A stretch of DNA of 59,210 nt, taken from NCBI GenBank assembly GCA_000585075.1, contig JEMY01000028.1, positions 1 to 59,210 on the forward strand, in the 5' to 3' direction. Below the pieces are notes generated by a model that did no database searches, was not told the origin of the DNA, and worked only from the letters and a program-made list of their open reading frames with translations. The position numbers and the translations under genes are program-made. The stretch comes from Candidatus Accumulibacter regalis (GTDB lineage: Bacteria > Pseudomonadota > Gammaproteobacteria > Burkholderiales > Rhodocyclaceae). Positions 1 through 59,210 of the stretch are shown here, piece by piece. How positions within the stretch are numbered: the stretch's first letter is position 1; every line of letters starts with the position of its first letter.

Positions 1-909
1 AGCAGCCACGGCGCCACCCACGCCCGTCGCGGCGGCGCCGATGGCGACGGCCGTGCCGGCAGCGCCGACAGCAGCACCGGCCATTGCGCCAGCGCCGAGC
101 TGCGGCGCACCGGACACGAGGCCCGTGGCGATGCCGGGGCCGAAGATCCCGAGCGCCAGCAAGGTGAGCGAGGCCAGCATGATGACCAGCGCGTGGTCGA
201 TAGACGGCTCGGCGGGATGGACTTGGAACTGAGCGAACAAGCCCGAGCCGATACCGACGATCACGGCCAGCACCAGAACCTTGACGCCGGAGGCCACCAC
301 GTTGCCCAAGACCTTTTCGGCGAGGAACGCGGTCTTGTTCCAGAGCGCGAATGGCACCAGCACGAATCCGGCGAGCGTGGTCAGCTTGAACTCGATCAGC
401 GTGATGAACAGTTGGATCGCCAGCACGAAGAAGCACAAGACCACGACCAGCCACGCGAGGAACATCACCACGATGGGGTCGAGGTTCACGAACACTTCGG
501 GAAAGCCCGCCATCTCGCCGATCTGCTCCAGAATCGGCGCCCCGGCGTCGATGCCGGTTTTCGCCAACCGGCCCGGCTGCAGGAAGTTTTCCATCGTGAT
601 GGCCGAGCCGGTGGCGGTGATGCCCAATCCCGCAAACGAGCGGAACACGATGCTGGCCAGCCAGTTGAAGTTATTGATGATGTAGGCGAAGGCACCGACG
701 TAGAGCACCTTGCGCAGCAGCTTGGCGATCACGTCCTCGCCCTGGCCGGTGGCATGGCTCATGGCCCAATACAGGCCGGCGATCGTCATGTCGATGACGA
801 TCAGCGTGGCCGTGAGGAACGCCACTTCGCCCCGCAGCAGCCCGAAACCCGAGTCGATATAAGCGGCAAAGGTGTTGAGAAATTGGTCGATGATGGTCAC
901 GTCATTCAT
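1..909 (-). CDS. trbL: TrbL, inner-membrane conjugal transfer protein (partial)
   Basis: The reading frame starts at 909 with residues MNDVTIIDQFLNTF and stays open to the window edge, so the C-terminus is missing. TrbL/VirB6-type proteins form the polytopic inner-membrane part of the mating-pair channel. Several hydrophobic segments are visible, for example around the stretch AWLVVVLCFFVLAIQLFI, followed by a Gly/Ala-rich region (AGAMAGAAVGAAG) typical of the TrbL tail. The start codon overlaps the stop of trbK by ATGA, so translation is probably coupled. Its place directly after trbJ and trbK matches the Tn4371/RP4 order. Seen: frame, hydrophobicity and gene order. Function comes from the family. 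Confidence 0.9.
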   Translation of the reverse strand, partial: MNDVTIIDQFLNTFAAYIDSGFGLLRGEVAFLTATLIVIDMTIAGLYWAMSHATGQGEDVIAKLLRKVLYVGAFAYIINNFNWLASIVFRSFAGLGITATGSAITMENFLQPGRLAKTGIDAGAPILEQIGEMAGFPEVFVNLDPIVVMFLAWLVVVLCFFVLAIQLFITLIEFKLTTLAGFVLVPFALWNKTAFLAEKVLGNVVASGVKVLVLAVIVGIGSGLFAQFQVHPAEPSIDHALVIMLASLTLLALGIFGPGIATGLVSGAPQLGAGAMAGAAVGAAGTAVAIGAAATGVGGAVAA

Positions 910-1238
910 GGCGTGTCCTCCGGTTCGGCGGGAACGGCCGGCGCCATGCCATCGGCCGGTTCATCGAAGCTCGGCGGGATCGGCGGCAGGTCGGCCAAGG
1001 TCTGGTATTCATCCGGCCCAGCCTGGCCGGAGAAGAAGCGCCGCCGGAAGGCTTCGGCGGCGGCGCGGCAAGCGTCCTCGCCCGCGGCCTGCCGGTCTGC
1101 CGCGCATTGCGCGCGCAATGCCTTCAGCCGCACGGGATCGGCGGCCAGAGCATCGGCAAGGTTGTCGGCCGGCTGCTTGCCGCAAGCGTCCAGCAGCACG
1201 ACAAGCACCACAACAGACGGGGCGAGGACGCATCGCAT
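906..1238 (-). CDS. trbK: TrbK/EexN-like entry-exclusion lipoprotein
   Basis: This protein of 110 residues starts with a short hydrophobic signal and a lipobox-like LLDAC, so it is probably a lipoprotein anchored in the membrane. Mature residues contain a helical ALAADPVRLKALRAQC block with spaced cysteines. The same pattern occurs in the second small lipoprotein at 8870-9148. Proteins of this kind reduce entry of a second copy of the same element into the cell. The gene sits between trbJ and trbL, as trbK does in P-type transfer regions, and its stop overlaps the trbL start. The assignment rests on position, lipobox and the shared motif; exclusion activity is inferred. Confidence 0.75.
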   Translation of the reverse strand: MRCVLAPSVVVLVVLLDACGKQPADNLADALAADPVRLKALRAQCAADRQAAGEDACRAAAEAFRRRFFSGQAGPDEYQTLADLPPIPPSFDEPADGMAPAVPAEPEDTP

Positions 1239-1250
1239 GGCGGCCTCCCG

Positions 1251-1976
1251 TCAGTTGCCGTAGAAGTTCACTGACTGGGGCGTGTACGGCGTGCCTTCGC
1301 CCAGGAAACGCCGCCGCACTTCGCGGGCGCGCTCCGTGGCTGCCGCCTGCCGCGCCAGCTCCAGCGACGCCGCCCGGTCTTGCGTGATCTGGAGCCGCTG
1401 CGATTGGATCGACTGCTTGGCCTGCAAGGCCAGCAACTGATTCATGGCCTGCATCGCCTGCAACGCACCTTCGGCCGACTGGCTCTTGCCAACGAGATCG
1501 GCCAGCACGCTTTCGTCTTCGCCCAGGTTCTGTGACACCTGCGCCTGCATCTGCATGGTGGTCTGCAAGCCGTGGAGCGTGTTCCGCCAACGCTCCTGCG
1601 CATCGCGGTACATCTGGTCGCCGCTGACGGTCGCGGCGTATTGCTCCGGGTACAGGCGCGCGAACTCCCGATCAAGATTCGTCACGTCGTAGGCCAAGCC
1701 CCTGGCCTGGGCGATCAGTCGCTCGGTCGTTGCCAGGTTGGCGCGCAACTGGCCGACCACGCTGGACGGCAGACTGGCGAGGTTGCGCGCCTGGTTCATC
1801 AGCATCTGCGCTTCGTTCTGGAGCTGCTGGATCTGGTTGTTGATCTGCTCCAGCGTGCGGATCGCGGTCAGCGTGTTCTGCACGAGGTTCGTGGGATCGA
1901 CCACGACCCATTGCGCATGGGCGGTGGCGGTGCAAAGCATGGCCGCGACGGCGGCGGCGATAAGACGCTTCTTCAT
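1251..1976 (-). CDS. trbJ: TrbJ, periplasmic conjugal transfer protein
   Basis: The 241-residue product begins MKKRLIAAAVAAMLCTATAHA, a clear Sec signal peptide cleaved near AHA-QW. The mature protein is Gln-rich and strongly helical (LEQINNQIQQLQNEAQMLMNQ), like the VirB5-like TrbJ family that acts at the pilus or in the periplasm. I chose the start at 1976 because it opens the signal peptide and overlaps the trbE stop by ATGA. A longer frame going upstream to 2060 lies inside trbE and is not needed. It is followed after 12 bases by trbK. Confidence 0.9.
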   Translation of the reverse strand: MKKRLIAAAVAAMLCTATAHAQWVVVDPTNLVQNTLTAIRTLEQINNQIQQLQNEAQMLMNQARNLASLPSSVVGQLRANLATTERLIAQARGLAYDVTNLDREFARLYPEQYAATVSGDQMYRDAQERWRNTLHGLQTTMQMQAQVSQNLGEDESVLADLVGKSQSAEGALQAMQAMNQLLALQAKQSIQSQRLQITQDRAASLELARQAAATERAREVRRRFLGEGTPYTPQSVNFYGN

Positions 1977-4432
1977 GACAGGCTCTCCTGGGGGTGGTCG
2001 GTGGTACGGAGGGAACCCGGCGCAAGGCCGGGGAATGAGGGCAGCAGGTCGGCCGCCCAATCGAGGCCGCGATGGCGCAGCCAGGCGCCCGCGAAGCCGG
2101 GTGCGCCAGCGTCCAGCAGCACGCGGTCTATGTCGCGCTGGTCTTGCGGCGTAGAAGCGCCCGCAAACGCCAGCGTCGCCGACCCCAAGTCGAGGTCGAA
2201 CAGGCGGTTGCCGAGGCGGGATTGGTAGTAGTAGTCGCGCTTGGGCTGCGCGGTGGCGACGATTTCGATCTGCCGGCTGTTGAGGCCGAAGCCCTGATAG
2301 ATCGTGCGAATCTGCGGCTCGGTCGCCTGCGGGTTCGGCAGGAAGATGCGGATGGCGCAGCTTTCGATGATCGCGGACGCGATGCTGGAGTTCTGGATGT
2401 CAGCGAGGCTCTGCGTGGCGAAGATGACGCTGACGTTCTTCTTGCGCAGCGTCTTGAGCCACTGGCGGATACGCGCGGCGAACATCGGGTCGTCCAGGAA
2501 CAGCCAGGACTCATCGAGAATCAGCAGGGTCGGTGCGCCGTCGAAACGCTCATCGAAGCGCGCGAACAGATAGCCCAGAACCGACCGCACGGCGGCCGGG
2601 CTGGCCATCAATTCCTCCATCTCGAAACACTGCACGTCGGCCGTACCCAGCCGGTCGTGGTCGGCGTCCAGCAGCTTGCCGTGCGCGCCACCGAGCACGT
2701 AGGGCGCGAGTGCCTGGCGCAGCGCGTTCGATTGCAGCAGCACCGACAGGCCGGTCATCGTGCGCTGCTCCAGCGGCGCACCGACAAGGCTGCCCAGCGC
2801 CGACCAGATGGCCGCCTTCTCGTCGGGTCCGACCGCCACGCCTTCATGCAGCAGCCGGCCTTCCACCCATTCGGCCGCCCAGGTGCGATAGCCATCGCGG
2901 TCGATGCGCGCGAGCGGCTGGAACGCGATGCCGCCATCGACACCCAGGTCGTAGTGCTCGCCGCCCAGCCCGAGGATCGTGGCGCGCATCGAGCGCCCCA
3001 TGTCGAATGCGAAGATGCGCGAACGCGGATAGCGGCGAAACTGCATCGCCAACACGGCTAGAAATGCGGATTTGCCCATGCCGGTCGGGCCGACCACGGC
3101 CATGTGCCCCACGTCGCCGATGTGCGTAACAAATCGGAATGGCGTGGCGCCATCGGTGCGGGTGACGATGGCCGGCGGGCCGTCGAGGTGTTCGTTCTTC
3201 TCCGGGCCAGCCCATACCGCCGACAGCGGCATCATGTGCGCCAGGTTCAGCGTCGAGACGATGGGCTGCCGGACATTGGCATAGGCGTTGCCGGGAATGG
3301 ACGACAGCCACGCATCCACGGCGTTGAGCGTTTCGGGGATGGTGACGAAGCCCCGGCCTTGGATGACGCGCTCCACCATACGCAGCTTCTCGTCGGCCAC
3401 GGCCGGGTCGGCATCGAGCACCGTCACCGTGGCGGTGAGGTAGCCGAAGGCGACTTGATCACTGCCCAGCTCCTGCAAGGCTGCATCGGCGTCGGCGGCT
3501 TTGTTGCTGGCGTCGGTATCGACCAGCGGGCTTTCCTGCTGGAAGATCGTTTCGCGCAGCAGCGCGATGACATTCTTGCGCTTGGCGAACCACTGGCGGC
3601 GCAGGCGTCCCAACTCCCGTTCCGCCTCGGCTTTGTCGAGGCAGAGAAAGCGCGTGCTCCAGCGGTACGCAAAACCGAGGCGGTTGAGGTCGTCCAGAAT
3701 CCCCGGCCAGGTCGAGGTCGGGAAGCCCCGCACCGACACCACGCGCAGGTGCTGGTCGCCAAGCATGGGCGCCAGGCCGCCGACCAGCGCGGAATCGGCC
3801 AGCAGCGCGTCGATGTGGAACGGCACTTCGGGCACGCCCACGCGATAGCGCCGCGTCGAGATAGTCGCGTGCAGGTAGGTCAGCGTCTGCGCGTCATCGA
3901 GCCAGTCAATTTCCGGCATCACGCCGTCGAGCAGGTCAAAGACGCGATCCGTTTCCGCGACGAAGGCTTGCAACCGCTCGCGCCAGTCCACGCCATTCGT
4001 CGGCGTGTTCTCGTAGAGCATCTTGGCTGCACGAGCGCGGGATTCTTCGGGTGGCAGGTACACCAGCGTCAGGTGATAGCCGCTCTCGAAGTGGCTGCCC
4101 GAATCCTCAAAGGTGGCGCGGCGTTCCTCGTCCACCAGCCACGACAGCGGCTCGGGAAACGCCGAGTGCGGATAGTCGGCAGCGGGCCGGCGCTCGGCTT
4201 CGATGAACAGCGCCCAGCCCGATCCCATGCGACGCAGCGCATTGTTCAATCGCGCCGACGTGGCGATCAGCTCGCCCTGCGTCGCGCTGTCAAGATCAGG
4301 CCCGCGAAAGCGCGCCGTGCGCTGGAAACTGCCGTCCTTGTTCAAGACGACGCCCGGCGCGACCAGTCCGGCCCAGGGCAGCCAATCGGCGAGTAGGGCC
4401 GGGCGCTGGCGGTATTCGGCGAGGTTCAACAT
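1973..4432 (-). CDS. trbE: TrbE, VirB4-type ATPase of the mating channel
   Basis: At 819 residues this has the normal length for TrbE/VirB4, the large cytoplasmic ATPase that powers pilus assembly and substrate transfer. It starts MLNLAEYRQRPALLADWLPW. The CagE/TrbE/VirB N-terminal domain precedes a P-loop, GPTGMGKSAFL, near residue 450 and a Walker B, LLILDESWLFLDD, near residue 645. Downstream RKKNVSVIFATQSLADI is the usual motif III region. It lies 15 bases after trbD and overlaps trbJ by 4 bases, so it belongs to one transfer operon. There is no sign of decay. Confidence 0.96.
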   Translation of the reverse strand: MLNLAEYRQRPALLADWLPWAGLVAPGVVLNKDGSFQRTARFRGPDLDSATQGELIATSARLNNALRRMGSGWALFIEAERRPAADYPHSAFPEPLSWLVDEERRATFEDSGSHFESGYHLTLVYLPPEESRARAAKMLYENTPTNGVDWRERLQAFVAETDRVFDLLDGVMPEIDWLDDAQTLTYLHATISTRRYRVGVPEVPFHIDALLADSALVGGLAPMLGDQHLRVVSVRGFPTSTWPGILDDLNRLGFAYRWSTRFLCLDKAEAERELGRLRRQWFAKRKNVIALLRETIFQQESPLVDTDASNKAADADAALQELGSDQVAFGYLTATVTVLDADPAVADEKLRMVERVIQGRGFVTIPETLNAVDAWLSSIPGNAYANVRQPIVSTLNLAHMMPLSAVWAGPEKNEHLDGPPAIVTRTDGATPFRFVTHIGDVGHMAVVGPTGMGKSAFLAVLAMQFRRYPRSRIFAFDMGRSMRATILGLGGEHYDLGVDGGIAFQPLARIDRDGYRTWAAEWVEGRLLHEGVAVGPDEKAAIWSALGSLVGAPLEQRTMTGLSVLLQSNALRQALAPYVLGGAHGKLLDADHDRLGTADVQCFEMEELMASPAAVRSVLGYLFARFDERFDGAPTLLILDESWLFLDDPMFAARIRQWLKTLRKKNVSVIFATQSLADIQNSSIASAIIESCAIRIFLPNPQATEPQIRTIYQGFGLNSRQIEIVATAQPKRDYYYQSRLGNRLFDLDLGSATLAFAGASTPQDQRDIDRVLLDAGAPGFAGAWLRHRGLDWAADLLPSFPGLAPGSLRTTDHPQESLS

Positions 4433-4447
4433 CGCGGCGTCCTCTCC

Positions 4448-4720
4448 TTACACGTCCAGCAGCGGGCGAAGCTTGATGTGCCGCGCAAAGACCTGCATGA
4501 ACTGCGGATCGACGCGCGCGCCCCATACCGCCAGCGAATGGCCGACGATCCAGAGCACCACGCCCGGAATCCACAGTTGCAGACCCAGGCCCACGGCGGC
4601 GGCCAGCGTGCCGTTGGCAATCGCCACGGTGCGCGGCGCACCGCCCAGCAGGATCGGCTCGGTCAGCGAGCGATGCAGCGGCACTTCAAACCCGGCCGCG
4701 AAAGCATCCGGGGCACTCAT
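4448..4720 (-). CDS. trbD: TrbD, small inner-membrane transfer protein (VirB3-like)
   Basis: This 90-residue protein begins MSAPDAFAAGFEVPLHRSLT and carries one or two hydrophobic segments (LAAAVGLGLQLWIPGVVLWI). Size, the HRSLTEPILLGGAPR motif and position between trbC and trbE are typical of TrbD/VirB3, a membrane partner of the TrbE ATPase. I set the start at 4720 because it overlaps the trbC stop by four bases (ATGA); the frame is open further upstream but lies inside trbC and trbB. Confidence 0.9.
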   Translation of the reverse strand: MSAPDAFAAGFEVPLHRSLTEPILLGGAPRTVAIANGTLAAAVGLGLQLWIPGVVLWIVGHSLAVWGARVDPQFMQVFARHIKLRPLLDV

Positions 4721-5103
4721 ACGACGGCCCCGCCGGAGAAGCTGAAGAACGACAGGAAGAAGCTCGAAGCCGCGAAGGCGATGGTCAGGCCGAACACGAT
4801 CTGGATCAGCTTGCGGAAACCGCCCGACGTATCGCCAAAGGCCAGCGCCAAGCCCGTGGCGATGATGATGATGACCGCCACGATGCGCGCCACAGGCCCC
4901 TGGATGGATTCGAGGATGGATTGCAGCGGGCCTTCCCAGGGCATCGAGGAACCGGCGGCCTGGGCGGTGCCGGCCAGGAACAGCAGCAGCGCGGCCAGCA
5001 GCAGTCCTTTCCCCGCAGGACGGGCCAGGCTGCGCAGCCGCGCAAGGCTGGACAGGTGGAGAAGCGGATTTACGGAAATACGGAAAGCATGGGCGTGCGT
5101 CAT
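4717..5103 (-). CDS. trbC: TrbC, conjugative pilin precursor
   Basis: The 128-residue product has a long N-terminal basic part, then a hydrophobic signal (LLLAALLLFLAGTAQAAG) with a likely cleavage at AQA-AG. Two further hydrophobic stretches follow (IVAVIIIIATGLALAFG and GLTIAFAASSFFLSFFSF). This is the TrbC/VirB2 layout, the pilin that is trimmed and, in RP4, cyclised by TraF; a TraF-type peptidase is present at 26950-27546. The start at 5103 overlaps the trbB stop by ATGA. A longer frame upstream is a shadow of trbB. Confidence 0.9.
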   Translation of the reverse strand: MTHAHAFRISVNPLLHLSSLARLRSLARPAGKGLLLAALLLFLAGTAQAAGSSMPWEGPLQSILESIQGPVARIVAVIIIIATGLALAFGDTSGGFRKLIQIVFGLTIAFAASSFFLSFFSFSGGAVV

Positions 5104-6170
5104 TGCAGTTCTCCAGAGAGATTGAGGGACGGGGATGAGGAAGTCGCCGCAGCGGATGCGGCATCGGGAACTGGCGATAGCTCGGGAAGCGGCGTGTCCA
5201 TCGCATCCGCCAGTTGGTAGCCCACGCCGTCGAAGCCGATGACGCAGGCGATGCTCTCGATGCGGCGCTTGCGCCCACGCCCGGCGATATAGATCACTAC
5301 GTTGACCGCCTCGGCGATCAGCGCACGCGGCGGGTTCACGGCCACTTCGAGAATCAGTTGCTCCAGGCGCAGCAGCGCGCCGAGCGCGGAGCCGGCATGG
5401 ATCGTGGCGATGCCGCCGGGGTGGCCGGTGCCCCACACCTTGATGAGATCCAGCGCCTCGGCGCCGCGCACCTCGCCGACGACGACACGATCCGGCCGCA
5501 GGCGCATTGACGAGCGCACCAGCTCGGTCATGGACACCACGCCGGCGCGCGTGCGCAGCGGCACGTGGTCGCGGGCCGCACATTGCAGCTCCACCGTGTC
5601 TTCGAGCACCAGCACGCGGTCGCCCGTGGCGGCGATCTCGGCCAGCAGCGCGTTGGCCAAGGTTGTCTTGCCGCTGCTGGTGGCGCCGGCGATCAGGATG
5701 TTCTGCCGCTCGCCCACGGCGCGAACGAGAAAGCCCGCCTGGGCGCTGGTCATCATCCCGTCGATGACGTACCGCTCCAGCGGGATCACGCCGATGGCCC
5801 GCTTGCGCAACGCGAAGGCCGGCCCCGGCGCGGCCGGCGGCAAGATCCCCTCGAAGCGTTCTCCCGTTTCGGGCAACTCGGCGGACAACAGCGGTCGGCC
5901 GCGATGCACCTCCGCGCCGACGTGGGCCGCGACCAAGCGGATGATGCGTTCCCCATCGGCCTCGGACAGCTCCACGCTCATCGGCGCGCGCCCACTGGAA
6001 AGCCGATCCACCCAAAGGGTGCGATCGGGATTCAGCATCACCTCCACCACGTCCGGGTCTTCGAGCGCGGTGGCGATCAGCGGCCCCATCGCCGTGCGCA
6101 GCATCTGGATACGCCGGTCGAGCGATGTGGCGGTCATGGACTGCCCTTCAGTGGAAATGCGGGCGCTCAT
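5100..6170 (-). CDS. trbB: TrbB, VirB11-type traffic ATPase
   Basis: A 356-residue secretion ATPase of the VirB11/PilT family, which forms a hexamer at the base of the transfer channel. It has the P-loop GATSSGKTTLANALL near residue 160, the Asp box VLVLEDTVEL, a Walker B in RPDRVVVGEVRGAEALD and the His box GGIATIHAGS. It is the first of the trb genes. Its start lies inside the end of the CopG-like gene (four-base overlap), so traG, the CopG-like gene and trbB to trbL look like one transcript. Confidence 0.96.
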   Translation of the reverse strand: MSARISTEGQSMTATSLDRRIQMLRTAMGPLIATALEDPDVVEVMLNPDRTLWVDRLSSGRAPMSVELSEADGERIIRLVAAHVGAEVHRGRPLLSAELPETGERFEGILPPAAPGPAFALRKRAIGVIPLERYVIDGMMTSAQAGFLVRAVGERQNILIAGATSSGKTTLANALLAEIAATGDRVLVLEDTVELQCAARDHVPLRTRAGVVSMTELVRSSMRLRPDRVVVGEVRGAEALDLIKVWGTGHPGGIATIHAGSALGALLRLEQLILEVAVNPPRALIAEAVNVVIYIAGRGRKRRIESIACVIGFDGVGYQLADAMDTPLPELSPVPDAASAAATSSSPSLNLSGELQ

Positions 6171-6631
6171 GACGCACGCTCCCGCGCTTGCGCGGCCGCC
6201 GCCGCGTCCTCCATCCGCATCGGGTCGGGGTGCAGTTCCTCCACCACGTCGCGCACCAGGCTTCGTCCGCGCAACAGATGGCGGCCCAACTGTTCAACGA
6301 ACTGCTCAAAGCGTGCTTTGCCGTGGGCGCGGGCGGCCTCTTGGTGCGCCTCGGGAACCGGTGTGCTGACCGTGAGGTAGTAGCGAATGAACAGCGCCAG
6401 CGTCTCGATCTGGATGTTCTGGTCACGCTCAAGGCGATCGGCTTGGCGCGACAGGCGATCCAGCCGCTTGGCGATGGCCGCCTCGCGCTGGTCGGCGGCA
6501 TCGGGCGACAGCCACGATGCGAGCGCCGCCGCGACGATGGACGACTTGGACACGCCTTTCTTGGCGGCCAGCTCGTCCAGGCGCTTGGCGTGCTCGTGTT
6601 GGATGAACAGATTGAGGCGGTAGTGACTCAT
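6167..6631 (-). CDS. CopG-like ribbon-helix-helix regulator in the transfer operon
   Basis: The 154-residue protein starts MSHYRLNLFIQHEHAKRLDE and continues KKGVSKSSIVAAAL, a ribbon-helix-helix pattern like CopG/MetJ DNA-binding proteins. The rest is helical with many charged residues (RLDRLSRQADRLERDQ), perhaps for oligomer formation. It is always found between traG and trbB in Tn4371-type elements. It overlaps both neighbours by four bases. It may control the tra/trb operon or help TraG at the relaxosome; the sequence does not decide between these. Confidence 0.82.
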   Translation of the reverse strand: MSHYRLNLFIQHEHAKRLDELAAKKGVSKSSIVAAALASWLSPDAADQREAAIAKRLDRLSRQADRLERDQNIQIETLALFIRYYLTVSTPVPEAHQEAARAHGKARFEQFVEQLGRHLLRGRSLVRDVVEELHPDPMRMEDAAAAAQARERAS

Positions 6632-8634
6632 AGCTCGATTCCGTCGTTAGGGTCGAGGGAGGCCAGCCGGGCCGTGCGTTGCATGGCCGGATCAAGCTGG
6701 CGAGGAAGGGGAAGCGGCAGGTCGTCGTCATCGAGCAGCCCAAGGTCGGCCGCGGGCGCGGCCAGCTCGGGGTCGTAGGCGACGGTTTCGGAAAGCTCGG
6801 GCTGGCGGCGCGGGCCGCCGTCGTCGGCCGAAGCCGAGTTCTCCAGGCCATCGGAGGATGCCGTGGCCGGTGCAGCGGGCACGGAAGGAATCGCCAGCCC
6901 GCTCCAGTCGTCGGGCCGCGACGGCGGCGCGTCTGCGTACTGCCCGTCCGCCAGCGTGGGCGGTGGCAGCACGCGACGCTTGAAATTGGCGTCCGCGTAG
7001 TAGCGCAGCTTCTTCGCCTTGATCGGCGCCACGCTGGACACCATCACCACGGCCTCGTCAGGCGGAAGCTGCATGACTTCGCCCGGCGTCAGCAGCGGGC
7101 GCGCGGTTTCCTGGCGCGACACCATCAGGTGGCCCAGCCACGGCGCGAGCCGGTGGCCCGCGTAGTTGCGCTGGGCGCGCAGTTCGGTGGCCGTGCCCAG
7201 CGTCTCGGAGATTCGTTTGGCGGTGCGCTCGTCGTTCGTGGCGAACGTCACGCGCACATGGCAGTTGTCGAGGATGGAGTGGTTTTGCCCATACGCCTTG
7301 TCGATCTGGTTGAGCGACTGCGCGATGAGGAAGCTGCGGATGCCGTAGCCCGCCATGAAGGCCAGCGCCGTCTCGAAGAAGTCCAGGCGCCCCAGCGCCG
7401 GGAACTCATCGAGCATCAGCAGCAGCTTGTGGCGGCGCTCGATGCCATCGGAGCCATCGAGAGATTCGGTGAGGCGCCGTCCGATCTGGTTGAGGATCAG
7501 GCGAATGAGCGGCTTCGTCCGCGAAATGTCCGAAGGTGGCACCACCAGGTACAGCGACACCGGATGCTCGGCTGCGATCAGGTCGGCGATGCGCCAGTCG
7601 CAGCGCGAGGTGACTTCGGCCACCGTGGGATCGCGGTACAGGCCGAGGAACGACATGGCGGTGCTCAACACGCCGGAACGCTCGTTGTCCGACTTGTTGA
7701 GCACTTCGCGCGCAGCGGAAGCCACTACCGGATGCGGGCCATCGCCGAGGTGCGGCGTGGTCATCATCCGATGCAAGGTCAGCTCGAACGGGCTGGCAGG
7801 ATCGGACAGGAAGTTGGCGACGCCGCGCAGCGTCTTGTCTTCGCCCGCGTAGAGCACATGCAGGATGGCTCCGACCAGCAGCGCGTGAGAGGTCTTTTCC
7901 CAATGGTTGCGCTTCTCCAGCGCACCTTCTGGGTCAACCAGAATGTCGGCGATGTTCTGCACGTCGCGCACCTCATGCGCACCGCGCCGCACCTCCAGCA
8001 GCGGGTTGTAGGCTGCCGACTTCGCATCGGTCGGGTTGAACAGCAGGCAATGGCTGAACCGGCTGCGCCACCCGGCGGTGATGCTCCAGTTCTCTCCCTT
8101 GATGTCATGAATGACGGCCGAAGCCGGCCAGGACAGCAGCGTCGGCACCACGAGGCCCACGCCCTTGCCCGAGCGCGTAGGCGCGAAGGTAAGAACATGT
8201 TCCGGGCCTTCATGCCGCAGGTACTGGCGATCGCGCAGGCCGAGGAACACGCCGGCCGGCTGCGTGAGGCCCGCCTTGCGAATGTCCTGCGCGTTAGCCC
8301 AGCGCGCAGAGCCGTAGGTGGTGACGAGGCGTGCTTGGCGCGAGCGCCAGACCGACATGGTGATGGCAATGCCCACGGCGACCATGCCGCTGGCGCCGGC
8401 AATGGCGCCGCCGGTGTCGAAGACCTCCGGTGCATAGGCGCCGAAAAAGAACCACCACTCAAACAGCTTCCAAGGATGGTAGATCGACGTGCCAAGGAAG
8501 TCGAACCAGGGCGAGCCAAGGCGTACTTGATAGCCGAGGGCCGTTGCTGTCCATTGCGTGGCGCCCCACACGCCGGCGATCACGATGCCGAACACCACGG
8601 CGATCTGACCGAACAGAACGTTCGTCCCTTGCAT
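6628..8634 (-). CDS. traG: TraG/VirD4-type coupling protein
   Basis: This 668-residue ATPase links the relaxase-DNA complex to the mating channel. Two N-terminal membrane segments are visible (IAVVFGIVIAGVWGATQW and ASGMVAVGIAITMSVW). The P-loop is FAPTRSGKGVGLVVP near residue 150 and the Walker B is LLLMLDEFPALGRLDFF. The C-terminal 90 residues are acidic and Pro-rich. It is the first gene of the leftward transfer operon; upstream lies a 235-base gap with a palindrome at 8742-8753. Length and motifs are normal for the family. Confidence 0.96.
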   Translation of the reverse strand: MQGTNVLFGQIAVVFGIVIAGVWGATQWTATALGYQVRLGSPWFDFLGTSIYHPWKLFEWWFFFGAYAPEVFDTGGAIAGASGMVAVGIAITMSVWRSRQARLVTTYGSARWANAQDIRKAGLTQPAGVFLGLRDRQYLRHEGPEHVLTFAPTRSGKGVGLVVPTLLSWPASAVIHDIKGENWSITAGWRSRFSHCLLFNPTDAKSAAYNPLLEVRRGAHEVRDVQNIADILVDPEGALEKRNHWEKTSHALLVGAILHVLYAGEDKTLRGVANFLSDPASPFELTLHRMMTTPHLGDGPHPVVASAAREVLNKSDNERSGVLSTAMSFLGLYRDPTVAEVTSRCDWRIADLIAAEHPVSLYLVVPPSDISRTKPLIRLILNQIGRRLTESLDGSDGIERRHKLLLMLDEFPALGRLDFFETALAFMAGYGIRSFLIAQSLNQIDKAYGQNHSILDNCHVRVTFATNDERTAKRISETLGTATELRAQRNYAGHRLAPWLGHLMVSRQETARPLLTPGEVMQLPPDEAVVMVSSVAPIKAKKLRYYADANFKRRVLPPPTLADGQYADAPPSRPDDWSGLAIPSVPAAPATASSDGLENSASADDGGPRRQPELSETVAYDPELAAPAADLGLLDDDDLPLPLPRQLDPAMQRTARLASLDPNDGIEL

Positions 8635-8741
8635 GACCTGGCCTCCGATTTCCCCTGCGCTGATTCCTCATGGAAAGAGCGGCACAAAGGCGTGCCGCAG
8701 GCGTCAGGATCGGTGCCGGGTCAATGCCGGTCAAAGACCGT

Positions 8742-8753
8742 TTTCAGCTGAAA
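8742..8753. promoter_or_regulatory. 12-base palindrome upstream of traG
   Basis: TTTCAGCTGAAA is a perfect palindrome about 110 bases upstream of the traG start, in the 235-base gap between traG and the EexN gene. It is extended by one base pair on each side with a mismatch. It may be an operator for the transfer operon, for example for the LysR regulator encoded nearby. Nothing else in this gap looks like a gene. Confidence 0.4.
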
Positions 8754-8869
8754 CGTCGACCAAAAAGACAGAATGGGTGCGAGAGAAAACCAAAGAAAAA
8801 CGCCGCAAGCGTGGGTGCATTGCGGCGTATCGAGCAAAAAATTAAGGCGACGCGGCGAACCGCCAACGA

Positions 8870-9148
8870 TCAGAACTTGGGTGATTCCTTCGGCGGTGTG
8901 TACGGTGTTTCGCCGTCGCCATAGAACCGCTTGCGCGTGGCTTCGGCCACACGGTTGCACAGCACGTCGCCTAACCTGGGGCGATCCGTCTTGCATTGCT
9001 GGCGCAGTTCCTTGAGCCGTTCGGGGTTGGCCGCAAGTTCTTCTACCGTTGGAATATTCGCTTCCGAGGTGTTGACCTTCTGAGGCGTTTCGGACTGGCC
9101 GCAGGCAGTCAACGCGGCCACCAACAAGAACGGGATGATCTTCTTCAT
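8870..9148 (-). CDS. EexN-family entry-exclusion lipoprotein, second copy
   Basis: The 92-residue product starts MKKIIPFLLVAALTACGQSE, a classic lipoprotein signal with lipobox LTAC. The mature part has VEELAANPERLKELRQQC and a second conserved cysteine in VLCNRVAEATRKRF, matching the pattern of the trbK product at 906-1238. Family members are linked to entry exclusion or to lipoproteins of conjugative elements. It overlaps the lysR stop by four bases, so the two are probably co-transcribed. Two such genes in one ICE is a noticeable duplication. Confidence 0.78.
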   Translation of the reverse strand: MKKIIPFLLVAALTACGQSETPQKVNTSEANIPTVEELAANPERLKELRQQCKTDRPRLGDVLCNRVAEATRKRFYGDGETPYTPPKESPKF

Positions 9149-10089
9149 GGCGAAGGCTCCTCTAGTGAATCGGAATGATGGCCCGACTTGGGCCTTGAGG
9201 GTTCCGGTGATTCGATGGCCTGCACACGTTCAATGAACCGCGCCAGCACATCGGACGGCTCGCTATCGGGATACAGCAGGAAGGTTGTCAGCGGCGGCAC
9301 GCGCAACGCCAGCGGTCGGGCTACCACGCCCGAGTCGGGGTTGGCGGCAATGCGCGCGGCGCCCGTAAACCCAAGCGCGAGGCCGGCCGACACTAAGGCC
9401 ATCATCAGATCGCAAGAAGCGACACGTTCTGCGACCAGTGGCTCAATGTCGGCTCGGCGCAGCACCCGATCGACGAATTTGGCATGGCCTTCGCCCACTT
9501 GTGGATCGCATAGAACTAGCGGATAGCGCAGCAGTTCCTCCAAAGGGACGCGCTTGTGTGCCAGCAGCGGATGCCGCGCTGGCACCGTCACGATGAGCGT
9601 GTCTCTCCAGGCAGGTATGGTGGCGATGCCATCGCCCACTTCATCGGACTGAGCAAACCCCACGTCGTACAGGTCGTCATGCAATCCTTTTATCTGCTGC
9701 GATAACGGCACCTCGAAGAACCGGAGTTCAACTTCTGGTTCTTCCTGGCGGCAAAGCGCAAGCAGTGCAGGCAAGCGCGAGGGGGTGATGCCATCCGAAA
9801 GAGCGACGCGCAACTGTCCGTGAAAACCGTTCGCCGCGGCCTTCACGCTGTCCCGCGCTTGTTCTAAAGCCGCAAAGACGCGACGCACATGTACCAAGAA
9901 CAGCTTGCCGGCACGGGTCATTCGCGTGCTGCGCGTGGTGCGGGCGAACAACACCACGCCCAGTTCTTCTTCCAAATCCTTGATGGCGCGCGACAGTGGC
10001 GACTGCTCCATATGCAGCCGCTCGGCTGCACGGGCAAAGTGCAGTTCTTCTGCAACAGCGAGGAAACAGCGTAGATGTCGGAGCTCCAT
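9145..10089 (-). CDS. LysR-family transcriptional regulator (TraR-like of Tn4371 ICEs)
   Basis: From the start at 10089 (MELRHLRCFLAVAEELHFAR) the product has 314 residues, the usual LysR length. The N-terminal HTH (AAERLHMEQSPLSRAIKDLE) is followed by a periplasmic-binding-like effector domain (VALSDGITPSRLPALLALC and later VSAGLALGFTG). An extra six residues upstream (start 10107) are possible but less like the family. Tn4371 ICEs carry a LysR gene next to traG, which is its likely target. It is transcribed away from the defence operon, so the 154-base gap may hold two opposing promoters. Confidence 0.92.
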   Translation of the reverse strand: MELRHLRCFLAVAEELHFARAAERLHMEQSPLSRAIKDLEEELGVVLFARTTRSTRMTRAGKLFLVHVRRVFAALEQARDSVKAAANGFHGQLRVALSDGITPSRLPALLALCRQEEPEVELRFFEVPLSQQIKGLHDDLYDVGFAQSDEVGDGIATIPAWRDTLIVTVPARHPLLAHKRVPLEELLRYPLVLCDPQVGEGHAKFVDRVLRRADIEPLVAERVASCDLMMALVSAGLALGFTGAARIAANPDSGVVARPLALRVPPLTTFLLYPDSEPSDVLARFIERVQAIESPEPSRPKSGHHSDSLEEPSP

Positions 10090-10243
10090 TGTTTTGCCTC
10101 TTGCCAACGCTTCCTGCCCGATCTTTACGTATGCCTTATGACCGACAGCAATCTTGAAAAATCTGCATGAGATGCGTAATTATCACCCGAACATGAAAAT
10201 TTTGTACAATCCTGCCACTGTTTGACCTCCAAGGCTCCCCCCG
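10090..10243. promoter_or_regulatory. Divergent promoter region between lysR and the defence operon
   Basis: This gap separates leftward lysR from the rightward defence genes. A -10-like TACAAT lies at 10205-10210 on the + strand, about 34 bases before the HTH gene; the matching -35 is weak. The stretch 10150-10210 is AT-rich compared with its surroundings. A LysR-type regulator often binds next to its own start, so its site may be here too. The assignment is tentative. Confidence 0.4.
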
Positions 10244-10498
10244 ATGCCCACAGACAACAACGAAGGCGAAATCCTCACCATCAGGCAGGTAGCCGACTAC
10301 CTGAAGGTCACGGAACGGACGATCTACAGGTTGGCCGGGGCCAAGAAAATCCCAGCCTTCAAAGTTGGAGGGACGTGGCGGTTTTCGCGCGCAGACATTG
10401 ACAACTGGATCAAGCAGCAGTCCTTGGAAGGACTCGACGCTGCGCGCGATGGTGTCCACACGGCCAATGGCCAAACCAACGATGGAGTGCGTAAGTAA
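10244..10498 (+). CDS. Small HTH_17/excisionase-like DNA-binding protein
   Basis: The 84-residue product carries the MerR-like winged helix of excisionase-type proteins: ILTIRQVADYLKVTERTIYRL followed by KIPAFKVGGTWRFSRADIDNWI. The last 20 residues look disordered. Its stop overlaps the ATPase start as TAATG, so it is the first gene of the defence operon. It could regulate the operon or direct other proteins to DNA. HTH_17 proteins at the head of defence operons are common, but the exact role is unknown. Confidence 0.85.
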   Translation: MPTDNNEGEILTIRQVADYLKVTERTIYRLAGAKKIPAFKVGGTWRFSRADIDNWIKQQSLEGLDAARDGVHTANGQTNDGVRK

Positions 10499-13266
10499 TG
10501 CTTGGATTGACTCTTCGGGATGAGTTTCGGGGCAAGCGCCTCAAAGGGACGGCCATTGAGCTTTCCAACGACTCGAACACGGGTGCCACCCAGATCGCCG
10601 CACAGGCATTCTTGGAGATCACCTATCCCACCCACGATCTGCTGAAGGGCATCGAAGCCGTTGGCCCCAACCAAGGGCGGCCAGTGGTCGTGATCGGCGA
10701 GCGCGGCCTGGGTAAGTCGCACTTGATGGCAGCGCTCTACCACGCAGTCAACGATGCCGCATCGACGGGCGCATGGCTCAACTCCTGGTCAAGCACACTG
10801 GGTGATCCCAGCATCGGCAAGATTGCACTGCGCGATGGCATGCTGGTCATTGGCGAGAGCCTGCACCGCCAGCGCTACAAATTCCTGTGGGACCTGCTGT
10901 TCGAGCGCCATCCGCGGGGCGAATTCATCAAGGGCAAGTGGGAAGGTATGGGAGCGGCCAAGACCGACATTCCCTCGGACAAGCTCATCATCGAACTGCT
11001 GGAGCATCGGCCCACGATGCTGCTCCTCGACGAATTCCAGACTTGGTACGACGGCCTGACCAACACCAAGCAGTACCCTTGGAAGCACTGGGCGTTCAAT
11101 TTCATTCAGATCCTGTCGGAGATCGCCAAAGAGCGCCCCGACCTACTGGTGCTGGTGATCTCTGTACGCAACGGCGGCAGTGATGCCTACCAGCAGGTGC
11201 ACCGCGTCAACCCGGTGGCCATCGACTTCAAGGCGGGAGGCAATGCCGAGCGTATCCAGCAGGATCGACGACGGATGCTGTTGCATCGCCTGTTCGACAA
11301 CCGTCTGCTGATTGTAGACGGCACCATCGAAACCCTGGTTGCGCAACACGTCTCCGAATATTTCCGCCTGCTGGACGTGCCGCCCGCCGAGCAGGATCGC
11401 AAGCGCCGTGAATTCACTGAGTCTTGGCCCTACGCACCGCACTTGCTGCGTCTGCTTGAGGAACAGGTACTGATCGCCACGGATGCGCAAGAAACACGCG
11501 ACATGATTCGCATCCTGGCCAACCTCTACAAGAGCCGGGGCGAAGCGGTGCCGGTACTCACTGCTGCTGATTTCCGGCTGGATGACGATGCCTCGGGCAT
11601 TGGAGCGCTGCTGGATTCAGTGTCCAACGAGCATCACCGCACCCTGCGCGAAAAAGCGCAGCACAACATCATTTCGGTGACCGAGGCGGTGTACGACCAC
11701 GCCAACCTTGCTCCACACCTGCAAGAAATTTTGAGTGCGCTGTGGCTACGCTCCATCGCCGTCGGCAATCTTGCGGGGGCCGAGCCTGCCACGTTGCACG
11801 TTGACATCACCCGCAGCAAGCCGGTAGATGGCAATGCCTTTCAGGTCGAACTGGCGACTATTGTCGAAAACAGCTTCAACATCCACCAGGATGGCCTGCG
11901 GTTGGTCTTCCGCGAGGAAGAAAACCCTCGTGCCAAGCTGATGGCCTGTGCGCGCAATGACAAGCTATTCACCGATGGTTCCGATCAGGCGCAGCTTGCT
12001 AAGCAGATGCGCTATGTCATTGGAGGCAGCGACGAGGTCGCTAAAACCTTCCGCGTGATTGCGCTGCCGAAATCGTGGCAGAACGATCCGTGGGCCTCGC
12101 TCGACGAAGCCGAGCAGCCCGAGCGCTGGGATGACCGGCTTCCCATTCTGGTGCTGCCCGAAGAACCGGAAAAAATTGACCAGACGCTGGGCCGCTGGCT
12201 CAAGGATCACCTGCAAAAGCGCCGCAACACCATTCGTTTCTTGTTGCCCCGCGCCGGTTCCACCAATGCCTTTCAGGATCGCGACCTGCTCATCCTTGCC
12301 CGTGCCGAAATGAAGGCGCAGGAATGGAGTGGACAGAACCCCGAATACAAGAAGCTTCACAAAGAATTTGAAGGCACGCTGCGCGAGAACCTGAAGAAAC
12401 GCTTTGATCGGTTTGCCATCCTGCACCGCTACGACCACCAGAACCCGCAGCAATCGCTGTTCAGTACGGAGCACCTGAGAAAGCAAGGCGCACAAATCCC
12501 CGAGGGCATCGAGGAAACGCTGACCAACGACCTCTTTGTTCCCGAAGACTTCGAAGACCTCGTGCTTGAAGCCGCCTCGGATAACGCCCCCCTCGGTAAG
12601 CTGCTGCGTGAACTGCAAGAGCCTCGCCCTGCCGGTCAGGATTGCATCCCGTGGCTGGGTGAAACCGCGATGAAGGAGCGCATCCTGCGCTTGTGTGCGC
12701 GCGGCAAGATCGCCATCAACCTGCGCAATCTGGAGCATCTGCAAACACAGGCAGGCGAAGATGAGGACACCGCTTGGCGGCGCTTGCGGCCCAAGCTCTC
12801 CTACACCGGACGTCAGCTCGATGAAGTGTTCCTGATGGAACCCTCGGCTATGTCCGCCACCGGCGGCACTACGCCGCCCGCGCCGCAGCCACCCGCTGGA
12901 GGCAACGGCGGATCGGGCGGTGATACTTTTGGTGGCGGCACCACCACGCCGCCCGTCTCCCCTTCTGGTGGCGACAACACCCCCGGCGGTGGTCCATCGC
13001 CGAATGGCGGCGACATCTTTGGTGGTGGCACAAGTACCACCGCCAAATCGCGCACCCCACTCTCTAACCCGCCAACCTCACCGCTCAACCTGATCGGCAA
13101 GCTCGAAGGCTGGGGCATTGGCCCGGCCACGCCTGTGGCAGAAGTCTCGATCAAGGTGTCTGCTGGCCAAAACACGCAGATTACGGGCGCGCAACTCAAG
13201 GAACTGCTCAAGAAGCTGCCTGATGGCATGACTTTTGAGCTGAGTCTTGAAAAGGAGGACAACTGA
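10498..13266 (+). CDS. DUF499-like P-loop ATPase of a BREX/Hma-type defence system
   Basis: The 922-residue protein has a Walker A, GERGLGKSHLMAALYHAV, near residue 65, preceded by an ITYPTHDLLKGI element that resembles DUF499 proteins (PglY/BrxC-like). The Walker B is TMLLLDEFQTWYDGL near residue 180. A sensor-like VISVRNGGSDAYQQVHR follows. Residues about 780-855 are a Gly/Pro/Thr-rich linker with GGDTFGGGT and GGDIFGGGT, ahead of a C-terminal 65-residue domain (VSIKVSAGQNTQITGAQ). ATPases of this type occur with DUF1156 methylases, helicases and PglZ in BREX and in Hma (helicase-methylase-ATPase) systems. The family call is from pattern memory, not a search. The TGATG overlap with the next gene shows tight coupling. 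Confidence 0.75.
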   Translation: MLGLTLRDEFRGKRLKGTAIELSNDSNTGATQIAAQAFLEITYPTHDLLKGIEAVGPNQGRPVVVIGERGLGKSHLMAALYHAVNDAASTGAWLNSWSSTLGDPSIGKIALRDGMLVIGESLHRQRYKFLWDLLFERHPRGEFIKGKWEGMGAAKTDIPSDKLIIELLEHRPTMLLLDEFQTWYDGLTNTKQYPWKHWAFNFIQILSEIAKERPDLLVLVISVRNGGSDAYQQVHRVNPVAIDFKAGGNAERIQQDRRRMLLHRLFDNRLLIVDGTIETLVAQHVSEYFRLLDVPPAEQDRKRREFTESWPYAPHLLRLLEEQVLIATDAQETRDMIRILANLYKSRGEAVPVLTAADFRLDDDASGIGALLDSVSNEHHRTLREKAQHNIISVTEAVYDHANLAPHLQEILSALWLRSIAVGNLAGAEPATLHVDITRSKPVDGNAFQVELATIVENSFNIHQDGLRLVFREEENPRAKLMACARNDKLFTDGSDQAQLAKQMRYVIGGSDEVAKTFRVIALPKSWQNDPWASLDEAEQPERWDDRLPILVLPEEPEKIDQTLGRWLKDHLQKRRNTIRFLLPRAGSTNAFQDRDLLILARAEMKAQEWSGQNPEYKKLHKEFEGTLRENLKKRFDRFAILHRYDHQNPQQSLFSTEHLRKQGAQIPEGIEETLTNDLFVPEDFEDLVLEAASDNAPLGKLLRELQEPRPAGQDCIPWLGETAMKERILRLCARGKIAINLRNLEHLQTQAGEDEDTAWRRLRPKLSYTGRQLDEVFLMEPSAMSATGGTTPPAPQPPAGGNGGSGGDTFGGGTTTPPVSPSGGDNTPGGGPSPNGGDIFGGGTSTTAKSRTPLSNPPTSPLNLIGKLEGWGIGPATPVAEVSIKVSAGQNTQITGAQLKELLKKLPDGMTFELSLEKEDN

Positions 13267-14285
13267 TGGCGTTGGATGCGCAAACATTGCAGCGCCTGAC
13301 CCAGGACAGCCCGAGAGAGGCGTGGCGCATCATTACCGAACGGGCGCTAGAGATTGCTTCCAAACCGCTGGCCGAAGGCAATGCCCCCAGCGAGGTGGTC
13401 AAGCGAGACCGCGAGATTGGCGAACTCGATTTGTTCCTGGCCTCCAGCGGCTGGGATCTGTGGCGGGCCTTTGGTCAAACCGAAATCAGTGGTGTGGAAC
13501 GTACCTCAGACCGGCTTGCGCGATGGTGGAGCGAACCCGGCTATGGCCATAGCGCCGCGCGCGCCATACTGATTCTGGATGCCCTCTCGCTGCGCGAGCT
13601 GCCTTGGCTGCTGCAAGGGGCCAAAGAGCGTGGCTTCACCCTGCACACAGTGGCCGCTACTGCATCCGAGCTGCCCAGTGAGACCAACCCGTTCGCCCGC
13701 GCATTGGGGCTGGCCAGCCGTAGCCAGCTACAAGCCAACGGCGGCGGTTTGGCCCACAAGCTGCAACCAGCGCAGACCGAAACGATCGACCTGCCGTGGA
13801 AGGACTGCGAGGGCTTGGTGGGCAACGCATCGGGCGCGAGGAACTGGGTGTTCTGGCATCACTGGCCAGACGCCAAGCTGCACGACTACGGCGCGGGCCA
13901 AGGTCTGGAATTGCTGACCAGGGATGCCGCGCAGCAACTCTCCAGTGACGACTTCTGGGCCTTTGTCGAGCGCCTCGCCACGGGGCGGCGCTTAGTCATT
14001 ACTTCGGATCACGGCTACGCCGCCACCGGTTACTTCCCCGATGCCGATGGTGAGGTGGCCTCGCATCTCAAGCAAGCTTTTTCCAGTGGACGCAGCAAGG
14101 CAGGCAATGGCGACGCGGGCCCCTTCGTTCCGCCGGTCGCCTTGCAAATCGACAGCCCGCATGGTGCGCATCTGTTGGCCTTGGGCCGCAGGAAATGGCG
14201 CAGTCAAGGTGGCTATCCGACGTTGACGCATGGTGGCCTCTCGCTGCTGGAGGTGCTGTCGCCTTGGATTGAGATAAGCAAATGA
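13266..14285 (+). CDS. Short PglZ-domain protein (alkaline phosphatase superfamily)
   Basis: The 339-residue protein shows PglZ signatures: AILILDALSLRELPWLL near residue 100 (first metal-site Asp), LVITSDHGYAATGY near residue 245 (second metal site, Asp-His) and PTLTHGGLSLLEVLSPW at the C-terminus. PglZ proteins of BREX are normally 700-900 residues, so this is a stripped-down version holding mainly the phosphatase-like core. It overlaps the ATPase stop as TGATG. The role in defence is known for the family but its substrate is not. I call it PglZ-like with good confidence because all three motifs are in order. Confidence 0.8.
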   Translation: MALDAQTLQRLTQDSPREAWRIITERALEIASKPLAEGNAPSEVVKRDREIGELDLFLASSGWDLWRAFGQTEISGVERTSDRLARWWSEPGYGHSAARAILILDALSLRELPWLLQGAKERGFTLHTVAATASELPSETNPFARALGLASRSQLQANGGGLAHKLQPAQTETIDLPWKDCEGLVGNASGARNWVFWHHWPDAKLHDYGAGQGLELLTRDAAQQLSSDDFWAFVERLATGRRLVITSDHGYAATGYFPDADGEVASHLKQAFSSGRSKAGNGDAGPFVPPVALQIDSPHGAHLLALGRRKWRSQGGYPTLTHGGLSLLEVLSPWIEISK

Positions 14286-14319
14286 GCAGGTTTGGGCACA
14301 TTTTTCGGAGCATGGGCTA

Positions 14320-15348
14320 ATGGCGCAAGCTGATTTATTAGTTGATCTGGTCAAAACCGCGACCAGCGGGGATCAGCTTGCCTTTCGCAAAGCGGCTGAA
14401 GGGCTGATCCAGGAGGAGAAGCAGAAAGGGCACCGGCTGCTTGCAGAGCGGCTTGCCAAGGCATTGCAGCCCAGTGCCATTCAGGCCGCACGCCCGCCGG
14501 CTGGCAAGGCCGTGGGCAACAGTCCGCACAAAGACCTGTTCTACGAGATCACGCCTGAGCGCAACCTGCAAAGCTTGGTATTGCCAGAAAAGATCAGGGC
14601 ACAGATACAAGAATTGGTGGAGGAACAGCATCGGGCAGAGTTGCTGCACGCCCACAATCTGCGCGCCAGAAACAGCGTCCTGCTCGCTGGCCCGCCAGGC
14701 AACGGAAAAACCACCTTGGCGGAAGCGCTGGCATTCGAGCTGATGTACCCGCTCATCGTCATTCGCTACGAAACCTTGGTTGGCAGCTATCTAGGTGAAA
14801 CCTCCAGCCGGTTGAAGAGCGTAATGGAATACGCCAGAACGCAGCGTTGCGTTCTGTTCTTCGACGAATTTGAAACGCTTGGCAAGGAGCGTGGCGATAC
14901 CCATGAAACGGGAGAAATAAAGCGCGTCGTCAGCACCTTGCTGATGCAACTGGATGAAATGCCTGACTATGTGGTGGTCGTTGCAGCCAGCAACCATCCA
15001 GAGCTTTTGGATAAGGCGGTCTGGCGGCGCTTTCAGTTGCGCATTGAATTGGCAACCCCGACCCGTGAGCAACTGACGCAATACATCGCCTCCATTGGCG
15101 AGCGATGCAGTGTGAAATTCGGCTATGAACCTGAAACATTGGCAAAGCATCTGCTGGGGCTGAATTTTGCAGAGACCGAAGAATTTTGCTTGGGCGTCGT
15201 TCGTCGTGCCGTGCTCGACATGAAAACGGATAACGCCCAACAAATTACCAAGCTGAAGCTGGAGCAATGGAAAGGCCGCCTGAAGCCAGCCGCAAAAAAG
15301 CACCCGAAAGCCGCTGGCGATGTGACTGAAGAGGGGACGAACCGCTGA
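14320..15348 (+). CDS. AAA ATPase, ietA-like partner of the subtilase
   Basis: A single-AAA-module protein of 342 residues. An N-terminal helical part (residues 1-110) precedes the Walker A LLAGPPGNGKTTLAEAL near residue 125, the pore-like YETLVGSYLGETSSRLK, a Walker B VLFFDEFETLGKERGD, the sensor 1 VVVAASNHPELLD and an Arg finger in AVWRRFQLRI. The AAA fold is close to FtsH/katanin-type. It sits directly before a subtilisin-like protease with TGATG overlap, the layout of the ietA/ietS pair known from plasmid exclusion and phage defence. It starts 34 bases after the PglZ gene, behind a CGGAG ribosome site. The ietA name is inferred from layout. Confidence 0.75.
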   Translation: MAQADLLVDLVKTATSGDQLAFRKAAEGLIQEEKQKGHRLLAERLAKALQPSAIQAARPPAGKAVGNSPHKDLFYEITPERNLQSLVLPEKIRAQIQELVEEQHRAELLHAHNLRARNSVLLAGPPGNGKTTLAEALAFELMYPLIVIRYETLVGSYLGETSSRLKSVMEYARTQRCVLFFDEFETLGKERGDTHETGEIKRVVSTLLMQLDEMPDYVVVVAASNHPELLDKAVWRRFQLRIELATPTREQLTQYIASIGERCSVKFGYEPETLAKHLLGLNFAETEEFCLGVVRRAVLDMKTDNAQQITKLKLEQWKGRLKPAAKKHPKAAGDVTEEGTNR

Positions 15349-17972
15349 TGGCAACCTCTCTTCCGCTTCTGATGTTTCCGCAAGCAAGAACCATCCCCCC
15401 GCCCAAAGGACGGCCTATCGTAATCGGCCAACCCCATGTTCCCGGACATGGAAAGCAGGTGGAGCGCTTGGATGCGCAACTGACCACGTTGCAACAAGAC
15501 TTCGAGCGCTACAAAGCCAGCGTCAGCGGCTCCGTGGCTGGCCTTGAGCCTGAAACGGTCTTGGTGATTGAGATTGCAGGCAGCGTCAATGAGTTTCGGC
15601 AGGCTGTCGAAGCCATTGGCTTGGAGTGGATGGGCGAATGGGATATTGATGACATTCCGCCCGATGAGGATTTTTTCGAGCGCAACACCAAAGGGGAGCG
15701 TACGAACAAGGCCGTCAAAGGACGCATGTTCCTCTCGCTCGGCAACGAAGCAGGAATGCGGGAGCTTCTCTCGCTGTGGGAGAAGTGGCGGGACAACGAA
15801 ACGCTGCCAAGCGGAAAAACAAAATGGCGCGATGTCTTCAACCAGACCGTGCAAATCCGCCGTTGGGGAATTGAAGAGGCGCTGCGCGAGACAGGCATGC
15901 TGGATCGCTGGCAGGATTTGCTGAACCCCATCAATCCTGCTCAAGCGATCCGCTTTCAGATCGAGCTGTTTTACCGCAGATCAGAAGACAGGCGCAGGCA
16001 GAGCGAACGCAACGTCGCCACTCTTCTGCAAGCTGCGGGCGGTAAAACTTTGGGCGGCTTCATCGATATGCCGGAAATTGCCTTTCACGCGGTGAAGGCT
16101 GAACTGCCCGCAGAGCGCATCCAGCAGCTTTTGAACGAACTGGAATCCGAGAGCCACGACACTGACATCCAGCTCTTCAAATTTCATGGCGTCATGTATT
16201 TCCGCCCCACCGGGCAAAGCCTTGCAGTCACGGAAGATGGTGAAGGTGTCGATACGGAAATAGCCGAAGGGGTCGTTGACCTTCCTCCCATCGCGGCCAT
16301 TCTCGACGGCGTGCCCAATGTGCAGCATCAAGCATTGAAGGGCCGCTTGCTGTTGGACGACCCGGACAATCTTTCCGCGCAGTACCAACCGGGCGACAGA
16401 AAGCACGGCACGGCAATGGCGTCTTTGGTGGTGCATGGAGAAATGGCCGACGGCCAAGCCGATCCGTTGCCGCGTCTGGTGTATGTGCTGCCCATCATGC
16501 AGCCAGACCCTCACTCCATGAACCGGAGCGAGCATGTCCCCGACGAAGTATTTTTCGAGGATCGCATCGCGCGAGCGGTTCGGCGGATGTTTGAAGGCGA
16601 AGGCGCGGCGCCTGCACAGGCTCCCACCATTTGCGTCATCAACGTCTCTATCGGCGACCCTTCACGTCCGTTCATTCACACACCCAGCCCTTGGGCAAGA
16701 CTGCTGGATTGGCTGTCGTGGAAATACCGCGTGCTTTTCTGCGTCAGCGCCGGGAACTATCCCGAAGCCATCGACATTGCACTGTCTGGAACCGACTACT
16801 TGGCCTTGACCGACCCGAAGAAGGTCGAGCATGTGCTCAAGTGCATTCAGGCCCAATTATCCGGACGGCGCATCCTGTCCCCGGCAGAAGCCATCAATGC
16901 CATCACTGTCGGCGCGACCCACGCTGACAATGGCGGAAACTACTACCAAGGGCAGCGTACAGACTTGCTGCCCGGCGCGTCGTTGTTCAGCCCTGCCGCA
17001 CGGCTTGGGCATGGCTTCCGTCGCTCAGTCAAGCCGGAAATCCTGTTCCCCGGTGGTCGGCAGTTGTATCGCACGCCAGTGCTGGACAGCCAAACCGTCT
17101 ATCAACCCGATGGTGGGCTTGCAGCGCCGGGGCAACAAGTCGCCTGGGACAGCAATCAGGCTGGCGCTTTGTCGAAAACCGTCCATACACGCGGCACCAG
17201 CAACGCCACCGCCCTTGCCACGCGCAGTGCGGCACGCATTTATGAAGTGCTGGATGCGCTGCGCGGGGATCACGAAGACAGCATTCCGCAGGGGCTGATT
17301 TCCGTACTCATCAAAGCGCTACTGGTTCATGGTGCAAAGCAGGATGATGACGCTTGCGAGGCCATCGCTGCCGCGTTGAAAACGCGAGATAACTCGCGCC
17401 AATTCAAAGAGGTGATGTCGCGCTATCTTGGCTATGGCGCAGTGCAGATCGAACGTGTTTTGGCGTGTACCGAGCAGCGCGGCACGGTGCTGGGCTGCGG
17501 CGAAATCCGTGAGAACGAAATCCACGAATATCGCCTGCCGCTACCGCCCGGCCTGTCCAGCAGCCAGGAATGGCGTCGGATGGTGGTGACCTTGGCATGG
17601 TTCAGCGCAGTCAATCCTAACCACCGGAATTTCCGCGAGGCCAAGCTGGAAATGTCCCCAGCCAATAACTGGGGCACTTTGCCGCTGAAGCTTGCGCGTC
17701 AAGACGGGGATCACAATCAGGTGCTGCGCGGAACGGTGCAGCATGAGGTGCTCGAAGGCACAGACCAAATCGCGGCATTTCAGGACGGCGACAGCATCTT
17801 GCTGCACATCGCGTGCAAGAAGGATGCAACGGCACGTCTTGACGATGCCATTCCCTATGGCCTGGCTGTCACCCTGGAGGTGGCCGAAGGCATCCAAATT
17901 CCAATTTACGAACAACTGCGCACCCGGCTTCAGCCTCAAGTCGCTGTCAGTGCAGTTGGGGGTACAGCTTAA
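15348..17972 (+). CDS. S8 (subtilisin-like) serine protease, ietS-like
   Basis: This 874-residue protein has a catalytic triad in S8 order: Asp in PIAAILDGVPNVQH near residue 308, His in DRKHGTAMASLVVHG near 350, and Ser in RGTSNATALATRSAARI near 620. The N-terminal 300 residues are an extra region with charged helices and no signal peptide, so the enzyme is probably cytoplasmic. The C-terminal 240 residues look like an added beta domain. AAA ATPase plus subtilase pairs of this kind are the ietAS defence type. It ends one base before the next gene (TAA then ATG). Confidence 0.8.
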   Translation: MATSLPLLMFPQARTIPPPKGRPIVIGQPHVPGHGKQVERLDAQLTTLQQDFERYKASVSGSVAGLEPETVLVIEIAGSVNEFRQAVEAIGLEWMGEWDIDDIPPDEDFFERNTKGERTNKAVKGRMFLSLGNEAGMRELLSLWEKWRDNETLPSGKTKWRDVFNQTVQIRRWGIEEALRETGMLDRWQDLLNPINPAQAIRFQIELFYRRSEDRRRQSERNVATLLQAAGGKTLGGFIDMPEIAFHAVKAELPAERIQQLLNELESESHDTDIQLFKFHGVMYFRPTGQSLAVTEDGEGVDTEIAEGVVDLPPIAAILDGVPNVQHQALKGRLLLDDPDNLSAQYQPGDRKHGTAMASLVVHGEMADGQADPLPRLVYVLPIMQPDPHSMNRSEHVPDEVFFEDRIARAVRRMFEGEGAAPAQAPTICVINVSIGDPSRPFIHTPSPWARLLDWLSWKYRVLFCVSAGNYPEAIDIALSGTDYLALTDPKKVEHVLKCIQAQLSGRRILSPAEAINAITVGATHADNGGNYYQGQRTDLLPGASLFSPAARLGHGFRRSVKPEILFPGGRQLYRTPVLDSQTVYQPDGGLAAPGQQVAWDSNQAGALSKTVHTRGTSNATALATRSAARIYEVLDALRGDHEDSIPQGLISVLIKALLVHGAKQDDDACEAIAAALKTRDNSRQFKEVMSRYLGYGAVQIERVLACTEQRGTVLGCGEIRENEIHEYRLPLPPGLSSSQEWRRMVVTLAWFSAVNPNHRNFREAKLEMSPANNWGTLPLKLARQDGDHNQVLRGTVQHEVLEGTDQIAAFQDGDSILLHIACKKDATARLDDAIPYGLAVTLEVAEGIQIPIYEQLRTRLQPQVAVSAVGGTA

Positions 17973-20900
17973 ATGGCCACCAAAAAAGAACTACTTCAAC
18001 AAGCCGTCGCCAAAGCCGTCGGAGCGGGAAAGCCTGTCGCATTGGAAACGGTCGATTTCAACGACCCCAACCGCGCCAAAACCTGCCTGGAGGTGGACTT
18101 CCCGATCCTGCCCGTCAATCAGGTGGCGATCATCGAAGGCAACGCGGGCAAGCCGATTTACCAGATGTCGAAGTGGTGGGCGCGGCGGCGCTCCAGCGTA
18201 TTTCGCTCGATGCTGATCGCGGCGGCGACCAAGGCCCCGGAAGACAAATCGCACGCGGCCAAACTGGTGTGGGATAACTACTACGCCAACCACCAGAAGA
18301 AAGGCGCCTTCAAGCATTTGAAGGTAGCCGACATCTTCATGGGCGGCGGCACCACGCTGGTGGAAGGCTCACGCCTAGGAATGCAGATGGTCGGCAACGA
18401 CCTGAACCCAGTCGCGTGGTTCGTGGTCAAGCAGGAGCTTGCCAATGTCGATCTTGAGGAAGTGAAGCGCCTGCTCGCCGATATCGAGGCCGAGGTCAGG
18501 CCACAGATCATGCCGTACTACTACTGCGACGGCCCGAATGGAGAGAAAGGCAAATGGACGCACTTGCCGAGTAAGCGGGTGATGCCTGCCGACTTCGATC
18601 CCCTATCGCTTACTCCGGAGCAACGCCCAGAATACAGGTATGAGGGCCCCGAGATCATTTATACATTTTGGGCAAAACACGGCCCTTGCCAGGTGACGGG
18701 CTGCGGCCACCGAACACCGATCATGAACAGTCCAGTGATTGCGCTGAAGTCGCTTAGCGTGAAGCATTGGGAACACACTTGTGGGAAGTGTGGGGGCGAA
18801 TTCCATGTCGAGGAAGGCGCCGCACGGATGGCGTCAGACGTACCGCTGTACGTCTCCCCAACGGAACATCCGTACTCAGTACTCGACCGAAAGAAAGGCG
18901 TCGTGTGCCCCCACTGCAAACACGCCGCGATGATCAATCTCGGCAAGGGTAAGAACAAGAAGGTTGAACTCAAGCTCCTCATGCATCCGCAGTGGCTCGC
19001 AGGAAGCGCAAAGCTGGATGCAAATGGGCAGCCATTTGGTGGGTCCGCGCAAGACAATGCTGAATCGACGGCTCGATGGAACCGGGAGCGCGCTTCCAAG
19101 GTTCGATTACTTGAGGTCCGTGGTGAACTGCCTGCCGAGGTGACCTGCCCAGAAACCAAGGTCACTTTTAGGTCGGACGGCGGAACCGTCCCTAAGGCTG
19201 CGAACTTTGCCTGCGCTGCATGCGGTACGGTCCAACCCATTGTGACGGCGATTGAGGCAACAAAAAAGACTGCACAGGCCAGCGTTTACGCGGTTCAAGG
19301 ATATTCGCCAAATCTCGCGACCACGAGCAACCCTTATAACGGACGCTTCTTTTTGCCTGTCACGGATAGCAGCGCATTAAATGCGGCAGAAGCCGAATGG
19401 GAGCGACGGAAGGACGCTGACCTCGCGGAATACTGGCCTAGGAGCGATATACCTTACGGTCATATGACGCATCAGCGACAACCGCTTCCGCAGCACGGAT
19501 ATCTCAAGTGGTCAGAGATGTTCAACGCACGCCAGATGCTGGTGCACTCACAGTTGTTAAAGGCAATCAGCACGGTCGGCACCTATGACTGGGCCACGAG
19601 AGAGTACGTTCTCGGCGCATTTCAGAATCACCTTCGTAACCAGAACATGTTCTCGTTCTGGCACATCAAGTTGGACAAGCTCGCACCAGCGCTGTCCAAC
19701 AACAACTTTCATCCGAAGAGCAATGTTGTTGAGGTCGGCGTATTTCCACCGATGGGGTATGGCCCTTGGGCGTCGACAGTCGAGGTATTGCGCAAGGGCG
19801 GTGAGTGGAGCGTAGACCCTTGGGAAGCCGTGAGCGCTGAAAGTCTCAAGAGGATCAATCCTGGTCTGGGAGGGCAGATCACCGGCAAGAGCGAAAAGGT
19901 CAGGACGGGCGATCCTGTAACTGGCGCTCAAGTTCTATGCGCATCGTCCACCGACCTTGACAAGCTCGCGGACGGAAGCGTTGATCTAGTGATCACCGAT
20001 CCTCCGTTCGGTGATTTGCTTCATTACTCCGAACTTGCCGACTTCTTTTATGTTTGGATGAGGCTTGCGCTGAAGTCGAAGTATCCAGAGCACTTCTCGG
20101 CCGAGTACACGCCCAAGTCTCTTGAGGCAGTGGCCAACCGCGCTCGCGAGCCGGAAGATCCAGATGGTTTCTACCAGCGCCTGCTCACGCAGTGCTGGCG
20201 CGAGGTACATCGCCTCTTGAAGCCCAGCGGCATCCTGGCTTTCACCTTCCACCACAGCGAGGACGAGCCCTGGGTGGCGGTACTGGAGTCGTTGTTCGAC
20301 GCGGGCTACTACCTCGAAGCGACCTACCCGATCCGCTCTGATGAAACCAAGGGTGAAGGCGAATTCGGCTCCAAGACCATCGAGTACGACATCATCCACG
20401 TCTGCCGCAAGCGCACGGAAGAACCCAAGCCAGTGAGCTGGGGCCGGATGCGCCGCGAAGTGATGGCCGATGTGCGCCAACTACAAGCGATGCTGGAAAA
20501 CCACGCCAAAGAGGGTCTGCCCGCCGCCGACATCCAGGTCATCCGGCGCGGCAAGGCGCTGGAATATTTCTCGCGCCACTACGGCAAGGTCTATGTGGAC
20601 GAAGGCCGCACCATCTCCGTCCGCGACGCGCTGGTCGGTATCAACCAGCTCATCGACGAAGACGCCGACAAGGGAAAGGAACCGCCGCCGGTCAACGCCG
20701 AACCGATGTCACGCCAGTTTCTGCGCACCTTCGGGGCTGCGACTGAAATGAAGCGCGACCAGTTGCAAAAGTTTCTGCGCGGCACCATCACCACGCCGGA
20801 TGACTTTGTACAGCGTGGCTGGTGCAGCGAAGAGAAGAAGGTATTTACACGCACCAATCCGCTCGATTTCGCCCGCGATTGGTCGGGTAAGCACAGGCGC

Positions 20901-21176
20901 AAGCTCACCTCTGATCTCGATCAGGCAATGGTGCTGATCGGTGCGTGCGTGGATGGCAGCGGCATCAATGCCTCGGACACGCTGACGAACGACAACTTCA
21001 AGCCGCACATCGCGCTCAAGCCGCTGCTGGAATGGCTGCAAAAGAACGGCTCGGATCAGACCACCCGCAACGCGGCGTCGCGCGCGGTGGCGATCTTCTC
21101 CACCTGGCAAGCCAGCCAGGCGCCCAAGCCGCAGCAGGTTTCGCTGTTCGATGACGATGGGGAGTACACGCAATGA
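17973..21176 (+). CDS. DUF1156 adenine-specific DNA methylase with zinc ribbon
   Basis: A 1067-residue methylase. Motif I (SAM binding) is DIFMGGGTTLVEGSRLGMQMVGNDLNP near residue 115, and the catalytic motif IV is DLVITDPPFGDLLHYSEL near residue 680. Between them lie cysteine pairs of a zinc-ribbon insert (CQVTGCGH, CGKCGG, CPHCKH, CAAC). The N-terminus (QMSKWWARRRSSVFRSM) is the DUF1156 pattern. Proteins of this class are called PglXI in BREX type 3 and are the methylase of Hma systems. The central part, about 18.6-20.1 kb, seems to use more AT-rich codons than the two ends. It overlaps the next gene by four bases (ATGA). Confidence 0.82.
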   Translation: MATKKELLQQAVAKAVGAGKPVALETVDFNDPNRAKTCLEVDFPILPVNQVAIIEGNAGKPIYQMSKWWARRRSSVFRSMLIAAATKAPEDKSHAAKLVWDNYYANHQKKGAFKHLKVADIFMGGGTTLVEGSRLGMQMVGNDLNPVAWFVVKQELANVDLEEVKRLLADIEAEVRPQIMPYYYCDGPNGEKGKWTHLPSKRVMPADFDPLSLTPEQRPEYRYEGPEIIYTFWAKHGPCQVTGCGHRTPIMNSPVIALKSLSVKHWEHTCGKCGGEFHVEEGAARMASDVPLYVSPTEHPYSVLDRKKGVVCPHCKHAAMINLGKGKNKKVELKLLMHPQWLAGSAKLDANGQPFGGSAQDNAESTARWNRERASKVRLLEVRGELPAEVTCPETKVTFRSDGGTVPKAANFACAACGTVQPIVTAIEATKKTAQASVYAVQGYSPNLATTSNPYNGRFFLPVTDSSALNAAEAEWERRKDADLAEYWPRSDIPYGHMTHQRQPLPQHGYLKWSEMFNARQMLVHSQLLKAISTVGTYDWATREYVLGAFQNHLRNQNMFSFWHIKLDKLAPALSNNNFHPKSNVVEVGVFPPMGYGPWASTVEVLRKGGEWSVDPWEAVSAESLKRINPGLGGQITGKSEKVRTGDPVTGAQVLCASSTDLDKLADGSVDLVITDPPFGDLLHYSELADFFYVWMRLALKSKYPEHFSAEYTPKSLEAVANRAREPEDPDGFYQRLLTQCWREVHRLLKPSGILAFTFHHSEDEPWVAVLESLFDAGYYLEATYPIRSDETKGEGEFGSKTIEYDIIHVCRKRTEEPKPVSWGRMRREVMADVRQLQAMLENHAKEGLPAADIQVIRRGKALEYFSRHYGKVYVDEGRTISVRDALVGINQLIDEDADKGKEPPPVNAEPMSRQFLRTFGAATEMKRDQLQKFLRGTITTPDDFVQRGWCSEEKKVFTRTNPLDFARDWSGKHRRKLTSDLDQAMVLIGACVDGSGINASDTLTNDNFKPHIALKPLLEWLQKNGSDQTTRNAASRAVAIFSTWQASQAPKPQQVSLFDDDGEYTQ

Positions 21177-21685
21177 GGCAGGTGCTCGATACGGTATGGC
21201 AACGGCGCGGCACCAGCTGGCTGTGGGATGAGGAGGCACGCAACACAGTGTGCGCGGCGGGCGAGGTTTGGAGCCTGCGGCAGTTTTTGCAGGCGGCTGC
21301 CCCCGGTGCGCAGGGCTGGCCGGATGACCTGCCCAGCAACGGCGGGCAGACGTTGGTGGTGGCTGGGCTGGAAGGCAGTCTGGACCTGCTGGCACCCGAT
21401 CAAGGCGAAATCTGGCTGGGCGACACGATCAAACGCGCCATCCTGTCATTTCAGGATGAATACGCAGGCGAAGCCGCCTTGATTTTCTGGCTGCCGCAGG
21501 GCCAAGGCCGTTTGCGCGTGCAGGCTTCCACCGACGCAGTGAACTGGCTGTGCGAAGCGCCGCATCGGGGCCAGCAGCTCGACTTTGGCCGCCTTCTGTG
21601 GGGTGAGGCCAACGAGTACCCGCAGGAAATTTTGCTGCGCGAGGGCGCGAAAGCGGCTGGCCTGTTTCACCTGCGGATTACTTGA
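21173..21685 (+). CDS. Unknown small protein between methylase and helicase
   Basis: The product has 170 residues and begins MRQVLDTVWQRRGTSWLWDE. I see no P-loop, HTH, cysteine cluster or membrane segment. The sequence is rich in Trp, Gly and Leu and looks like a compact alpha/beta or beta-rich domain (GQTLVVAGLEGSLDLLAPDQ). Its start overlaps the methylase stop and it ends nine bases before the helicase, so it is almost surely part of the same complex or regulon. It could be a specificity or bridging subunit such as a BrxA- or BrxF-like accessory, but nothing in the sequence proves that. Confidence 0.7.
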   Translation: MRQVLDTVWQRRGTSWLWDEEARNTVCAAGEVWSLRQFLQAAAPGAQGWPDDLPSNGGQTLVVAGLEGSLDLLAPDQGEIWLGDTIKRAILSFQDEYAGEAALIFWLPQGQGRLRVQASTDAVNWLCEAPHRGQQLDFGRLLWGEANEYPQEILLREGAKAAGLFHLRIT

Positions 21686-21694
21686 GGCCAGCGC

Positions 21695-24481
21695 GTGCAA
21701 GCAGACGATTATGAGGGTTTGTTCCAGCTCGGCGAGCGCATCACCCACACTGAATTCGGCTCAGGCGTGGTGCTCGAACCAGCGCACGATGGCTATCTGC
21801 GCGCGTTCTTCGGCGTGGGCGAGCGCCGCGTGCCGGTCAGTTCGGTACGCCGCGAGCGCACCCGTACCGAGCGCATTCTGCAATCGGTGGCAGGCGGTTC
21901 AGACCGGGCACGAAAGGCATGGCTGTCTTACGAGGCGCACGCACTGCCGGTGATGGAAAGCGCCTCGGCACTGACCTCGGCGCGCATTGATCTGCTGCCG
22001 CATCAAGTGGTGCTGACGCACCGCATTGCGACTGCTTCACCACGGCGTTACCTGATCGCCGACGAGGTGGGCTTGGGAAAAACCATCGAAGCCGCGCTGA
22101 TTCTGCGTGAACTGGCTAGCCGGGGCGAGTTGACGCGGGCGCTGATGGTGGTGCCCGCAGGCTTGGTGAACAATTGGCACCGCGAGCTGAACGAGGTGTT
22201 CAATCTCGACTTCGAGGTGTTTGGCTCCGAGGGCGACATCACCGACCGCAAGACCAATGCCTTCGCCAAACACGATCGGCTGATCGCAAGCATCGATACA
22301 TTGAAGCGCCCGGCGCGCATCAAGCGTCTGCTGGACGCGCCTCGGTGGGATCTGGTGGTGTTCGACGAGGCGCATCACCTGACCGCCCACCGCACGGGCG
22401 GCAAGGTGCGCAAGACGGAAAACTACAAGCTGGCCGAGGCATTGAAGGATCACGCGCGTGATCTCTTGCTCCTGTCTGCCACGCCGCACCAAGGCAATCA
22501 CTTCCAGTTCTGGATGCTCGCGCAGCTCTTGAACCCCACGCTGTTTGGCAGTCCTGAGGACATGCTGGAAAACCGCCATCGCCTGAACACGGTGATGTTC
22601 CGCCGCACCAAGGCCGATGCCTGCCAACCCGATGGCTCACCGCTGTTTGCACGGCGCTGGGTGCATACCGAATCCTTCCTGATGAATCAGGAGGAGCGGC
22701 TGTTTTACGAGAAGCTGCGCGAATACCTGGAAGACGGTTTCGATCTGGCCCGCCGCCAGGGCAACCAGGGGCGCGCACTGGGCTTCTTGATGGCGACCTT
22801 CCAGAAGATCGCGGCATCGAGCTTTGCCGCCGTGCGCCGCACGCTCAAGCGCCGCTTGTTGATGCTGACGCTGCACGAGGCGCTGCTACGTGACAAGGAT
22901 CTAGACATCGAAGGCCGCGAGCGGCTGATGGAAGAAGCCCGCGAACTGATTCACGCAGAATTTGGGCTGGCGAAGGACAGCATCGGCCGCAGCGAGGTGG
23001 ATCGTGTGCTGGCTGATCTCAAATACCGGCTGGTGAAAAAGCTGGATGAAGAGGCGCTGGAAATGGCCTCCGACCCCTATGGCAGCGAGTATTCGGCTAC
23101 GCACGCCGAGGAGGCAGCTTCTGCCGTGGTCGATTTGCATCTGCCCGAGGAGCGCCTGCGCATTGGCGACTTGCTGCGCATCTTCCCGCAGCAGCGCGAG
23201 ACCAAGGCGCAAAAGCTGCTCGATGGCTTGGGGCATCTGTGGCGACAGAACGCCAATGAGAAGATCGTGATCTTCGCCACCTACCTCGGCACGGTTGATC
23301 TGATTGCCCGCGAGATTGAACAGGCCTATCCCGGCCAGGGCGTGGTGGTGCTGCGTGGCGGCGACCACGGTGCCAAGCTGGCGGCAGAGCGGAAGTTCCG
23401 CCTGAAAGACGGGCCGCGTGTGCTGGTGTGCACAGCGGCTGGCCGCGAAGGCTTGAATCTGCAATTCGCGCGCATCCTGTTCAATTTCGACCTGCCGTGG
23501 AACCCGATGGACATGGAGCAGCGCATCGGGCGCATCCATCGCTACGGCCAGCGCGACACGGCACAGGTTTACAACCTGGTGCTGTCGGACACCATCGAAG
23601 GTCGCATCTTCCTCCTGCTGGACGAGAAGTTGACTGAAATTGCACGCACGGTCGGCAAGGTCGATGATCAGGGCAACGTGGCCGAAGACATGAGGGTGCA
23701 GATTCTGGGGCAGCTTTCCGAGCGGTTGAACTATGACCGCCTGTACCAGGAGGCGCTGTCCGATCCCGAACTGAAACGCACCCAGGTGGAGCTGGAAGCG
23801 GCGCTGTCCAATTCCCGTGAGGCACGGCAGGTGGTGTTCGACCTGTTTCAAGACCTCGACGGTTTCAGTCTCGATGATTACCAGCCTTTCTCGGATGTGT
23901 CATCCAGCCTGGATCGGCTGGTGCGCTTCCTGTCAGCGGCGGTGGCATATCGCCAGCAGAAACTGCTGAAGGTGGATGAGGAAACCTACGACCTTGTAGC
24001 AGTGGATGGCACGCGCCGTGCGCGTTTCACACTGAGCCGCGACACCGCCACCAGTCGGGATGATCTGGAACTGATGGGGTTGGATCACCCCTTGGTACAG
24101 GAAGAGCTGGGCCGCTGGCGCAGCGTGACGCCCGAAGACATCGGCATTGCGGTGGCCGGGGATGTTGACGAGCCGGTGCTGCTGTCCTTGTGGATGGTGG
24201 AGGCATCTGCGGGCAACGGTGAGCGCCGTGTGGTGGTGCAGCCCATCGCAGTCAAGCAGGACGGAACACGGGTGCCGGCGATTGAGCGGCAGTGCGAACG
24301 GTATCTGCAAGCGCCTACGATTTCGCCGAGCTTTACGCCGGAGCAGCGGCTGGCGCTGTTTGCCCACACCGTGGAGCCGACCCTGCAACGCGAGCTGAAG
24401 CACAAGGGCGCGGCAAATGGGGGCGGTAGCTATTCGGCCGAGCTGATTGGATACGTTGAGATACTGAAGACGCCCGCTTGA
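21695..24481 (+). CDS. SNF2-family helicase of the defence operon
   Basis: A 928-residue superfamily 2 translocase. Motif I is LIADEVGLGKTIEAALI near residue 125, motif II is VVFDEAHHLTAH, motif III is LLLLSATPHQGNHFQ, motif V/VI are LVCTAAGREGLNLQ and QRIGRIHRYGQRDTAQVY. The last 250 residues are a helical and beta tail of unknown fold. Such helicases (BrxHII-like) go with DUF1156 methylases in BREX type 3 and Hma systems. The GTG start at 21695 is preceded by a GAGG ribosome site. It is the last gene of the operon, converging on the relaxase gene 40 bases away. Confidence 0.9.
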   Translation: MQADDYEGLFQLGERITHTEFGSGVVLEPAHDGYLRAFFGVGERRVPVSSVRRERTRTERILQSVAGGSDRARKAWLSYEAHALPVMESASALTSARIDLLPHQVVLTHRIATASPRRYLIADEVGLGKTIEAALILRELASRGELTRALMVVPAGLVNNWHRELNEVFNLDFEVFGSEGDITDRKTNAFAKHDRLIASIDTLKRPARIKRLLDAPRWDLVVFDEAHHLTAHRTGGKVRKTENYKLAEALKDHARDLLLLSATPHQGNHFQFWMLAQLLNPTLFGSPEDMLENRHRLNTVMFRRTKADACQPDGSPLFARRWVHTESFLMNQEERLFYEKLREYLEDGFDLARRQGNQGRALGFLMATFQKIAASSFAAVRRTLKRRLLMLTLHEALLRDKDLDIEGRERLMEEARELIHAEFGLAKDSIGRSEVDRVLADLKYRLVKKLDEEALEMASDPYGSEYSATHAEEAASAVVDLHLPEERLRIGDLLRIFPQQRETKAQKLLDGLGHLWRQNANEKIVIFATYLGTVDLIAREIEQAYPGQGVVVLRGGDHGAKLAAERKFRLKDGPRVLVCTAAGREGLNLQFARILFNFDLPWNPMDMEQRIGRIHRYGQRDTAQVYNLVLSDTIEGRIFLLLDEKLTEIARTVGKVDDQGNVAEDMRVQILGQLSERLNYDRLYQEALSDPELKRTQVELEAALSNSREARQVVFDLFQDLDGFSLDDYQPFSDVSSSLDRLVRFLSAAVAYRQQKLLKVDEETYDLVAVDGTRRARFTLSRDTATSRDDLELMGLDHPLVQEELGRWRSVTPEDIGIAVAGDVDEPVLLSLWMVEASAGNGERRVVVQPIAVKQDGTRVPAIERQCERYLQAPTISPSFTPEQRLALFAHTVEPTLQRELKHKGAANGGGSYSAELIGYVEILKTPA

Positions 24482-24521
24482 AGCAGAAGGGCCACGCTGA
24501 ATCCCGGGGCGAGAGAATTCT

Positions 24522-26501
24522 TCAAATAGCGAGGTTGCGCTGCTTTCCAATCTCCCATGACACGCCGACGCCGCGCACCGTCGCGGCGAGCTGCTGGCCC
24601 AGCCGTTGTTCAATCACAGGCCGCCAAGGCACGAGGCTGAACCCCATACCGTCATCGAGCATGGCGTAGCGTCCGCTGGCGAGCATGACAGAGCGCCGGT
24701 AGAAGCCAGCCACGCGCTGCCCATCGGCCACCGGGCGATGCTCCAGGCCGGTTTCGGCAGCAATGTCCTTGGCAGCCTTCGTCAGTTCCCGGTTACGCAG
24801 CGTGCCCAAGAGGTTCCGGGCGAGGATCACGCGCTGCCCACGCCGCTCGGCCAGCCCCTGTTCGGTCAGGAAGTCGGCGCGCTGCTGCATCGCCTGCTTG
24901 GCCTCGCCACCAAAGCCCAGGTCGCCCAGGCCCGAGCCGCCGCCTATCAACTGCTGGTCGAGCCAAGTGGCGCCGATGACGCGGGCCTGCCGCTCGATGG
25001 GTAGGTGCGATTTCAGTTCAACCGCCACGCCGCCCAGGCGCTGCGCATCGTACTGGCGGCCACGCTCGGGTAGGTCGTCCGGCACCTTCCATAGCCCCTC
25101 GGCCACGCGCTCCACGATGCCGGCGCGGCGCAAGGCTTCTAGGCGCCGGACGTGGGCTGCCACGACCTCCTGCGGGTCGCGGCCGGGCATGGCCTGGCCC
25201 TGCGCGATGGCGAGGTGATGGTCGGTGCGATACAGGCCATCGCTCGCCAGCGCGGCGATGTTCTTGTCGGCCGCGCGCACATCGGCCGATCCCTTCACCT
25301 CCACCACGGCGCCGGTCGGGTAGTTCGCCAGCTCGTCGCGCGCGTTGAGCGTGACGTAGTGAGCCTTGCCGTCCACCCCGTCGATGACCAGATAGCCCCG
25401 GTCGCGTAGCTCGTCGGCCAGCCCCTTTGCGGCCACGCGGCCGAGGATGGATCGGCCATCGTCGCTCGGCTCGAACACCACCAGCTCGCGCGGCTCGCCG
25501 CGCATGGCCCGTTGCATCGTGCGGATGATGTCGCCGCGCTCGCCCAGTGCGCGCAAGGTCTTCTCCGCATCCGCATGGACGGCCCAGGTGCCCGGCTGCA
25601 TCTCGTCGGCCAGGCCCAGGCGCTGCAAGCGTTGCAGGCGGCCGATCAGTAGCAGACGCTGGCGTTGCAATCTCGGCTCGTTGAGGCGTTCGACATGCAC
25701 CAAGCCATCGTCGCCCAACTCGCGTTTGAGCGTGCGATCCAGGTTCGTCCATCGCTCTTGCTCCACCTCGCGTTGCAAGGTCTGCTGGATCTCCAGCTCG
25801 GTGCGCGGCCCCAGCCATTCGGTCGCCAGTTCGGCGGCGCGATGGCGGAAACCATCGGCGATGTAGCCGCCCGCGATGATGAGGTCTTTGCCGGTGTCGT
25901 CGCGTCCGCGCACGACGATGTGCGTGTGCGGGTTGTCGGTGTTCCAGTGGTTGACGGCCACCCAATCGAGGCCCGTGCCCAGATCGGCCTCCATGCGGCC
26001 CATGAGGTGCCGCGTGTAGGTGCGCAGGTCTTCCAACTCGGCGCCGTCCTCCGGCGAGAGGATGAAGCGGAAATGGTGCCGGTCGTCGGCGCAGCGTTCA
26101 TTGAAGGTGTCGAGGTCGGCGGCATCGGTCTGCGGCCCGTAGGCCCGGCCCGGCTCGCCATCGCGGCCCACGCCATCGCGCTCGATGTAGCGCAGGTGCT
26201 TGGCAAGCGACTGCGGGCTGGCCTGGCGCTGGTTGACCAGCAGCGTCTTGATGGTCACGCGCCGCGACATTGGCGTCAGCTTCGCCCCGGCGAAGCGCGC
26301 CGCCGTGTGGCCGCGGCCCAGGCGCGAGCCGGGCCGATGCCCGGTTCCTGCGCCCTTGCCAGCTCCCCCAGGACGGCGCACCGAGGACTTGCCGCTACTG
26401 GCCTTGCCCGCCTGTTTGAGCACCTTGGAAACGAAGCCCTGACCCCGGTTCTTCGGGGCGCTGGGACGGATGCGGAAGTCATCGTCGCGGCGGTCGCTCA
26501 T
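24522..26501 (-). CDS. rlxS: Relaxase/mobilisation nuclease RlxS (VirD2-like, DUF3363)
   Basis: A 659-residue relaxase that nicks oriT and leads the strand into the recipient. After a basic 75-residue start come the pieces HFRFILSPEDGAELEDL, TRHLMGRMEADLG and the metal-binding NTDNPHTHIVVRGRD (residues about 190-205), the HxH signature of MOBP-type relaxases. The long C-terminal region is typical of the DUF3363 relaxases of Tn4371 ICEs. It is the usual neighbour of the traF-DUF2840-parA-repA block, and its upstream gap holds strong hairpins. Length and motifs look intact. Confidence 0.93.
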   Translation of the reverse strand: MSDRRDDDFRIRPSAPKNRGQGFVSKVLKQAGKASSGKSSVRRPGGAGKGAGTGHRPGSRLGRGHTAARFAGAKLTPMSRRVTIKTLLVNQRQASPQSLAKHLRYIERDGVGRDGEPGRAYGPQTDAADLDTFNERCADDRHHFRFILSPEDGAELEDLRTYTRHLMGRMEADLGTGLDWVAVNHWNTDNPHTHIVVRGRDDTGKDLIIAGGYIADGFRHRAAELATEWLGPRTELEIQQTLQREVEQERWTNLDRTLKRELGDDGLVHVERLNEPRLQRQRLLLIGRLQRLQRLGLADEMQPGTWAVHADAEKTLRALGERGDIIRTMQRAMRGEPRELVVFEPSDDGRSILGRVAAKGLADELRDRGYLVIDGVDGKAHYVTLNARDELANYPTGAVVEVKGSADVRAADKNIAALASDGLYRTDHHLAIAQGQAMPGRDPQEVVAAHVRRLEALRRAGIVERVAEGLWKVPDDLPERGRQYDAQRLGGVAVELKSHLPIERQARVIGATWLDQQLIGGGSGLGDLGFGGEAKQAMQQRADFLTEQGLAERRGQRVILARNLLGTLRNRELTKAAKDIAAETGLEHRPVADGQRVAGFYRRSVMLASGRYAMLDDGMGFSLVPWRPVIEQRLGQQLAATVRGVGVSWEIGKQRNLAI

Positions 26502-26519
26502 GGTTGTCTCCCCGGAAAG

Positions 26520-26620
26520 CTACGGCGTGTCCGGTCGTGCGAAGCACGCGGACATGCCAACATCGTTGCGGGCATCGCGTCGCAAGCGGCACGGCGGCGA
26601 AGCCGTTGCGTGCCGCGCCA
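26520..26620. other. Candidate oriT region upstream of rlxS
   Basis: Two hairpins lie just upstream of the relaxase gene. One at 26529-26553 pairs GTCCG and CGTGC with GCACG and CGGAC around a GAA loop, with a two-base bulge. The other at 26586-26616 has outer arms GCGGCACG and CGTGCCGC with a smaller nested pair inside. Relaxase targets usually lie beside the relaxase gene and contain such inverted repeats. The rest of the gap to traF (26621-26949) holds no gene I can support. Confidence 0.5.
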
Positions 26621-26949
26621 CCCCCATGTGCAGACTGGCTTTGCGGGCCGATAGGTGCCGCACCCTTTTGTCTTGCCTTCCGCCTTTGCCCCTCGCTGGC
26701 GCTCCGGGCGTCGGCGGCCCGGCGGCGCTGTGCTGCTTGCAGCCAGCGCGCCGGCGAACGCGCCAATGGCCGCAGGCCGGGCGCGTTCGAGGCAAGACGC
26801 CTGCACGTTGGACGGCTGCGCCGGAGACAGCACGAAGTGCGGTGCGAATGCACCCGCACTGCACGCGCGACGACATGGCGACGGCCAGCAGAACGACACG
26901 CCCGATGGCACGACAAGATGCACGGCAACGTGCAGCGAGTCGGCAGCCA

Positions 26950-27546
26950 TCATGGGCGTGACTCCAGCCAGACCGGATGCGCAATGCCGATCACGGCGGA
27001 TGCACTGACCGGCCCGAAATACCGGCTGTCGAACGACGCCGGATTGGTCACACTGAGCAGGAACAGTTCGCCCAAGTCAAGGTGACGGCATTGCTGCCAA
27101 GATGGCAGCGGGCGGCTCCAGCGGTCAGCGGGCAGCACGGCGGCCGAAGGCACGCCGTCGATGCGGACGATGCGGCCAGTGATGCACACCTCCTGCGGCG
27201 CAACGGCGCCCACGCGCTTGAGCAGGGGCACGCGCGCCGGCAGGTAGCCGCGCTGCGCGGCCAGCGCGGCGGCATCTGGCGGCAGCGTGGTCAGGACGAT
27301 GCTGCCCACGGACAAAGGACGTGGCAGCGAACCGGTGCCGTGGCCCAGCGGATCGACGCGATACCAGCCGACCGCCACGCTGTCGGACGGGTTGTAGATC
27401 AGGCGCGGCAGCGGATGCACGAAGGACGCCCAGGCCAGCGCAGCGAGGCCGCAGGCGGACAGGCCCGCCAGCACGATGCGAGCGCGCAAACGTGCGCGGG
27501 GCGAGCGAGGACGCGGCGCGGTGCCGGCAGTCGAAACGGCGTTCAT
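26950..27546 (-). CDS. traF: TraF, S26-family transfer peptidase
   Basis: The 198-residue product starts MNAVSTAGTAPRPRSPRARL, followed by a membrane anchor (IVLAGLSACGLAALAWASFV). The catalytic Ser is probably in YNPSDSVAVGWYRVDP, and the Lys in VPLLKRVGAVAPQEVCI. Conserved GELFLLSVTNPASFDSRYFG near the end is typical of TraF. In RP4, TraF processes and cyclises the TrbC pilin, which is also encoded here. I set the start at 27546, giving a four-base overlap with the upstream DUF2840 gene. Confidence 0.92.
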   Translation of the reverse strand: MNAVSTAGTAPRPRSPRARLRARIVLAGLSACGLAALAWASFVHPLPRLIYNPSDSVAVGWYRVDPLGHGTGSLPRPLSVGSIVLTTLPPDAAALAAQRGYLPARVPLLKRVGAVAPQEVCITGRIVRIDGVPSAAVLPADRWSRPLPSWQQCRHLDLGELFLLSVTNPASFDSRYFGPVSASAVIGIAHPVWLESRP

Positions 27547-28076
27547 GGCAGCGCCCTCCCGATGAGCCATGCGGCGTGCCGCTCGGCGGTGTATTCGGGC
27601 AGCGGCAAGCGCGCAGCGAGCCGGTTGGCGAGCGTGCGCCAGTACACGGGCGAGGCACCGATAGGCGCGATGCCCAGCGCCTCGATGGCGTCGATGCGCT
27701 CCAGCACGGCGCGCACCTGATTCTCGCCCTCGGCGTGCAGCAGCAGGCGCGCGCCCGGCTGCACGCCGGGAATACGCTGCGCCGCATCGAGCGGCGTGCA
27801 AGCCTGCATCACCATGAGCTGCCAGCGAATCGTGCCGTAGTCGTTGGCCTGCCAGTGGATACGGCAGAGCATAGCGCCCGGCTGGAACACCGCGCAGCGC
27901 CGCCAGCGGTCGAGCTGGTGCGTGCGCGCAGGTTCGCCGAAGCGCAGGTAGAGCTTGAAGCGTGGTTCGATGTAGGCCAGTGCCACGCGCGTCAGCGGCG
28001 CGCTGGCAGGCTGGCGGGAAGGTGCTGCGAGCGCAGCCGTGGCCGCGCCAGCGGCAGGCGAAACGGATGCAGTCAT
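27543..28076 (-). CDS. DUF2840 protein of Tn4371-type ICEs
   Basis: A 177-residue protein with a low-complexity Ala-rich start and a conserved core (ALAYIEPRFKLYLRFGEPAR, WQANDYGTIRWQLMVMQA, ERIDAIEALGIAPIGASPVYWR). This is the DUF2840 family, found between traF and parA in Tn4371-like elements. Its function is unknown. It overlaps both neighbours by four bases (ATGA junctions), which suggests one transcript from parA to traF. Confidence 0.85.
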   Translation of the reverse strand: MTASVSPAAGAATAALAAPSRQPASAPLTRVALAYIEPRFKLYLRFGEPARTHQLDRWRRCAVFQPGAMLCRIHWQANDYGTIRWQLMVMQACTPLDAAQRIPGVQPGARLLLHAEGENQVRAVLERIDAIEALGIAPIGASPVYWRTLANRLAARLPLPEYTAERHAAWLIGRALP

Positions 28077-28345
28077 GGTGCGTTCTCCCTGCGATGCTCG
28101 GGAAACTCACGCTCCAGCAGGCCGCGCAGCAGATCGGCCACGGTCACGCCCTGCGTGAAGGCCGACACCTTGATGCGCGCGCGCAGCGCGGGCGTGATGT
28201 CGAGGGTCAGGCGGGCGGTGTAGAGGTCGCCCTTGTTGAGCGCATCGGCGTCGCCTTGGCGAATCCACGCCTCGGCGTGCGGATTCGCGGGCGGACGCGC
28301 GCCGATGCCGACGCGCTTTGCGCGTATCGGCGGCTTCGCTGTCAT
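28073..28345 (-). CDS. Ribbon-helix-helix partition accessory protein
   Basis: This 90-residue protein follows parA directly. Its C-terminal half, LYTARLTLDITPALRARIKVSA then GVTVADLLRGLLER, fits a ribbon-helix-helix DNA-binding fold like ParG/CopG. Such a protein next to a ParA acts as the centromere-binding partner or as a repressor. A start three codons upstream (28354) is possible; I prefer 28345 because it overlaps the parA stop as ATGA. Confidence 0.8.
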   Translation of the reverse strand: MTAKPPIRAKRVGIGARPPANPHAEAWIRQGDADALNKGDLYTARLTLDITPALRARIKVSAFTQGVTVADLLRGLLEREFPEHRRENAP

Positions 28346-28980
28346 ATCGGCCACCGCAGCAGTTCGTCCACCAGGGCGGTGATTTCCCGCGCGGCGGCGC
28401 TGTCCGGCGCCGTCTCGCGTGCAAGCCGGCCAGCGGCCACGCTGTCGGCGAACACGATGCGTTGATGCACTTCAGAGCGCAGCGCAGGAAGCGGTTGGTC
28501 GGCCAGCGCCTGGCGCGCTTCGCGCCCGATGACGGTGGTACTGATGCGCCGATTGATGATGAAGGCCGCACGCAGCGCAGGCCGAAACACCTGCGCTTCG
28601 CGGATCAGCGCCACCATCTCGGCGCTGGCCCACAGGTCGTAGGGGCTGGGTTGCACGGGGATCAGCACGCGCTCGGCCGCCAGTAGCGCGGAGCGCGCCA
28701 GTGCCGCGATGCGTGGCGGGCCGTCGATGACGACGTGATCGGCCCGCCTGGCGAGCTCTGGTGCTTCCTGATGCAGCGTTTCGCGTGCCAGGCCCACGGC
28801 GCTGAACAACCTTGGCAAACCCTGCTGGCTTCTGCGTTGCGTCCAGTCCAGCGATGAACCCTGCGGGTCGGCGTCCAGCAGGACGACGTGCTGGCCGCGC
28901 ATCGCAAGCTCGCCGGCGATGTGCGTGGCGAGCGTGGTCTTGCCCACGCCGCCTTTCTGGTTGAGCAGAGCGACGATCAT
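28342..28980 (-). CDS. parA: ParA partition ATPase
   Basis: The 212-residue product begins MIVALLNQKGGVGKTTLATH, a deviant Walker A of ParA/MinD ATPases, followed by VVLLDADPQGSSLDW and the Asp motif HVVIDGPPRI. This size matches small plasmid-type ParA proteins lacking a regulatory N-terminus. It precedes the RHH protein. The upstream 290 bases hold direct repeats (29108-29139) and the iterons behind repA. It would support stability of the excised circular element. Confidence 0.93.
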   Translation of the reverse strand: MIVALLNQKGGVGKTTLATHIAGELAMRGQHVVLLDADPQGSSLDWTQRRSQQGLPRLFSAVGLARETLHQEAPELARRADHVVIDGPPRIAALARSALLAAERVLIPVQPSPYDLWASAEMVALIREAQVFRPALRAAFIINRRISTTVIGREARQALADQPLPALRSEVHQRIVFADSVAAGRLARETAPDSAAAREITALVDELLRWPI

Positions 28981-29107
28981 GACGAGGCCCTCCATGCTGG
29001 AAAGCCTTGCTTTGATCGGTCTGCAAAACCTGTCGGCTGCCGGCTGGTATTGCCTGCCGTTTGTGGCCGCGTGGTGGTTATCCACCGCAGCGGCGTTTCC
29101 CTACTAA

Positions 29108-29139
29108 AAGTTAGAGAATTTAAGTTAGGGAAGTTAGAG
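29108..29139. repeat. Three tandem AAGTTAGRG repeats upstream of parA
   Basis: Copies lie at 29108-29116, 29122-29130 and 29131-29139, in an AT-rich stretch unlike the GC-rich surroundings. They are about 130 bases before the parA start. They could be binding sites for the RHH protein (a parS-like or operator role) or a replication AT-rich region. A DnaA-box-like TTATCCACC lies nearby at about 29087-29095. Confidence 0.6.
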
Positions 29140-29181
29140 GGGCGCGAAACCCAATGCTGGCGCGGGTTTGCGGCCGATCGG

Positions 29182-29245
29182 CACGCCTGATAGCACGATA
29201 GTCCCACGCCTGATAGCACGATACCCCGCACGCCTGATAGCACGA
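29182..29245. repeat. Three 17-19-base iterons next to repA (oriV candidate)
   Basis: CACGCCTGATAGCACGA occurs at 29182-29198, 29205-29221 and 29229-29245, spaced 23-24 bases apart, so all lie on about the same helix face. They sit just after the repA stop at 29270. Iterons beside a rep gene usually bind the initiator, so this is the likely replication origin of the excised ICE. Confidence 0.75.
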
Positions 29246-29269
29246 CACCATTCACAAGTTTTCCCGGAG

Positions 29270-30127
29270 TTATCCCCGTGCCGTATGCGGCACGGGTCGG
29301 AACGTCAGCAGCTCCATGCCGCTGTCCGGCATCCGCTCGATGCCCAGGACGTAGCCGGGCAGCGACTGCCGCGCGACCAGCGCGCGCAGGTCGCAGGCGA
29401 AGTCGTAGGGCTTCGCAGTGCTGCCGGATTTCTGGTGCAGGTAGCGAAAGTCGAACTGCCAGCCGTATGCTTGCTTGCCGCCGTGCTTGCGCACCAGGCG
29501 GTACAGCCACCGCTCGATGCCGCCGGTCAGCCGGAAGTACGCCGGGTCGATGGTCAGCACCAAGGCGGCGTCGAGCACGCCCGCATAGAACCAGTCCGGC
29601 AGGATCAGCTCGATGCCCAGCGGCGTGCCGCGAGCATCGGCCAGTTCCTTCCATTCGTTGATCCACGAGAAACGGTGCAGGCGCCGCCCGGTCGTCTCGC
29701 GGATGGACGTGGCCACCGTAGTCGATTGCAGCCGGTCGAGCGCGGCCTTGAGGCGCTGGTAGTCGCGCAGCGACTTGCCGCGCCCGATGTAGCGCAGGAT
29801 CTCGTAAGGCGTGGCGCGCATCAGCCGCGACGGCCGCAGGCCCGCGTCCTTCGCTTCCACGATCTGCGAGGCCGCCCATATCAGCACGTCCGCATCCCAA
29901 ATCGTGGCGATGCCGTGCTCGGCTGTTCCCTCCACGCGGATCGTCACGTTGCCCGCACGGAAGTCGATGGGCCTGACCCGCTTGGACTTGCCGAGCGAGA
30001 AGAACGGATAGGCCATCAAGTCCTGGCTGTCGCGCGGCGCCATGTCGCCGGGCAAGGCGCGGAACAGGTCGAGCTGTTCGCGCTCCTGCAACGGCCGCTG
30101 CCGGGGCGGCAGCGCAGTGCTGGACAT
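29270..30127 (-). CDS. repA: RepA replication initiator
   Basis: A 285-residue plasmid-type initiator with SLGKSKRVRPIDFRAGNVTIR, WDADVLIWAASQIVEAKDAG and GGIERWLYRLVRKHGGKQ, typical of the RepA family of IncP-like and Tn4371 elements. It contains a likely winged-helix DNA-binding part in RRFSW-like and WINEWKELADARG blocks. Iterons lie immediately downstream. Tn4371 ICEs carry repA-parA next to traF and rlxS, as here. It would allow limited replication after excision. Confidence 0.92.
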   Translation of the reverse strand: MSSTALPPRQRPLQEREQLDLFRALPGDMAPRDSQDLMAYPFFSLGKSKRVRPIDFRAGNVTIRVEGTAEHGIATIWDADVLIWAASQIVEAKDAGLRPSRLMRATPYEILRYIGRGKSLRDYQRLKAALDRLQSTTVATSIRETTGRRLHRFSWINEWKELADARGTPLGIELILPDWFYAGVLDAALVLTIDPAYFRLTGGIERWLYRLVRKHGGKQAYGWQFDFRYLHQKSGSTAKPYDFACDLRALVARQSLPGYVLGIERMPDSGMELLTFRPVPHTARG

Positions 30128-30153
30128 GGCGATGGCCTGCCGCGCGCCGCCGA

Positions 30154-30435
30154 TCAGCGCGCACGACTGTCGGCCGAGTGGTGCTCGGCGTATTCGGGAT
30201 CGGAAGTCGTCTCGAAACTGCGGTCGGCAGCCCAGGCATCAAGGTCGGCCACGGCGTACATGACGCGACGGCCGAACTTGCGAAAGCGCGGGCCGCCGCC
30301 GATCACGCGCTGCTTTTCCAGCGTGCGCGGCGACAGGCGGAGGTACTCGGCGGCTTCGTCGTTGGTGAGATAGCGTTGGGGCTGCGCAGCAGCGGTCGAG
30401 ACAGTGGCGGCAGGCCGCAAGGGAGCGGGACGCAT
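30154..30435 (-). CDS. AlpA/HTH_17-type regulator
   Basis: The 93-residue product starts MRPAPLRPAATVSTAAAQPQ; the HTH is YLTNDEAAEYLRLSPRTLEKQ followed by GPRFRKFGRRVMYAVADLDAW. This is the excisionase/AlpA-like HTH found upstream of repA in these ICEs. A GGAGG ribosome site lies at proper distance before the start at 30435, so I reject the longer frame that begins at 30480. It could control repA or excision. Confidence 0.88.
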   Translation of the reverse strand: MRPAPLRPAATVSTAAAQPQRYLTNDEAAEYLRLSPRTLEKQRVIGGGPRFRKFGRRVMYAVADLDAWAADRSFETTSDPEYAEHHSADSRAR

Positions 30436-30519
30436 GGTGTGAACCTCCATCGGTTGAAAACGCCGGCTGCACCAGCGCAACCGGGATGGAGGCAGTCTCA
30501 GAAAACGAAGCTCTCCTGC

Positions 30520-31290
30520 TCAGGGTCGTTTTTCTTGGTCTTCAAAACGACCCTTCTCAAGCGGCGGAAGCTGTGCTAGGTGGCGGTAGCCGCCGCGCAT
30601 CAGCGCATCGCCGCGACGCACCAGGCGGCGCACCTTGGAGCGCAGCCCGCCATCGCTGTACCAATCGGCTGCGGCATCCACGCCGAACAGTCCTTCCGCG
30701 ACTTCACGCAAGGACGCGCCCGCCAGGGTCGCGTCGAGCGCCTGCAAGCTGTGCAGTTCCAGCAGCGCGGTAGGTGTTGGCCTGGGTTTGGCATCGGCCA
30801 GAGCGGCGCCGGGCACCTGTCCGCGTGCAGGCGCGGCAGCGCCGCCGCGATAGGCATAGGCGACAGCCATGCCGTCCTCCAGGCCGGCCGCGAGCGCGCA
30901 GCGCAGGCAGTGGCCTGGGCTGCGCGCGATTAGCGCCAGCCCTTTGCCGTCATGCAGCAGTTGCTTGTGGCCGGGGATACGCCAGAACGCGAACGTCGCC
31001 GCGTCCAGCGGCGGATCGGCATCGGGGTAGAGCTGCACCACGGCGGCATGACCAGGCAGCCAGGCCGGATGCGCGTCACGCGCATCCAATGCCGGGTCTT
31101 CCAGCAGGCGCAAGCCCCAGTGATGCGCCGCCTGCTGGGCTGCTTGTGGCCGACGATGACGGCGCAGCCAGTCGAGCCGGTAGTCGGGATGCCGGCGCAG
31201 GTATTCCCAGGCAAGCGCAAGGCCGTCCAGATGCAGCACGTACAGATACGCGGCAGTCGGATACCAAGGCTCGGCGCTGTGATCGACCAT
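30520..31290 (-). CDS. DUF2285-domain regulator-like protein
   Basis: A 256-residue protein. The N-terminal part has WYPTAAYLYVLHLDGLALAW and EYLRRHPDYRLDWLRRH, typical of DUF6499-like starts; the C-terminal part, SLREVAEGLFG to LRSKVRRLVRRGDALMRGGYR, fits DUF2285, a putative HTH or T-domain. It is a standard backbone gene of Tn4371-like ICEs of unknown detailed role, likely DNA-binding. The final residues are basic. Confidence 0.82.
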   Translation of the reverse strand: MVDHSAEPWYPTAAYLYVLHLDGLALAWEYLRRHPDYRLDWLRRHRRPQAAQQAAHHWGLRLLEDPALDARDAHPAWLPGHAAVVQLYPDADPPLDAATFAFWRIPGHKQLLHDGKGLALIARSPGHCLRCALAAGLEDGMAVAYAYRGGAAAPARGQVPGAALADAKPRPTPTALLELHSLQALDATLAGASLREVAEGLFGVDAAADWYSDGGLRSKVRRLVRRGDALMRGGYRHLAQLPPLEKGRFEDQEKRP

Positions 31291-31598
31291 GACGCCTCCT
31301 CCTGCGAACAGGACTCGCCGCCACGGAAGAACTACGCGCTACATCGCCATCGTCAAAAGGTTATGGGTCAAAAAGATGGATCGGGTTGTCAAGACCGATT
31401 GGCTCCGATGCGTTGCGGTATTCGTCTCAATGCTGCGGCGGCAGCGCCCCGAGTTGGAGTGCTGCACAGGCCAGCCTGCCGCAGCCCGCGCCAGCCATCA
31501 TGTCTATTTGGATCAGACTGGTGGGGCTACGCTGCAAGAATGCCGATTGAGACCTGCCCGGCATGACATCAGACTGAAAAAGTCACAGTGGGCTGTGT
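31291..31598. other. 308-base gap with no supported gene
   Basis: This gap lies between the DUF2285 gene and the DUF2958 gene. The piece 31350-31420 is AT-richer and could hold the promoter for the leftward DUF2285 gene. I see no RNA gene or conserved repeat here. Confidence 0.5.
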
Positions 31599-31949
31599 TC
31601 AGTCCGGGATGGCTCCGTCACGCTCGGCCGCGCGGGTGTACTCCGACAGCGTGCGCGTGGGACGGAAATAGAGGTCGCGCATCACGGGCTGCTGGCGCGG
31701 CCCAACGATGCCGGCCAGCTCGGACAGCTTGACGGTGCCCTGTGCCGGCATCCCGATCCCCAGGTCGATGAGGCCCCAGGCCGTGTCGCCATCGGCCGGA
31801 TCGAGTGCGGCCAGCAGCCAGGTCACGTGCGCGTCCGGGGTGAACAGCCGCACCACGGGCACCGGGTCGATGGCCCGGCCAGCGGCGCGGGCCTCGCCGT
31901 TGGCGAGCAATTGCGCGCGCTCCGGGGCGGTGGCGAATGGCTGGGGCAT
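31599..31949 (-). CDS. DUF2958 protein of Tn4371-type ICEs
   Basis: The 116-residue product starts MPQPFATAPERAQLLANGEA and contains VRLFTPDAHVTWLLAALDPAD and WGLIDLGIGMPAQGTVKLSE. This is the DUF2958 family, common in Tn4371-like and related mobile elements and of unknown function. I chose the start at 31949; a longer frame to 32012 has a poor start. It lies in the same direction as the repA side of the backbone. Confidence 0.85.
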   Translation of the reverse strand: MPQPFATAPERAQLLANGEARAAGRAIDPVPVVRLFTPDAHVTWLLAALDPADGDTAWGLIDLGIGMPAQGTVKLSELAGIVGPRQQPVMRDLYFRPTRTLSEYTRAAERDGAIPD

Positions 31950-32125
31950 GGTCGGCAATCCCACAAATCCAATGATGCACGAATGCGGTTTCACGTCGAA
32001 GCGCAGAACCACGAAACCGGATTTGCGCCTTCGTGCGCAAGCACGGATGCGGTTCTATGGCTTTGCCGGAATCCGCCGATACGGATTTCCGTAGAGGCAC
32101 AAAAACGGAGAACACCAAATGAACA

Positions 32126-32148
32126 CTATAGATTGTAGCCCTATAGGG
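32126..32148. promoter_or_regulatory. Operator-like CCCTATAGGG palindrome
   Basis: CCCTATAGGG is a perfect 10-base palindrome at 32139-32148, and a related CTATAG lies at 32126-32131. It is 40 bases upstream of the small XRE protein gene. XRE regulators often bind such sites near their own start, so it may be the autoregulatory site. No RNA-level evidence is visible. Confidence 0.45.
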
Positions 32149-32189
32149 CGCAATGGGATGTCATCTTGGTTTTTGAGAGGAAACCATAG

Positions 32190-32495
32190 GTGGCGGCTGG
32201 GAACTCATTGGCGAAGGCGTTGAAGACAGTCAGAAAGGCGCGTGGCTTGAGCCAGGAAGCCTTCTCTGACGTGTCCAGCCGCACCTATATGAGTACCCTC
32301 GAACGCGACCTGAAAAGCCCCACCTTGAACAAGCTGGCCGAGCTGTGCGAGGTGATGGAGATCCATCCGCTCACGCTGCTGACGCTGGCCTACGCGGGCG
32401 ACAGCCCGCGCAAGGCCGACGAGCTGCTGGCGCAGGTGCGCCAAGAGCTGGAGGCGGTGTTGAGCGAACGCGACGCGGCGGAGCCGCGCGCGTGA
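32190..32495 (+). CDS. Small XRE-family regulator
   Basis: The 101-residue protein has one XRE helix-turn-helix: LAKALKTVRKARGLSQEAFS then RTYMSTLERDLKSPTLNKLAEL. The C-terminal 30 residues are charged and helical (KADELLAQVRQELEAVLSE). It is read on the + strand, against its ICE neighbours. It starts with GTG behind a GAGAGG ribosome-site-like sequence and lies just after the palindrome at 32139. Likely a repressor of ICE genes. Confidence 0.85.
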   Translation: MAAGNSLAKALKTVRKARGLSQEAFSDVSSRTYMSTLERDLKSPTLNKLAELCEVMEIHPLTLLTLAYAGDSPRKADELLAQVRQELEAVLSERDAAEPRA

Positions 32496-32558
32496 TGCGG
32501 TGATGTGCTGCTATTAGCAGCACATCGCCCCGCCGCGATGGGCGGGGCGCTGCGGCGG

Positions 32559-32873
32559 TCACGCCGCCTGGGGCTTGCTGCGCGACCAGATCAGGTCGTG
32601 CGTGCCGTCCTCACCTTCGATCAGGCGGGCATAGACCGCTGCCGGGAACGAAGGGTCATCGAGGGTCACGGACAGGTACTCGCGCCCAGCCTCGCTGGTC
32701 TTCTTCCACGCCGCGCCGATGTCGTGGCTGGCGGCCTGGAGGCGGAAATCGGGGGCGTTCTCGCTGCTGCCCTTGTCGTTGGGAACCAGCTTGACCTTGA
32801 CGTTGAGCGTCAGGGTGCGAAGCGTGCCGGTGAAGCCGTCTTTGTCGGTGGTGAAGGTGCCGATGTTGGCCAT
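32559..32873 (-). CDS. DUF736 protein
   Basis: The 104-residue product starts [20 protein letters not shown] and includes [20 protein letters not shown] and [23 protein letters not shown]736 proteins are a standard small backbone protein of Tn4371-type ICEs and other mobile elements; function unknown, possibly a single-strand DNA-binding-like fold. I placed the start at 32873; longer frames upstream are GC-rich shadows. Confidence 0.9.
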
Positions 32874-33439
32874 GATGTTTTCTCCTTTCGGTTGAACAAG
32901 GTTCGCGCCCATCGCGTCCTTGTTGTGATCCGGCCGGCGGGGGACGGGCTGGCTGCACCGCTTGCGGTCGCAACGCAGTGGAGAGCCGGGAGGCGAAAAG
33001 AACTTGGCCCGCGAGGAATGCGCGCAGCGCAGGGGAAATTGTTTTCGCCGGACGGTTGCAGCCATGAAGCCCGAGGCGCAGCCGCGCCACCGCCAGGATT
33101 CACAACGAGACAAGGACGCCTTGGGCCGGACCGCTCCGAAAGGAGATGGGGCCGGCTCGGCATCCCCGCACGAAGGCTTCTCCGGCTCGCCCACTGACGC
33201 GGGCCAGGTCAACCACCCGACGACAGGCGAGAACGCCCCCGCCGCACCTTGCGGCGCCGCTCTTGAGGCGTGGCGTGGAAGCTCCATAGCGATGCCGGGC
33301 GGGTTGTCCGTGAACCGTCCTTCGTGACGTGATGGGCAGGAACCGCCAGCGTTGAGGACGGCACGCACCTGCACAACCTGCCGCAGCGAGCGCCAGCGTG
33401 TTCGCCAGCGCCCCGCCCATCGCGGCGGGGCGCTGGCCG

Positions 33440-33562
33440 GGCCGATCCGGCGCAGCCGGTTCGGCGTCATCGAGGGGCGCCAAGCATCGCGCGGCGGGGA
33501 TAGCCCGCAGGACTTTCCCCTGGAGGCAAGCGAAGCGCGCAGCGCCGCAGGCGCGAAGGCGT
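33440..33562. repeat. Dispersed 120-base repeat, copy 1
   Basis: The segment beginning GGCCGATCCGGCGCAGCC and ending near AGCGCGCAGCGCCGCAGG is almost the same as 37959-38079. Both lie in non-coding gaps next to ICE backbone genes, in the same orientation. The gap 32874-33689 contains no gene I can support. This repeat may be a recombination site or a shared leader region. Its origin is unknown. Confidence 0.75.
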
Positions 33563-33689
33563 GAGGGATTGAAGCCGAATGGCCGTGACGGCAAAGGCGG
33601 CACGGGGCGCAGCCCGAAAGCCCGGCGGCGCAGTGCGCCGACACGCCCAGGCTGTTCTATATTTTCAGGAAGCAATCGAAGACAAGCCC

Positions 33690-34208
33690 ATGACCCTCCA
33701 GCTCCGACACGAAACCCCGGACGACATTGCCGCCATCGAGGCCGTGACCATCGCCGCGTTCGCTGATGCACCACACACCAGCCACACCGAGCAATTCATC
33801 GTGCGCGCCTTGCGTGCCGCCAACGAACTGACGCTTTCCATCGTGGCCGAAGAACATGGGCGCGTCGTCGGTCACGTCGCGCTGTCGCCAGTAACGATCA
33901 CCCATGAGCACAGGCGAAAGACCGAGGGCTGGTATGGGTTGGGGCCGATCTCCGTCCTGCCGCCAAGGCAGGGGCAAGGCATCGGTTCGCGCCTGATGGA
34001 ACAGGCGCTGTCTGAACTGCGGGCTATGCAGGCCGCAGGCTGCGTGCTGCTGGGAGATCCAACGTACTACACGCGCTTTGGCTTCCAGGCCCATGCGGGC
34101 TTGCAACTGCCGGGCGTGCCGCCCGGCTATTTCATGGCGCTGGCCCTGCATGGGACAGTGCCGGAAGGCATCGCGCACTACAGCGATGCCTTCAACGCCG
34201 CCGCCTGA
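33690..34208 (+). CDS. GNAT acetyltransferase (YhbS-like)
   Basis: A 172-residue N-acetyltransferase with the GNAT acetyl-CoA motif RQGQGIGSRLMEQALSEL and a conserved GCVLLGDPTYYTRFGFQAH, typical of YhbS-type proteins. It starts MTLQLRHETPDDIAAIEAVT. Such small acetyltransferases occur as cargo or as backbone genes of mobile elements; the substrate is not known. It is read on + between DUF736 and ParB. The upstream 50 bases hold an AT-rich patch that might be a promoter. Confidence 0.85.
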   Translation: MTLQLRHETPDDIAAIEAVTIAAFADAPHTSHTEQFIVRALRAANELTLSIVAEEHGRVVGHVALSPVTITHEHRRKTEGWYGLGPISVLPPRQGQGIGSRLMEQALSELRAMQAAGCVLLGDPTYYTRFGFQAHAGLQLPGVPPGYFMALALHGTVPEGIAHYSDAFNAAA

Positions 34209-34415
34209 GCCAGCGCGAAGGCGGCGGCGTTTTAATTCGGCTATTGGCCTTGAACACCGGGCGCGGCCACTGTCGCACCCGGATTTCGCGTCCACCGCGC
34301 CTAGGGCGGAACGGCCTGGGCGCGGTGCTGATCGCGGTTATTCCTTCGTCTCGATGCGCCACCACACAAAGCGAAGCGCCCCGGTCGAGGCCGGGGCGCT
34401 TGCCTTCGGCGCGGG

Positions 34416-36476
34416 TCAAGCGGCCAGTGCCTCGGCGGGTTCATCCGCCATTGCCTCGGTATCCTCCGGGGCGTCCTGCTCCGGGCCTTCTTCCTGCGCG
34501 GCCTCCTGCGGGCCTTCGGCCTTGAATATGGCGGGCATCCAGCCGGTGCCATCGGCCAGCCGCTCGGCCTCGCTGGCAATGTCGGCCTTCTTGAGCTTCG
34601 CCAGCCGGGTGACGGATTCCGGTGCAAACGCGCCCACGGCATCCAGAATCACGGCCTTGGAAACGTGCTTGAAGTAGCCTTCTGCGGTCGGCTTCCACCA
34701 TGCGGCCATGTCGAGGCCCACGGCCTGCGCCAGTTCCTTGCCGGGCTGGTGCGGCGTGGCACGGGGCGTCACCACGTCCACCGTGGAAGCCACGCACACG
34801 GCCAGCAGCCGCACCAGTTCGTCTTGCGACTTCGCCAGCAGCGCGGCGAACAGTTCGGCGCTGTCCTCCGGCAAGGCTTCACCGGCTACCTGTTGCAGTT
34901 CGCGCAGCGCCACGGCGGCAGGCGATTCCGGCCAGTCCGGGGCCATGCCTTCCAGCCTGTCTTGCGCCGTGAGGCGCACGCCGAGTGGCAGTCCATCGCC
35001 GTAGGCGTCGGGCTGCAAGACCTTCTGCACCATGCCATGCACCAGCGCGGCCAGCGCGACCTGCGGATGCCGGGCGACTTCGATTTGCAGCGCCGCCGTG
35101 CGGTGGGCGCTCAACCGCTGCGCCAGCCGGTCGGACAGGCTCGCGGCCTTGGGCGCGTCGTCGGCGTCCTCGTGCTCGTCGTTGGCGGCTTCGCCTTCGG
35201 TACTGCCGAAACCGCGCCGCAGCTTTTCCAGCGTGCGCAGCGCCTTCGCCTCGGCTTCGCGCAGCAGGCCGCGATGAATGACGGCCTCGCCGTTGCGGTC
35301 GATGGTGACGATGGCACCGGCCACCTCGCGCACCTCGGGCGCATAGCCTTGCAAGGCGTCCTCCGCGTCTTGCAGTTCCCCGATCACCTGATCGCGCCGC
35401 TGTTCCAGTTTCTCGGCCTTGGCCTCGTCCTCGCTGCTTTCACCTTGGCAGGCTTCTTCCAGTTCGGCGTCGATCTTGTCGAGGCGGGTTTGCAGCGAGG
35501 CAATGCGGCGGGCCTCGCGGGTGGTCGGCTCGCGGCGATGGCGCGGGGCGTTCTGGAAAGCCTGCCGTTCCTCGTAGGCCAGATGCGGCACGGCCTCCAC
35601 CCATGCCCAGCCCTCGGCGCGCACGTCCTCGGCCAGCGCATCCAGCTTGCCGCGCACCAGCGTTTCCAGCACTGCGGTATCGGTGAGGTAGGTTCCGGCA
35701 TCGCCTTCCGCGAACAGGTCGCGGCGGATGCCGCCGCCTGCCTGCCGGTAGGCGTCCAGCCCGACGAAGCGCACCAGCGCGTGCGCGGCGTCGATTTCGC
35801 GCTCGGTCAGGCGCTCGCGCAGCTTGGACGGGCTGCGCTGCCATTCCGGCGCACCATAGAACGCGGCTTCCTGCGCGGCGTGGTCGTCGGTGATGGTCAA
35901 GGCCATCAACTGTTCCAGCGTGACGCCTCCGGCCCGGTAATCGGCCATGAGGCGCGGCGAGACGTTCGCCAGCTTCAAGCGCCGCTGCACCACCAGCGGG
36001 GACACGCCGAAGTCGGCGGCAATGTCCTCGATGGGGCGTCCTTCCTTGACCAGCGCGGCGAAAGCCGCGAACTGGTCGGCGGGGTGCATGGCCTCGCGCT
36101 GCACGTTCTCCGCGAGGCTGACGGTGCGGGCGGACGCATTGGCCACCAGCAGGCACGGCACCTCGTAGTCGGCGGGGATGCGCTTCTTCTTCGCCAGCAG
36201 CCTCAAGGCGGTCAGGCGGCGGTCGCCTGCCACCACCTCGTAAGCCTCGCCATCGGCGGCAAGGATGACGATCAGGTTTTGCAGCAGGCCGATGCGGGCA
36301 ATGCTCGCGGCCAGTTCGGGGATGGACTGGCGCGGGGTCGTGCGGACGTTGCGCTTGGAGCGGCGCGGCAACAGTTGCGACAGCGGAACCAAAATCAGGT
36401 TCTTGGTCGGGTCGGCCACTTCCAGCGGTGCGGCGGCTTCGATGGCGACGGTTTCGGTTTTGAGTACGGCGTTCAT
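34416..36476 (-). CDS. parB: Large ParB/RepB-family partition protein
   Basis: A 686-residue protein whose N-terminus holds the ParB core: LVPLSQLLPRRSKRNVRTT, IGLLQNLIVILAADGEAYEVVAGDRRLTAL (the GDRR box) and LAENVQREAMHPADQFAAFAAL. A KorB-like HTH (IEDIAADFGVSPLVVQRRL) follows. The long acidic C-terminal region (EDEAKAEKLEQRRDQ) is typical of the big ParB proteins of Tn4371-like ICEs. It is about twice the length of chromosomal ParB. ParA (28342-28980) is far away and probably paired with the RHH protein instead. Confidence 0.9.
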   Translation of the reverse strand: MNAVLKTETVAIEAAAPLEVADPTKNLILVPLSQLLPRRSKRNVRTTPRQSIPELAASIARIGLLQNLIVILAADGEAYEVVAGDRRLTALRLLAKKKRIPADYEVPCLLVANASARTVSLAENVQREAMHPADQFAAFAALVKEGRPIEDIAADFGVSPLVVQRRLKLANVSPRLMADYRAGGVTLEQLMALTITDDHAAQEAAFYGAPEWQRSPSKLRERLTEREIDAAHALVRFVGLDAYRQAGGGIRRDLFAEGDAGTYLTDTAVLETLVRGKLDALAEDVRAEGWAWVEAVPHLAYEERQAFQNAPRHRREPTTREARRIASLQTRLDKIDAELEEACQGESSEDEAKAEKLEQRRDQVIGELQDAEDALQGYAPEVREVAGAIVTIDRNGEAVIHRGLLREAEAKALRTLEKLRRGFGSTEGEAANDEHEDADDAPKAASLSDRLAQRLSAHRTAALQIEVARHPQVALAALVHGMVQKVLQPDAYGDGLPLGVRLTAQDRLEGMAPDWPESPAAVALRELQQVAGEALPEDSAELFAALLAKSQDELVRLLAVCVASTVDVVTPRATPHQPGKELAQAVGLDMAAWWKPTAEGYFKHVSKAVILDAVGAFAPESVTRLAKLKKADIASEAERLADGTGWMPAIFKAEGPQEAAQEEGPEQDAPEDTEAMADEPAEALAA

Positions 36477-36554
36477 GGTGATTTCTCCTAGCGGTTGGGA
36501 TGCAGCAGCGAGAGAAGCGGCAAAGGCTGCTGCCTGCCCCTGCCGCGTGGGGAT

Positions 36555-37379
36555 TCAGGCTTTCAACTGGCGCAGGCCATCGGCCAGCAGCCACAGGGCG
36601 CGATTCAGGCGCACGCTTTGGTCGATGCCCTGCACGGGCCGGGTGGTCTGGCGGCGACCATTCGCGGCGCGGGCGGACAGGCCGCCTTTGGTCAAGTTCT
36701 CCTGCGTGCGGTTGAACACGCTCCACAGGTCGCGGCGGTCGTCGTCATGGCGGCGCGGCATCAGGATTTGCGATTCCGTGATGGGCGCGGGCTTGTCTTC
36801 GTCGTACTTCAACGCCAGCGCAGCGCGGGCGAACACTTCCGATTCCCCGGCGTCCAGCGTGATGGCGCACATGGCATCGCGGGATTCCTGCGCCCGATCG
36901 AAGCCGTGCAGGACTTCGTAAGCGCCTTCGATGACGTGCCCGGCTACGTCGCCCTTGTGCGGCACGCGCACGTCGGCCACGGTGTCGCCGCAGACAAGGC
37001 CATTGCTGCAAACGAAGCGGAACATCCCGGCCAGCATCTGATAGCTGCTGGTGCCGTCATGGGAGTTCAGCAGGATGATTTCGTTGGCCTCGCGGCCGTT
37101 GATCTGGCTGGCGTGGCGCAGCCGGATCATGTGCTTGGTGTAGTCGCGGCGGTCGTCGTGGCGCACGCGGGTTTGCGTCACCATGAAAGGCTCGAAGCCT
37201 TCCCCGCGCAGTTCTTGCAGCACAGTCGCGGTGGGGATGTAGCTGTACCGCTCGGAGCGGCTTTCGTGCGGGGCGTCCGCGAAAATGGACGGGGCCACGG
37301 CGCGGATTTGTTCATCCGACAAGGGATAGTCGGAACGCAGCACCGGCGAACGGGAAGCGAAACGGGATGCGAGTTGCAT
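36555..37379 (-). CDS. DUF932 protein of Tn4371-type ICEs
   Basis: A 274-residue protein with YPLSDEQIRAVAPSIFADAP, TKHMIRLRHASQINGREANE, HDGTSSYQMLAGMFRFVCSNGLVC and a conserved C-terminal VQGIDQSVRLNRALWLLADG. This is the DUF932 family, phage/plasmid-like and of unknown function, nearly always present in Tn4371 elements near parB. I placed the start at 37379. It is followed after 78 bases by the parB start on the same strand. Confidence 0.85.
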   Translation of the reverse strand: MQLASRFASRSPVLRSDYPLSDEQIRAVAPSIFADAPHESRSERYSYIPTATVLQELRGEGFEPFMVTQTRVRHDDRRDYTKHMIRLRHASQINGREANEIILLNSHDGTSSYQMLAGMFRFVCSNGLVCGDTVADVRVPHKGDVAGHVIEGAYEVLHGFDRAQESRDAMCAITLDAGESEVFARAALALKYDEDKPAPITESQILMPRRHDDDRRDLWSVFNRTQENLTKGGLSARAANGRRQTTRPVQGIDQSVRLNRALWLLADGLRQLKA

Positions 37380-38154
37380 GGTCTTTCTCCTGACAAAAAG
37401 AGGTTTGCTGTTCACACCGCACACCGGATTCCTAGATTCGGAGCCCAGCCTTTCGGCTGTTTGGTGCGGTCGGCACGAGGAACCCGGTTGGCCCTGTTGC
37501 CACCGTCTTTCCTGAGTTCATCGCCCGCGACGGTCAGGAGCGCGCGGACGGGGGCCGTCAAGGAGGAAAGCGCAGGGTTGGTGCGGCCCGCAGGCGAAGC
37601 CGAGGACACGGCCCTGCGCGCCTTGACGGCACACGGCCGCGGGCTACAGTCGCGGACAAGGTGATGGAGTCAGGGAAGACGGCTGGACATGGCAACGGCC
37701 ATCCCACACGCCGACCGCACGGCAAGCGAAGCGCGCAGGCCCGAAGCTGGAAGCCGGGCCGGAGGCGTCAGCCGAGCGGAGCGAGGGAACGATGGAAGCC
37801 CGTCAGGGGCGAGACGCCGCAGGCGGCTCGATGCGCCACGCGCACGACAGCGCGACCGGCCATGCTTCTTGGCCGGGGACGCACAGCCTTCAAGGCTCGA
37901 TGCACAAGCTCATGCGCCAGTCATCGGGAAACAGGTTCGACAGCGACTACTGTGGTCTGGCCGATCCGGCGCAGCCGGTTCGGCGGCATCGAGGGGCGCC
38001 AAGCATCGCGCGGCGGGGATAGCCCGCAGGGCTTTCCCCTGGAGGCAAGCGAAGCGCGCAGCGCACCAGGCGCGAAGGTATCGGCAACGGGCGCAGCAGA
38101 AAAAAAGGTGCGCCGCCCCCGCAGGAACGACGCACCGAAGGCAGCGCGGCGCGA
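37380..38154. repeat. 775-base non-coding gap holding dispersed repeat, copy 2
   Basis: No gene is supported here. Bases 37959-38079 repeat 33440-33562 almost perfectly and in the same direction. Bases 37725-37860 resemble parts of the gaps at 39535-39640 and 45415-45530 (AAGCGNAGCGCGCAGGCC, GGCGTCAG). The ICE therefore carries several families of repeated intergenic DNA, and the GC-rich surroundings cause many false reading frames. Confidence 0.65.
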
Positions 38155-38547
38155 TCAGTTCGCCGCCGGCGCCGTCATCGACTGCAACTGGTCGATCACG
38201 CCAGGCTCAACGAACACGCAAGCCTGCTCGTCCGCGATCGGCACGTTGAACACCTGCGCGAACACCGTGCGCCGCAGATGGGCCAGGCGGCCCGTGCGAT
38301 ATGCCTGCTCGGGCTTCATGCGGCCACCGGCCTGCGAGCCGCTGCGCTGCGGATCGCATTCGACCAGCGCGACAAAGCCGTCGTCGGACAGTTTCTGATG
38401 CTCGGGGCAAAGCCCCCAGCCGGTTGCCGTATGGCGCTCCATGCTCGCGCGCAGGCGCTTGTCCAACAGGACGGCGCCGGTATCGAACGCTGTGCCGCAG
38501 ACCAAGCAAACGTGCTGTTCGAGGGAAACGTGTGATTTGTCGTGCAT
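38155..38547 (-). CDS. Zinc-ribbon-like hypothetical ICE protein
   Basis: The 130-residue protein begins MHDKSHVSLEQHVCLVCGTAFDTG; Cys pairs VCLVCG and later GLCPEH could bind zinc. The rest (RMKPEQAYRTGRLAHLRRTV) is helical. It is a conserved small protein of this kind of ICE with no known function. Its upstream region is a repeated, structured leader (38555-38712), shared with the radC-like gene. Confidence 0.7.
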   Translation of the reverse strand: MHDKSHVSLEQHVCLVCGTAFDTGAVLLDKRLRASMERHTATGWGLCPEHQKLSDDGFVALVECDPQRSGSQAGGRMKPEQAYRTGRLAHLRRTVFAQVFNVPIADEQACVFVEPGVIDQLQSMTAPAAN

Positions 38548-38554
38548 GACTGTT

Positions 38555-38712
38555 CTCCGGTTGCACGGGCGGAATTGCCCGGAACCGTCGCCAGCACGGC
38601 GCAGCGCAGCAGTCAGGGGTCAAGGACGGCCACGGGCCGCAAGCGTGCTGGCACGCGCCGCCCTTGACGGCGAGAACGCCGTGATACGGTGAAGGGACAC
38701 AGCAAGACCGCC
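38555..38712 (-). promoter_or_regulatory. Structured repeated leader, copy 1
   Basis: This 158-base block begins directly upstream of the zinc-ribbon-like gene and is repeated at 39342-39502 and 45261-45395. On the - strand it contains a hairpin ACGGCG-TTCT-CGCCGT and a second, GGGC-AATTCC-GCCC, then the ribosome site CCGGAG before the start. A shared promoter plus structured 5' leader is the best reading; a protein binding site is also possible. Confidence 0.6.
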
Positions 38713-38824
38713 CCCAACCCGACACCACCACACCTGTTTTTGGCAAGTGCGTAGCACGCGCAGGCCCGCGAGGGCCGGAGTTGCGCCGCCGGGCGCAGCA
38801 AAAAGGGGGCCGAAGCCCCCTCAG

Positions 38825-39334
38825 TCAAATCAGGCCGCGTTCGGCGAAGGACGTGGTGCTGCCGCCCGCCACGACGATGTGATCCAGCGTGCGGACGTCC
38901 ACCAACGCCAGCGCCTCCTTGAGTCGCTGGGTCAGCACCTTGTCGGCGCCGCTCGGCTCGGGATTTCCGCTCGGGTGGTTGTGCGAAACGATGACCGCCG
39001 CCGCATTGAGCCGCAGCGCCTCCTTGACCAGCTCGCGCGGATACACCGATGCGCTGTCGATGGTGCCGCGGAACATCTCCGCGTACTCGATCAGGCGATG
39101 CTGCGTATCGAGGAACAGCACCGCGAACACTTCGTGCTCGAAGCCAGCCAGCTTGGCGCGCAGGTACTCCTTGACTGCCGCCGGCGAACTGAACGAGGCA
39201 CCACGCTGCATCTTCTGCTCGATGGCGTGGCGCGCGGCCTCCAAAATCTGGTCTGCCGTCGCCAGCAGGTAGCGGCCCTGTGCGTCACGCACCATCAGCG
39301 AGGCATCGAACGAGGAAAAGGACAGTTGCGACAT
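38825..39334 (-). CDS. RadC-like JAB-domain protein
   Basis: The 169-residue protein has the JAB/MPN metal motif SHNHPSGNPEPSGAD near residue 128, with an upstream Glu in FEHEVFAVLFLD. RadC-family JAB proteins are typical of mobile elements and may have peptidase or deubiquitinase-like chemistry; a DNA-repair role is doubtful. The N-terminal RadC HhH part is missing, as usual for the short ICE versions. It starts at 39334, behind leader copy 2. Confidence 0.9.
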   Translation of the reverse strand: MSQLSFSSFDASLMVRDAQGRYLLATADQILEAARHAIEQKMQRGASFSSPAAVKEYLRAKLAGFEHEVFAVLFLDTQHRLIEYAEMFRGTIDSASVYPRELVKEALRLNAAAVIVSHNHPSGNPEPSGADKVLTQRLKEALALVDVRTLDHIVVAGGSTTSFAERGLI

Positions 39335-39341
39335 GATCGTG

Positions 39342-39502
39342 CTCCGGTTGCTCGGGCGGAATTGCCCGGAACCGTGGCCAGCACGGCGCAGCGCAAGCAG
39401 TCAGGGGTCGCAGACGGCCGCCAGGACGCAAGCGCGCACAAGCGCGCGCCGCCCTTGACGGCGAGAACGCCGTGATACGGTGAAGGGAACAGCAAGACCG
39501 CC
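39342..39502 (-). promoter_or_regulatory. Structured repeated leader, copy 2
   Basis: This block is upstream of the radC-like gene and matches 38555-38712 in order and hairpins, including CCGGTT, GGGCAATTCC and ACGGCGTTCTCGCCGT on the - strand. Conservation covers both the hairpins and the ribosome site, which points to a shared regulator or leader function. Confidence 0.6.
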
Positions 39503-39688
39503 CACACCCCGCCCACTGCACACAGTCGGCTTTTGGGGCAAGCGGAGCGCGCAGGCCCTCAAGGGCCGGAGGCGTCAGGGATCAAGCCGGATGGCCGCGA
39601 TTCGGCACGAAGCGCGGGGCGCAGCCCGCGAGCCCGACGGCGGTACGCCGGTACGCCGGGACGCCATGCAGTTCTGCCTACTGATGAC

Positions 39689-39725
39689 TTGCACAATGAT
39701 TCAATAAATGTTGTATTATCGAATA
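39689..39725 (+). promoter_or_regulatory. Arsenic operon promoter and ArsR operator
   Basis: ATTCAATAA at 39699-39707 and TTATCGAAT at 39716-39724 form an imperfect dyad with 8 of 9 bases matching and an 8-base spacer, like an ArsR box. A -35-like TTGCAC is at 39689-39694 and a -10-like TATTAT at 39714-39719. The arsR ATG at 39726 is so close that the mRNA may be leaderless. ArsR would leave the dyad when arsenite binds. Confidence 0.65.
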
Positions 39726-40055
39726 ATGAACGAGACCCAAGCTGTTTCCGCCCTGAGTGCCTTGGCCCATGCCCAGCGTCTGCGCGTGTTCCGCGCCCTG
39801 GTCGTCGCCGGCCCCGAGGGTTTGACGCCCAGCATCCTGGCCGACCAGCTCGACGTGGCCCGCAACACCCTGTCCTTCCATCTGAAGGAGCTGGCGCACG
39901 CCGGCCTCGTCACGATCGAGCAGCAGGGCCGCAACCTGATCTACCGCGCCGAGTACAGCCGCATGAACGGCCTGATCGGCTACCTGACCGAGCACTGCTG
40001 CCAGGGCGGCGTGTGCGAGGTCAGCCCGTCTTCCGCCATCTGCACCACCTGCTGA
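39726..40055 (+). CDS. arsR: ArsR arsenite-responsive repressor
   Basis: A 109-residue winged-helix repressor starting MNETQAVSALSALAHAQRLR. The recognition part is TPSILADQLDVARNTLSFHL. The C-terminal tail carries several cysteines (EHCCQGGVCEV and ICTTC), likely to bind As(III). It opens the rightward arsenic operon, with a dyad just upstream at 39699-39724. No good ribosome site precedes the start, so the transcript may be leaderless. Confidence 0.93.
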   Translation: MNETQAVSALSALAHAQRLRVFRALVVAGPEGLTPSILADQLDVARNTLSFHLKELAHAGLVTIEQQGRNLIYRAEYSRMNGLIGYLTEHCCQGGVCEVSPSSAICTTC

Positions 40056-40066
40056 AAGGACTTCCC

Positions 40067-40528
40067 ATGAAACGCTTCCACGTCCACCTGAACGTCGATG
40101 ACCTGAACCGCAGCATCGGCTTCTATTCCCAACTGTTCGCCGCGCAGCCCGCGCGCACCGAGAGCGACTACGCGAAGTGGATGCTCGAAGACCCGCCGGT
40201 CAACTTCGCCATCTCCACGCGCGGCGGCAAGCCGGGCATCGACCACCTGGGCATCCAGACCGACGATGCCGAGGAACTGGCTGGCCTGAAGGCCCGCGCG
40301 CAGGCCGCCGACATGGCACTGCTCGACGAAGGCACCACGACCTGCTGCTACGCGCGCAGCGAGAAGCACTGGATCACCGACCCGCAAGGTGTGGCCTGGG
40401 AGCATTTCCACACGCTGGGCAACATCCCCGTCTTCAACGAAGCATCCCAGCCCGCAAGCGGCGCCGCTGCGGCGTGCTGCGCGCCAAGCGATGGCCGCGC
40501 CGCGAAGCCCGCTGCATCTTGCTGCTGA
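40067..40528 (+). CDS. arsI: ArsI-like organoarsenical C-As lyase (VOC family)
   Basis: A 153-residue vicinal-oxygen-chelate protein with RFHVHLNVDDLNRSIGFY, GIDHLGIQTDD and WEHFHTLG, giving the metal ligands His, His and Glu. It has the adjacent cysteine pair TTCCYA typical of ArsI, which demethylates trivalent methylarsenicals. The Cys-rich tail (AACCAPS and SCC) is an extra. The gene is 11 bases after arsR. CadI-like cadmium protein is an alternative name for the same family. Confidence 0.85.
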   Translation: MKRFHVHLNVDDLNRSIGFYSQLFAAQPARTESDYAKWMLEDPPVNFAISTRGGKPGIDHLGIQTDDAEELAGLKARAQAADMALLDEGTTTCCYARSEKHWITDPQGVAWEHFHTLGNIPVFNEASQPASGAAAACCAPSDGRAAKPAASCC

Positions 40529-40540
40529 CGCGAGGCACGC

Positions 40541-41038
40541 ATGACGACTGAAGCCACCTACAACGCGCTGTTCATCTGCACGGGCAATTCGGCGCGTTCG
40601 ATCCTCGCCGAAGGCATCCTCAACGAGCTGGGCAAGGGCCGGTTTCACGCCTGGTCGGCGGGCAGCCATCCCAAGGGCGAAGTCCATCCGCTGGCGCTCG
40701 CCACGCTGGAGCGCCTGCATCTGCCGGCGACCGGCTACCGCAGCAAGAGCTGGGACGAGTTCGTGGCGCCGGATGCGCCGGTGTTCGATTTCATCTTCAC
40801 CGTCTGCGACAACGCCGCCGGTGAGGCGTGCCCGCTGTGGCCGGGCGAGCCGGTATCGGCCCATTGGGGCGTGCCCGACCCAGCGGCCGTCGAAGGCACG
40901 GAGGAACAGCAGCGCAAAGCGTTCACGGACGCCGCGATCACGCTGCGCCGGCGCATCGAGCTGTTCCTGTCGCTGCCCCTGAAAAGTCTCGATGCCATGT
41001 CCTTGCAGCGCGAGCTGCGCGACATTGGCCGCCAGTGA
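40541..41038 (+). CDS. arsC: ArsC, thioredoxin-coupled arsenate reductase
   Basis: The 165-residue product has the low-molecular-weight phosphatase loop FICTGNSARSILAEGILN and later Cys in TVCDNAAGEACPLWPG, which form the disulphide relay of ArsC from the LMW-PTP type. It converts arsenate to arsenite, which the Acr3 pump exports. It lies 12 bases after arsI and 10 before acr3. Confidence 0.92.
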   Translation: MTTEATYNALFICTGNSARSILAEGILNELGKGRFHAWSAGSHPKGEVHPLALATLERLHLPATGYRSKSWDEFVAPDAPVFDFIFTVCDNAAGEACPLWPGEPVSAHWGVPDPAAVEGTEEQQRKAFTDAAITLRRRIELFLSLPLKSLDAMSLQRELRDIGRQ

Positions 41039-41048
41039 GGCCAGCACG

Positions 41049-42143
41049 ATGACCGCAGGAGCCGATACCGCCGGCCGCGCGCCGGCGGCGCCCGCCATGA
41101 GCGTCTTCGAGCGCTACCTGACCGTGTGGGTGCTGCTGTGCATCGTCGCGGGCATCGCCCTGGGCCAGCTCGCGCCCGGCGCGTTCCAGGCCGTCGGCCG
41201 CATGGAAGTGGCCCAGGTCAATCTGCCGGTCGGCCTGCTGATCTGGATCATGGTGATCCCGATGTTGCTCAAGGTGGACTTCGGCGCACTCGGCCAGGTG
41301 CGCCAGCACTGGCGCGGCATCGGCGTGACGCTGTTCGTCAACTGGGCCGTCAAGCCGTTCTCGATGGCGCTGCTGGCCTGGCTGTTCATCCGCCAGGTCT
41401 TCGCCGACTGGCTTCCGGCCGACCAGCTCGACAGCTACGTCGCCGGCCTGATCCTGCTGGCCGCCGCACCTTGCACGGCGATGGTGTTCGTCTGGAGCCG
41501 GCTGACCGGCGGCGATCCGATGTTCACTCTGTCGCAGGTGGCGCTGAACGACACCATCATGGTCTTCGCCTTTGCGCCCCTCGTCGGGCTGCTGCTCGGG
41601 TTGTCGGCCATCATCGTGCCCTGGGACACGCTGCTGACCTCGGTGGTGCTCTACATCGTCATCCCGGTCATCATCGCGCAGGTGTGGCGCCGAGCGCTGC
41701 TGCGTCAGGGCCAGGCGGCGTTCGACCGCGCGCTGGCGCGCATCGGTCCACTGTCGATCGCGGCGCTGCTGCTGACGCTGGTGCTGCTGTTCGCCTTCCA
41801 GGGCCAAGCCATCCTGCAGCAGCCGCTGGTGATCGCCATGCTGGCGGTGCCGATCCTTATCCAGGTGTTCTTCAATTCCGGCCTGGCCTACTGGCTCAAC
41901 CGCAAGGTTGGCGAGAAGCACAGCATTGCCGGCCCCTCGGCGCTGATCGGCGCGAGCAACTTCTTCGAGTTGGCCGTGGCAGCGGCCATCAGCCTGTTCG
42001 GCTTCCACTCCGGCGCTGCGCTGGCCACCGTGGTCGGCGTGCTGATCGAGGTGCCGGTGATGCTGCTGGTCGTGCGCCTGGTCAACCGATCTCGTGGCTG
42101 GTACGAACAGGCCCCGCGCAACGCAGCGAGACATCCGGCATGA
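41049..42143 (+). CDS. acr3: Acr3-type arsenite efflux permease
   Basis: The 364-residue membrane protein has about ten hydrophobic segments (VWVLLCIVAGIALGQLA, VGLLIWIMVIPMLL and others). The conserved LAAAPCTAMVFVWSRLTGGD contains the Cys of the Acr3 family. The start at 41049 gives MTAGADTAGRAPAAPAMSV. It exports arsenite made by the two arsC products. The stop overlaps the next start as ATGA. Confidence 0.94.
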   Translation: MTAGADTAGRAPAAPAMSVFERYLTVWVLLCIVAGIALGQLAPGAFQAVGRMEVAQVNLPVGLLIWIMVIPMLLKVDFGALGQVRQHWRGIGVTLFVNWAVKPFSMALLAWLFIRQVFADWLPADQLDSYVAGLILLAAAPCTAMVFVWSRLTGGDPMFTLSQVALNDTIMVFAFAPLVGLLLGLSAIIVPWDTLLTSVVLYIVIPVIIAQVWRRALLRQGQAAFDRALARIGPLSIAALLLTLVLLFAFQGQAILQQPLVIAMLAVPILIQVFFNSGLAYWLNRKVGEKHSIAGPSALIGASNFFELAVAAAISLFGFHSGAALATVVGVLIEVPVMLLVVRLVNRSRGWYEQAPRNAARHPA

Positions 42144-42970
42144 GTATCGTCACGATCTATCACAACCCGGATTGCGGCACGTCGCGCAACACGCTGGCAC
42201 TGATCCGTGCAAGCGGCATCGAGCCCACGATCATCGAGTACCTGAAAGCGCCGCCTGACCGGGAAATCCTGAAGGCAATGATCGCGCGGATGGGCATGCG
42301 CGTGCGGGATGTGCTGCGCGTCAAGGGCACGCCCTACAAGGAATTGGGCCTGGACGCCATGCATTGGAGCGACGACCAGTTGATCGACCAGATGCTGGCG
42401 CACCCGATCCTCATCAATCGGCCCATCGTGGTGTCTGCGCTGGGTGTGCGGCTGTGCCGTCCTTCGGACATTGTGGTCGAGCTGTTGCCGCAGCGGCAGG
42501 CAGGCGAGATCCGCAAAGAGGACGGCACGCTGCTCCTCATAGACGCGCCAATCGCCGGCGGCGATCCCGACCTTGCCCTGGCGCTGCAGGGGGCCGGGCT
42601 TCCCACGGATGACTTGACCGAGCCGGGACGCCGATTCTTCGCCTATGTCACGGTGTCAGGGGAGCGCGTGGGCTTTGGTGGCTTCGAGCACATGGGCCAG
42701 AACGTGCTGGTGCGCTCCTTGGTGGTACTGCCGCAAGCGCGCCATCGCGGCATCGGCGGCGGCATGCTCGCGCTGCTGCTGCGCCGCGCCTTCGACGAAG
42801 GGGGGCGCGAAGCCTGGTTGCTGACCACGACGGCCGCGCCGTTCTTCGAGCGCGCGGGCTTCAAGCCGATGGAGCGTACAAGCGCACCGGCTTCAGTACT
42901 GGCGACGCGGCAGGCTGCGAACTTGTGTCCTGCCAGCGCGGCGTTGCTTAGGCGGTCGATCCATCTGTAG
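42140..42970 (+). CDS. ArsC (glutaredoxin type) fused to a GNAT domain (ArsN-like)
   Basis: The first 140 residues are a glutaredoxin-coupled arsenate reductase: TIYHNPDCGTSRNTLALIR and RPIVVSALGVRLCRPSD. Residues about 150-276 are a GNAT domain with ARHRGIGGGMLALLLRRAF and TTAAPFFERAGFKP. ArsN-type acetyltransferases act on arsinothricin, so the fusion may couple arsenate reduction and detoxification of an organoarsenical. It is the last gene of the ars operon and overlaps acr3 by four bases. This gives the operon two unrelated ArsC enzymes. Confidence 0.88.
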   Translation: MSIVTIYHNPDCGTSRNTLALIRASGIEPTIIEYLKAPPDREILKAMIARMGMRVRDVLRVKGTPYKELGLDAMHWSDDQLIDQMLAHPILINRPIVVSALGVRLCRPSDIVVELLPQRQAGEIRKEDGTLLLIDAPIAGGDPDLALALQGAGLPTDDLTEPGRRFFAYVTVSGERVGFGGFEHMGQNVLVRSLVVLPQARHRGIGGGMLALLLRRAFDEGGREAWLLTTTAAPFFERAGFKPMERTSAPASVLATRQAANLCPASAALLRRSIHL

Positions 42971-42977
42971 TGCAGAA

Positions 42978-43322
42978 GGGCGAATTTCCGAGGACACTGT
43001 CTCGGATTTCTCGGCGGGCAGCCCGTTCCCCGATTTCCGAGACAGTGCCTCGGAAATCACAGGCCGGGGGTATGCGGCGAAGAACCGCCGCATGTTCTCC
43101 AGATTGTCCGGGCTGAACCCGCGACCGAAGCGCACGGTCAGGTCGGCGGACAGCCGGGCAATCAACTGTTCGCCATATCCCGCGCGACGCTTGCCCTGTT
43201 GCTCGGCCTCCACGATGCGGCGGCCAATCTCTCAATAGCTGGCCGTCATGCCGTCGTGGATGCCGGCGTAGCCGGCAGGCAGGGGCGGCACCTTTTACTG
43301 CTTTGGGCATCCGGGCGCTCAT
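42978..43322 (-). pseudogene. Broken DUF1016 (YhcG-like) nuclease gene, N-terminal part
   Basis: The - strand starts MSARMPKAVKGAAPA at 43322, then shifts by one base: the next frame reads AGYAGIHDGMTASY, a TGA stop, then EIGRRIVEAEQQG and GRGFSPDNLENMRRFFAAYP. That is a DUF1016 N-terminal domain with a frameshift, a missing stretch after GMT and a Trp-to-stop change. The nuclease C-terminus is absent. Toward the end a linker repeat (SETVSSEIR) is encoded by the inverted repeat at 42984-43057. This gene is dead. Confidence 0.75.
42984..43057. repeat. Inverted repeat of self-palindromic arms
   Basis: ATTTCCGAGGACACTGTCTC at 42984-43003 reappears inverted at 43034-43057, with arms that are themselves palindromic (TTTCCGAG-ACAGTGC-CTCGGAAA). 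It lies in the interdomain linker of the broken DUF1016 gene and just behind the arsC-GNAT stop, where it could act as a terminator-like hairpin. Confidence 0.65.
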
Positions 43323-43604
43323 GTCGTGGCCTCCTGGGGCTGGCGCTGCCGCGCCTTCGTGATGGTCTGGCGCCGGGGGTCGCCACCAGCTCGGCCGCCT
43401 GGCGCACAGGATTGTCCTCGGTGTGGACGTAGCGCATGAACATAGCCACGGTCTTGTGCGCTGTCAGCGCCATGCCGACCTTGAGCGGCACGCCCGAATT
43501 GGCAATGTCCGTCGCCGAGCGGTGGCGGATGCCGTGGGTGCCGACCTTCGGCACACCGGCACGGTCAAGGATGCGCCGCCACGCCTGATAGTAGGAGTGG
43601 AGGC
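43246..43604 (-). pseudogene. Integrase 3' fragment cut by the IS element
   Basis: The frame encodes YYQAWRRILDRAGVPKVG, HGIRHRSATDIANSG and HKTVAMFMRYVHTED, the catalytic His-Arg and Tyr end of a tyrosine integrase. It matches 51741-51960 of the intact integrase at about 90 percent by eye, in the same orientation. Homology stops exactly at 43604, where the IS begins, so the N-terminal two thirds are lost. It is the remnant of a second integrase copy. Confidence 0.85.
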
Positions 43605-45238
43605 TTAACCCGCATATTTCACGCCTACCCCCAACTGCCCACCAACGTGCCGTATTGCGCTGGATGTGAGTGAGCCGAGGTCGCGTTGGTGGGTGCAGGC
43701 CAGGTTTTGCTCGCGCGCGGCGCGCATGCAGGCGCACCAACCCCCACCCCGGCTTGGGTTGCGGGCCATTTTTGTGTCATCGCGCCGGCCAGGCGCTGCT
43801 TGTCTTTCAGGGTGGGCGCAATTGGCTCATGGCGTGCGCGAAGGTCTGCGCGCTGGGCCAGTTGGAGGCCAGGTACAGGCGGATGCGCCGCGTGTTGCGG
43901 GTCACCACCGCAGCGACCTTGAGCAGCTTGATGCGCAGCGTGGCCACCTGTGCCACTGCCAACTCGGTGCCTTGCAAAGCCAGCGCGCGCAGCCGCTCGA
44001 TCAACACATAACCCAGCGCCGCCAGCAGCATGCGCAGTTGGTTGGAGCGCAGCACATGGCAACTCGTGCGCGTGGCGAACAGGCCCACCTGCGCCTCCTT
44101 GATCCGGTTCTCTGCTTCGCCACGCTGGCAGTACAGATCGTCGTAAAGCGCCTGGGGCTTGCCACTGAGGTTGGTGACGATAAAGCGGGGGTTGCAACCC
44201 TGCTCGCCCCATTCGAGCCGTGTAATCACGCGCCGCTCGTGGGGCCAGCTCTGCGCGGCATAGTTGAACTCATCAACCAGGCGCTGCTTGATGTCCGTGC
44301 GCTCGTACTCATCCTTCATCATGAACTCGGCAAACGCCACCTGCGCTTGCAGCCGTGGGTTGCGCGCCAGGCCCACGATGTAGTGCACGCCAGCGCGCTC
44401 GCACCAGTTCAGGATGCGCTGTCGGCAAAAGCCCGAGTCGCCCCGGAACACGATGCGCACCTCGGGCCAGACTTGGCGCAACCGACGCACCAGCAGCCTC
44501 AAAATGGCCGCAGCATGGCGCGCCCCATCGATATCGCTGGGCCGCAGGTAGGCGCACAGCAGTTGCTGACCGCAGAACACGTACAGCGGGAGATAACAGT
44601 AGCTGTCGTAGTAGCCATGAAAGAAGCGGCCCTCTTGCTGGCCGTGCAAGGGGTTGTCGGTGGCATCGAAGTCCAGCACCAGTTCCTCGGGCGCGGTCTT
44701 GAAGCTGGCGATGAATTGATCCACCAGCACCTCGTGCAAGCGCCACGCGGTGGCGCGGTCGGCCCACTTCTCCAGTCGGCACAGGGTGGGCGCACTGGCC
44801 ACCTCGCGGTCCACGCCGACAGCGGTTTGCAAGGCCACGTCGCGCCGCAGCGCGCCGTGGTCGTTCAGGTCTTCCCAACCCAGGGCCAAACCATAGACGC
44901 GCTGGCGCAGCATGTCGCGCACACCGTGCGTGATCAGCAAAGGACTGCGTGGATCGGCGATGCAGCGTGCCGCCGCATCCATCAGGCCCAGCTTGCGGTC
45001 GACCTGGCCGAGCAACATCACGCCGCCATCGCCGCTCATGCTGCCCCCGTCAAACCGGCCCTCCACCACACGGCGGCCCAACCGCCCAAAGTCCAGCGTT
45101 CCAACATCAATTTTTTCGGTACAGTTTGGTTTCGGCATCGCCCGCTCGTTTGATTAAGATTCGATACCTCGATTTTCGAGCACACAAGGGCGATGCCGTC
45201 CTCATTTACGGACCAATACGGTGAAATATCCGGGTTAA
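43605..45238 (-). mobile_element. IS1380-family insertion sequence
   Basis: Terminal inverted repeats are TTAACCCGCATATTTCAC at 43605-43622 and its near-complement GTGAAATATCCGGGTTAA at 45221-45238, with one mismatch. The length of 1634 bases and the single transposase (43807-45138) fit IS1380. Flanking bases are AGGC on the left and CGGC on the right, so no perfect target duplication is seen. It separates the integrase fragment from leader copy 3, which argues for a deletion next to the IS. Confidence 0.85.
43807..45138 (-). CDS. IS1380-family DDE transposase
   Basis: A 443-residue transposase starting MPKPNCTEKIDVGTLDFGRL. Visible motifs include GGVMLLGQVDRKLGL, ELVLDFDATDNPLHGQQEG (a catalytic Asp region), VRIVFRGDSGFCRQRILNWC (second Asp), and GEAENRIKEAQVGLFATRT (Glu region). 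The DDE acid triad is intact, so the element may still move. It fills most of the IS, with 200 bases on the left and 100 on the right as terminal regions. Confidence 0.9.
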   Translation of the reverse strand: MPKPNCTEKIDVGTLDFGRLGRRVVEGRFDGGSMSGDGGVMLLGQVDRKLGLMDAAARCIADPRSPLLITHGVRDMLRQRVYGLALGWEDLNDHGALRRDVALQTAVGVDREVASAPTLCRLEKWADRATAWRLHEVLVDQFIASFKTAPEELVLDFDATDNPLHGQQEGRFFHGYYDSYCYLPLYVFCGQQLLCAYLRPSDIDGARHAAAILRLLVRRLRQVWPEVRIVFRGDSGFCRQRILNWCERAGVHYIVGLARNPRLQAQVAFAEFMMKDEYERTDIKQRLVDEFNYAAQSWPHERRVITRLEWGEQGCNPRFIVTNLSGKPQALYDDLYCQRGEAENRIKEAQVGLFATRTSCHVLRSNQLRMLLAALGYVLIERLRALALQGTELAVAQVATLRIKLLKVAAVVTRNTRRIRLYLASNWPSAQTFAHAMSQLRPP

Positions 45239-45260
45239 CGGCTTCTTGTGATCGAGGATC

Positions 45261-45395
45261 GCGGGGCAACCGGGCCCAGCACGGCGCAGCGCAAGCTGTC
45301 ACAGGGTCGAAGACGGCCACGGCCGCAAGCGCCGAAGGCGCGAGGCCCTTGACGGCGAGAACGCCGTGGTACGGTGTAGGGACAGCAAGACCGTC
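45261..45395 (-). promoter_or_regulatory. Structured repeated leader, copy 3 (orphan)
   Basis: This copy matches 38555-38712 and 39342-39502, including the ACGGCG-TTCT-CGCCGT hairpin on the - strand. In the other copies a gene starts just downstream on -, but here the IS follows at 45238. The gene it served was apparently lost when the IS arrived or rearranged. The remaining gap to the TIR gene (45396-45616) holds ICE repeat DNA and probably the TIR operon promoter. Confidence 0.6.
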
Positions 45396-45616
45396 TCCAT
45401 GCGACGCATGAACTCTGGCAAGCGGAGCGCGCAGGCCTGTCCAGGCCGGAGGCGTCAGCGATGGACGCCCGTAGGGGCGAGACGCCAACGGTGGCTCGAT
45501 GCGAAGTACGACAGCGCGGCCCATTCGGGGACGCCCCAAAATCGGGTATCTTTAGAAACAACAGATTCCCGTATTGGGTCTCGCTTGGTTAGAACACTGC
45601 CATTGCAAGGAACGGC

Positions 45617-46759
45617 ATGCCAGCCCTATATCAACTTGCCCTGCTTGGAACACCAACTGCAGTTCAAATTTCCGAACTTGAAGAAGTCATCGGAAAGGCT
45701 GTCGGCATGTTCAATTTGCGGTTGGGGCATGAGATTGGATGGGAGGTTTGTCCCGATGAATTCAATCCAGACCAACAGCGATCGTCTGCTGCGGCATTTT
45801 TCGGAGGTCATGAGCCTCCTCTTGCCAATGTGGCAAGACTGCTGGCGCGAGGCATCCCATTGCTCCCGGTCGCCTCTGACGTCAATCGAGTCAGTGCAGA
45901 AATCCCCGCATTGCTGCAGCCGCTCAACTGCTTAGCATACGCCGCAGGTGGGCCGCAACGTGTCGCGTCTGCTTTGCTGGAGTGTGCTGGGCTCCTTCCT
46001 CGACAGCGCCGGGTGTTCGTAAGCTATCGTCGGGGCGAGGCTAGGGAAGCAGCCTTGCAGCTATTCGATGCGCTGTCTGCTCGGCTATTTGATGTATTTC
46101 TCGATACACATGGTATTCCACCTGCAGAAGATTTCCAGACAATGCTATGGCACCGGCTTTGTGACTCGGATGTCCTGCTGATGCTCGACACGCCAGGATA
46201 TTTTGAAAGCCGTTGGACGAGTGCTGAGTTCGGACGCGCTTTGGCCAAAGGCATCAGCGTCTTGCGGGTCGGTTGGCCTGACACAACGCCTTCTGCGCGC
46301 ACGGCAACGGCCAGTCGGGCGGAACTGTTACCTGAAGAAGTCGATCCGACGACCGGACGCATCGCAGACGGTGCGGTGGATCGCATTTGTCTTCAACTGG
46401 AGGAAGTTCGCAGCCAGAGTCACGCGGTTCGCTCTGTCAACCTCGTAAGCAATCTGCGCAATGCCATTCAAACAATCGGCGGCCAAGTCGTCGGAGTGGG
46501 CGCCAATAGAGCTGTATATGTCCAACTGCCCGATGGGCGAAATGTAGTTGTTTATCCAACGGTCGGTGTTCCCACGTCAACTACGCTGCACGATGCGTCT
46601 ACGAACTCACCGGAACAATCCGTTGCCGTGGTCTACGATCACGTAGGTCTGCATCCCAGGTGGCTGGGCCATCTGGAATGGTTAGGACAGCACATTCACT
46701 CCGCTAGGTGGGTTAAAGCCAGCGAGGCGGGTTGGCAATTCGCGGACTGGGAGGCGTAG
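45617..46759 (+). CDS. TIR-domain protein, first gene of the + strand immune operon
   Basis: The 380-residue protein has an N-terminal 130-residue module of unknown fold and then a TIR domain: RRVFVSYRRGEAREAALQLF, SARLFDVFLDTHGIPPAEDF and DVLLMLDTPGYFESRWTSAE near residues 135-215. The Glu in RWTSAEFGRAL is in the place of the catalytic NADase Glu. The last 130 residues form another domain (VVGVGANRAVYVQLPDGRNVV). A ribosome site AAGGAA precedes the ATG. The SLOG gene follows two bases after the stop. Bases are more AT-rich than the ICE backbone. Confidence 0.88.
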   Translation: MPALYQLALLGTPTAVQISELEEVIGKAVGMFNLRLGHEIGWEVCPDEFNPDQQRSSAAAFFGGHEPPLANVARLLARGIPLLPVASDVNRVSAEIPALLQPLNCLAYAAGGPQRVASALLECAGLLPRQRRVFVSYRRGEAREAALQLFDALSARLFDVFLDTHGIPPAEDFQTMLWHRLCDSDVLLMLDTPGYFESRWTSAEFGRALAKGISVLRVGWPDTTPSARTATASRAELLPEEVDPTTGRIADGAVDRICLQLEEVRSQSHAVRSVNLVSNLRNAIQTIGGQVVGVGANRAVYVQLPDGRNVVVYPTVGVPTSTTLHDASTNSPEQSVAVVYDHVGLHPRWLGHLEWLGQHIHSARWVKASEAGWQFADWEA

Positions 46760-46761
46760 CC

Positions 46762-47343
46762 ATGAGTGCAATCTTCCTCTCGGCCAGCGTGCCACTTGTA
46801 GGGCGTGGCACTTACCACGAAACCGCCGATCCATTTCTTATCCAATGTGCGGTGAGAGAACTGGTCATAGCAGTCATTCGCCAGTACAAGATCGTGTGGG
46901 GTGGGCATCCTGCGATTACCCCGATGATTTGGAGCATATGTGAAGACTTGGGGGTCGACTACTCGCAGTCTGTTGTCTTGTATCAGAGCACGTTCTTTGC
47001 AGAAATCTTCCCTGAAGAGAACAAGCATTTCCAAAATGTAGTCTTCACCGATGCAGTCCCTAATGACAGGGCGGCAAGCTTGCTTGTCATGCGCGAACAG
47101 ATGCTCTCACGTGAGGACTTAAGCGCTGCTGTGTTTATTGGTGGAATGGATGGGGTAGAAGCTGAACATGAGCTTTTCAGGCGCTTCCATCCTGCAGCCA
47201 AGGTGCTCCCGGTGTCCTCGCCAGGCGGAGCGGCGCTGAATCTCGCCAAGGACCATAGCTATTTCACCGGGGAAGCGCTTGTCGATGTGGACTTTGCTCA
47301 GCTCTTCCATGAGCATCTGGCGGTGCCCTTGGCTGGCAAGTAG
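46762..47343 (+). CDS. SLOG-superfamily nucleotide-sensor-like protein
   Basis: The 193-residue protein starts MSAIFLSASVPLVGRGTYHE. It has a Rossmann-like pattern: YKIVWGGHPAITPMIWSICE, SAAVFIGGMDGVEAEHELF and VLPVSSPGGAALNLAKDHS, typical of SLOG proteins (possibly the SLOG cluster 3 family) that bind nucleotide signals made by TIR or related enzymes. I chose the start at 46762 behind a GGAGG site, rather than the longer frame from 46732. No effector domain is attached, so it must act with a partner, probably one of the two flanking TIR proteins. Confidence 0.75.
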   Translation: MSAIFLSASVPLVGRGTYHETADPFLIQCAVRELVIAVIRQYKIVWGGHPAITPMIWSICEDLGVDYSQSVVLYQSTFFAEIFPEENKHFQNVVFTDAVPNDRAASLLVMREQMLSREDLSAAVFIGGMDGVEAEHELFRRFHPAAKVLPVSSPGGAALNLAKDHSYFTGEALVDVDFAQLFHEHLAVPLAGK

Positions 47344-47395
47344 AGTCAGTTCGTTTCCCGATCCCGTGCTCTAAAAAATCAACCGAGGATTATTC

Positions 47396-47881
47396 ATGCC
47401 ACGGAAAGTTTTCTACAGCTTTCATTATCAACGCGACAGTTGGCGCGCATCCAAGATACGCAATATTGGGGTTGTAGAGGGTAACCCGTCAGCAAGCGAT
47501 AATAAATGGGAAGAAGTGAAGCGAGGCGGTGATACCGCGATCAAGCGCTGGATTGACGATCAATTGCAAGGGCGGACATGCACAATTGTTTTGGTTGGTG
47601 CGGAAACGGCAAATCGCCCCTGGATTCGATATGAGATTGAGCAGTCATGGAACAGCGGAAAGGGACTCCTGGGGATACGTGTCCACAAGCTCTTGGACCA
47701 CAACCAGCAACCATCAGTGGCAGGGGCCAATCCGTTCGACTCATTTACCTTGAACGACGGTAGAAAGCTATCCTCCGTCGTCCGCGTCTACGATCCGCCG
47801 GGAGGCACCAGTAGCGCGGTCTATACCTCCATCAGCGACAACCTGTCGAGTTGGATCGAAGCAGCGATCGCCGCTCGCTAG
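47396..47881 (+). CDS. ThsB-like TIR protein (MTH538/DUF1863 type)
   Basis: A 161-residue protein of the small TIR-like class: RKVFYSFHYQRDSWRASKIR, NIGVVEGNPSASDNKWEEV, DTAIKRWIDDQLQGRTCTIV and RPWIRYEIEQSWNSGKGLLG. This resembles ThsB of Thoeris, which makes a cyclic ADP-ribose signal, though a second role is possible. The Glu in YEIEQSW is the likely catalytic residue. It lies 52 bases after the SLOG gene and ends 16 bases from the convergent UDG gene. Confidence 0.85.
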   Translation: MPRKVFYSFHYQRDSWRASKIRNIGVVEGNPSASDNKWEEVKRGGDTAIKRWIDDQLQGRTCTIVLVGAETANRPWIRYEIEQSWNSGKGLLGIRVHKLLDHNQQPSVAGANPFDSFTLNDGRKLSSVVRVYDPPGGTSSAVYTSISDNLSSWIEAAIAAR

Positions 47882-47897
47882 AAGTCAGAACATCTCG

Positions 47898-48560
47898 TCA
47901 AAACAACGATCCGGTACTCATTGGTTGCCCATAGAGTTCCGAGATTTGCGTCTGGAACTGTGTCTGTCCTCCGTAGCTAGGGTGCCTCACGCAAATTACC
48001 GGTACAGAATCCGTGATGCGATGGGCCGCAGCGGTGGCATCATTGCCGATGGCAACGATGCGAGAAGGCTTCAGCAAGACAATGAGTTGTTGGAGCAGTT
48101 CTTCGCCGGCGCGTCTTTCGTGCGCGTTGTGCTGGCGGTTGGTGAATGGATCTCCAGATTCATGCGGATGAAGGGGAAAGACATTCCAGAGGAAGATGCG
48201 AGCATCAATGTGTTCTAGCATGCCCCATATGACCGCCGCGGTTCGTTCAGCTACAGCACTTCCTATCGTCGGCCGCTCAGCGATCAGATCGAGATTCCAG
48301 CGCTTGGCGTGCTGGCTCATGTGAACGTCGTCAGTCAGGGCTAGCCCAGTGCGGCGCCCTCCGCGATATCCGAGGTCTCTCCCGATCCAGATCGCATCTA
48401 CAGGCTCCTCTGTTGCACGACGCAACATGGCGGAAAGTGCTGCAGCACGGCGACGCGGCGCATCGCGCCGATCATGGACTTCACATCGATCCGAATACGG
48501 ATTGAAGCAGTCTTCGAATTGCAGCGAAGCAACTGCCTCAACGAATGGGTGGATCTTCAT
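47898..48560 (-). CDS. Uracil-DNA glycosylase superfamily-like protein
   Basis: A 220-residue protein with DAIWIGRDLGYRGGRRTGLA in place of the UDG motif 1 water-activating loop, FLWNVFPLHPHESGDPFTNR as motif with Asn, and ICVRHPSYGGQTQF as the His-Pro-Ser motif of the UDG fold. It is smaller than most UdgX. In a defence operon it may remove or detect modified or uracil-like bases. It overlaps the MazG gene by four bases. The family call is from motif reading; enzymatic activity is not shown. Confidence 0.75.
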   Translation of the reverse strand: MKIHPFVEAVASLQFEDCFNPYSDRCEVHDRRDAPRRRAAALSAMLRRATEEPVDAIWIGRDLGYRGGRRTGLALTDDVHMSQHAKRWNLDLIAERPTIGSAVAERTAAVIWGMLEHIDARIFLWNVFPLHPHESGDPFTNRQHNAHERRAGEELLQQLIVLLKPSRIVAIGNDATAAAHRITDSVPVICVRHPSYGGQTQFQTQISELYGQPMSTGSLF

Positions 48561-49693
48561 TTTTCAGACTCAAGTGGCATGTATTTGATGGTGCGTTGTT
48601 CTCGGTTTCCAATGATCCAGCCGCCTTGATTTTCCTTAAGCTGTCGGAAGACCGCATACCCTTCCAAGATGGCCTTTTCCCAGAGCTTCAGTGGGCACTT
48701 CTCTACCTCGTAACCACTCACGAACTCGCCGATGGTCTTGAGAATTCCGAGTGAGACCTTTTCCTGGTTCTCGAAGAAATTCAATTCTTTGGCTCTTGAG
48801 AAAATCCAAGCTGCAACCCCTTCTTCAACGACGATGGCTCGACCGCTGTCCTGCTCTTCATCGAATTTCGGATTGCTCTTTCGTTTGTGTTTGATCAATG
48901 CCCGCATCACGGGTGACCAGTGCAGGATCGCCGCATTCGCAAAATGGAAGACGTCATGGAACCGGTAACCATCGCGGTCGGCAATGTTGTCGGTTAAGGG
49001 ATCTCCAATGAATACGCCATTCCATTGGAGATAACTCTTACCACTGCCTCGTTGATTGACTCGGATTCTGAATTCTCTGGGTAGCTGTTCCTCGATTCCA
49101 AATTTACTGTCGAAATCAAGGTCAACCAGATCATCTGCTTGTGGTTCCAAGAACGCGCCGCGCGCTTTCCGAAGGTTGGCGCGAGCCACTTCCGAAAATG
49201 CTAGTTCGGCCGCATGGATTGCATCCAGGTAAGCCCGCGCGAACGCGACCAAATCAGTGCGCGCAGGGGTGCTTCCCATTAGGGCTGCTGCTGACTGCCC
49301 CAAACGTGCCAGGGTGGCATCTAACGATGCAGTCGCCGCAATAGGCACTGCGATATAGGCCAATGCACCTTCAGCGATATCACTTGCAGCGCCAACATTC
49401 TTAAAATTTCCGTGGTTGGCGGCTTCCCCGAAGATATCCTCAAGAGGGATATTCAGGCGCCTGCAGATTGCAGCCAAGTACCAAAGAGTGTCGCCGAATT
49501 CTTCTTCCGCCGCTCTCTTGTAGCCAGGGTATGCTGATTTATCTCGAACGTGCTTTTTGGCCGTGGCCATTATTCCGCCAACTTCTCCATATAGCCCTTG
49601 GAGAACCGGATTGAAGTCGTTCGGATTGAGTACGTCTGTGGCTGCAATTCCCGCAGCGTAATCCGAGAGCAAGAGGGAGCCTTCCTTTTTCAT
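48557..49693 (-). CDS. MazG-like pyrophosphohydrolase domain protein with C-terminal extension
   Basis: The first 100 residues hold a MazG-like core: GLYGEVGGIMATAKKHVRD and AAEEEFGDTLWYLAAICRRL, with the E-E-x-x-D metal-binding pattern. MazG-type enzymes cleave NTPs to NMP and diphosphate. Residues 190-378 form a different domain with DGYRFHDVFHFANAAILHW and VVEEGVAAWIFSRA that I do not recognise. The gene follows Nmad2 after three bases and overlaps the UDG start. In conflict systems MazG domains may limit nucleotides or clean modified ones. Confidence 0.75.
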   Translation of the reverse strand: MKKEGSLLLSDYAAGIAATDVLNPNDFNPVLQGLYGEVGGIMATAKKHVRDKSAYPGYKRAAEEEFGDTLWYLAAICRRLNIPLEDIFGEAANHGNFKNVGAASDIAEGALAYIAVPIAATASLDATLARLGQSAAALMGSTPARTDLVAFARAYLDAIHAAELAFSEVARANLRKARGAFLEPQADDLVDLDFDSKFGIEEQLPREFRIRVNQRGSGKSYLQWNGVFIGDPLTDNIADRDGYRFHDVFHFANAAILHWSPVMRALIKHKRKSNPKFDEEQDSGRAIVVEEGVAAWIFSRAKELNFFENQEKVSLGILKTIGEFVSGYEVEKCPLKLWEKAILEGYAVFRQLKENQGGWIIGNREQRTIKYMPLESEK

Positions 49694-49696
49694 CGG

Positions 49697-50323
49697 TCAC
49701 CTGCGAAGAGTCAGCCATTCGAATGGGGCGCCTTGGTAGCCGCTCACTGCCAAGTTGCGAATCCATTGCTCAAGATTTCCAACTAATTGCGCATCGTCAA
49801 AGGCTGTGAGGCCTATTCCCGTTTTGCATAGAGGGCGACCTTGCTGATCTTGCAATTCATCAGGAAACGCAGGGCCCTCACCCCCGAAATATACGAAATC
49901 GTTGCTGATCAAAACCCTGTTGACGCCTGTATCACGGGCCACATGGTCAGGGTTGAGCGAGCCATCGGGGCGGGAGTGAAATGAGTCTCGCTGCTGCCAA
50001 GCAACCCCAGCCGCAGCCCTGAAGTAGATGTTGTCCCCGCAACTTTGCTTCCGGCTGCCATTGCGGTACGGCTTCTTGGATTCAAACCGCGGGTCTCGGC
50101 CATACTCGTCAAATGTCATTGCTTCGGTGACCCGCATCGCATACACGAGATGCCCACCGCGTCGGACACTTCGATCATTGCTTCCACTACCGACCACCCA
50201 ATCGCCGATGTCAGCGCTTCTGCGGATACTGGGTTTGCAAGTCGCGAGCGTGCAGTAGCTATAGAAGGGGTTGGGTGCAAAACCACTGTCGTACCGCACT
50301 ACATAGGAGTGAATACGTGTCAT
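49697..50323 (-). CDS. Nmad2-like nucleotide-modification-associated protein
   Basis: A 208-residue protein starting MTRIHSYVVRYDSGFAPNPF. The block YCTLATCKPSIRRSADIGDW with VVGSGSNDRSVRRGGHLVYA is typical of the Nmad2 domain (nucleotide modification associated domain 2), known from bioinformatic work on modified-base and conflict systems. Later VLISNDFVYFGGEGPAFPDE is also characteristic. The precise reaction is unknown. Its start overlaps the ThsB-like stop by one base (TGATG-like), so translation is coupled. Confidence 0.75.
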   Translation of the reverse strand: MTRIHSYVVRYDSGFAPNPFYSYCTLATCKPSIRRSADIGDWVVGSGSNDRSVRRGGHLVYAMRVTEAMTFDEYGRDPRFESKKPYRNGSRKQSCGDNIYFRAAAGVAWQQRDSFHSRPDGSLNPDHVARDTGVNRVLISNDFVYFGGEGPAFPDELQDQQGRPLCKTGIGLTAFDDAQLVGNLEQWIRNLAVSGYQGAPFEWLTLRR

Positions 50324-50790
50324 CAGCAGGGATGCCGCTTGAGTGGAACCGGGTCGCAGGCACCGCCGTCAGGCTTTTCCCACGAGTCCTTCCCGTTGAT
50401 CGCGTCAATGATTGAATCACCGTTCCACCCAACCAAGGCGTCCGCATGTTCTTTCAGCGCATCTGGTAGGTCGCATTCCTTCTCACCATGCTCCCAAACA
50501 CCAACAATGCGCTTGCCCTGTTTGGCCGCATATTCGATTTCCCAGTTCACCCAATCGCTGTTCTTGGTTTGGGGAGAGACATAGCAAATGAACACCCCAG
50601 CCCAATTGATGGCAGGCGCAAGGATCTGCGTCTTTATGTAGTGCTCATCAGTGGCATTGTTGAACTTTCCTGTATGGATCGAGGAATCCCGGACCTCCAG
50701 ACCTTTCGGAGCCAACAAATCCTTGAGCTTCTGGAGCCCATGATCGTCCTTATGGACATGGCTGATGAATACATTCCTTTTGTCTGCCAT
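50323..50790 (-). CDS. Second ThsB-like TIR protein, first gene of the - strand operon
   Basis: A 155-residue TIR-like protein: RNVFISHVHKDDHGLQKLKD, GLEVRDSSIHTGKFNNATDE and DWVNWEIEYAAKQGKRIVGV. It is a different branch from the + strand ThsB-like protein. The Glu in NWEIEYA is the likely active residue. It leads the operon TIR-Nmad2-MazG-UDG. The 86 bases upstream to higA must hold its promoter or it is read through from higBA. Confidence 0.82.
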   Translation of the reverse strand: MADKRNVFISHVHKDDHGLQKLKDLLAPKGLEVRDSSIHTGKFNNATDEHYIKTQILAPAINWAGVFICYVSPQTKNSDWVNWEIEYAAKQGKRIVGVWEHGEKECDLPDALKEHADALVGWNGDSIIDAINGKDSWEKPDGGACDPVPLKRHPC

Positions 50791-50876
50791 CTGTCACCTC
50801 CATGGTTTTGCATGTTTTGAAGATCGTAACCGGGTTTGTGGCTGGTGCAGTAGGGGCTACTGGCCAGCTTGCTCGC

Positions 50877-51179
50877 TTAAAGAATTGCCTGTAGTCCCTT
50901 GTCGGCGATGACGTTGAGCAGCTTGAGGGTCGGCCCGGTGGGATGGGTTTCGCCTTGCTCCCACTTGCGCACGGTCGAGGCCGACGTGTGCAAATGAAGA
51001 GCAAACACCGGCTGGCTGAACTTCAAGGCTTCGCGCAGACGTTTGATGTCGGCAGCACTGAGTTGCCGCACCGGCGGCGGACAGATCGCGTCGAACTCGC
51101 GCATCGTCACCTTGCTGATCGCTCCCGCTTCGTGGAGCGCAGCCAAGTCGCCACGCAGGGATTCAATGATCTTGCTCAC
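50877..51179 (-). CDS. higA: HigA-type antitoxin (XRE HTH)
   Basis: A 100-residue HTH antitoxin: LSAADIKRLREALKFSQPVF then LHTSASTVRKWEQGETHPTG. It starts at GTG 51179, overlapping the end of higB by 17 bases. It binds DNA and the HigB toxin. The palindrome at 51563-51577 is a good operator. A longer frame to 51440 is a shadow of higB. Confidence 0.88.
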   Translation of the reverse strand: MSKIIESLRGDLAALHEAGAISKVTMREFDAICPPPVRQLSAADIKRLREALKFSQPVFALHLHTSASTVRKWEQGETHPTGPTLKLLNVIADKGLQAIL

Positions 51180-51546
51180 AATGCACCTCCAATAACGCGC
51201 CCGACCGCAACGCCTTCGACAAAGCCTCCGCGGACAGTTCCAGAAACACCTTACCGGCGAACTGCAGCGCCTTCTTCTCGTCTTGCGTGATGTTCGCCTT
51301 GTCGCTCTTGGGGAACCCATGCAGGAACACGTAGCGGCTACCGATCCGGGCCGACAGCAGCGTGCGGTAACCACCGCTCTTGCCGCTGCCGGGGCGTGCA
51401 ACCCGCTTCTTATAGAGGAAGCCGCCCAAGTCCGCTTCAATCAGACCGCTTTCCATCTCCTGAACCGCTTTGCACAAGGCGGCATCAGGCAGCTTCTCGC
51501 TTGCCTGCCACCGCGCAAAGTCCTTTCGCTTGAGAACGCGCTTCAT
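51163..51546 (-). CDS. higB: HigB/RelE-like toxin
   Basis: A 127-residue toxin with the RelE-like pattern: KDFARWQASEKLPDAALCKA, VARPGSGKSGGYRTLLSARI and YVFLHGFPKSDKANITQDEK. It likely cuts mRNA on the ribosome until HigA neutralises it. The start at 51546 has a GGAGGT ribosome site; the annotated start four codons upstream is less likely. Toxin precedes antitoxin, as in HigBA. It may stabilise the island. Confidence 0.88.
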   Translation of the reverse strand: MKRVLKRKDFARWQASEKLPDAALCKAVQEMESGLIEADLGGFLYKKRVARPGSGKSGGYRTLLSARIGSRYVFLHGFPKSDKANITQDEKKALQFAGKVFLELSAEALSKALRSGALLEVHCEQDH

Positions 51547-51562
51547 CTTGACCTCCAAACTA

Positions 51563-51577
51563 TACCCGAAACGGGTA
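51563..51577. promoter_or_regulatory. Palindromic operator of higBA
   Basis: TACCCG-AAA-CGGGTA is a perfect 15-base palindrome located 16 bases before higB. A -10-like TATAGT on the - strand overlaps its edge. This fits the binding site of the HigA repressor. Confidence 0.7.
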
Positions 51578-51685
51578 CACTTTTCCAGACCCCCGCGCGA
51601 TGCCCGGGCGGGGAGGGTCGCTGGGCAGATTGTCGTGACAGCGATACGACAATCTGGGCCGACAGGGCTGACCGCTGGCCACTGG

Positions 51686-52888
51686 TCATGTGGTCACCTC
51701 TTTCGGCTCCTGGCGCATGCCGATGACCGACTTGCGCCGGCTGGCCACCAATTCGGCCGCCTTACGCACCGGGTCGTCCTCGGTGTGGACGTAGCGCATG
51801 AACATCGCCACGGTCTTGTGCGCTGTCAGCGCCATGCCGACCTTGACCGGGATGCCGGAGTTGGCAATGTCGGTCGCTGAGCGGTGGCGGATGCCGTGGG
51901 TGCCGACCTTCGGTACGCCGGCGCGATCAAGGATGCGGCGCCATGCCTGGTAGTAGGAATGGGGGCCGAGTGGTTTGTCGTGATCGTTGATGGCTGGACA
52001 GATGTAGGGCGATTTGCCATAGCGAGGTGCGTTCGTCAGCAGCCGACGGGCTTCCTCGCTCAACGGCTTCGACATATCGCCCGTCTTGCTGTCCGGCCAG
52101 ACAACCCGGCCATTGGGCAAGTCGAGCCAATCCCACTGCAACAGCAGGATTTCCGACATGCGGGCCGCGAACTCGAATTGCAGCCGGACAGCCAGCAGGT
52201 GGATCGGATGCTCCAGTTCCTCGGCCTCGGCCTTGTCCAGATAGGCGAACAGCTTGACCATCTGTTCGTCGGTGATGAGGCGGGTCGAGCCTTTCTCCGG
52301 GTACTTGGGCACGTGGCGGCAGGGATTCGAGCCGTCGGGCCGGTAGCCCCACAGCTCGGCCAGGTTGAACATCTTGCGGACAAGCGACAGCACGCGATTG
52401 GCCTGCGTCGGAGACTTCTCCATGCGCTTCATCAGCGCGGTGATGTCGTGGCGCGTGACCTCGTGAACCTTCTTGCTGCCGAAGGCCGGGATGACGAAGC
52501 TGTCGATCTGGTACTGGTAGCCGGCCTGCGTGCTGGGCTTGTTGTGCGGCCTGGAGTGGTCGTCCATGAACCGGCCGCACAGCTCCTTGACCGTCAGCGC
52601 CTTGCGGGCCTCGGCCTTGTCGAGTCCGGGGTCGCCGCCGCGCCGGACTTCGGCCAGCCAGTCTTGTGCCAGCGATCGGGCCTGTTCGACCGTCAGCTCG
52701 CCGAACTGGCCGAGGGCGGGCTTGCGCCGCACGCCGGAGTTCGTGCGGTACTGAACCATAAAGACCTTGCGGCCCGTTGGTGTTATCTTGCACAAGAAGC
52801 CCGGAACGAGCGTATCCCGGAGTTCCACGTCGCAGGTTTGCGCCTGCGCCGTGTCAACGACGGACTTGGTGAGTTTGATCTTTGCCAT
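51686..52888 (-). CDS. int: P4-type tyrosine integrase of the island
   Basis: A 400-residue integrase with an Arm-binding N-terminus (DTLVPGFLCKITPTGRKVFM), the Arg in FEFAARMSEILLLQWDW, the His-Arg pair in GTHGIRHRSATDIANSG and the Tyr in FMRYVHTEDD. It directs excision and integration at the neighbouring tRNA-Leu gene. It is read away from the att site. Classical Tn4371 uses a different integrase and site, so this ICE is a hybrid or a stack. It has a 3' fragment paralogue at 43246-43604. Confidence 0.93.
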   Translation of the reverse strand: MAKIKLTKSVVDTAQAQTCDVELRDTLVPGFLCKITPTGRKVFMVQYRTNSGVRRKPALGQFGELTVEQARSLAQDWLAEVRRGGDPGLDKAEARKALTVKELCGRFMDDHSRPHNKPSTQAGYQYQIDSFVIPAFGSKKVHEVTRHDITALMKRMEKSPTQANRVLSLVRKMFNLAELWGYRPDGSNPCRHVPKYPEKGSTRLITDEQMVKLFAYLDKAEAEELEHPIHLLAVRLQFEFAARMSEILLLQWDWLDLPNGRVVWPDSKTGDMSKPLSEEARRLLTNAPRYGKSPYICPAINDHDKPLGPHSYYQAWRRILDRAGVPKVGTHGIRHRSATDIANSGIPVKVGMALTAHKTVAMFMRYVHTEDDPVRKAAELVASRRKSVIGMRQEPKEVTT

Positions 52889-53065
52889 GAGGTGCTCCTG
52901 AAAGGCCCCGATTCCAGGGGCCGGCTAGGAGCCAGGCGGAGGGGAACCGGGGCGGTTTGCATCGCGCACCGGGATATGATCGAAGGCATTGGTCTGGCGG
53001 AAAACCTGCTACAGCAAGCCTCATCCAAGTCCAGCGTTAGCCCGGTGCGGATGCCATGCTCTGGC

Positions 53066-53116
53066 TTAAAATCTCTCGGCCTTGCGGCTGTGCCGGTTCG
53101 ATCCCGGCTCCGGGCA
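53066..53116 (+). other. tRNA-Leu 3' fragment, attachment site of the island
   Basis: CTTAAAATCTCTCGGCC followed by TGCCGGTTCGATCCCGGC and TCCGGGCA form the anticodon loop (anticodon TAA), variable arm, T-arm and acceptor strand of a tRNA-Leu. The 5' half is missing: the anticodon stem partner is not present upstream. The full tRNA should sit at the other end of the element, left of this window. CGA instead of CCA follows. Confidence 0.8.
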
Positions 53117-53153
53117 CGACCCTTTCACCGCCGGCCCTCTGCCCTGGTTTCCG

Positions 53154-54837
<1,684 letters not shown>

Positions 54838-54845
54838 GCCTGCCG

Positions 54846-55700
54846 ATGACCACTGCCGTGCTCGAAGAAGTCGCCGCCAGCCGCTGTTTCGGGGGCTGGC
54901 AGCGACGTTACCGGCACTCGTCGGCGACGCTGCGCTGCGCGATGGTGTTTTCCGTCTACCTGCCGCCGCAGGCCGAGAGCGGCAGGGTGCCGGCGCTGTA
55001 CTGGCTCTCCGGGCTGACCTGCAGCGACGAGAATTTCATGCACAAGGCCGGCGCACAGCACCTGGCTGCCGAGCTCGGCGTGGCCATCGTCGCCCCCGAT
55101 ACCAGTCCACGCGGCGCGCATGTTCCGGGTGACCCGGAAGGCGCCTGGGACTTCGGACACGGCGCCGGTTTCTACCTCGACGCCACGCAGCAGCCGTGGG
55201 CCGAGAATTACCGGATGCACGACTACGTCGTCCGGGAACTGCCGGCGCTGATCGAAGCTCAGTTGCCGATCGACTCGCGGCGCGCCATCAGCGGCCATTC
55301 GATGGGCGGCCACGGCGCGCTGGTCTGCGCCCTGCGCAACCCCGGCCGTTACCGGGCAGTGTCGGCCTTTGCCCCGATCAGCCACGCCATCGACAGCCCG
55401 TGGGGGCAGAAGGCCTTTGCCCGCTATCTCGGCGAAGGGCGTAGCGCGTGGAAGGAGTGGGATGCCTGCGAGCTGATCGCCAGCGCCGGCGAACGCCTGC
55501 CCCTGCTCGTCGACCAGGGCGAGGCGGACGGTTTCCTGCTCGCCCAACTGCAGCCCGAGAAGCTGCGCCAGGCCTGTGCCGCGGTCGGTCATCCGCTGCG
55601 CCTGCGTGTGCACCCCGCGTACGATCACAGCTACTACTTCATCGCCAGCTTCATCGACGACCACCTGCGCCACCACGCCGCGGCCCTGCTCGCTCCCTGA
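54846..55700 (+). CDS. fghA: S-formylglutathione hydrolase
   Basis: A 284-residue esterase with the nucleophile GHSMGGHGALV near residue 150, Asp region LVDQGEADGFL and the catalytic His in HPAYDHSYYFIASFI. Start region has GGWQRRYRHSSATLRCAMVF, typical of the family. It hydrolyses S-formylglutathione to formate and glutathione, after frmA. The pair is co-transcribed. Confidence 0.95.
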   Translation: MTTAVLEEVAASRCFGGWQRRYRHSSATLRCAMVFSVYLPPQAESGRVPALYWLSGLTCSDENFMHKAGAQHLAAELGVAIVAPDTSPRGAHVPGDPEGAWDFGHGAGFYLDATQQPWAENYRMHDYVVRELPALIEAQLPIDSRRAISGHSMGGHGALVCALRNPGRYRAVSAFAPISHAIDSPWGQKAFARYLGEGRSAWKEWDACELIASAGERLPLLVDQGEADGFLLAQLQPEKLRQACAAVGHPLRLRVHPAYDHSYYFIASFIDDHLRHHAAALLAP

Positions 55701-55748
55701 GTCGATCGCTCGCCGCCCGCGGTCTGCCCGCCGCCACACGCGCCCGCT

Positions 55749-55783
55749 CGTCATTGCGCGTCGCTACGCTCCTGGCAATGACG
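55749..55783. repeat. Dispersed inverted repeat between convergent genes
   Basis: CGTCATTGC at 55749-55757 pairs with GCAATGACG at 55775-55783. This kind of GTCATTGC hairpin is a common interspersed repeat in proteobacteria. It lies between fghA and the GGDEF gene and may act as terminator for both. Confidence 0.6.
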
Positions 55784-55871
55784 GGGAGTGGGTGATGGGG
55801 AATGCTGGCCCTGATTCGGCGCCGCGGGGAGCGCTGTGGGGCGGGCGAAATCCAGCCACTGCCCGGCTTTC

Positions 55872-57791
55872 TCAGCTGGCGACGATTACCCGGTTGCGAC
55901 CTTCGTTCTTCGCCTGGTAGAGCGCTGCGTCGGCGGCCTGGATGAGCGCCTGGCTGTCCTTTTCGGAACCAAGGGCCGGCGCTACGCCGATACTCACGCT
56001 GACCGGCAGCGCCTGATGTTCCCACACGAAATCGTATTTCTCGACCATTGCCCGTATGCGTTCGGCGATCTGTGCCGCGGCGCGCGCGTTGGCGTTCGGC
56101 AGCACCGCGGCGAATTCCTCGCCACCGTAGCGAAAAACCAGATCCTCGCCGCGCGAGGTCCGCTTGAGCAGGTCGGCGAGCTGGCGCAGGACGGCGTCGC
56201 CGGCGGGGTGCCCGTGGCTGTCGTTGATGCGCTTGAAGTGGTCGATGTCGAGCAGCAGAAAGGCCATGGGCAGCGCGTTGGACTGCGAGAATGCCCATTC
56301 CGAGGCCAGAAAGTCGAGGCCGTGGCGCCGGTTCGGGAGCTGCGTCAGCGTATCGGTCAGCGCATCCTGCAGCAGGCGCTTGTGGGCGACGGCGAACTCG
56401 CCGGTCGAACGCATGATGCCGCGGCGCTCGCGTTGGATCTCCGCGCGCAGCAGAATCATTCGCGTGGCGGTATTCAGCCGTACGCGCAAGGTCTGTACGG
56501 TCAGCGGCTTGACCAGTACGTCGTCGGCGCCGGCGTCGATGGCCTCGACGATGTGGCCCTCGCTTTCCGGCGAAGCCAGGAGCAGGGCATAGGTCTCCTT
56601 GCCGGCACTGGTCTGGCGCAGGATGCGGCAGAAGGCTGCCGCCTTGAGTCCGGGCATCGACATGTCGGCAATGACGATCTGCGCCGGCTGGCGCAGCGCC
56701 TGCTTCAGTCCTTCCGGGGTGCTGTCGAGCAGCACCGGCAGATGTCCGAGCTGTTCGATCTGTTCCATCAGCGTGGGCAGCTCGGCGGCCGGAACGCCGA
56801 GCACCTGTACCTGCAGGCGCTGCCCGGCCGCCTTTCCCGTCTGCTCGGGGTTGGCGGCGCTGACCCTCAGGCTGGGCGGGCTGGCGGCGAGTATTTCGGC
56901 GAACGGGGGCAGTTCCTGCGTGCGCACCTGCAGCGTCGCCCCCCATTCGCGCCAGCGCCGCGACATCCGGTCGACCATGTCGTTGAGCGCGTCACCGCCG
57001 ACTCCCAGGCGCGCAGCCCGGGTCAGAAGACCCGGCAGAAGGCTCCAGCGGGCTTCCTCGTCGGCCATGCAGATTTCGGCCAGCGAGCAGGCAAAGTTGA
57101 GCGAGTGGGTCAGCGTCTGCAAGCGCGAGCCGTCGGGAAAGCCGGCGACATCGGGTTGCTCCTGATGGTAGGCGGCCTGGATCAGCATGTCCGGCAATCC
57201 CCACTCGGCGAGCATGCTGGCGCCGAGCTGGCGATGGTCCATGTCGAAGCGTTCGCGCTCCAGAGTCGCCAGATCCTGCTGCAGTTCCCTTGCCGCGATC
57301 AGTACCGCGGCGTACTCGTCGGGGTAGAGCGAGGCCATCGCCAGTTCGCCGACCCTGGTCAGCAGGCCGATGGTGAAGATGTCTTCGCTGGAAATCTGCG
57401 CGAAACGGGCGAGCTCCTGGCAGGCGATACCCGTGGCCAGCGAATGGCTCCAGAAAGACGTGTAATCGAACTCGGCGCACTGGCCTGTCTTGTGGCTGTG
57501 CATTACCGACAGGCCGATGACCAGGTCGCGGACCTTGAACGATCCGAGGGCAACGATTGCCCGTTGCAGGGAGACGATCGGCCGCGTGCGGCCAAAGGCG
57601 GCGGCGTTGGCGAACTTGAGCAGGCGCCCCGCAATCGCCGGGTCCGACTGGACCAGGCGCACCAGTTCCAGGACCCGGAAATCGTCGCGCTGCAGAAGCG
57701 TGATGATCGCGAAGGCAACGCCCTTGGGCGACGGCAATTTGCCGGTCGCCTTCATCAAGCGGTAGCGTTCGGGGTCGACGAAGCTGATCAA
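55872..57791 (-). CDS. HDOD-REC-GGDEF signalling protein
   Basis: The 639-residue protein has an N-terminal HDOD domain (LLQRDDFRVLELVRLVQSDP, GLLTRVGELAMASLYPDE), a receiver-like domain (IVIADMSMPGLKAAAFCRIL, VLVKPLTVQTL) and a GGDEF domain (LLLDIDHFKRINDSHGHPAG, FRYGGEEFAAVLPNA). The GGEEF motif is intact, so it is probably an active diguanylate cyclase making cyclic di-GMP. HDOD domains are linked to signalling and phosphodiesterase loss of function. No partner kinase is adjacent. Confidence 0.9.
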   Translation of the reverse strand: MISFVDPERYRLMKATGKLPSPKGVAFAIITLLQRDDFRVLELVRLVQSDPAIAGRLLKFANAAAFGRTRPIVSLQRAIVALGSFKVRDLVIGLSVMHSHKTGQCAEFDYTSFWSHSLATGIACQELARFAQISSEDIFTIGLLTRVGELAMASLYPDEYAAVLIAARELQQDLATLERERFDMDHRQLGASMLAEWGLPDMLIQAAYHQEQPDVAGFPDGSRLQTLTHSLNFACSLAEICMADEEARWSLLPGLLTRAARLGVGGDALNDMVDRMSRRWREWGATLQVRTQELPPFAEILAASPPSLRVSAANPEQTGKAAGQRLQVQVLGVPAAELPTLMEQIEQLGHLPVLLDSTPEGLKQALRQPAQIVIADMSMPGLKAAAFCRILRQTSAGKETYALLLASPESEGHIVEAIDAGADDVLVKPLTVQTLRVRLNTATRMILLRAEIQRERRGIMRSTGEFAVAHKRLLQDALTDTLTQLPNRRHGLDFLASEWAFSQSNALPMAFLLLDIDHFKRINDSHGHPAGDAVLRQLADLLKRTSRGEDLVFRYGGEEFAAVLPNANARAAAQIAERIRAMVEKYDFVWEHQALPVSVSIGVAPALGSEKDSQALIQAADAALYQAKNEGRNRVIVAS

Positions 57792-57954
57792 GGAAGTCTG
57801 GGTTCCGGCATTTGCGGGCGATTATGCTACAAAACGCGGTTCATCGGCGGCCGGATGAGGCGCCTCTGGCGCCACCGCCCCTGCGCCGCCGGGCGGCGAA
57901 AGCCGGTCGCCGATCTGCACGCCGCCGCGTGCCAGGCCGCGGCCTGCCGTTTCT

Positions 57955-58311
57955 TCACAGCAGCTCGGTGTCGTCGTGCCGGTAGGGCGGGCTGCAGCAG
58001 CAGAGCAGGTGCAGCGCTTCGCCGTCGCCGGCGGTGACGCTGTGCGCCGTTCCCGGCCTGATCAGCACGGTGTCGCCGACGCCAATGGCCAGCGTTTCGC
58101 CGGCCAGGGTCATGATTCCTGCGCCGCGCGTCACGTGATAGAGCTCCTCGCTGAGCCGGTGGCGATGCAGACGCGTCTGCTGACCCGGCTGGATGATCGC
58201 CTCGGCGAGACTCTGCTGGCGGTTGCCATGCACGTCGGGATGCATCAGCTCGCGGATTTCGGAGCCGTCACGGGTGACGTAGGCGGTGATCTCGCGGCGA
58301 CTGGTCTTCAT
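57955..58311 (-). CDS. Cupin-domain protein
   Basis: A 118-residue single cupin: QPGQQTRLHRHRLSEELYHV and VGDTVLIRPGTAHSVTAGD give the two cupin motifs with His ligands and a Glu. Its tail has CCCS and a His-rich end. The start overlaps the SRAP stop by ATGA. Substrate is unknown. Confidence 0.85.
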   Translation of the reverse strand: MKTSRREITAYVTRDGSEIRELMHPDVHGNRQQSLAEAIIQPGQQTRLHRHRLSEELYHVTRGAGIMTLAGETLAIGVGDTVLIRPGTAHSVTAGDGEALHLLCCCSPPYRHDDTELL

Positions 58312-58994
58312 GTTTCCTTTTCCCGCAGGGCGGTGATCAGCGCCGGATCGTCCTCGTTGACCTTGCCGACGCGGGGGCTCACCGGCCACGTCTGCAGCTC
58401 GCCGTCCGGGCACGGGCGGATCAGGTCTCCAGCCTCGTCGGCCGGAGCGCTCAGCCAGGCCTGCCAGTGTTGGCGAGCGACAATCAGCGGCAGGCGCGGG
58501 TGAATCGCGCGCAAGCCTTCGTTGGCAGCGGTGGTGACGATACAGCAGCTGCGTACGACCTCGCCGTCCGGCGCGGTCCACGCTTCCCACAGTCCGCCGA
58601 AGGCCATCACTTCACCGGATTGCAAGGAGCTGTAGAAGGGCTGCTTGCGCGCCGGCCCGGCAGGCGCGGCGATGGCTTGCCACTCGTAGAAGCCGCTCGC
58701 CGGAATCAGGCAGCGGCGTTTGCGGAACGCGTCGCGAAAGGCAGGCTTGTCGCTTAGCGACTCGCCGCGGGCGTTGATCAGACGCGCTGCCAGCGCCGGG
58801 TCTTTCGCCCACTGCGGCAGGAGACCCCAGCGCAGCAGGTGGGCCACGCGTTGCCCGCCTGGCGACTGGCGAATGACCGCAACATCGGTCGCCGGGGCGA
58901 TGTTGTAGCGCGCCGCAAGCTCGACGCATTGGTCGAGGGCGAAGTGTCGCGAGAGCTGCGAGCGAGGGGCAGCGAGGGCATAGCGTCCACACAT
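58308..58994 (-). CDS. SRAP-domain protein (YedK/HMCES)
   Basis: The 228-residue product starts MCGRYALAAPRSQLSRHFAL; Cys2 is the crosslinking residue. AARYNIAPATDVAVI, LINARGESLSDKPAFRDAFR, RCLIPASGFYEWQ and AIHPRLPLIVA are the standard SRAP motifs. The protein protects abasic sites in single-strand DNA. It starts 216 bases from the window end and is coupled to the cupin gene. Confidence 0.93.
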   Translation of the reverse strand: MCGRYALAAPRSQLSRHFALDQCVELAARYNIAPATDVAVIRQSPGGQRVAHLLRWGLLPQWAKDPALAARLINARGESLSDKPAFRDAFRKRRCLIPASGFYEWQAIAAPAGPARKQPFYSSLQSGEVMAFGGLWEAWTAPDGEVVRSCCIVTTAANEGLRAIHPRLPLIVARQHWQAWLSAPADEAGDLIRPCPDGELQTWPVSPRVGKVNEDDPALITALREKET

Positions 58995-59112
58995 GGGCGG
59001 AGTGTAGCAGCGTCGACCGATGCGGCGAAGACGCAGCGGCGCCCGGGCGGGCGAACGCTGCTCGCGGTGCGTTTCTTGATCGGCGGCAAGGGCGCGAGCC
59101 CGGGTCGCTGCG

Positions 59113-59160
59113 TATAATCCTCGCCCTAAGCCTGGCCGGCGACGCTTGTCGTCGCCGGCC
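59113..59160 (+). promoter_or_regulatory. -10-like box and strong hairpin before a new gene
   Basis: TATAAT at 59113-59118 is a perfect -10 sequence without a good -35. GGCCGGCGAC at 59134-59143 pairs with GTCGCCGGCC at 59151-59160. An ATG at 59200 opens a frame that leaves the window. The hairpin could be a leader structure. Confidence 0.45.
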
Positions 59161-59210
59161 ACCGGTTCACCTCCTTCCCGCTCAGCGTGTCCATCCGCCA
59201 TGTCCCGCCG

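Follow-up and report, generated by a model that had tools for sequence, protein, structure and literature searches.

Background

Type I Thoeris combines a ThsB TIR protein with the SIR2-SLOG protein ThsA, and in the classical setting ThsA acts together with a partner TIR. To our knowledge, the infection trigger of Thoeris is known for few systems; in a staphylococcal study, phage capsids were reportedly sensed. Modified bases are a main shield of phages against restriction and CRISPR.

A literature search for type III Thoeris, to which NCBIfam models assign the TIR protein ThcB4 and the SLOG cluster-3 protein ThcA, found no founding description and one passing mention (available text of PMC12390725); no mention was found in the available portions of PMC12847820 and PMC13232231. 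In a different line of work, the UDG-superfamily defense protein Brig1 was shown to excise a modified base, alpha-glucosyl-hmC, from phage DNA; according to the available text, it provides immunity alone and uses Glu147 (PMC11078745). The DefensePredictor study counts MazG, MazG-C and a nucleotide modification associated domain among its predicted defense domains, names UDG in the legend of its Fig. 6F, reports thymidylate synthase and 5-hydroxymethyluracil kinase as validated, and uses the abbreviation NMAD, with the Nmad type unspecified, where the legend of its Fig. 3 lists validated systems, although its text describes the nucleotide domains of Fig. 6F as not yet validated (PMC13092281, text and legends). 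A literature search on Nmad2 returned this study and no TIR-Nmad2 paper among the matches listed.

A converging seven-gene block on a mobile island

The window examined here is the whole 59,210-nt stretch of contig JEMY01000028.1 from Candidatus Accumulibacter regalis, to which all coordinates refer. Seven intact ORFs at 45617-50790 form two converging operons (Table 1). They follow the order and positions given in an earlier sequence-only reading, with TIR, SLOG and ThsB-like TIR genes on the plus strand and TIR, Nmad2, MazG and UDG genes on the minus strand. Its claims about spacing and composition also held. No junction in the minus-strand operon exceeds four bases (TIR7 and Nmad2 overlap by 1 base, Nmad2 and MazG are 3 bases apart and MazG and UDG overlap by 4, as read from the sequence), 16 bases (47882-47897) separate the two stop codons, and the block is richer in AT than the ICE backbone (G+C of 0.528-0.557 in the 1-kb bins of 46001-51000 versus 0.627-0.708 in those of 26001-43000). 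Two bases lie between the ThcB4 stop codon and the ThcA ATG.

Table 1. Genes of the converging block and the nearby integrase, with positions in the window
Gene or product	Length (aa)	Coordinates	Strand	Domain evidence and remarks
ThcB4 (type III Thoeris TIR protein)	380	45617-46759	+	TIR domain ~133-219; Pfam TIR_2
ThcA (type III Thoeris SLOG cluster-3 protein)	193	46762-47343	+	Pfam LD_cluster3 1.2e-77
TIR3 (ThsB-like TIR)	161	47396-47881	+	Pfam ThsB_TIR 1.9e-28
UDG (SMUG1-like predicted fold)	220	47898-48560	-	Pfam UDG 4.9e-07
MazG-like domain + MazG_C	378	48557-49693	-	Pfam MazG_C 3.2e-83
Nmad2 (nucleotide-modification-associated domain 2)	208	49697-50323	-	Pfam Nmad2 6.8e-74
TIR7 (ThsB-like TIR)	155	50323-50790	-	Pfam ThsB_TIR 5.2e-22
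Tyrosine integrase		51686-52888	-	Pfam Phage_integrase 2.3e-18; island right end, outside the immune unit

The segment 45232-53120, integrase included, is present at 99.67% identity in locus L019 and, as far as 53109, in L020 (two nearly identical islands). Such near-identity with two further bacteria along 7.9 kb indicates that the block travels as one piece. A search for the gene set in other genomes recovered the same converging seven-gene block in Accumulibacter SCELSE-3 (L023), in Tistrella pTM3 (L011 and L029, which are one locus) and in L019, L020, L022, L024, L026, L028 and L031. Defense genes cluster anyway, which weighs against reading linkage as function.

Wherever dN/dS could be computed against L011, L031, L034 and L040, it lay at 0.04-0.17 in six genes and at 0.09-0.10 in TIR3; for ThcA it was computable against L034 only, dS being saturated against the others. 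Of the six loci compared, L019 was too close (few changes; ratios from 0 to 0.59) and L047 was saturated except for UDG, at 0.07. By these values, UDG and MazG are under strong purifying selection.

The plus-strand operon

ThcB4 matches NCBIfam NF058526 at 475 bits (cut-off 220) and the adjacent ThcA matches NF058525 at 264 bits (cut-off 110), each at more than twice its curated cut-off, and of the type III Thoeris models of NCBIfam only these two were matched in the 20 proteins scanned. By these models the operon is already known, its first two genes carrying the name type III Thoeris, and we rejected a wholly new immune system as a description of the block for this reason.

Glu204 of ThcB4 is invariant in an alignment of 36 sequences, as is Glu80 of TIR3 in an alignment of 31. 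TIR3 also matches the PADLOC ThsB model PDLC00433 and has the PDB relatives 8wcf and 9b7d (ThsB1). For ThcA, ThcB4 and Nmad2, searching the PDB by sequence gave nothing useful. A search of the genome of the window with SLOG cluster 2 returned no match, nor did its controls. ThcA is predicted to be a signal receptor and ThcB4 its output partner, and TIR3 is a second predicted signal maker.

The minus-strand operon

TIR7 matches the PADLOC ThsB model PDLC00418 (7.8e-93). Its Glu84, presumably the catalytic residue of the TIR, is invariant in an alignment of 80 sequences, in keeping with a ThsB-type TIR, and all 87 of the ORFs compared have a conserved cysteine among their five C-terminal residues. 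TIR7 is the predicted signal maker of this cassette; TIR family membership and the invariant Glu together suggest NAD-type signaling in the block. The AlphaFold2 model of Nmad2 (mean pLDDT 92.2) gave weak YTH/EVE/ASCH-like matches in Foldseek, none at E ≤ 0.001; 20 of the 50 matches listed, from 124 with E ≤ 10, were YTH chains of two proteins. A search for Nmad2 in a phage collection yielded no match.

The earlier reading had assigned a MazG domain to the third protein. The C-terminal part, MazG_C, stands, and the MazG pyrophosphohydrolase domain itself was not detected by Pfam at E ≤ 0.1; the N-terminal half has a MazG-like motif, and two weak PDB matches (E ~0.1) likewise point to MazG. The metal motif of MazG pyrophosphohydrolases is ExxE...ExxD. 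In this family the ExxD is kept in 75 of 75 sequences and the ExxE has become Exx(G/S), with Gly at position 40 in 49 of 75 and Ser in 26 of 75, so that by its sequence the protein lacks the intact motif of a MazG pyrophosphohydrolase.

The structure of UDG was predicted with AlphaFold2 (mean pLDDT 89.9). The top 15 Foldseek matches of this model were SMUG1 chains (E from 6e-10 to 3e-7; TM 0.59-0.65 by query length), although sequence searches showed no homology to SMUG1 above noise (E 0.83; no SMUG1 match at E ≤ 1 in an alignment search). Asp62, Gly64, Asn126 and His193 are invariant where aligned (70 sequences), and the motif positions align with those of a SMUG1 chain, itself an N58D mutant. 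The Gly stands, we assume, where UNG has Tyr, as in SMUG1. A 5-hmdU DNA kinase, identified by Pfam in one kinase locus, was found in 4 of 14 loci without UDG and in none of 66 with it. The SMUG1-like predicted fold and this exclusion favor the view, already in the sequence-only reading, that the block senses modified nucleotides, the sensing itself being what we infer. The operon looks built to detect altered thymine in virus DNA.

We examined how constant this cassette is in the best 80 of 412 relatives, many of which are close kin, so that the counts are not independent. TIR7 adjoins Nmad2 in 76 of these 80 loci. The presence of MazG in 74 and of UDG in 66 of the best 80, mostly at operon spacing, the purifying selection on both genes and the 5-hmdU kinase in UDG-less loci speak against a housekeeping or off-switch role for these two proteins, in which MazG would degrade a signal or toxic nucleotide, UDG would repair host DNA and sensing would fall to TIR7 and Nmad2 only. 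We regard such a role as distinctly unlikely, even though TIR7-Nmad2 stands without MazG and UDG nearby in L089, L094 and L095, as do second TIR7-Nmad2 copies in L060, L062 and L100, and MazG-UDG is a portable pair that also occurs with quite different genes.

A further possibility is that the operon makes an altered nucleotide, with MazG_C, UDG or the 5-hmdU kinase, and Nmad2 supplying a substrate or cofactor from which TIR7 would form an unusual nucleotide signal. Thymidylate synthase, metallophosphoesterase, dCTP deaminase and nucleotide kinase genes do surround MazG in related plasmid loci, a metallophosphoesterase gene lies between Nmad2 and MazG in L121, and two domains of this kind are among those validated by DefensePredictor (text of PMC13092281). 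The broken ExxE motif fits poorly with such synthesis, however, and among Pfam-identified neighbors recurring in at least four loci only the 5-hmdU kinase suits it (eight recurrent clusters fell outside the Pfam identification). We consider this possibility highly improbable.

A constant cassette beside changing outputs

Six classes of output genes were found near the cassette. Within 6 kb of Nmad2, ThcA occurs in 29 of the best 80 relatives, a pair of a TIR and a cluster-2 SLOG protein in 19, a SLOG-patatin in 10, the membrane protein TM13 in 8, the SIR2-SLOG protein ThsA in 6 and a second patatin in 4. At least one of the six is present within this distance in 66 of the 80 loci and in 54 of the 60 with full flanks, and ThcA, cluster-2 SLOG, ThsA and TM13 never occur together. 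Matches of ORFs below 60 bits were dropped from these counts, and L030 was scored as ThcA-positive although its ThcA is in two pieces. The full-flank loci without an output by the six models are L045, L065, L077, L094, L096 and L097; L077 carries an 8xMP membrane protein that falls outside these models. One member per output class was identified with Pfam. In the pair with cluster-2 SLOG, the TIR reached 27.8 bits and so narrowly missed the Pfam cut-off of 28, and the 228-aa membrane protein had no Pfam match.

Both the position and the identity of the outputs vary. Across all fetched loci, ThcB4-ThcA shows four layouts around the cassette (convergent, divergent, and in tandem either upstream or downstream); this tally takes in every ThcA match that scored over 150 bits, wherever it lay in the locus (33 loci, with L052 at 8.3 kb). 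On a quick Nmad2 tree the output class switches at least 16 times; in this tree each row bore one output label by fixed priority, 12 of 82 rows were unlabeled and L012, L055, L058, L060, L062 and L100 were labeled by hand. As a control, we fetched 18 of 34 plasmid MazG records, nine with and nine without Nmad2 in the fetched stretch. None of the six outputs was found in the nine MazG loci lacking TIR7-Nmad2 (L015-L017, L116-L120 and L122), two of which have other possible effectors outside the six models (a CHAT gene in L118 and a caspase-family gene in L120).

Some loci indicate which TIR might serve an output. The order in L054 is ThsA-TIR7-Nmad2-MazG-UDG on a single strand, and in L050 and L061 it is TIR7...UDG-ThsA; by three TIR models, no TIR besides TIR7 is present in these ThsA loci or in the TM13 loci L066, L079 and L080. 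Given that classical ThsA acts with a TIR partner and no other TIR matched, TIR7 is likely to be the ThsB of L050, L054 and L061. Likewise, TIR7 is the only TIR match besides ThcB4 in L034, L037, L039, L040, L043 and L048, and can therefore be the sole input to ThcB4-ThcA there. Elsewhere another TIR adjoins the output: in four of seven ThsA loci (an annotated TIR in L012, TIR3 in L046 and weak matches in L056 and L057), and possibly in three of eight TM13 loci (L088, L089 and L095), where a 184-200-aa gene adjoins TM13 and in L095 is a ThsB_TIR. In such loci a TIR other than TIR7 could be the true partner.

These partners bear on whether the two operons are independent defense systems on one integrase-borne island, linked by co-transfer and by the clustering of defense genes. 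Such independence accords with the near-identity of the island, integrase included, in two other bacteria, with the outputs that adjoin other TIRs, with the 51 of the best 80 cassettes that lack ThcA within 6 kb and with the rarity of Nmad2 in plasmid records with ThcA (4 of 29; tblastn, 1e-5). Yet 37 of those 51 cassettes carry another of the six outputs, the main classes are mutually exclusive, ThcB4-ThcA takes four positions around the cassette, MazG-UDG loci without TIR7-Nmad2 have none of the outputs, and TIR7 is the only TIR match beside the output in several loci. We therefore judge full independence unlikely, and reject unrelated neighbors as the full story on the changing outputs, the four layouts and the MazG controls.

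The association of the cassette with outputs is well supported. The sequence-only reading had allowed that operons never found together in other genomes, and each working alone, would be unrelated; with ThcA near Nmad2 in 29 of the best 80 relatives and in four layouts, chance neighborhood is unlikely. Its proposal of one combined immune island survives as a recurrent association and needs amending in two respects: the plus-strand operon is not new, and the operons are separable modules, as the cassette stands beside other outputs and ThcB4-ThcA often stands without Nmad2.

Proposed mechanism

We give roughly even odds (about 50%) to the reading that a type III Thoeris system (ThcB4-ThcA with TIR3) is joined here to a second input module, TIR7-Nmad2-MazG-UDG, for modified thymine, with the signal of TIR7 feeding swappable Thoeris outputs. 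More tentatively, the cassette itself might detect altered thymine in phage DNA, with UDG as a SMUG1-like glycosylase and Nmad2 as the reader, and prompt a TIR-made nucleotide signal, pluggable into at least six output types.

The trigger would be phage DNA or a dNTP pool with altered thymine, such as 5-hydroxymethyluracil or a derivative. UDG would excise or bind the altered base, and the MazG-like protein might bind or clear altered dNTPs. Nmad2 would read the altered base or the abasic site and release TIR7, its near-constant partner, which would convert NAD+ into an ADP-ribose-type signal. The SLOG protein ThcA would bind this signal and switch on ThcB4, whose TIR would destroy NAD+ and bring the infected cell to a halt. 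The outputs driven by this input in relatives would be SIR2-SLOG (ThsA), SLOG-patatin, TIR plus cluster-2 SLOG, or membrane proteins.

With the plus-strand operon already named, the TIR-Nmad2-MazG-UDG operon is the interesting part. That its relatives adjoin several different alarm outputs suggests a plug-in detector, and a glycosylase and nucleotide proteins beside a TIR suggest another type of trigger, namely the chemistry of the phage genome. If true, the sensing of base modification would here be coupled to NAD-derived second messengers in an innate immune circuit, and a detector aimed at the modified-base shield itself would fill a gap in the immunity of bacteria. Through the swapping of outputs, natural operons (L054, for example) offer a direct test of which SLOG receptors respond to which TIRs.

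Comparison with known systems

TIR7 and TIR3 share the ThsB_TIR and PADLOC ThsB models with type I Thoeris, and in some relatives the cassette lies directly beside a SIR2-STALD ThsA, but the seven proteins of the window block include no SIR2 protein, and the TIR is here coupled to Nmad2, MazG_C and UDG. The likeness to type III Thoeris extends beyond ThcB4 and ThcA, as plasmid relatives (L101, L102, L104, L105 and L124-L127) pair these two with TIR3-type TIRs; its NCBIfam models, however, match none of the four genes of the minus-strand operon. DefensePredictor differs in that TIR and Thoeris are absent from its main text, a comparison with text and legends only, so that its figures may show this operon (PMC13092281).

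SMUG1, a 5-hydroxymethyluracil/uracil DNA glycosylase, is the best fold match for the predicted structure of UDG and shares its HPS motif; it differs in motif 1, which has Asp in UDG and Asn in SMUG1, judging from the title of 5h99. Brig1, as described in the available text (PMC11078745), resembles UDG in being a UDG-superfamily protein in a defense setting. In contrast to Brig1, UDG has a fold closest to SMUG1 and, at the apparent uracil-type position, not Glu but Asn126, matched by motif rather than by superposition and invariant where aligned (70 sequences).

The seven-gene block and its surroundings

All seven genes of the block are present and intact by sequence and domain checks, and the layout described in the sequence-only reading held up: the − operon junctions are tight (in order along the operon, neighbouring genes overlap by 1 base, stand 3 bases apart and overlap by 4 bases), 16 bases separate the last stop codons of the two converging operons, and the G+C content of the block is clearly below that of the DNA on its left. 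The + operon begins with ThcB4 and ThcA of type III Thoeris (NCBIfam; 475 bits against a cut-off of 220 and 264 against 110, respectively), of which ThcA is a SLOG cluster-3 protein by domain search, and the operon matches both type III models applied (ThcA and ThcB4). Its third gene encodes TIR3, a ThsB-like TIR close in sequence to PDB 8wcf and more distant from ThsB1 (9b7d). The − operon, hereafter the cassette, encodes TIR7 (a different ThsB-like TIR), Nmad2, a MazG-like/MazG_C protein and a UDG-superfamily protein. PADLOC assigns all three TIRs to ThsB, and the Glu expected of a TIR NADase is invariant within each TIR family (alignments of 36, 31 and 80 sequences). In comparisons with loci L011, L031, L034 and L040 from other genomes and plasmids, wherever computable, dN/dS was 0.04–0.17 for six block genes and 0.09–0.10 for TIR3; ThcA was computable against L034 only, with dS saturated against the other loci, and L019 was not divergent enough to be informative, L047 for the most part too divergent.

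TIR7 ends in Cys in 66 of 87 ORFs, and all 87 have a Cys among their five C-terminal residues; Cys is the last residue in none of the TIR3 ORFs. This tail is perhaps a docking tail for Nmad2 or an acceptor site.

Features of the window, with strand where assigned
Feature	Position	Strand
Defence block with IetA-IetS	10498-24481	+
Second-integrase remnant, 88% identical to 51731-51966	43367-43604	
DDE transposase gene (PF13701), next after the remnant	43609-45232	
Stretch shared with L019	45232-53120	
Seven-gene block	45617-50790	
TIR7	50326-50790	−
RelE-type toxin and HTH partner, between cassette and integrase	50877-51558	−
tRNA-like 3′ part	53082-53116	+
Right boundary (approximate)	53105-53120	

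The shared stretch takes in the integrase and the RelE/HTH pair. Over 7.9 kb it has 99.67% identity to a Lysobacterales MAG (L019), and a match of the same identity in Eoetvoesiella caeni (L020) runs as far as 53109. The right boundary of the stretch is common to six loci, and the tRNA-like sequence on it is likely the attachment site of the island; no intact tRNA gene was found at this boundary or in the window. Many close relatives retain RelE. The remnant and transposase stretch is missing from L019 and L020, where its flanks are contiguous. In another defence block of lower G+C content, IetA-IetS (PADLOC 479 and 1068 bits) has an AAA/DUF499-like gene and a small neighbour on one side and genes resembling an HmaB methylase and an HmaA/BrxH/DrmD-type helicase on the other, a nesting that looks unusual.

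A conserved cassette beside varying predicted outputs

An Nmad2 alignment, run once against genome contigs, found 412 relatives, of which the best 80 were retrieved. Among these 80 loci TIR7 adjoins Nmad2 in 76, and MazG and UDG lie within 6 kb of Nmad2 in 74 and 66, respectively. Six outputs occur within the same distance: ThcA (29 loci), a TIR + SLOG cluster-2 pair (19), SLOG-patatin (10), the 228-aa membrane protein TM13 (8), ThsA (6) and an 865-aa patatin protein (4). At least one is present in 66 of the 80, and in 54 of the 60 flanked by 6 kb or more in each direction. ThcA, cluster-2 SLOG, ThsA and TM13 are mutually exclusive among these 80, and SLOG-patatin accompanies ThcA in seven. 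Pfam, run on one member per class, returned SLOG cluster 2, Patatin + SLOG cluster 2, SIR2 + STALD, and Patatin; the TIR of the cluster-2 pair matched TIR_2 at 27.8 bits, slightly below the cut-off of 28. The one TM13 member searched had no Pfam match, and its sequence suggests a membrane helix. None of the six outputs was detected in the full-flank loci L045, L065, L077, L094, L096 and L097; in L077 an 8xMP membrane protein lies immediately upstream of TIR7. L060, L062 and L100 each hold a second TIR7-Nmad2 copy that lacks MazG-UDG of its own and lies on the opposite strand, next to the 865-aa patatin protein; we read this as a two-input or duplicated arrangement.

As a control, 18 of 34 plasmid records with a MazG protein were fetched. 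Seven of the nine with Nmad2 (L011-L014, L018, L099, L100, L121, L123) have one of the six outputs; L014 is truncated where its record stops, and the sole candidate in L121 is a more distant annotated SIR2 protein. None of the nine without TIR7-Nmad2 (L015-L017, L116-L120, L122) has any of the six; candidate effectors of other kinds occur in two of them, L118 having a CHAT gene and L120 a caspase-family gene. MazG-UDG pairs adjoin an HTH gene in L116-L120; four of these five plasmids also have genes annotated as C1 peptidase and ImmA/IrrE nearby, and some have one for a metallophosphoesterase, thymidylate synthase or dCTP deaminase. These pairs are perhaps a separate plasmid-borne nucleotide system.

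Pairing of the two operons

Four layouts of ThcB4-ThcA relative to the cassette were seen across the fetched loci whose ThcA scored above 150 bits: convergent and downstream (25 loci, one Tistrella locus being counted twice), tandem and upstream (five), tandem and downstream (two) and divergent (one). Output class changes at least 16 times on a quick Nmad2 tree, many branches of which are weakly supported. Given these several layouts and changes, the operons have come together repeatedly or have stayed together while being rearranged, and either history is hard to explain if they are idle neighbours. A chance meeting of Nmad2 and ThcA within a few kb is also unlikely, because they occur in only six and two, respectively, of 369 genomes sampled from the class, among them the one that holds the window. 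On plasmids, ThcA was found in 29 records, Nmad2 in 17 and both in four (tblastn, 1e-5). ThcB4-ThcA has inputs other than the cassette: in the stretches read around its plasmid copies from Enterobacteriaceae, Sphingobium, Acidithiobacillus and Sinorhizobium, it is accompanied by TIR3-type and other TIRs, and Nmad2 is absent. The seven-gene combination is real and recurrent, and we have fair to good confidence that its two operons are functionally coupled.

Proposed direction of signalling

In type I Thoeris, a TIR-made ADP-ribose signal is described as activating ThsA (PMC7272460, PMC11204291). By analogy, TIR7 would be the signal maker and ThcA, with its SLOG domain, the receptor, which is our best reading. 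TIR7 is the sole TIR match in L050, L054 and L061, where a SIR2-SLOG ThsA lies in tandem with the cassette, and the sole one besides ThcB4 in L034, L037, L039, L040, L043 and L048. Another TIR adjoins ThsA in four of seven ThsA loci (L012, L046, L056, L057), a ThsB_TIR adjoins TM13 in L095, and genes of similar size adjoin TM13 in L088 and L089; in loci with such an extra TIR the output may answer to that TIR or to both. Likewise, the output in the window may answer to TIR3, which lies within the ThcB4-ThcA operon, or to TIR3 and TIR7.

Altered thymine as a possible trigger

The predicted UDG model (mean pLDDT 89.9) best matches SMUG1, whose chains make up all of the top 15 matches (E from 6e-10 to 3e-7). 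A weak alignment at sequence level to a SMUG1 chain (N58D mutant) brings the first motif, the central Asn and the HPS motif into register. Gly64 of the UDG occupies what we take to be the position of the Tyr that excludes 5-substituted uracils in UNG. SMUG1 is described as removing both uracil and 5-hydroxymethyluracil (PMC13230825). Among the best 80 loci of 412, 14 have no UDG within 6 kb, and four of these 14 have a 5-hmdU DNA kinase domain (PF18723), which is found in none of the 66 UDG loci; the same combination, kinase present and UDG absent, is seen in plasmid loci L018, L122 and L123. This pattern points to altered thymine, and we put the probability that altered thymine triggers the − operon at about one in three.

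The second Glu of the ExxE motif is lost in all 75 MazG-like domains, so this domain may bind rather than hydrolyse. The Nmad2 model is confident (pLDDT 92.2) and had no significant structural match in the PDB; 20 of the 50 matches listed are YTH chains of two proteins, alongside EVE/ASCH-like entries. These non-significant matches give no more than a hint that Nmad2 might be a modified-base reader.

Relation to known systems

In DefensePredictor (PMC13092281), MazG, MazG-C and a nucleotide modification associated domain are listed as predicted, unvalidated defence domains, with UDG named in the same figure legend; one thymidylate synthase and one 5-hydroxymethyluracil kinase are validated, and the abbreviation NMAD also appears in the legend of validated systems. 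TIR and Thoeris do not occur in its main text, and its figures may show the − operon. The + operon is already named, as ThcB4 and ThcA of type III Thoeris, and the − operon is a variant of Thoeris-type signalling with a predicted nucleotide/DNA input module. As far as the literature searched shows, the output swapping, the SMUG1-like fold and the mutual exclusion of UDG and 5-hmdU kinase are new. The precedent for a UDG-fold defence enzyme is Brig1 (PMC11078745), which acts on a modified cytosine and uses Glu147 where the window UDG has Asn126 at the apparently corresponding position.
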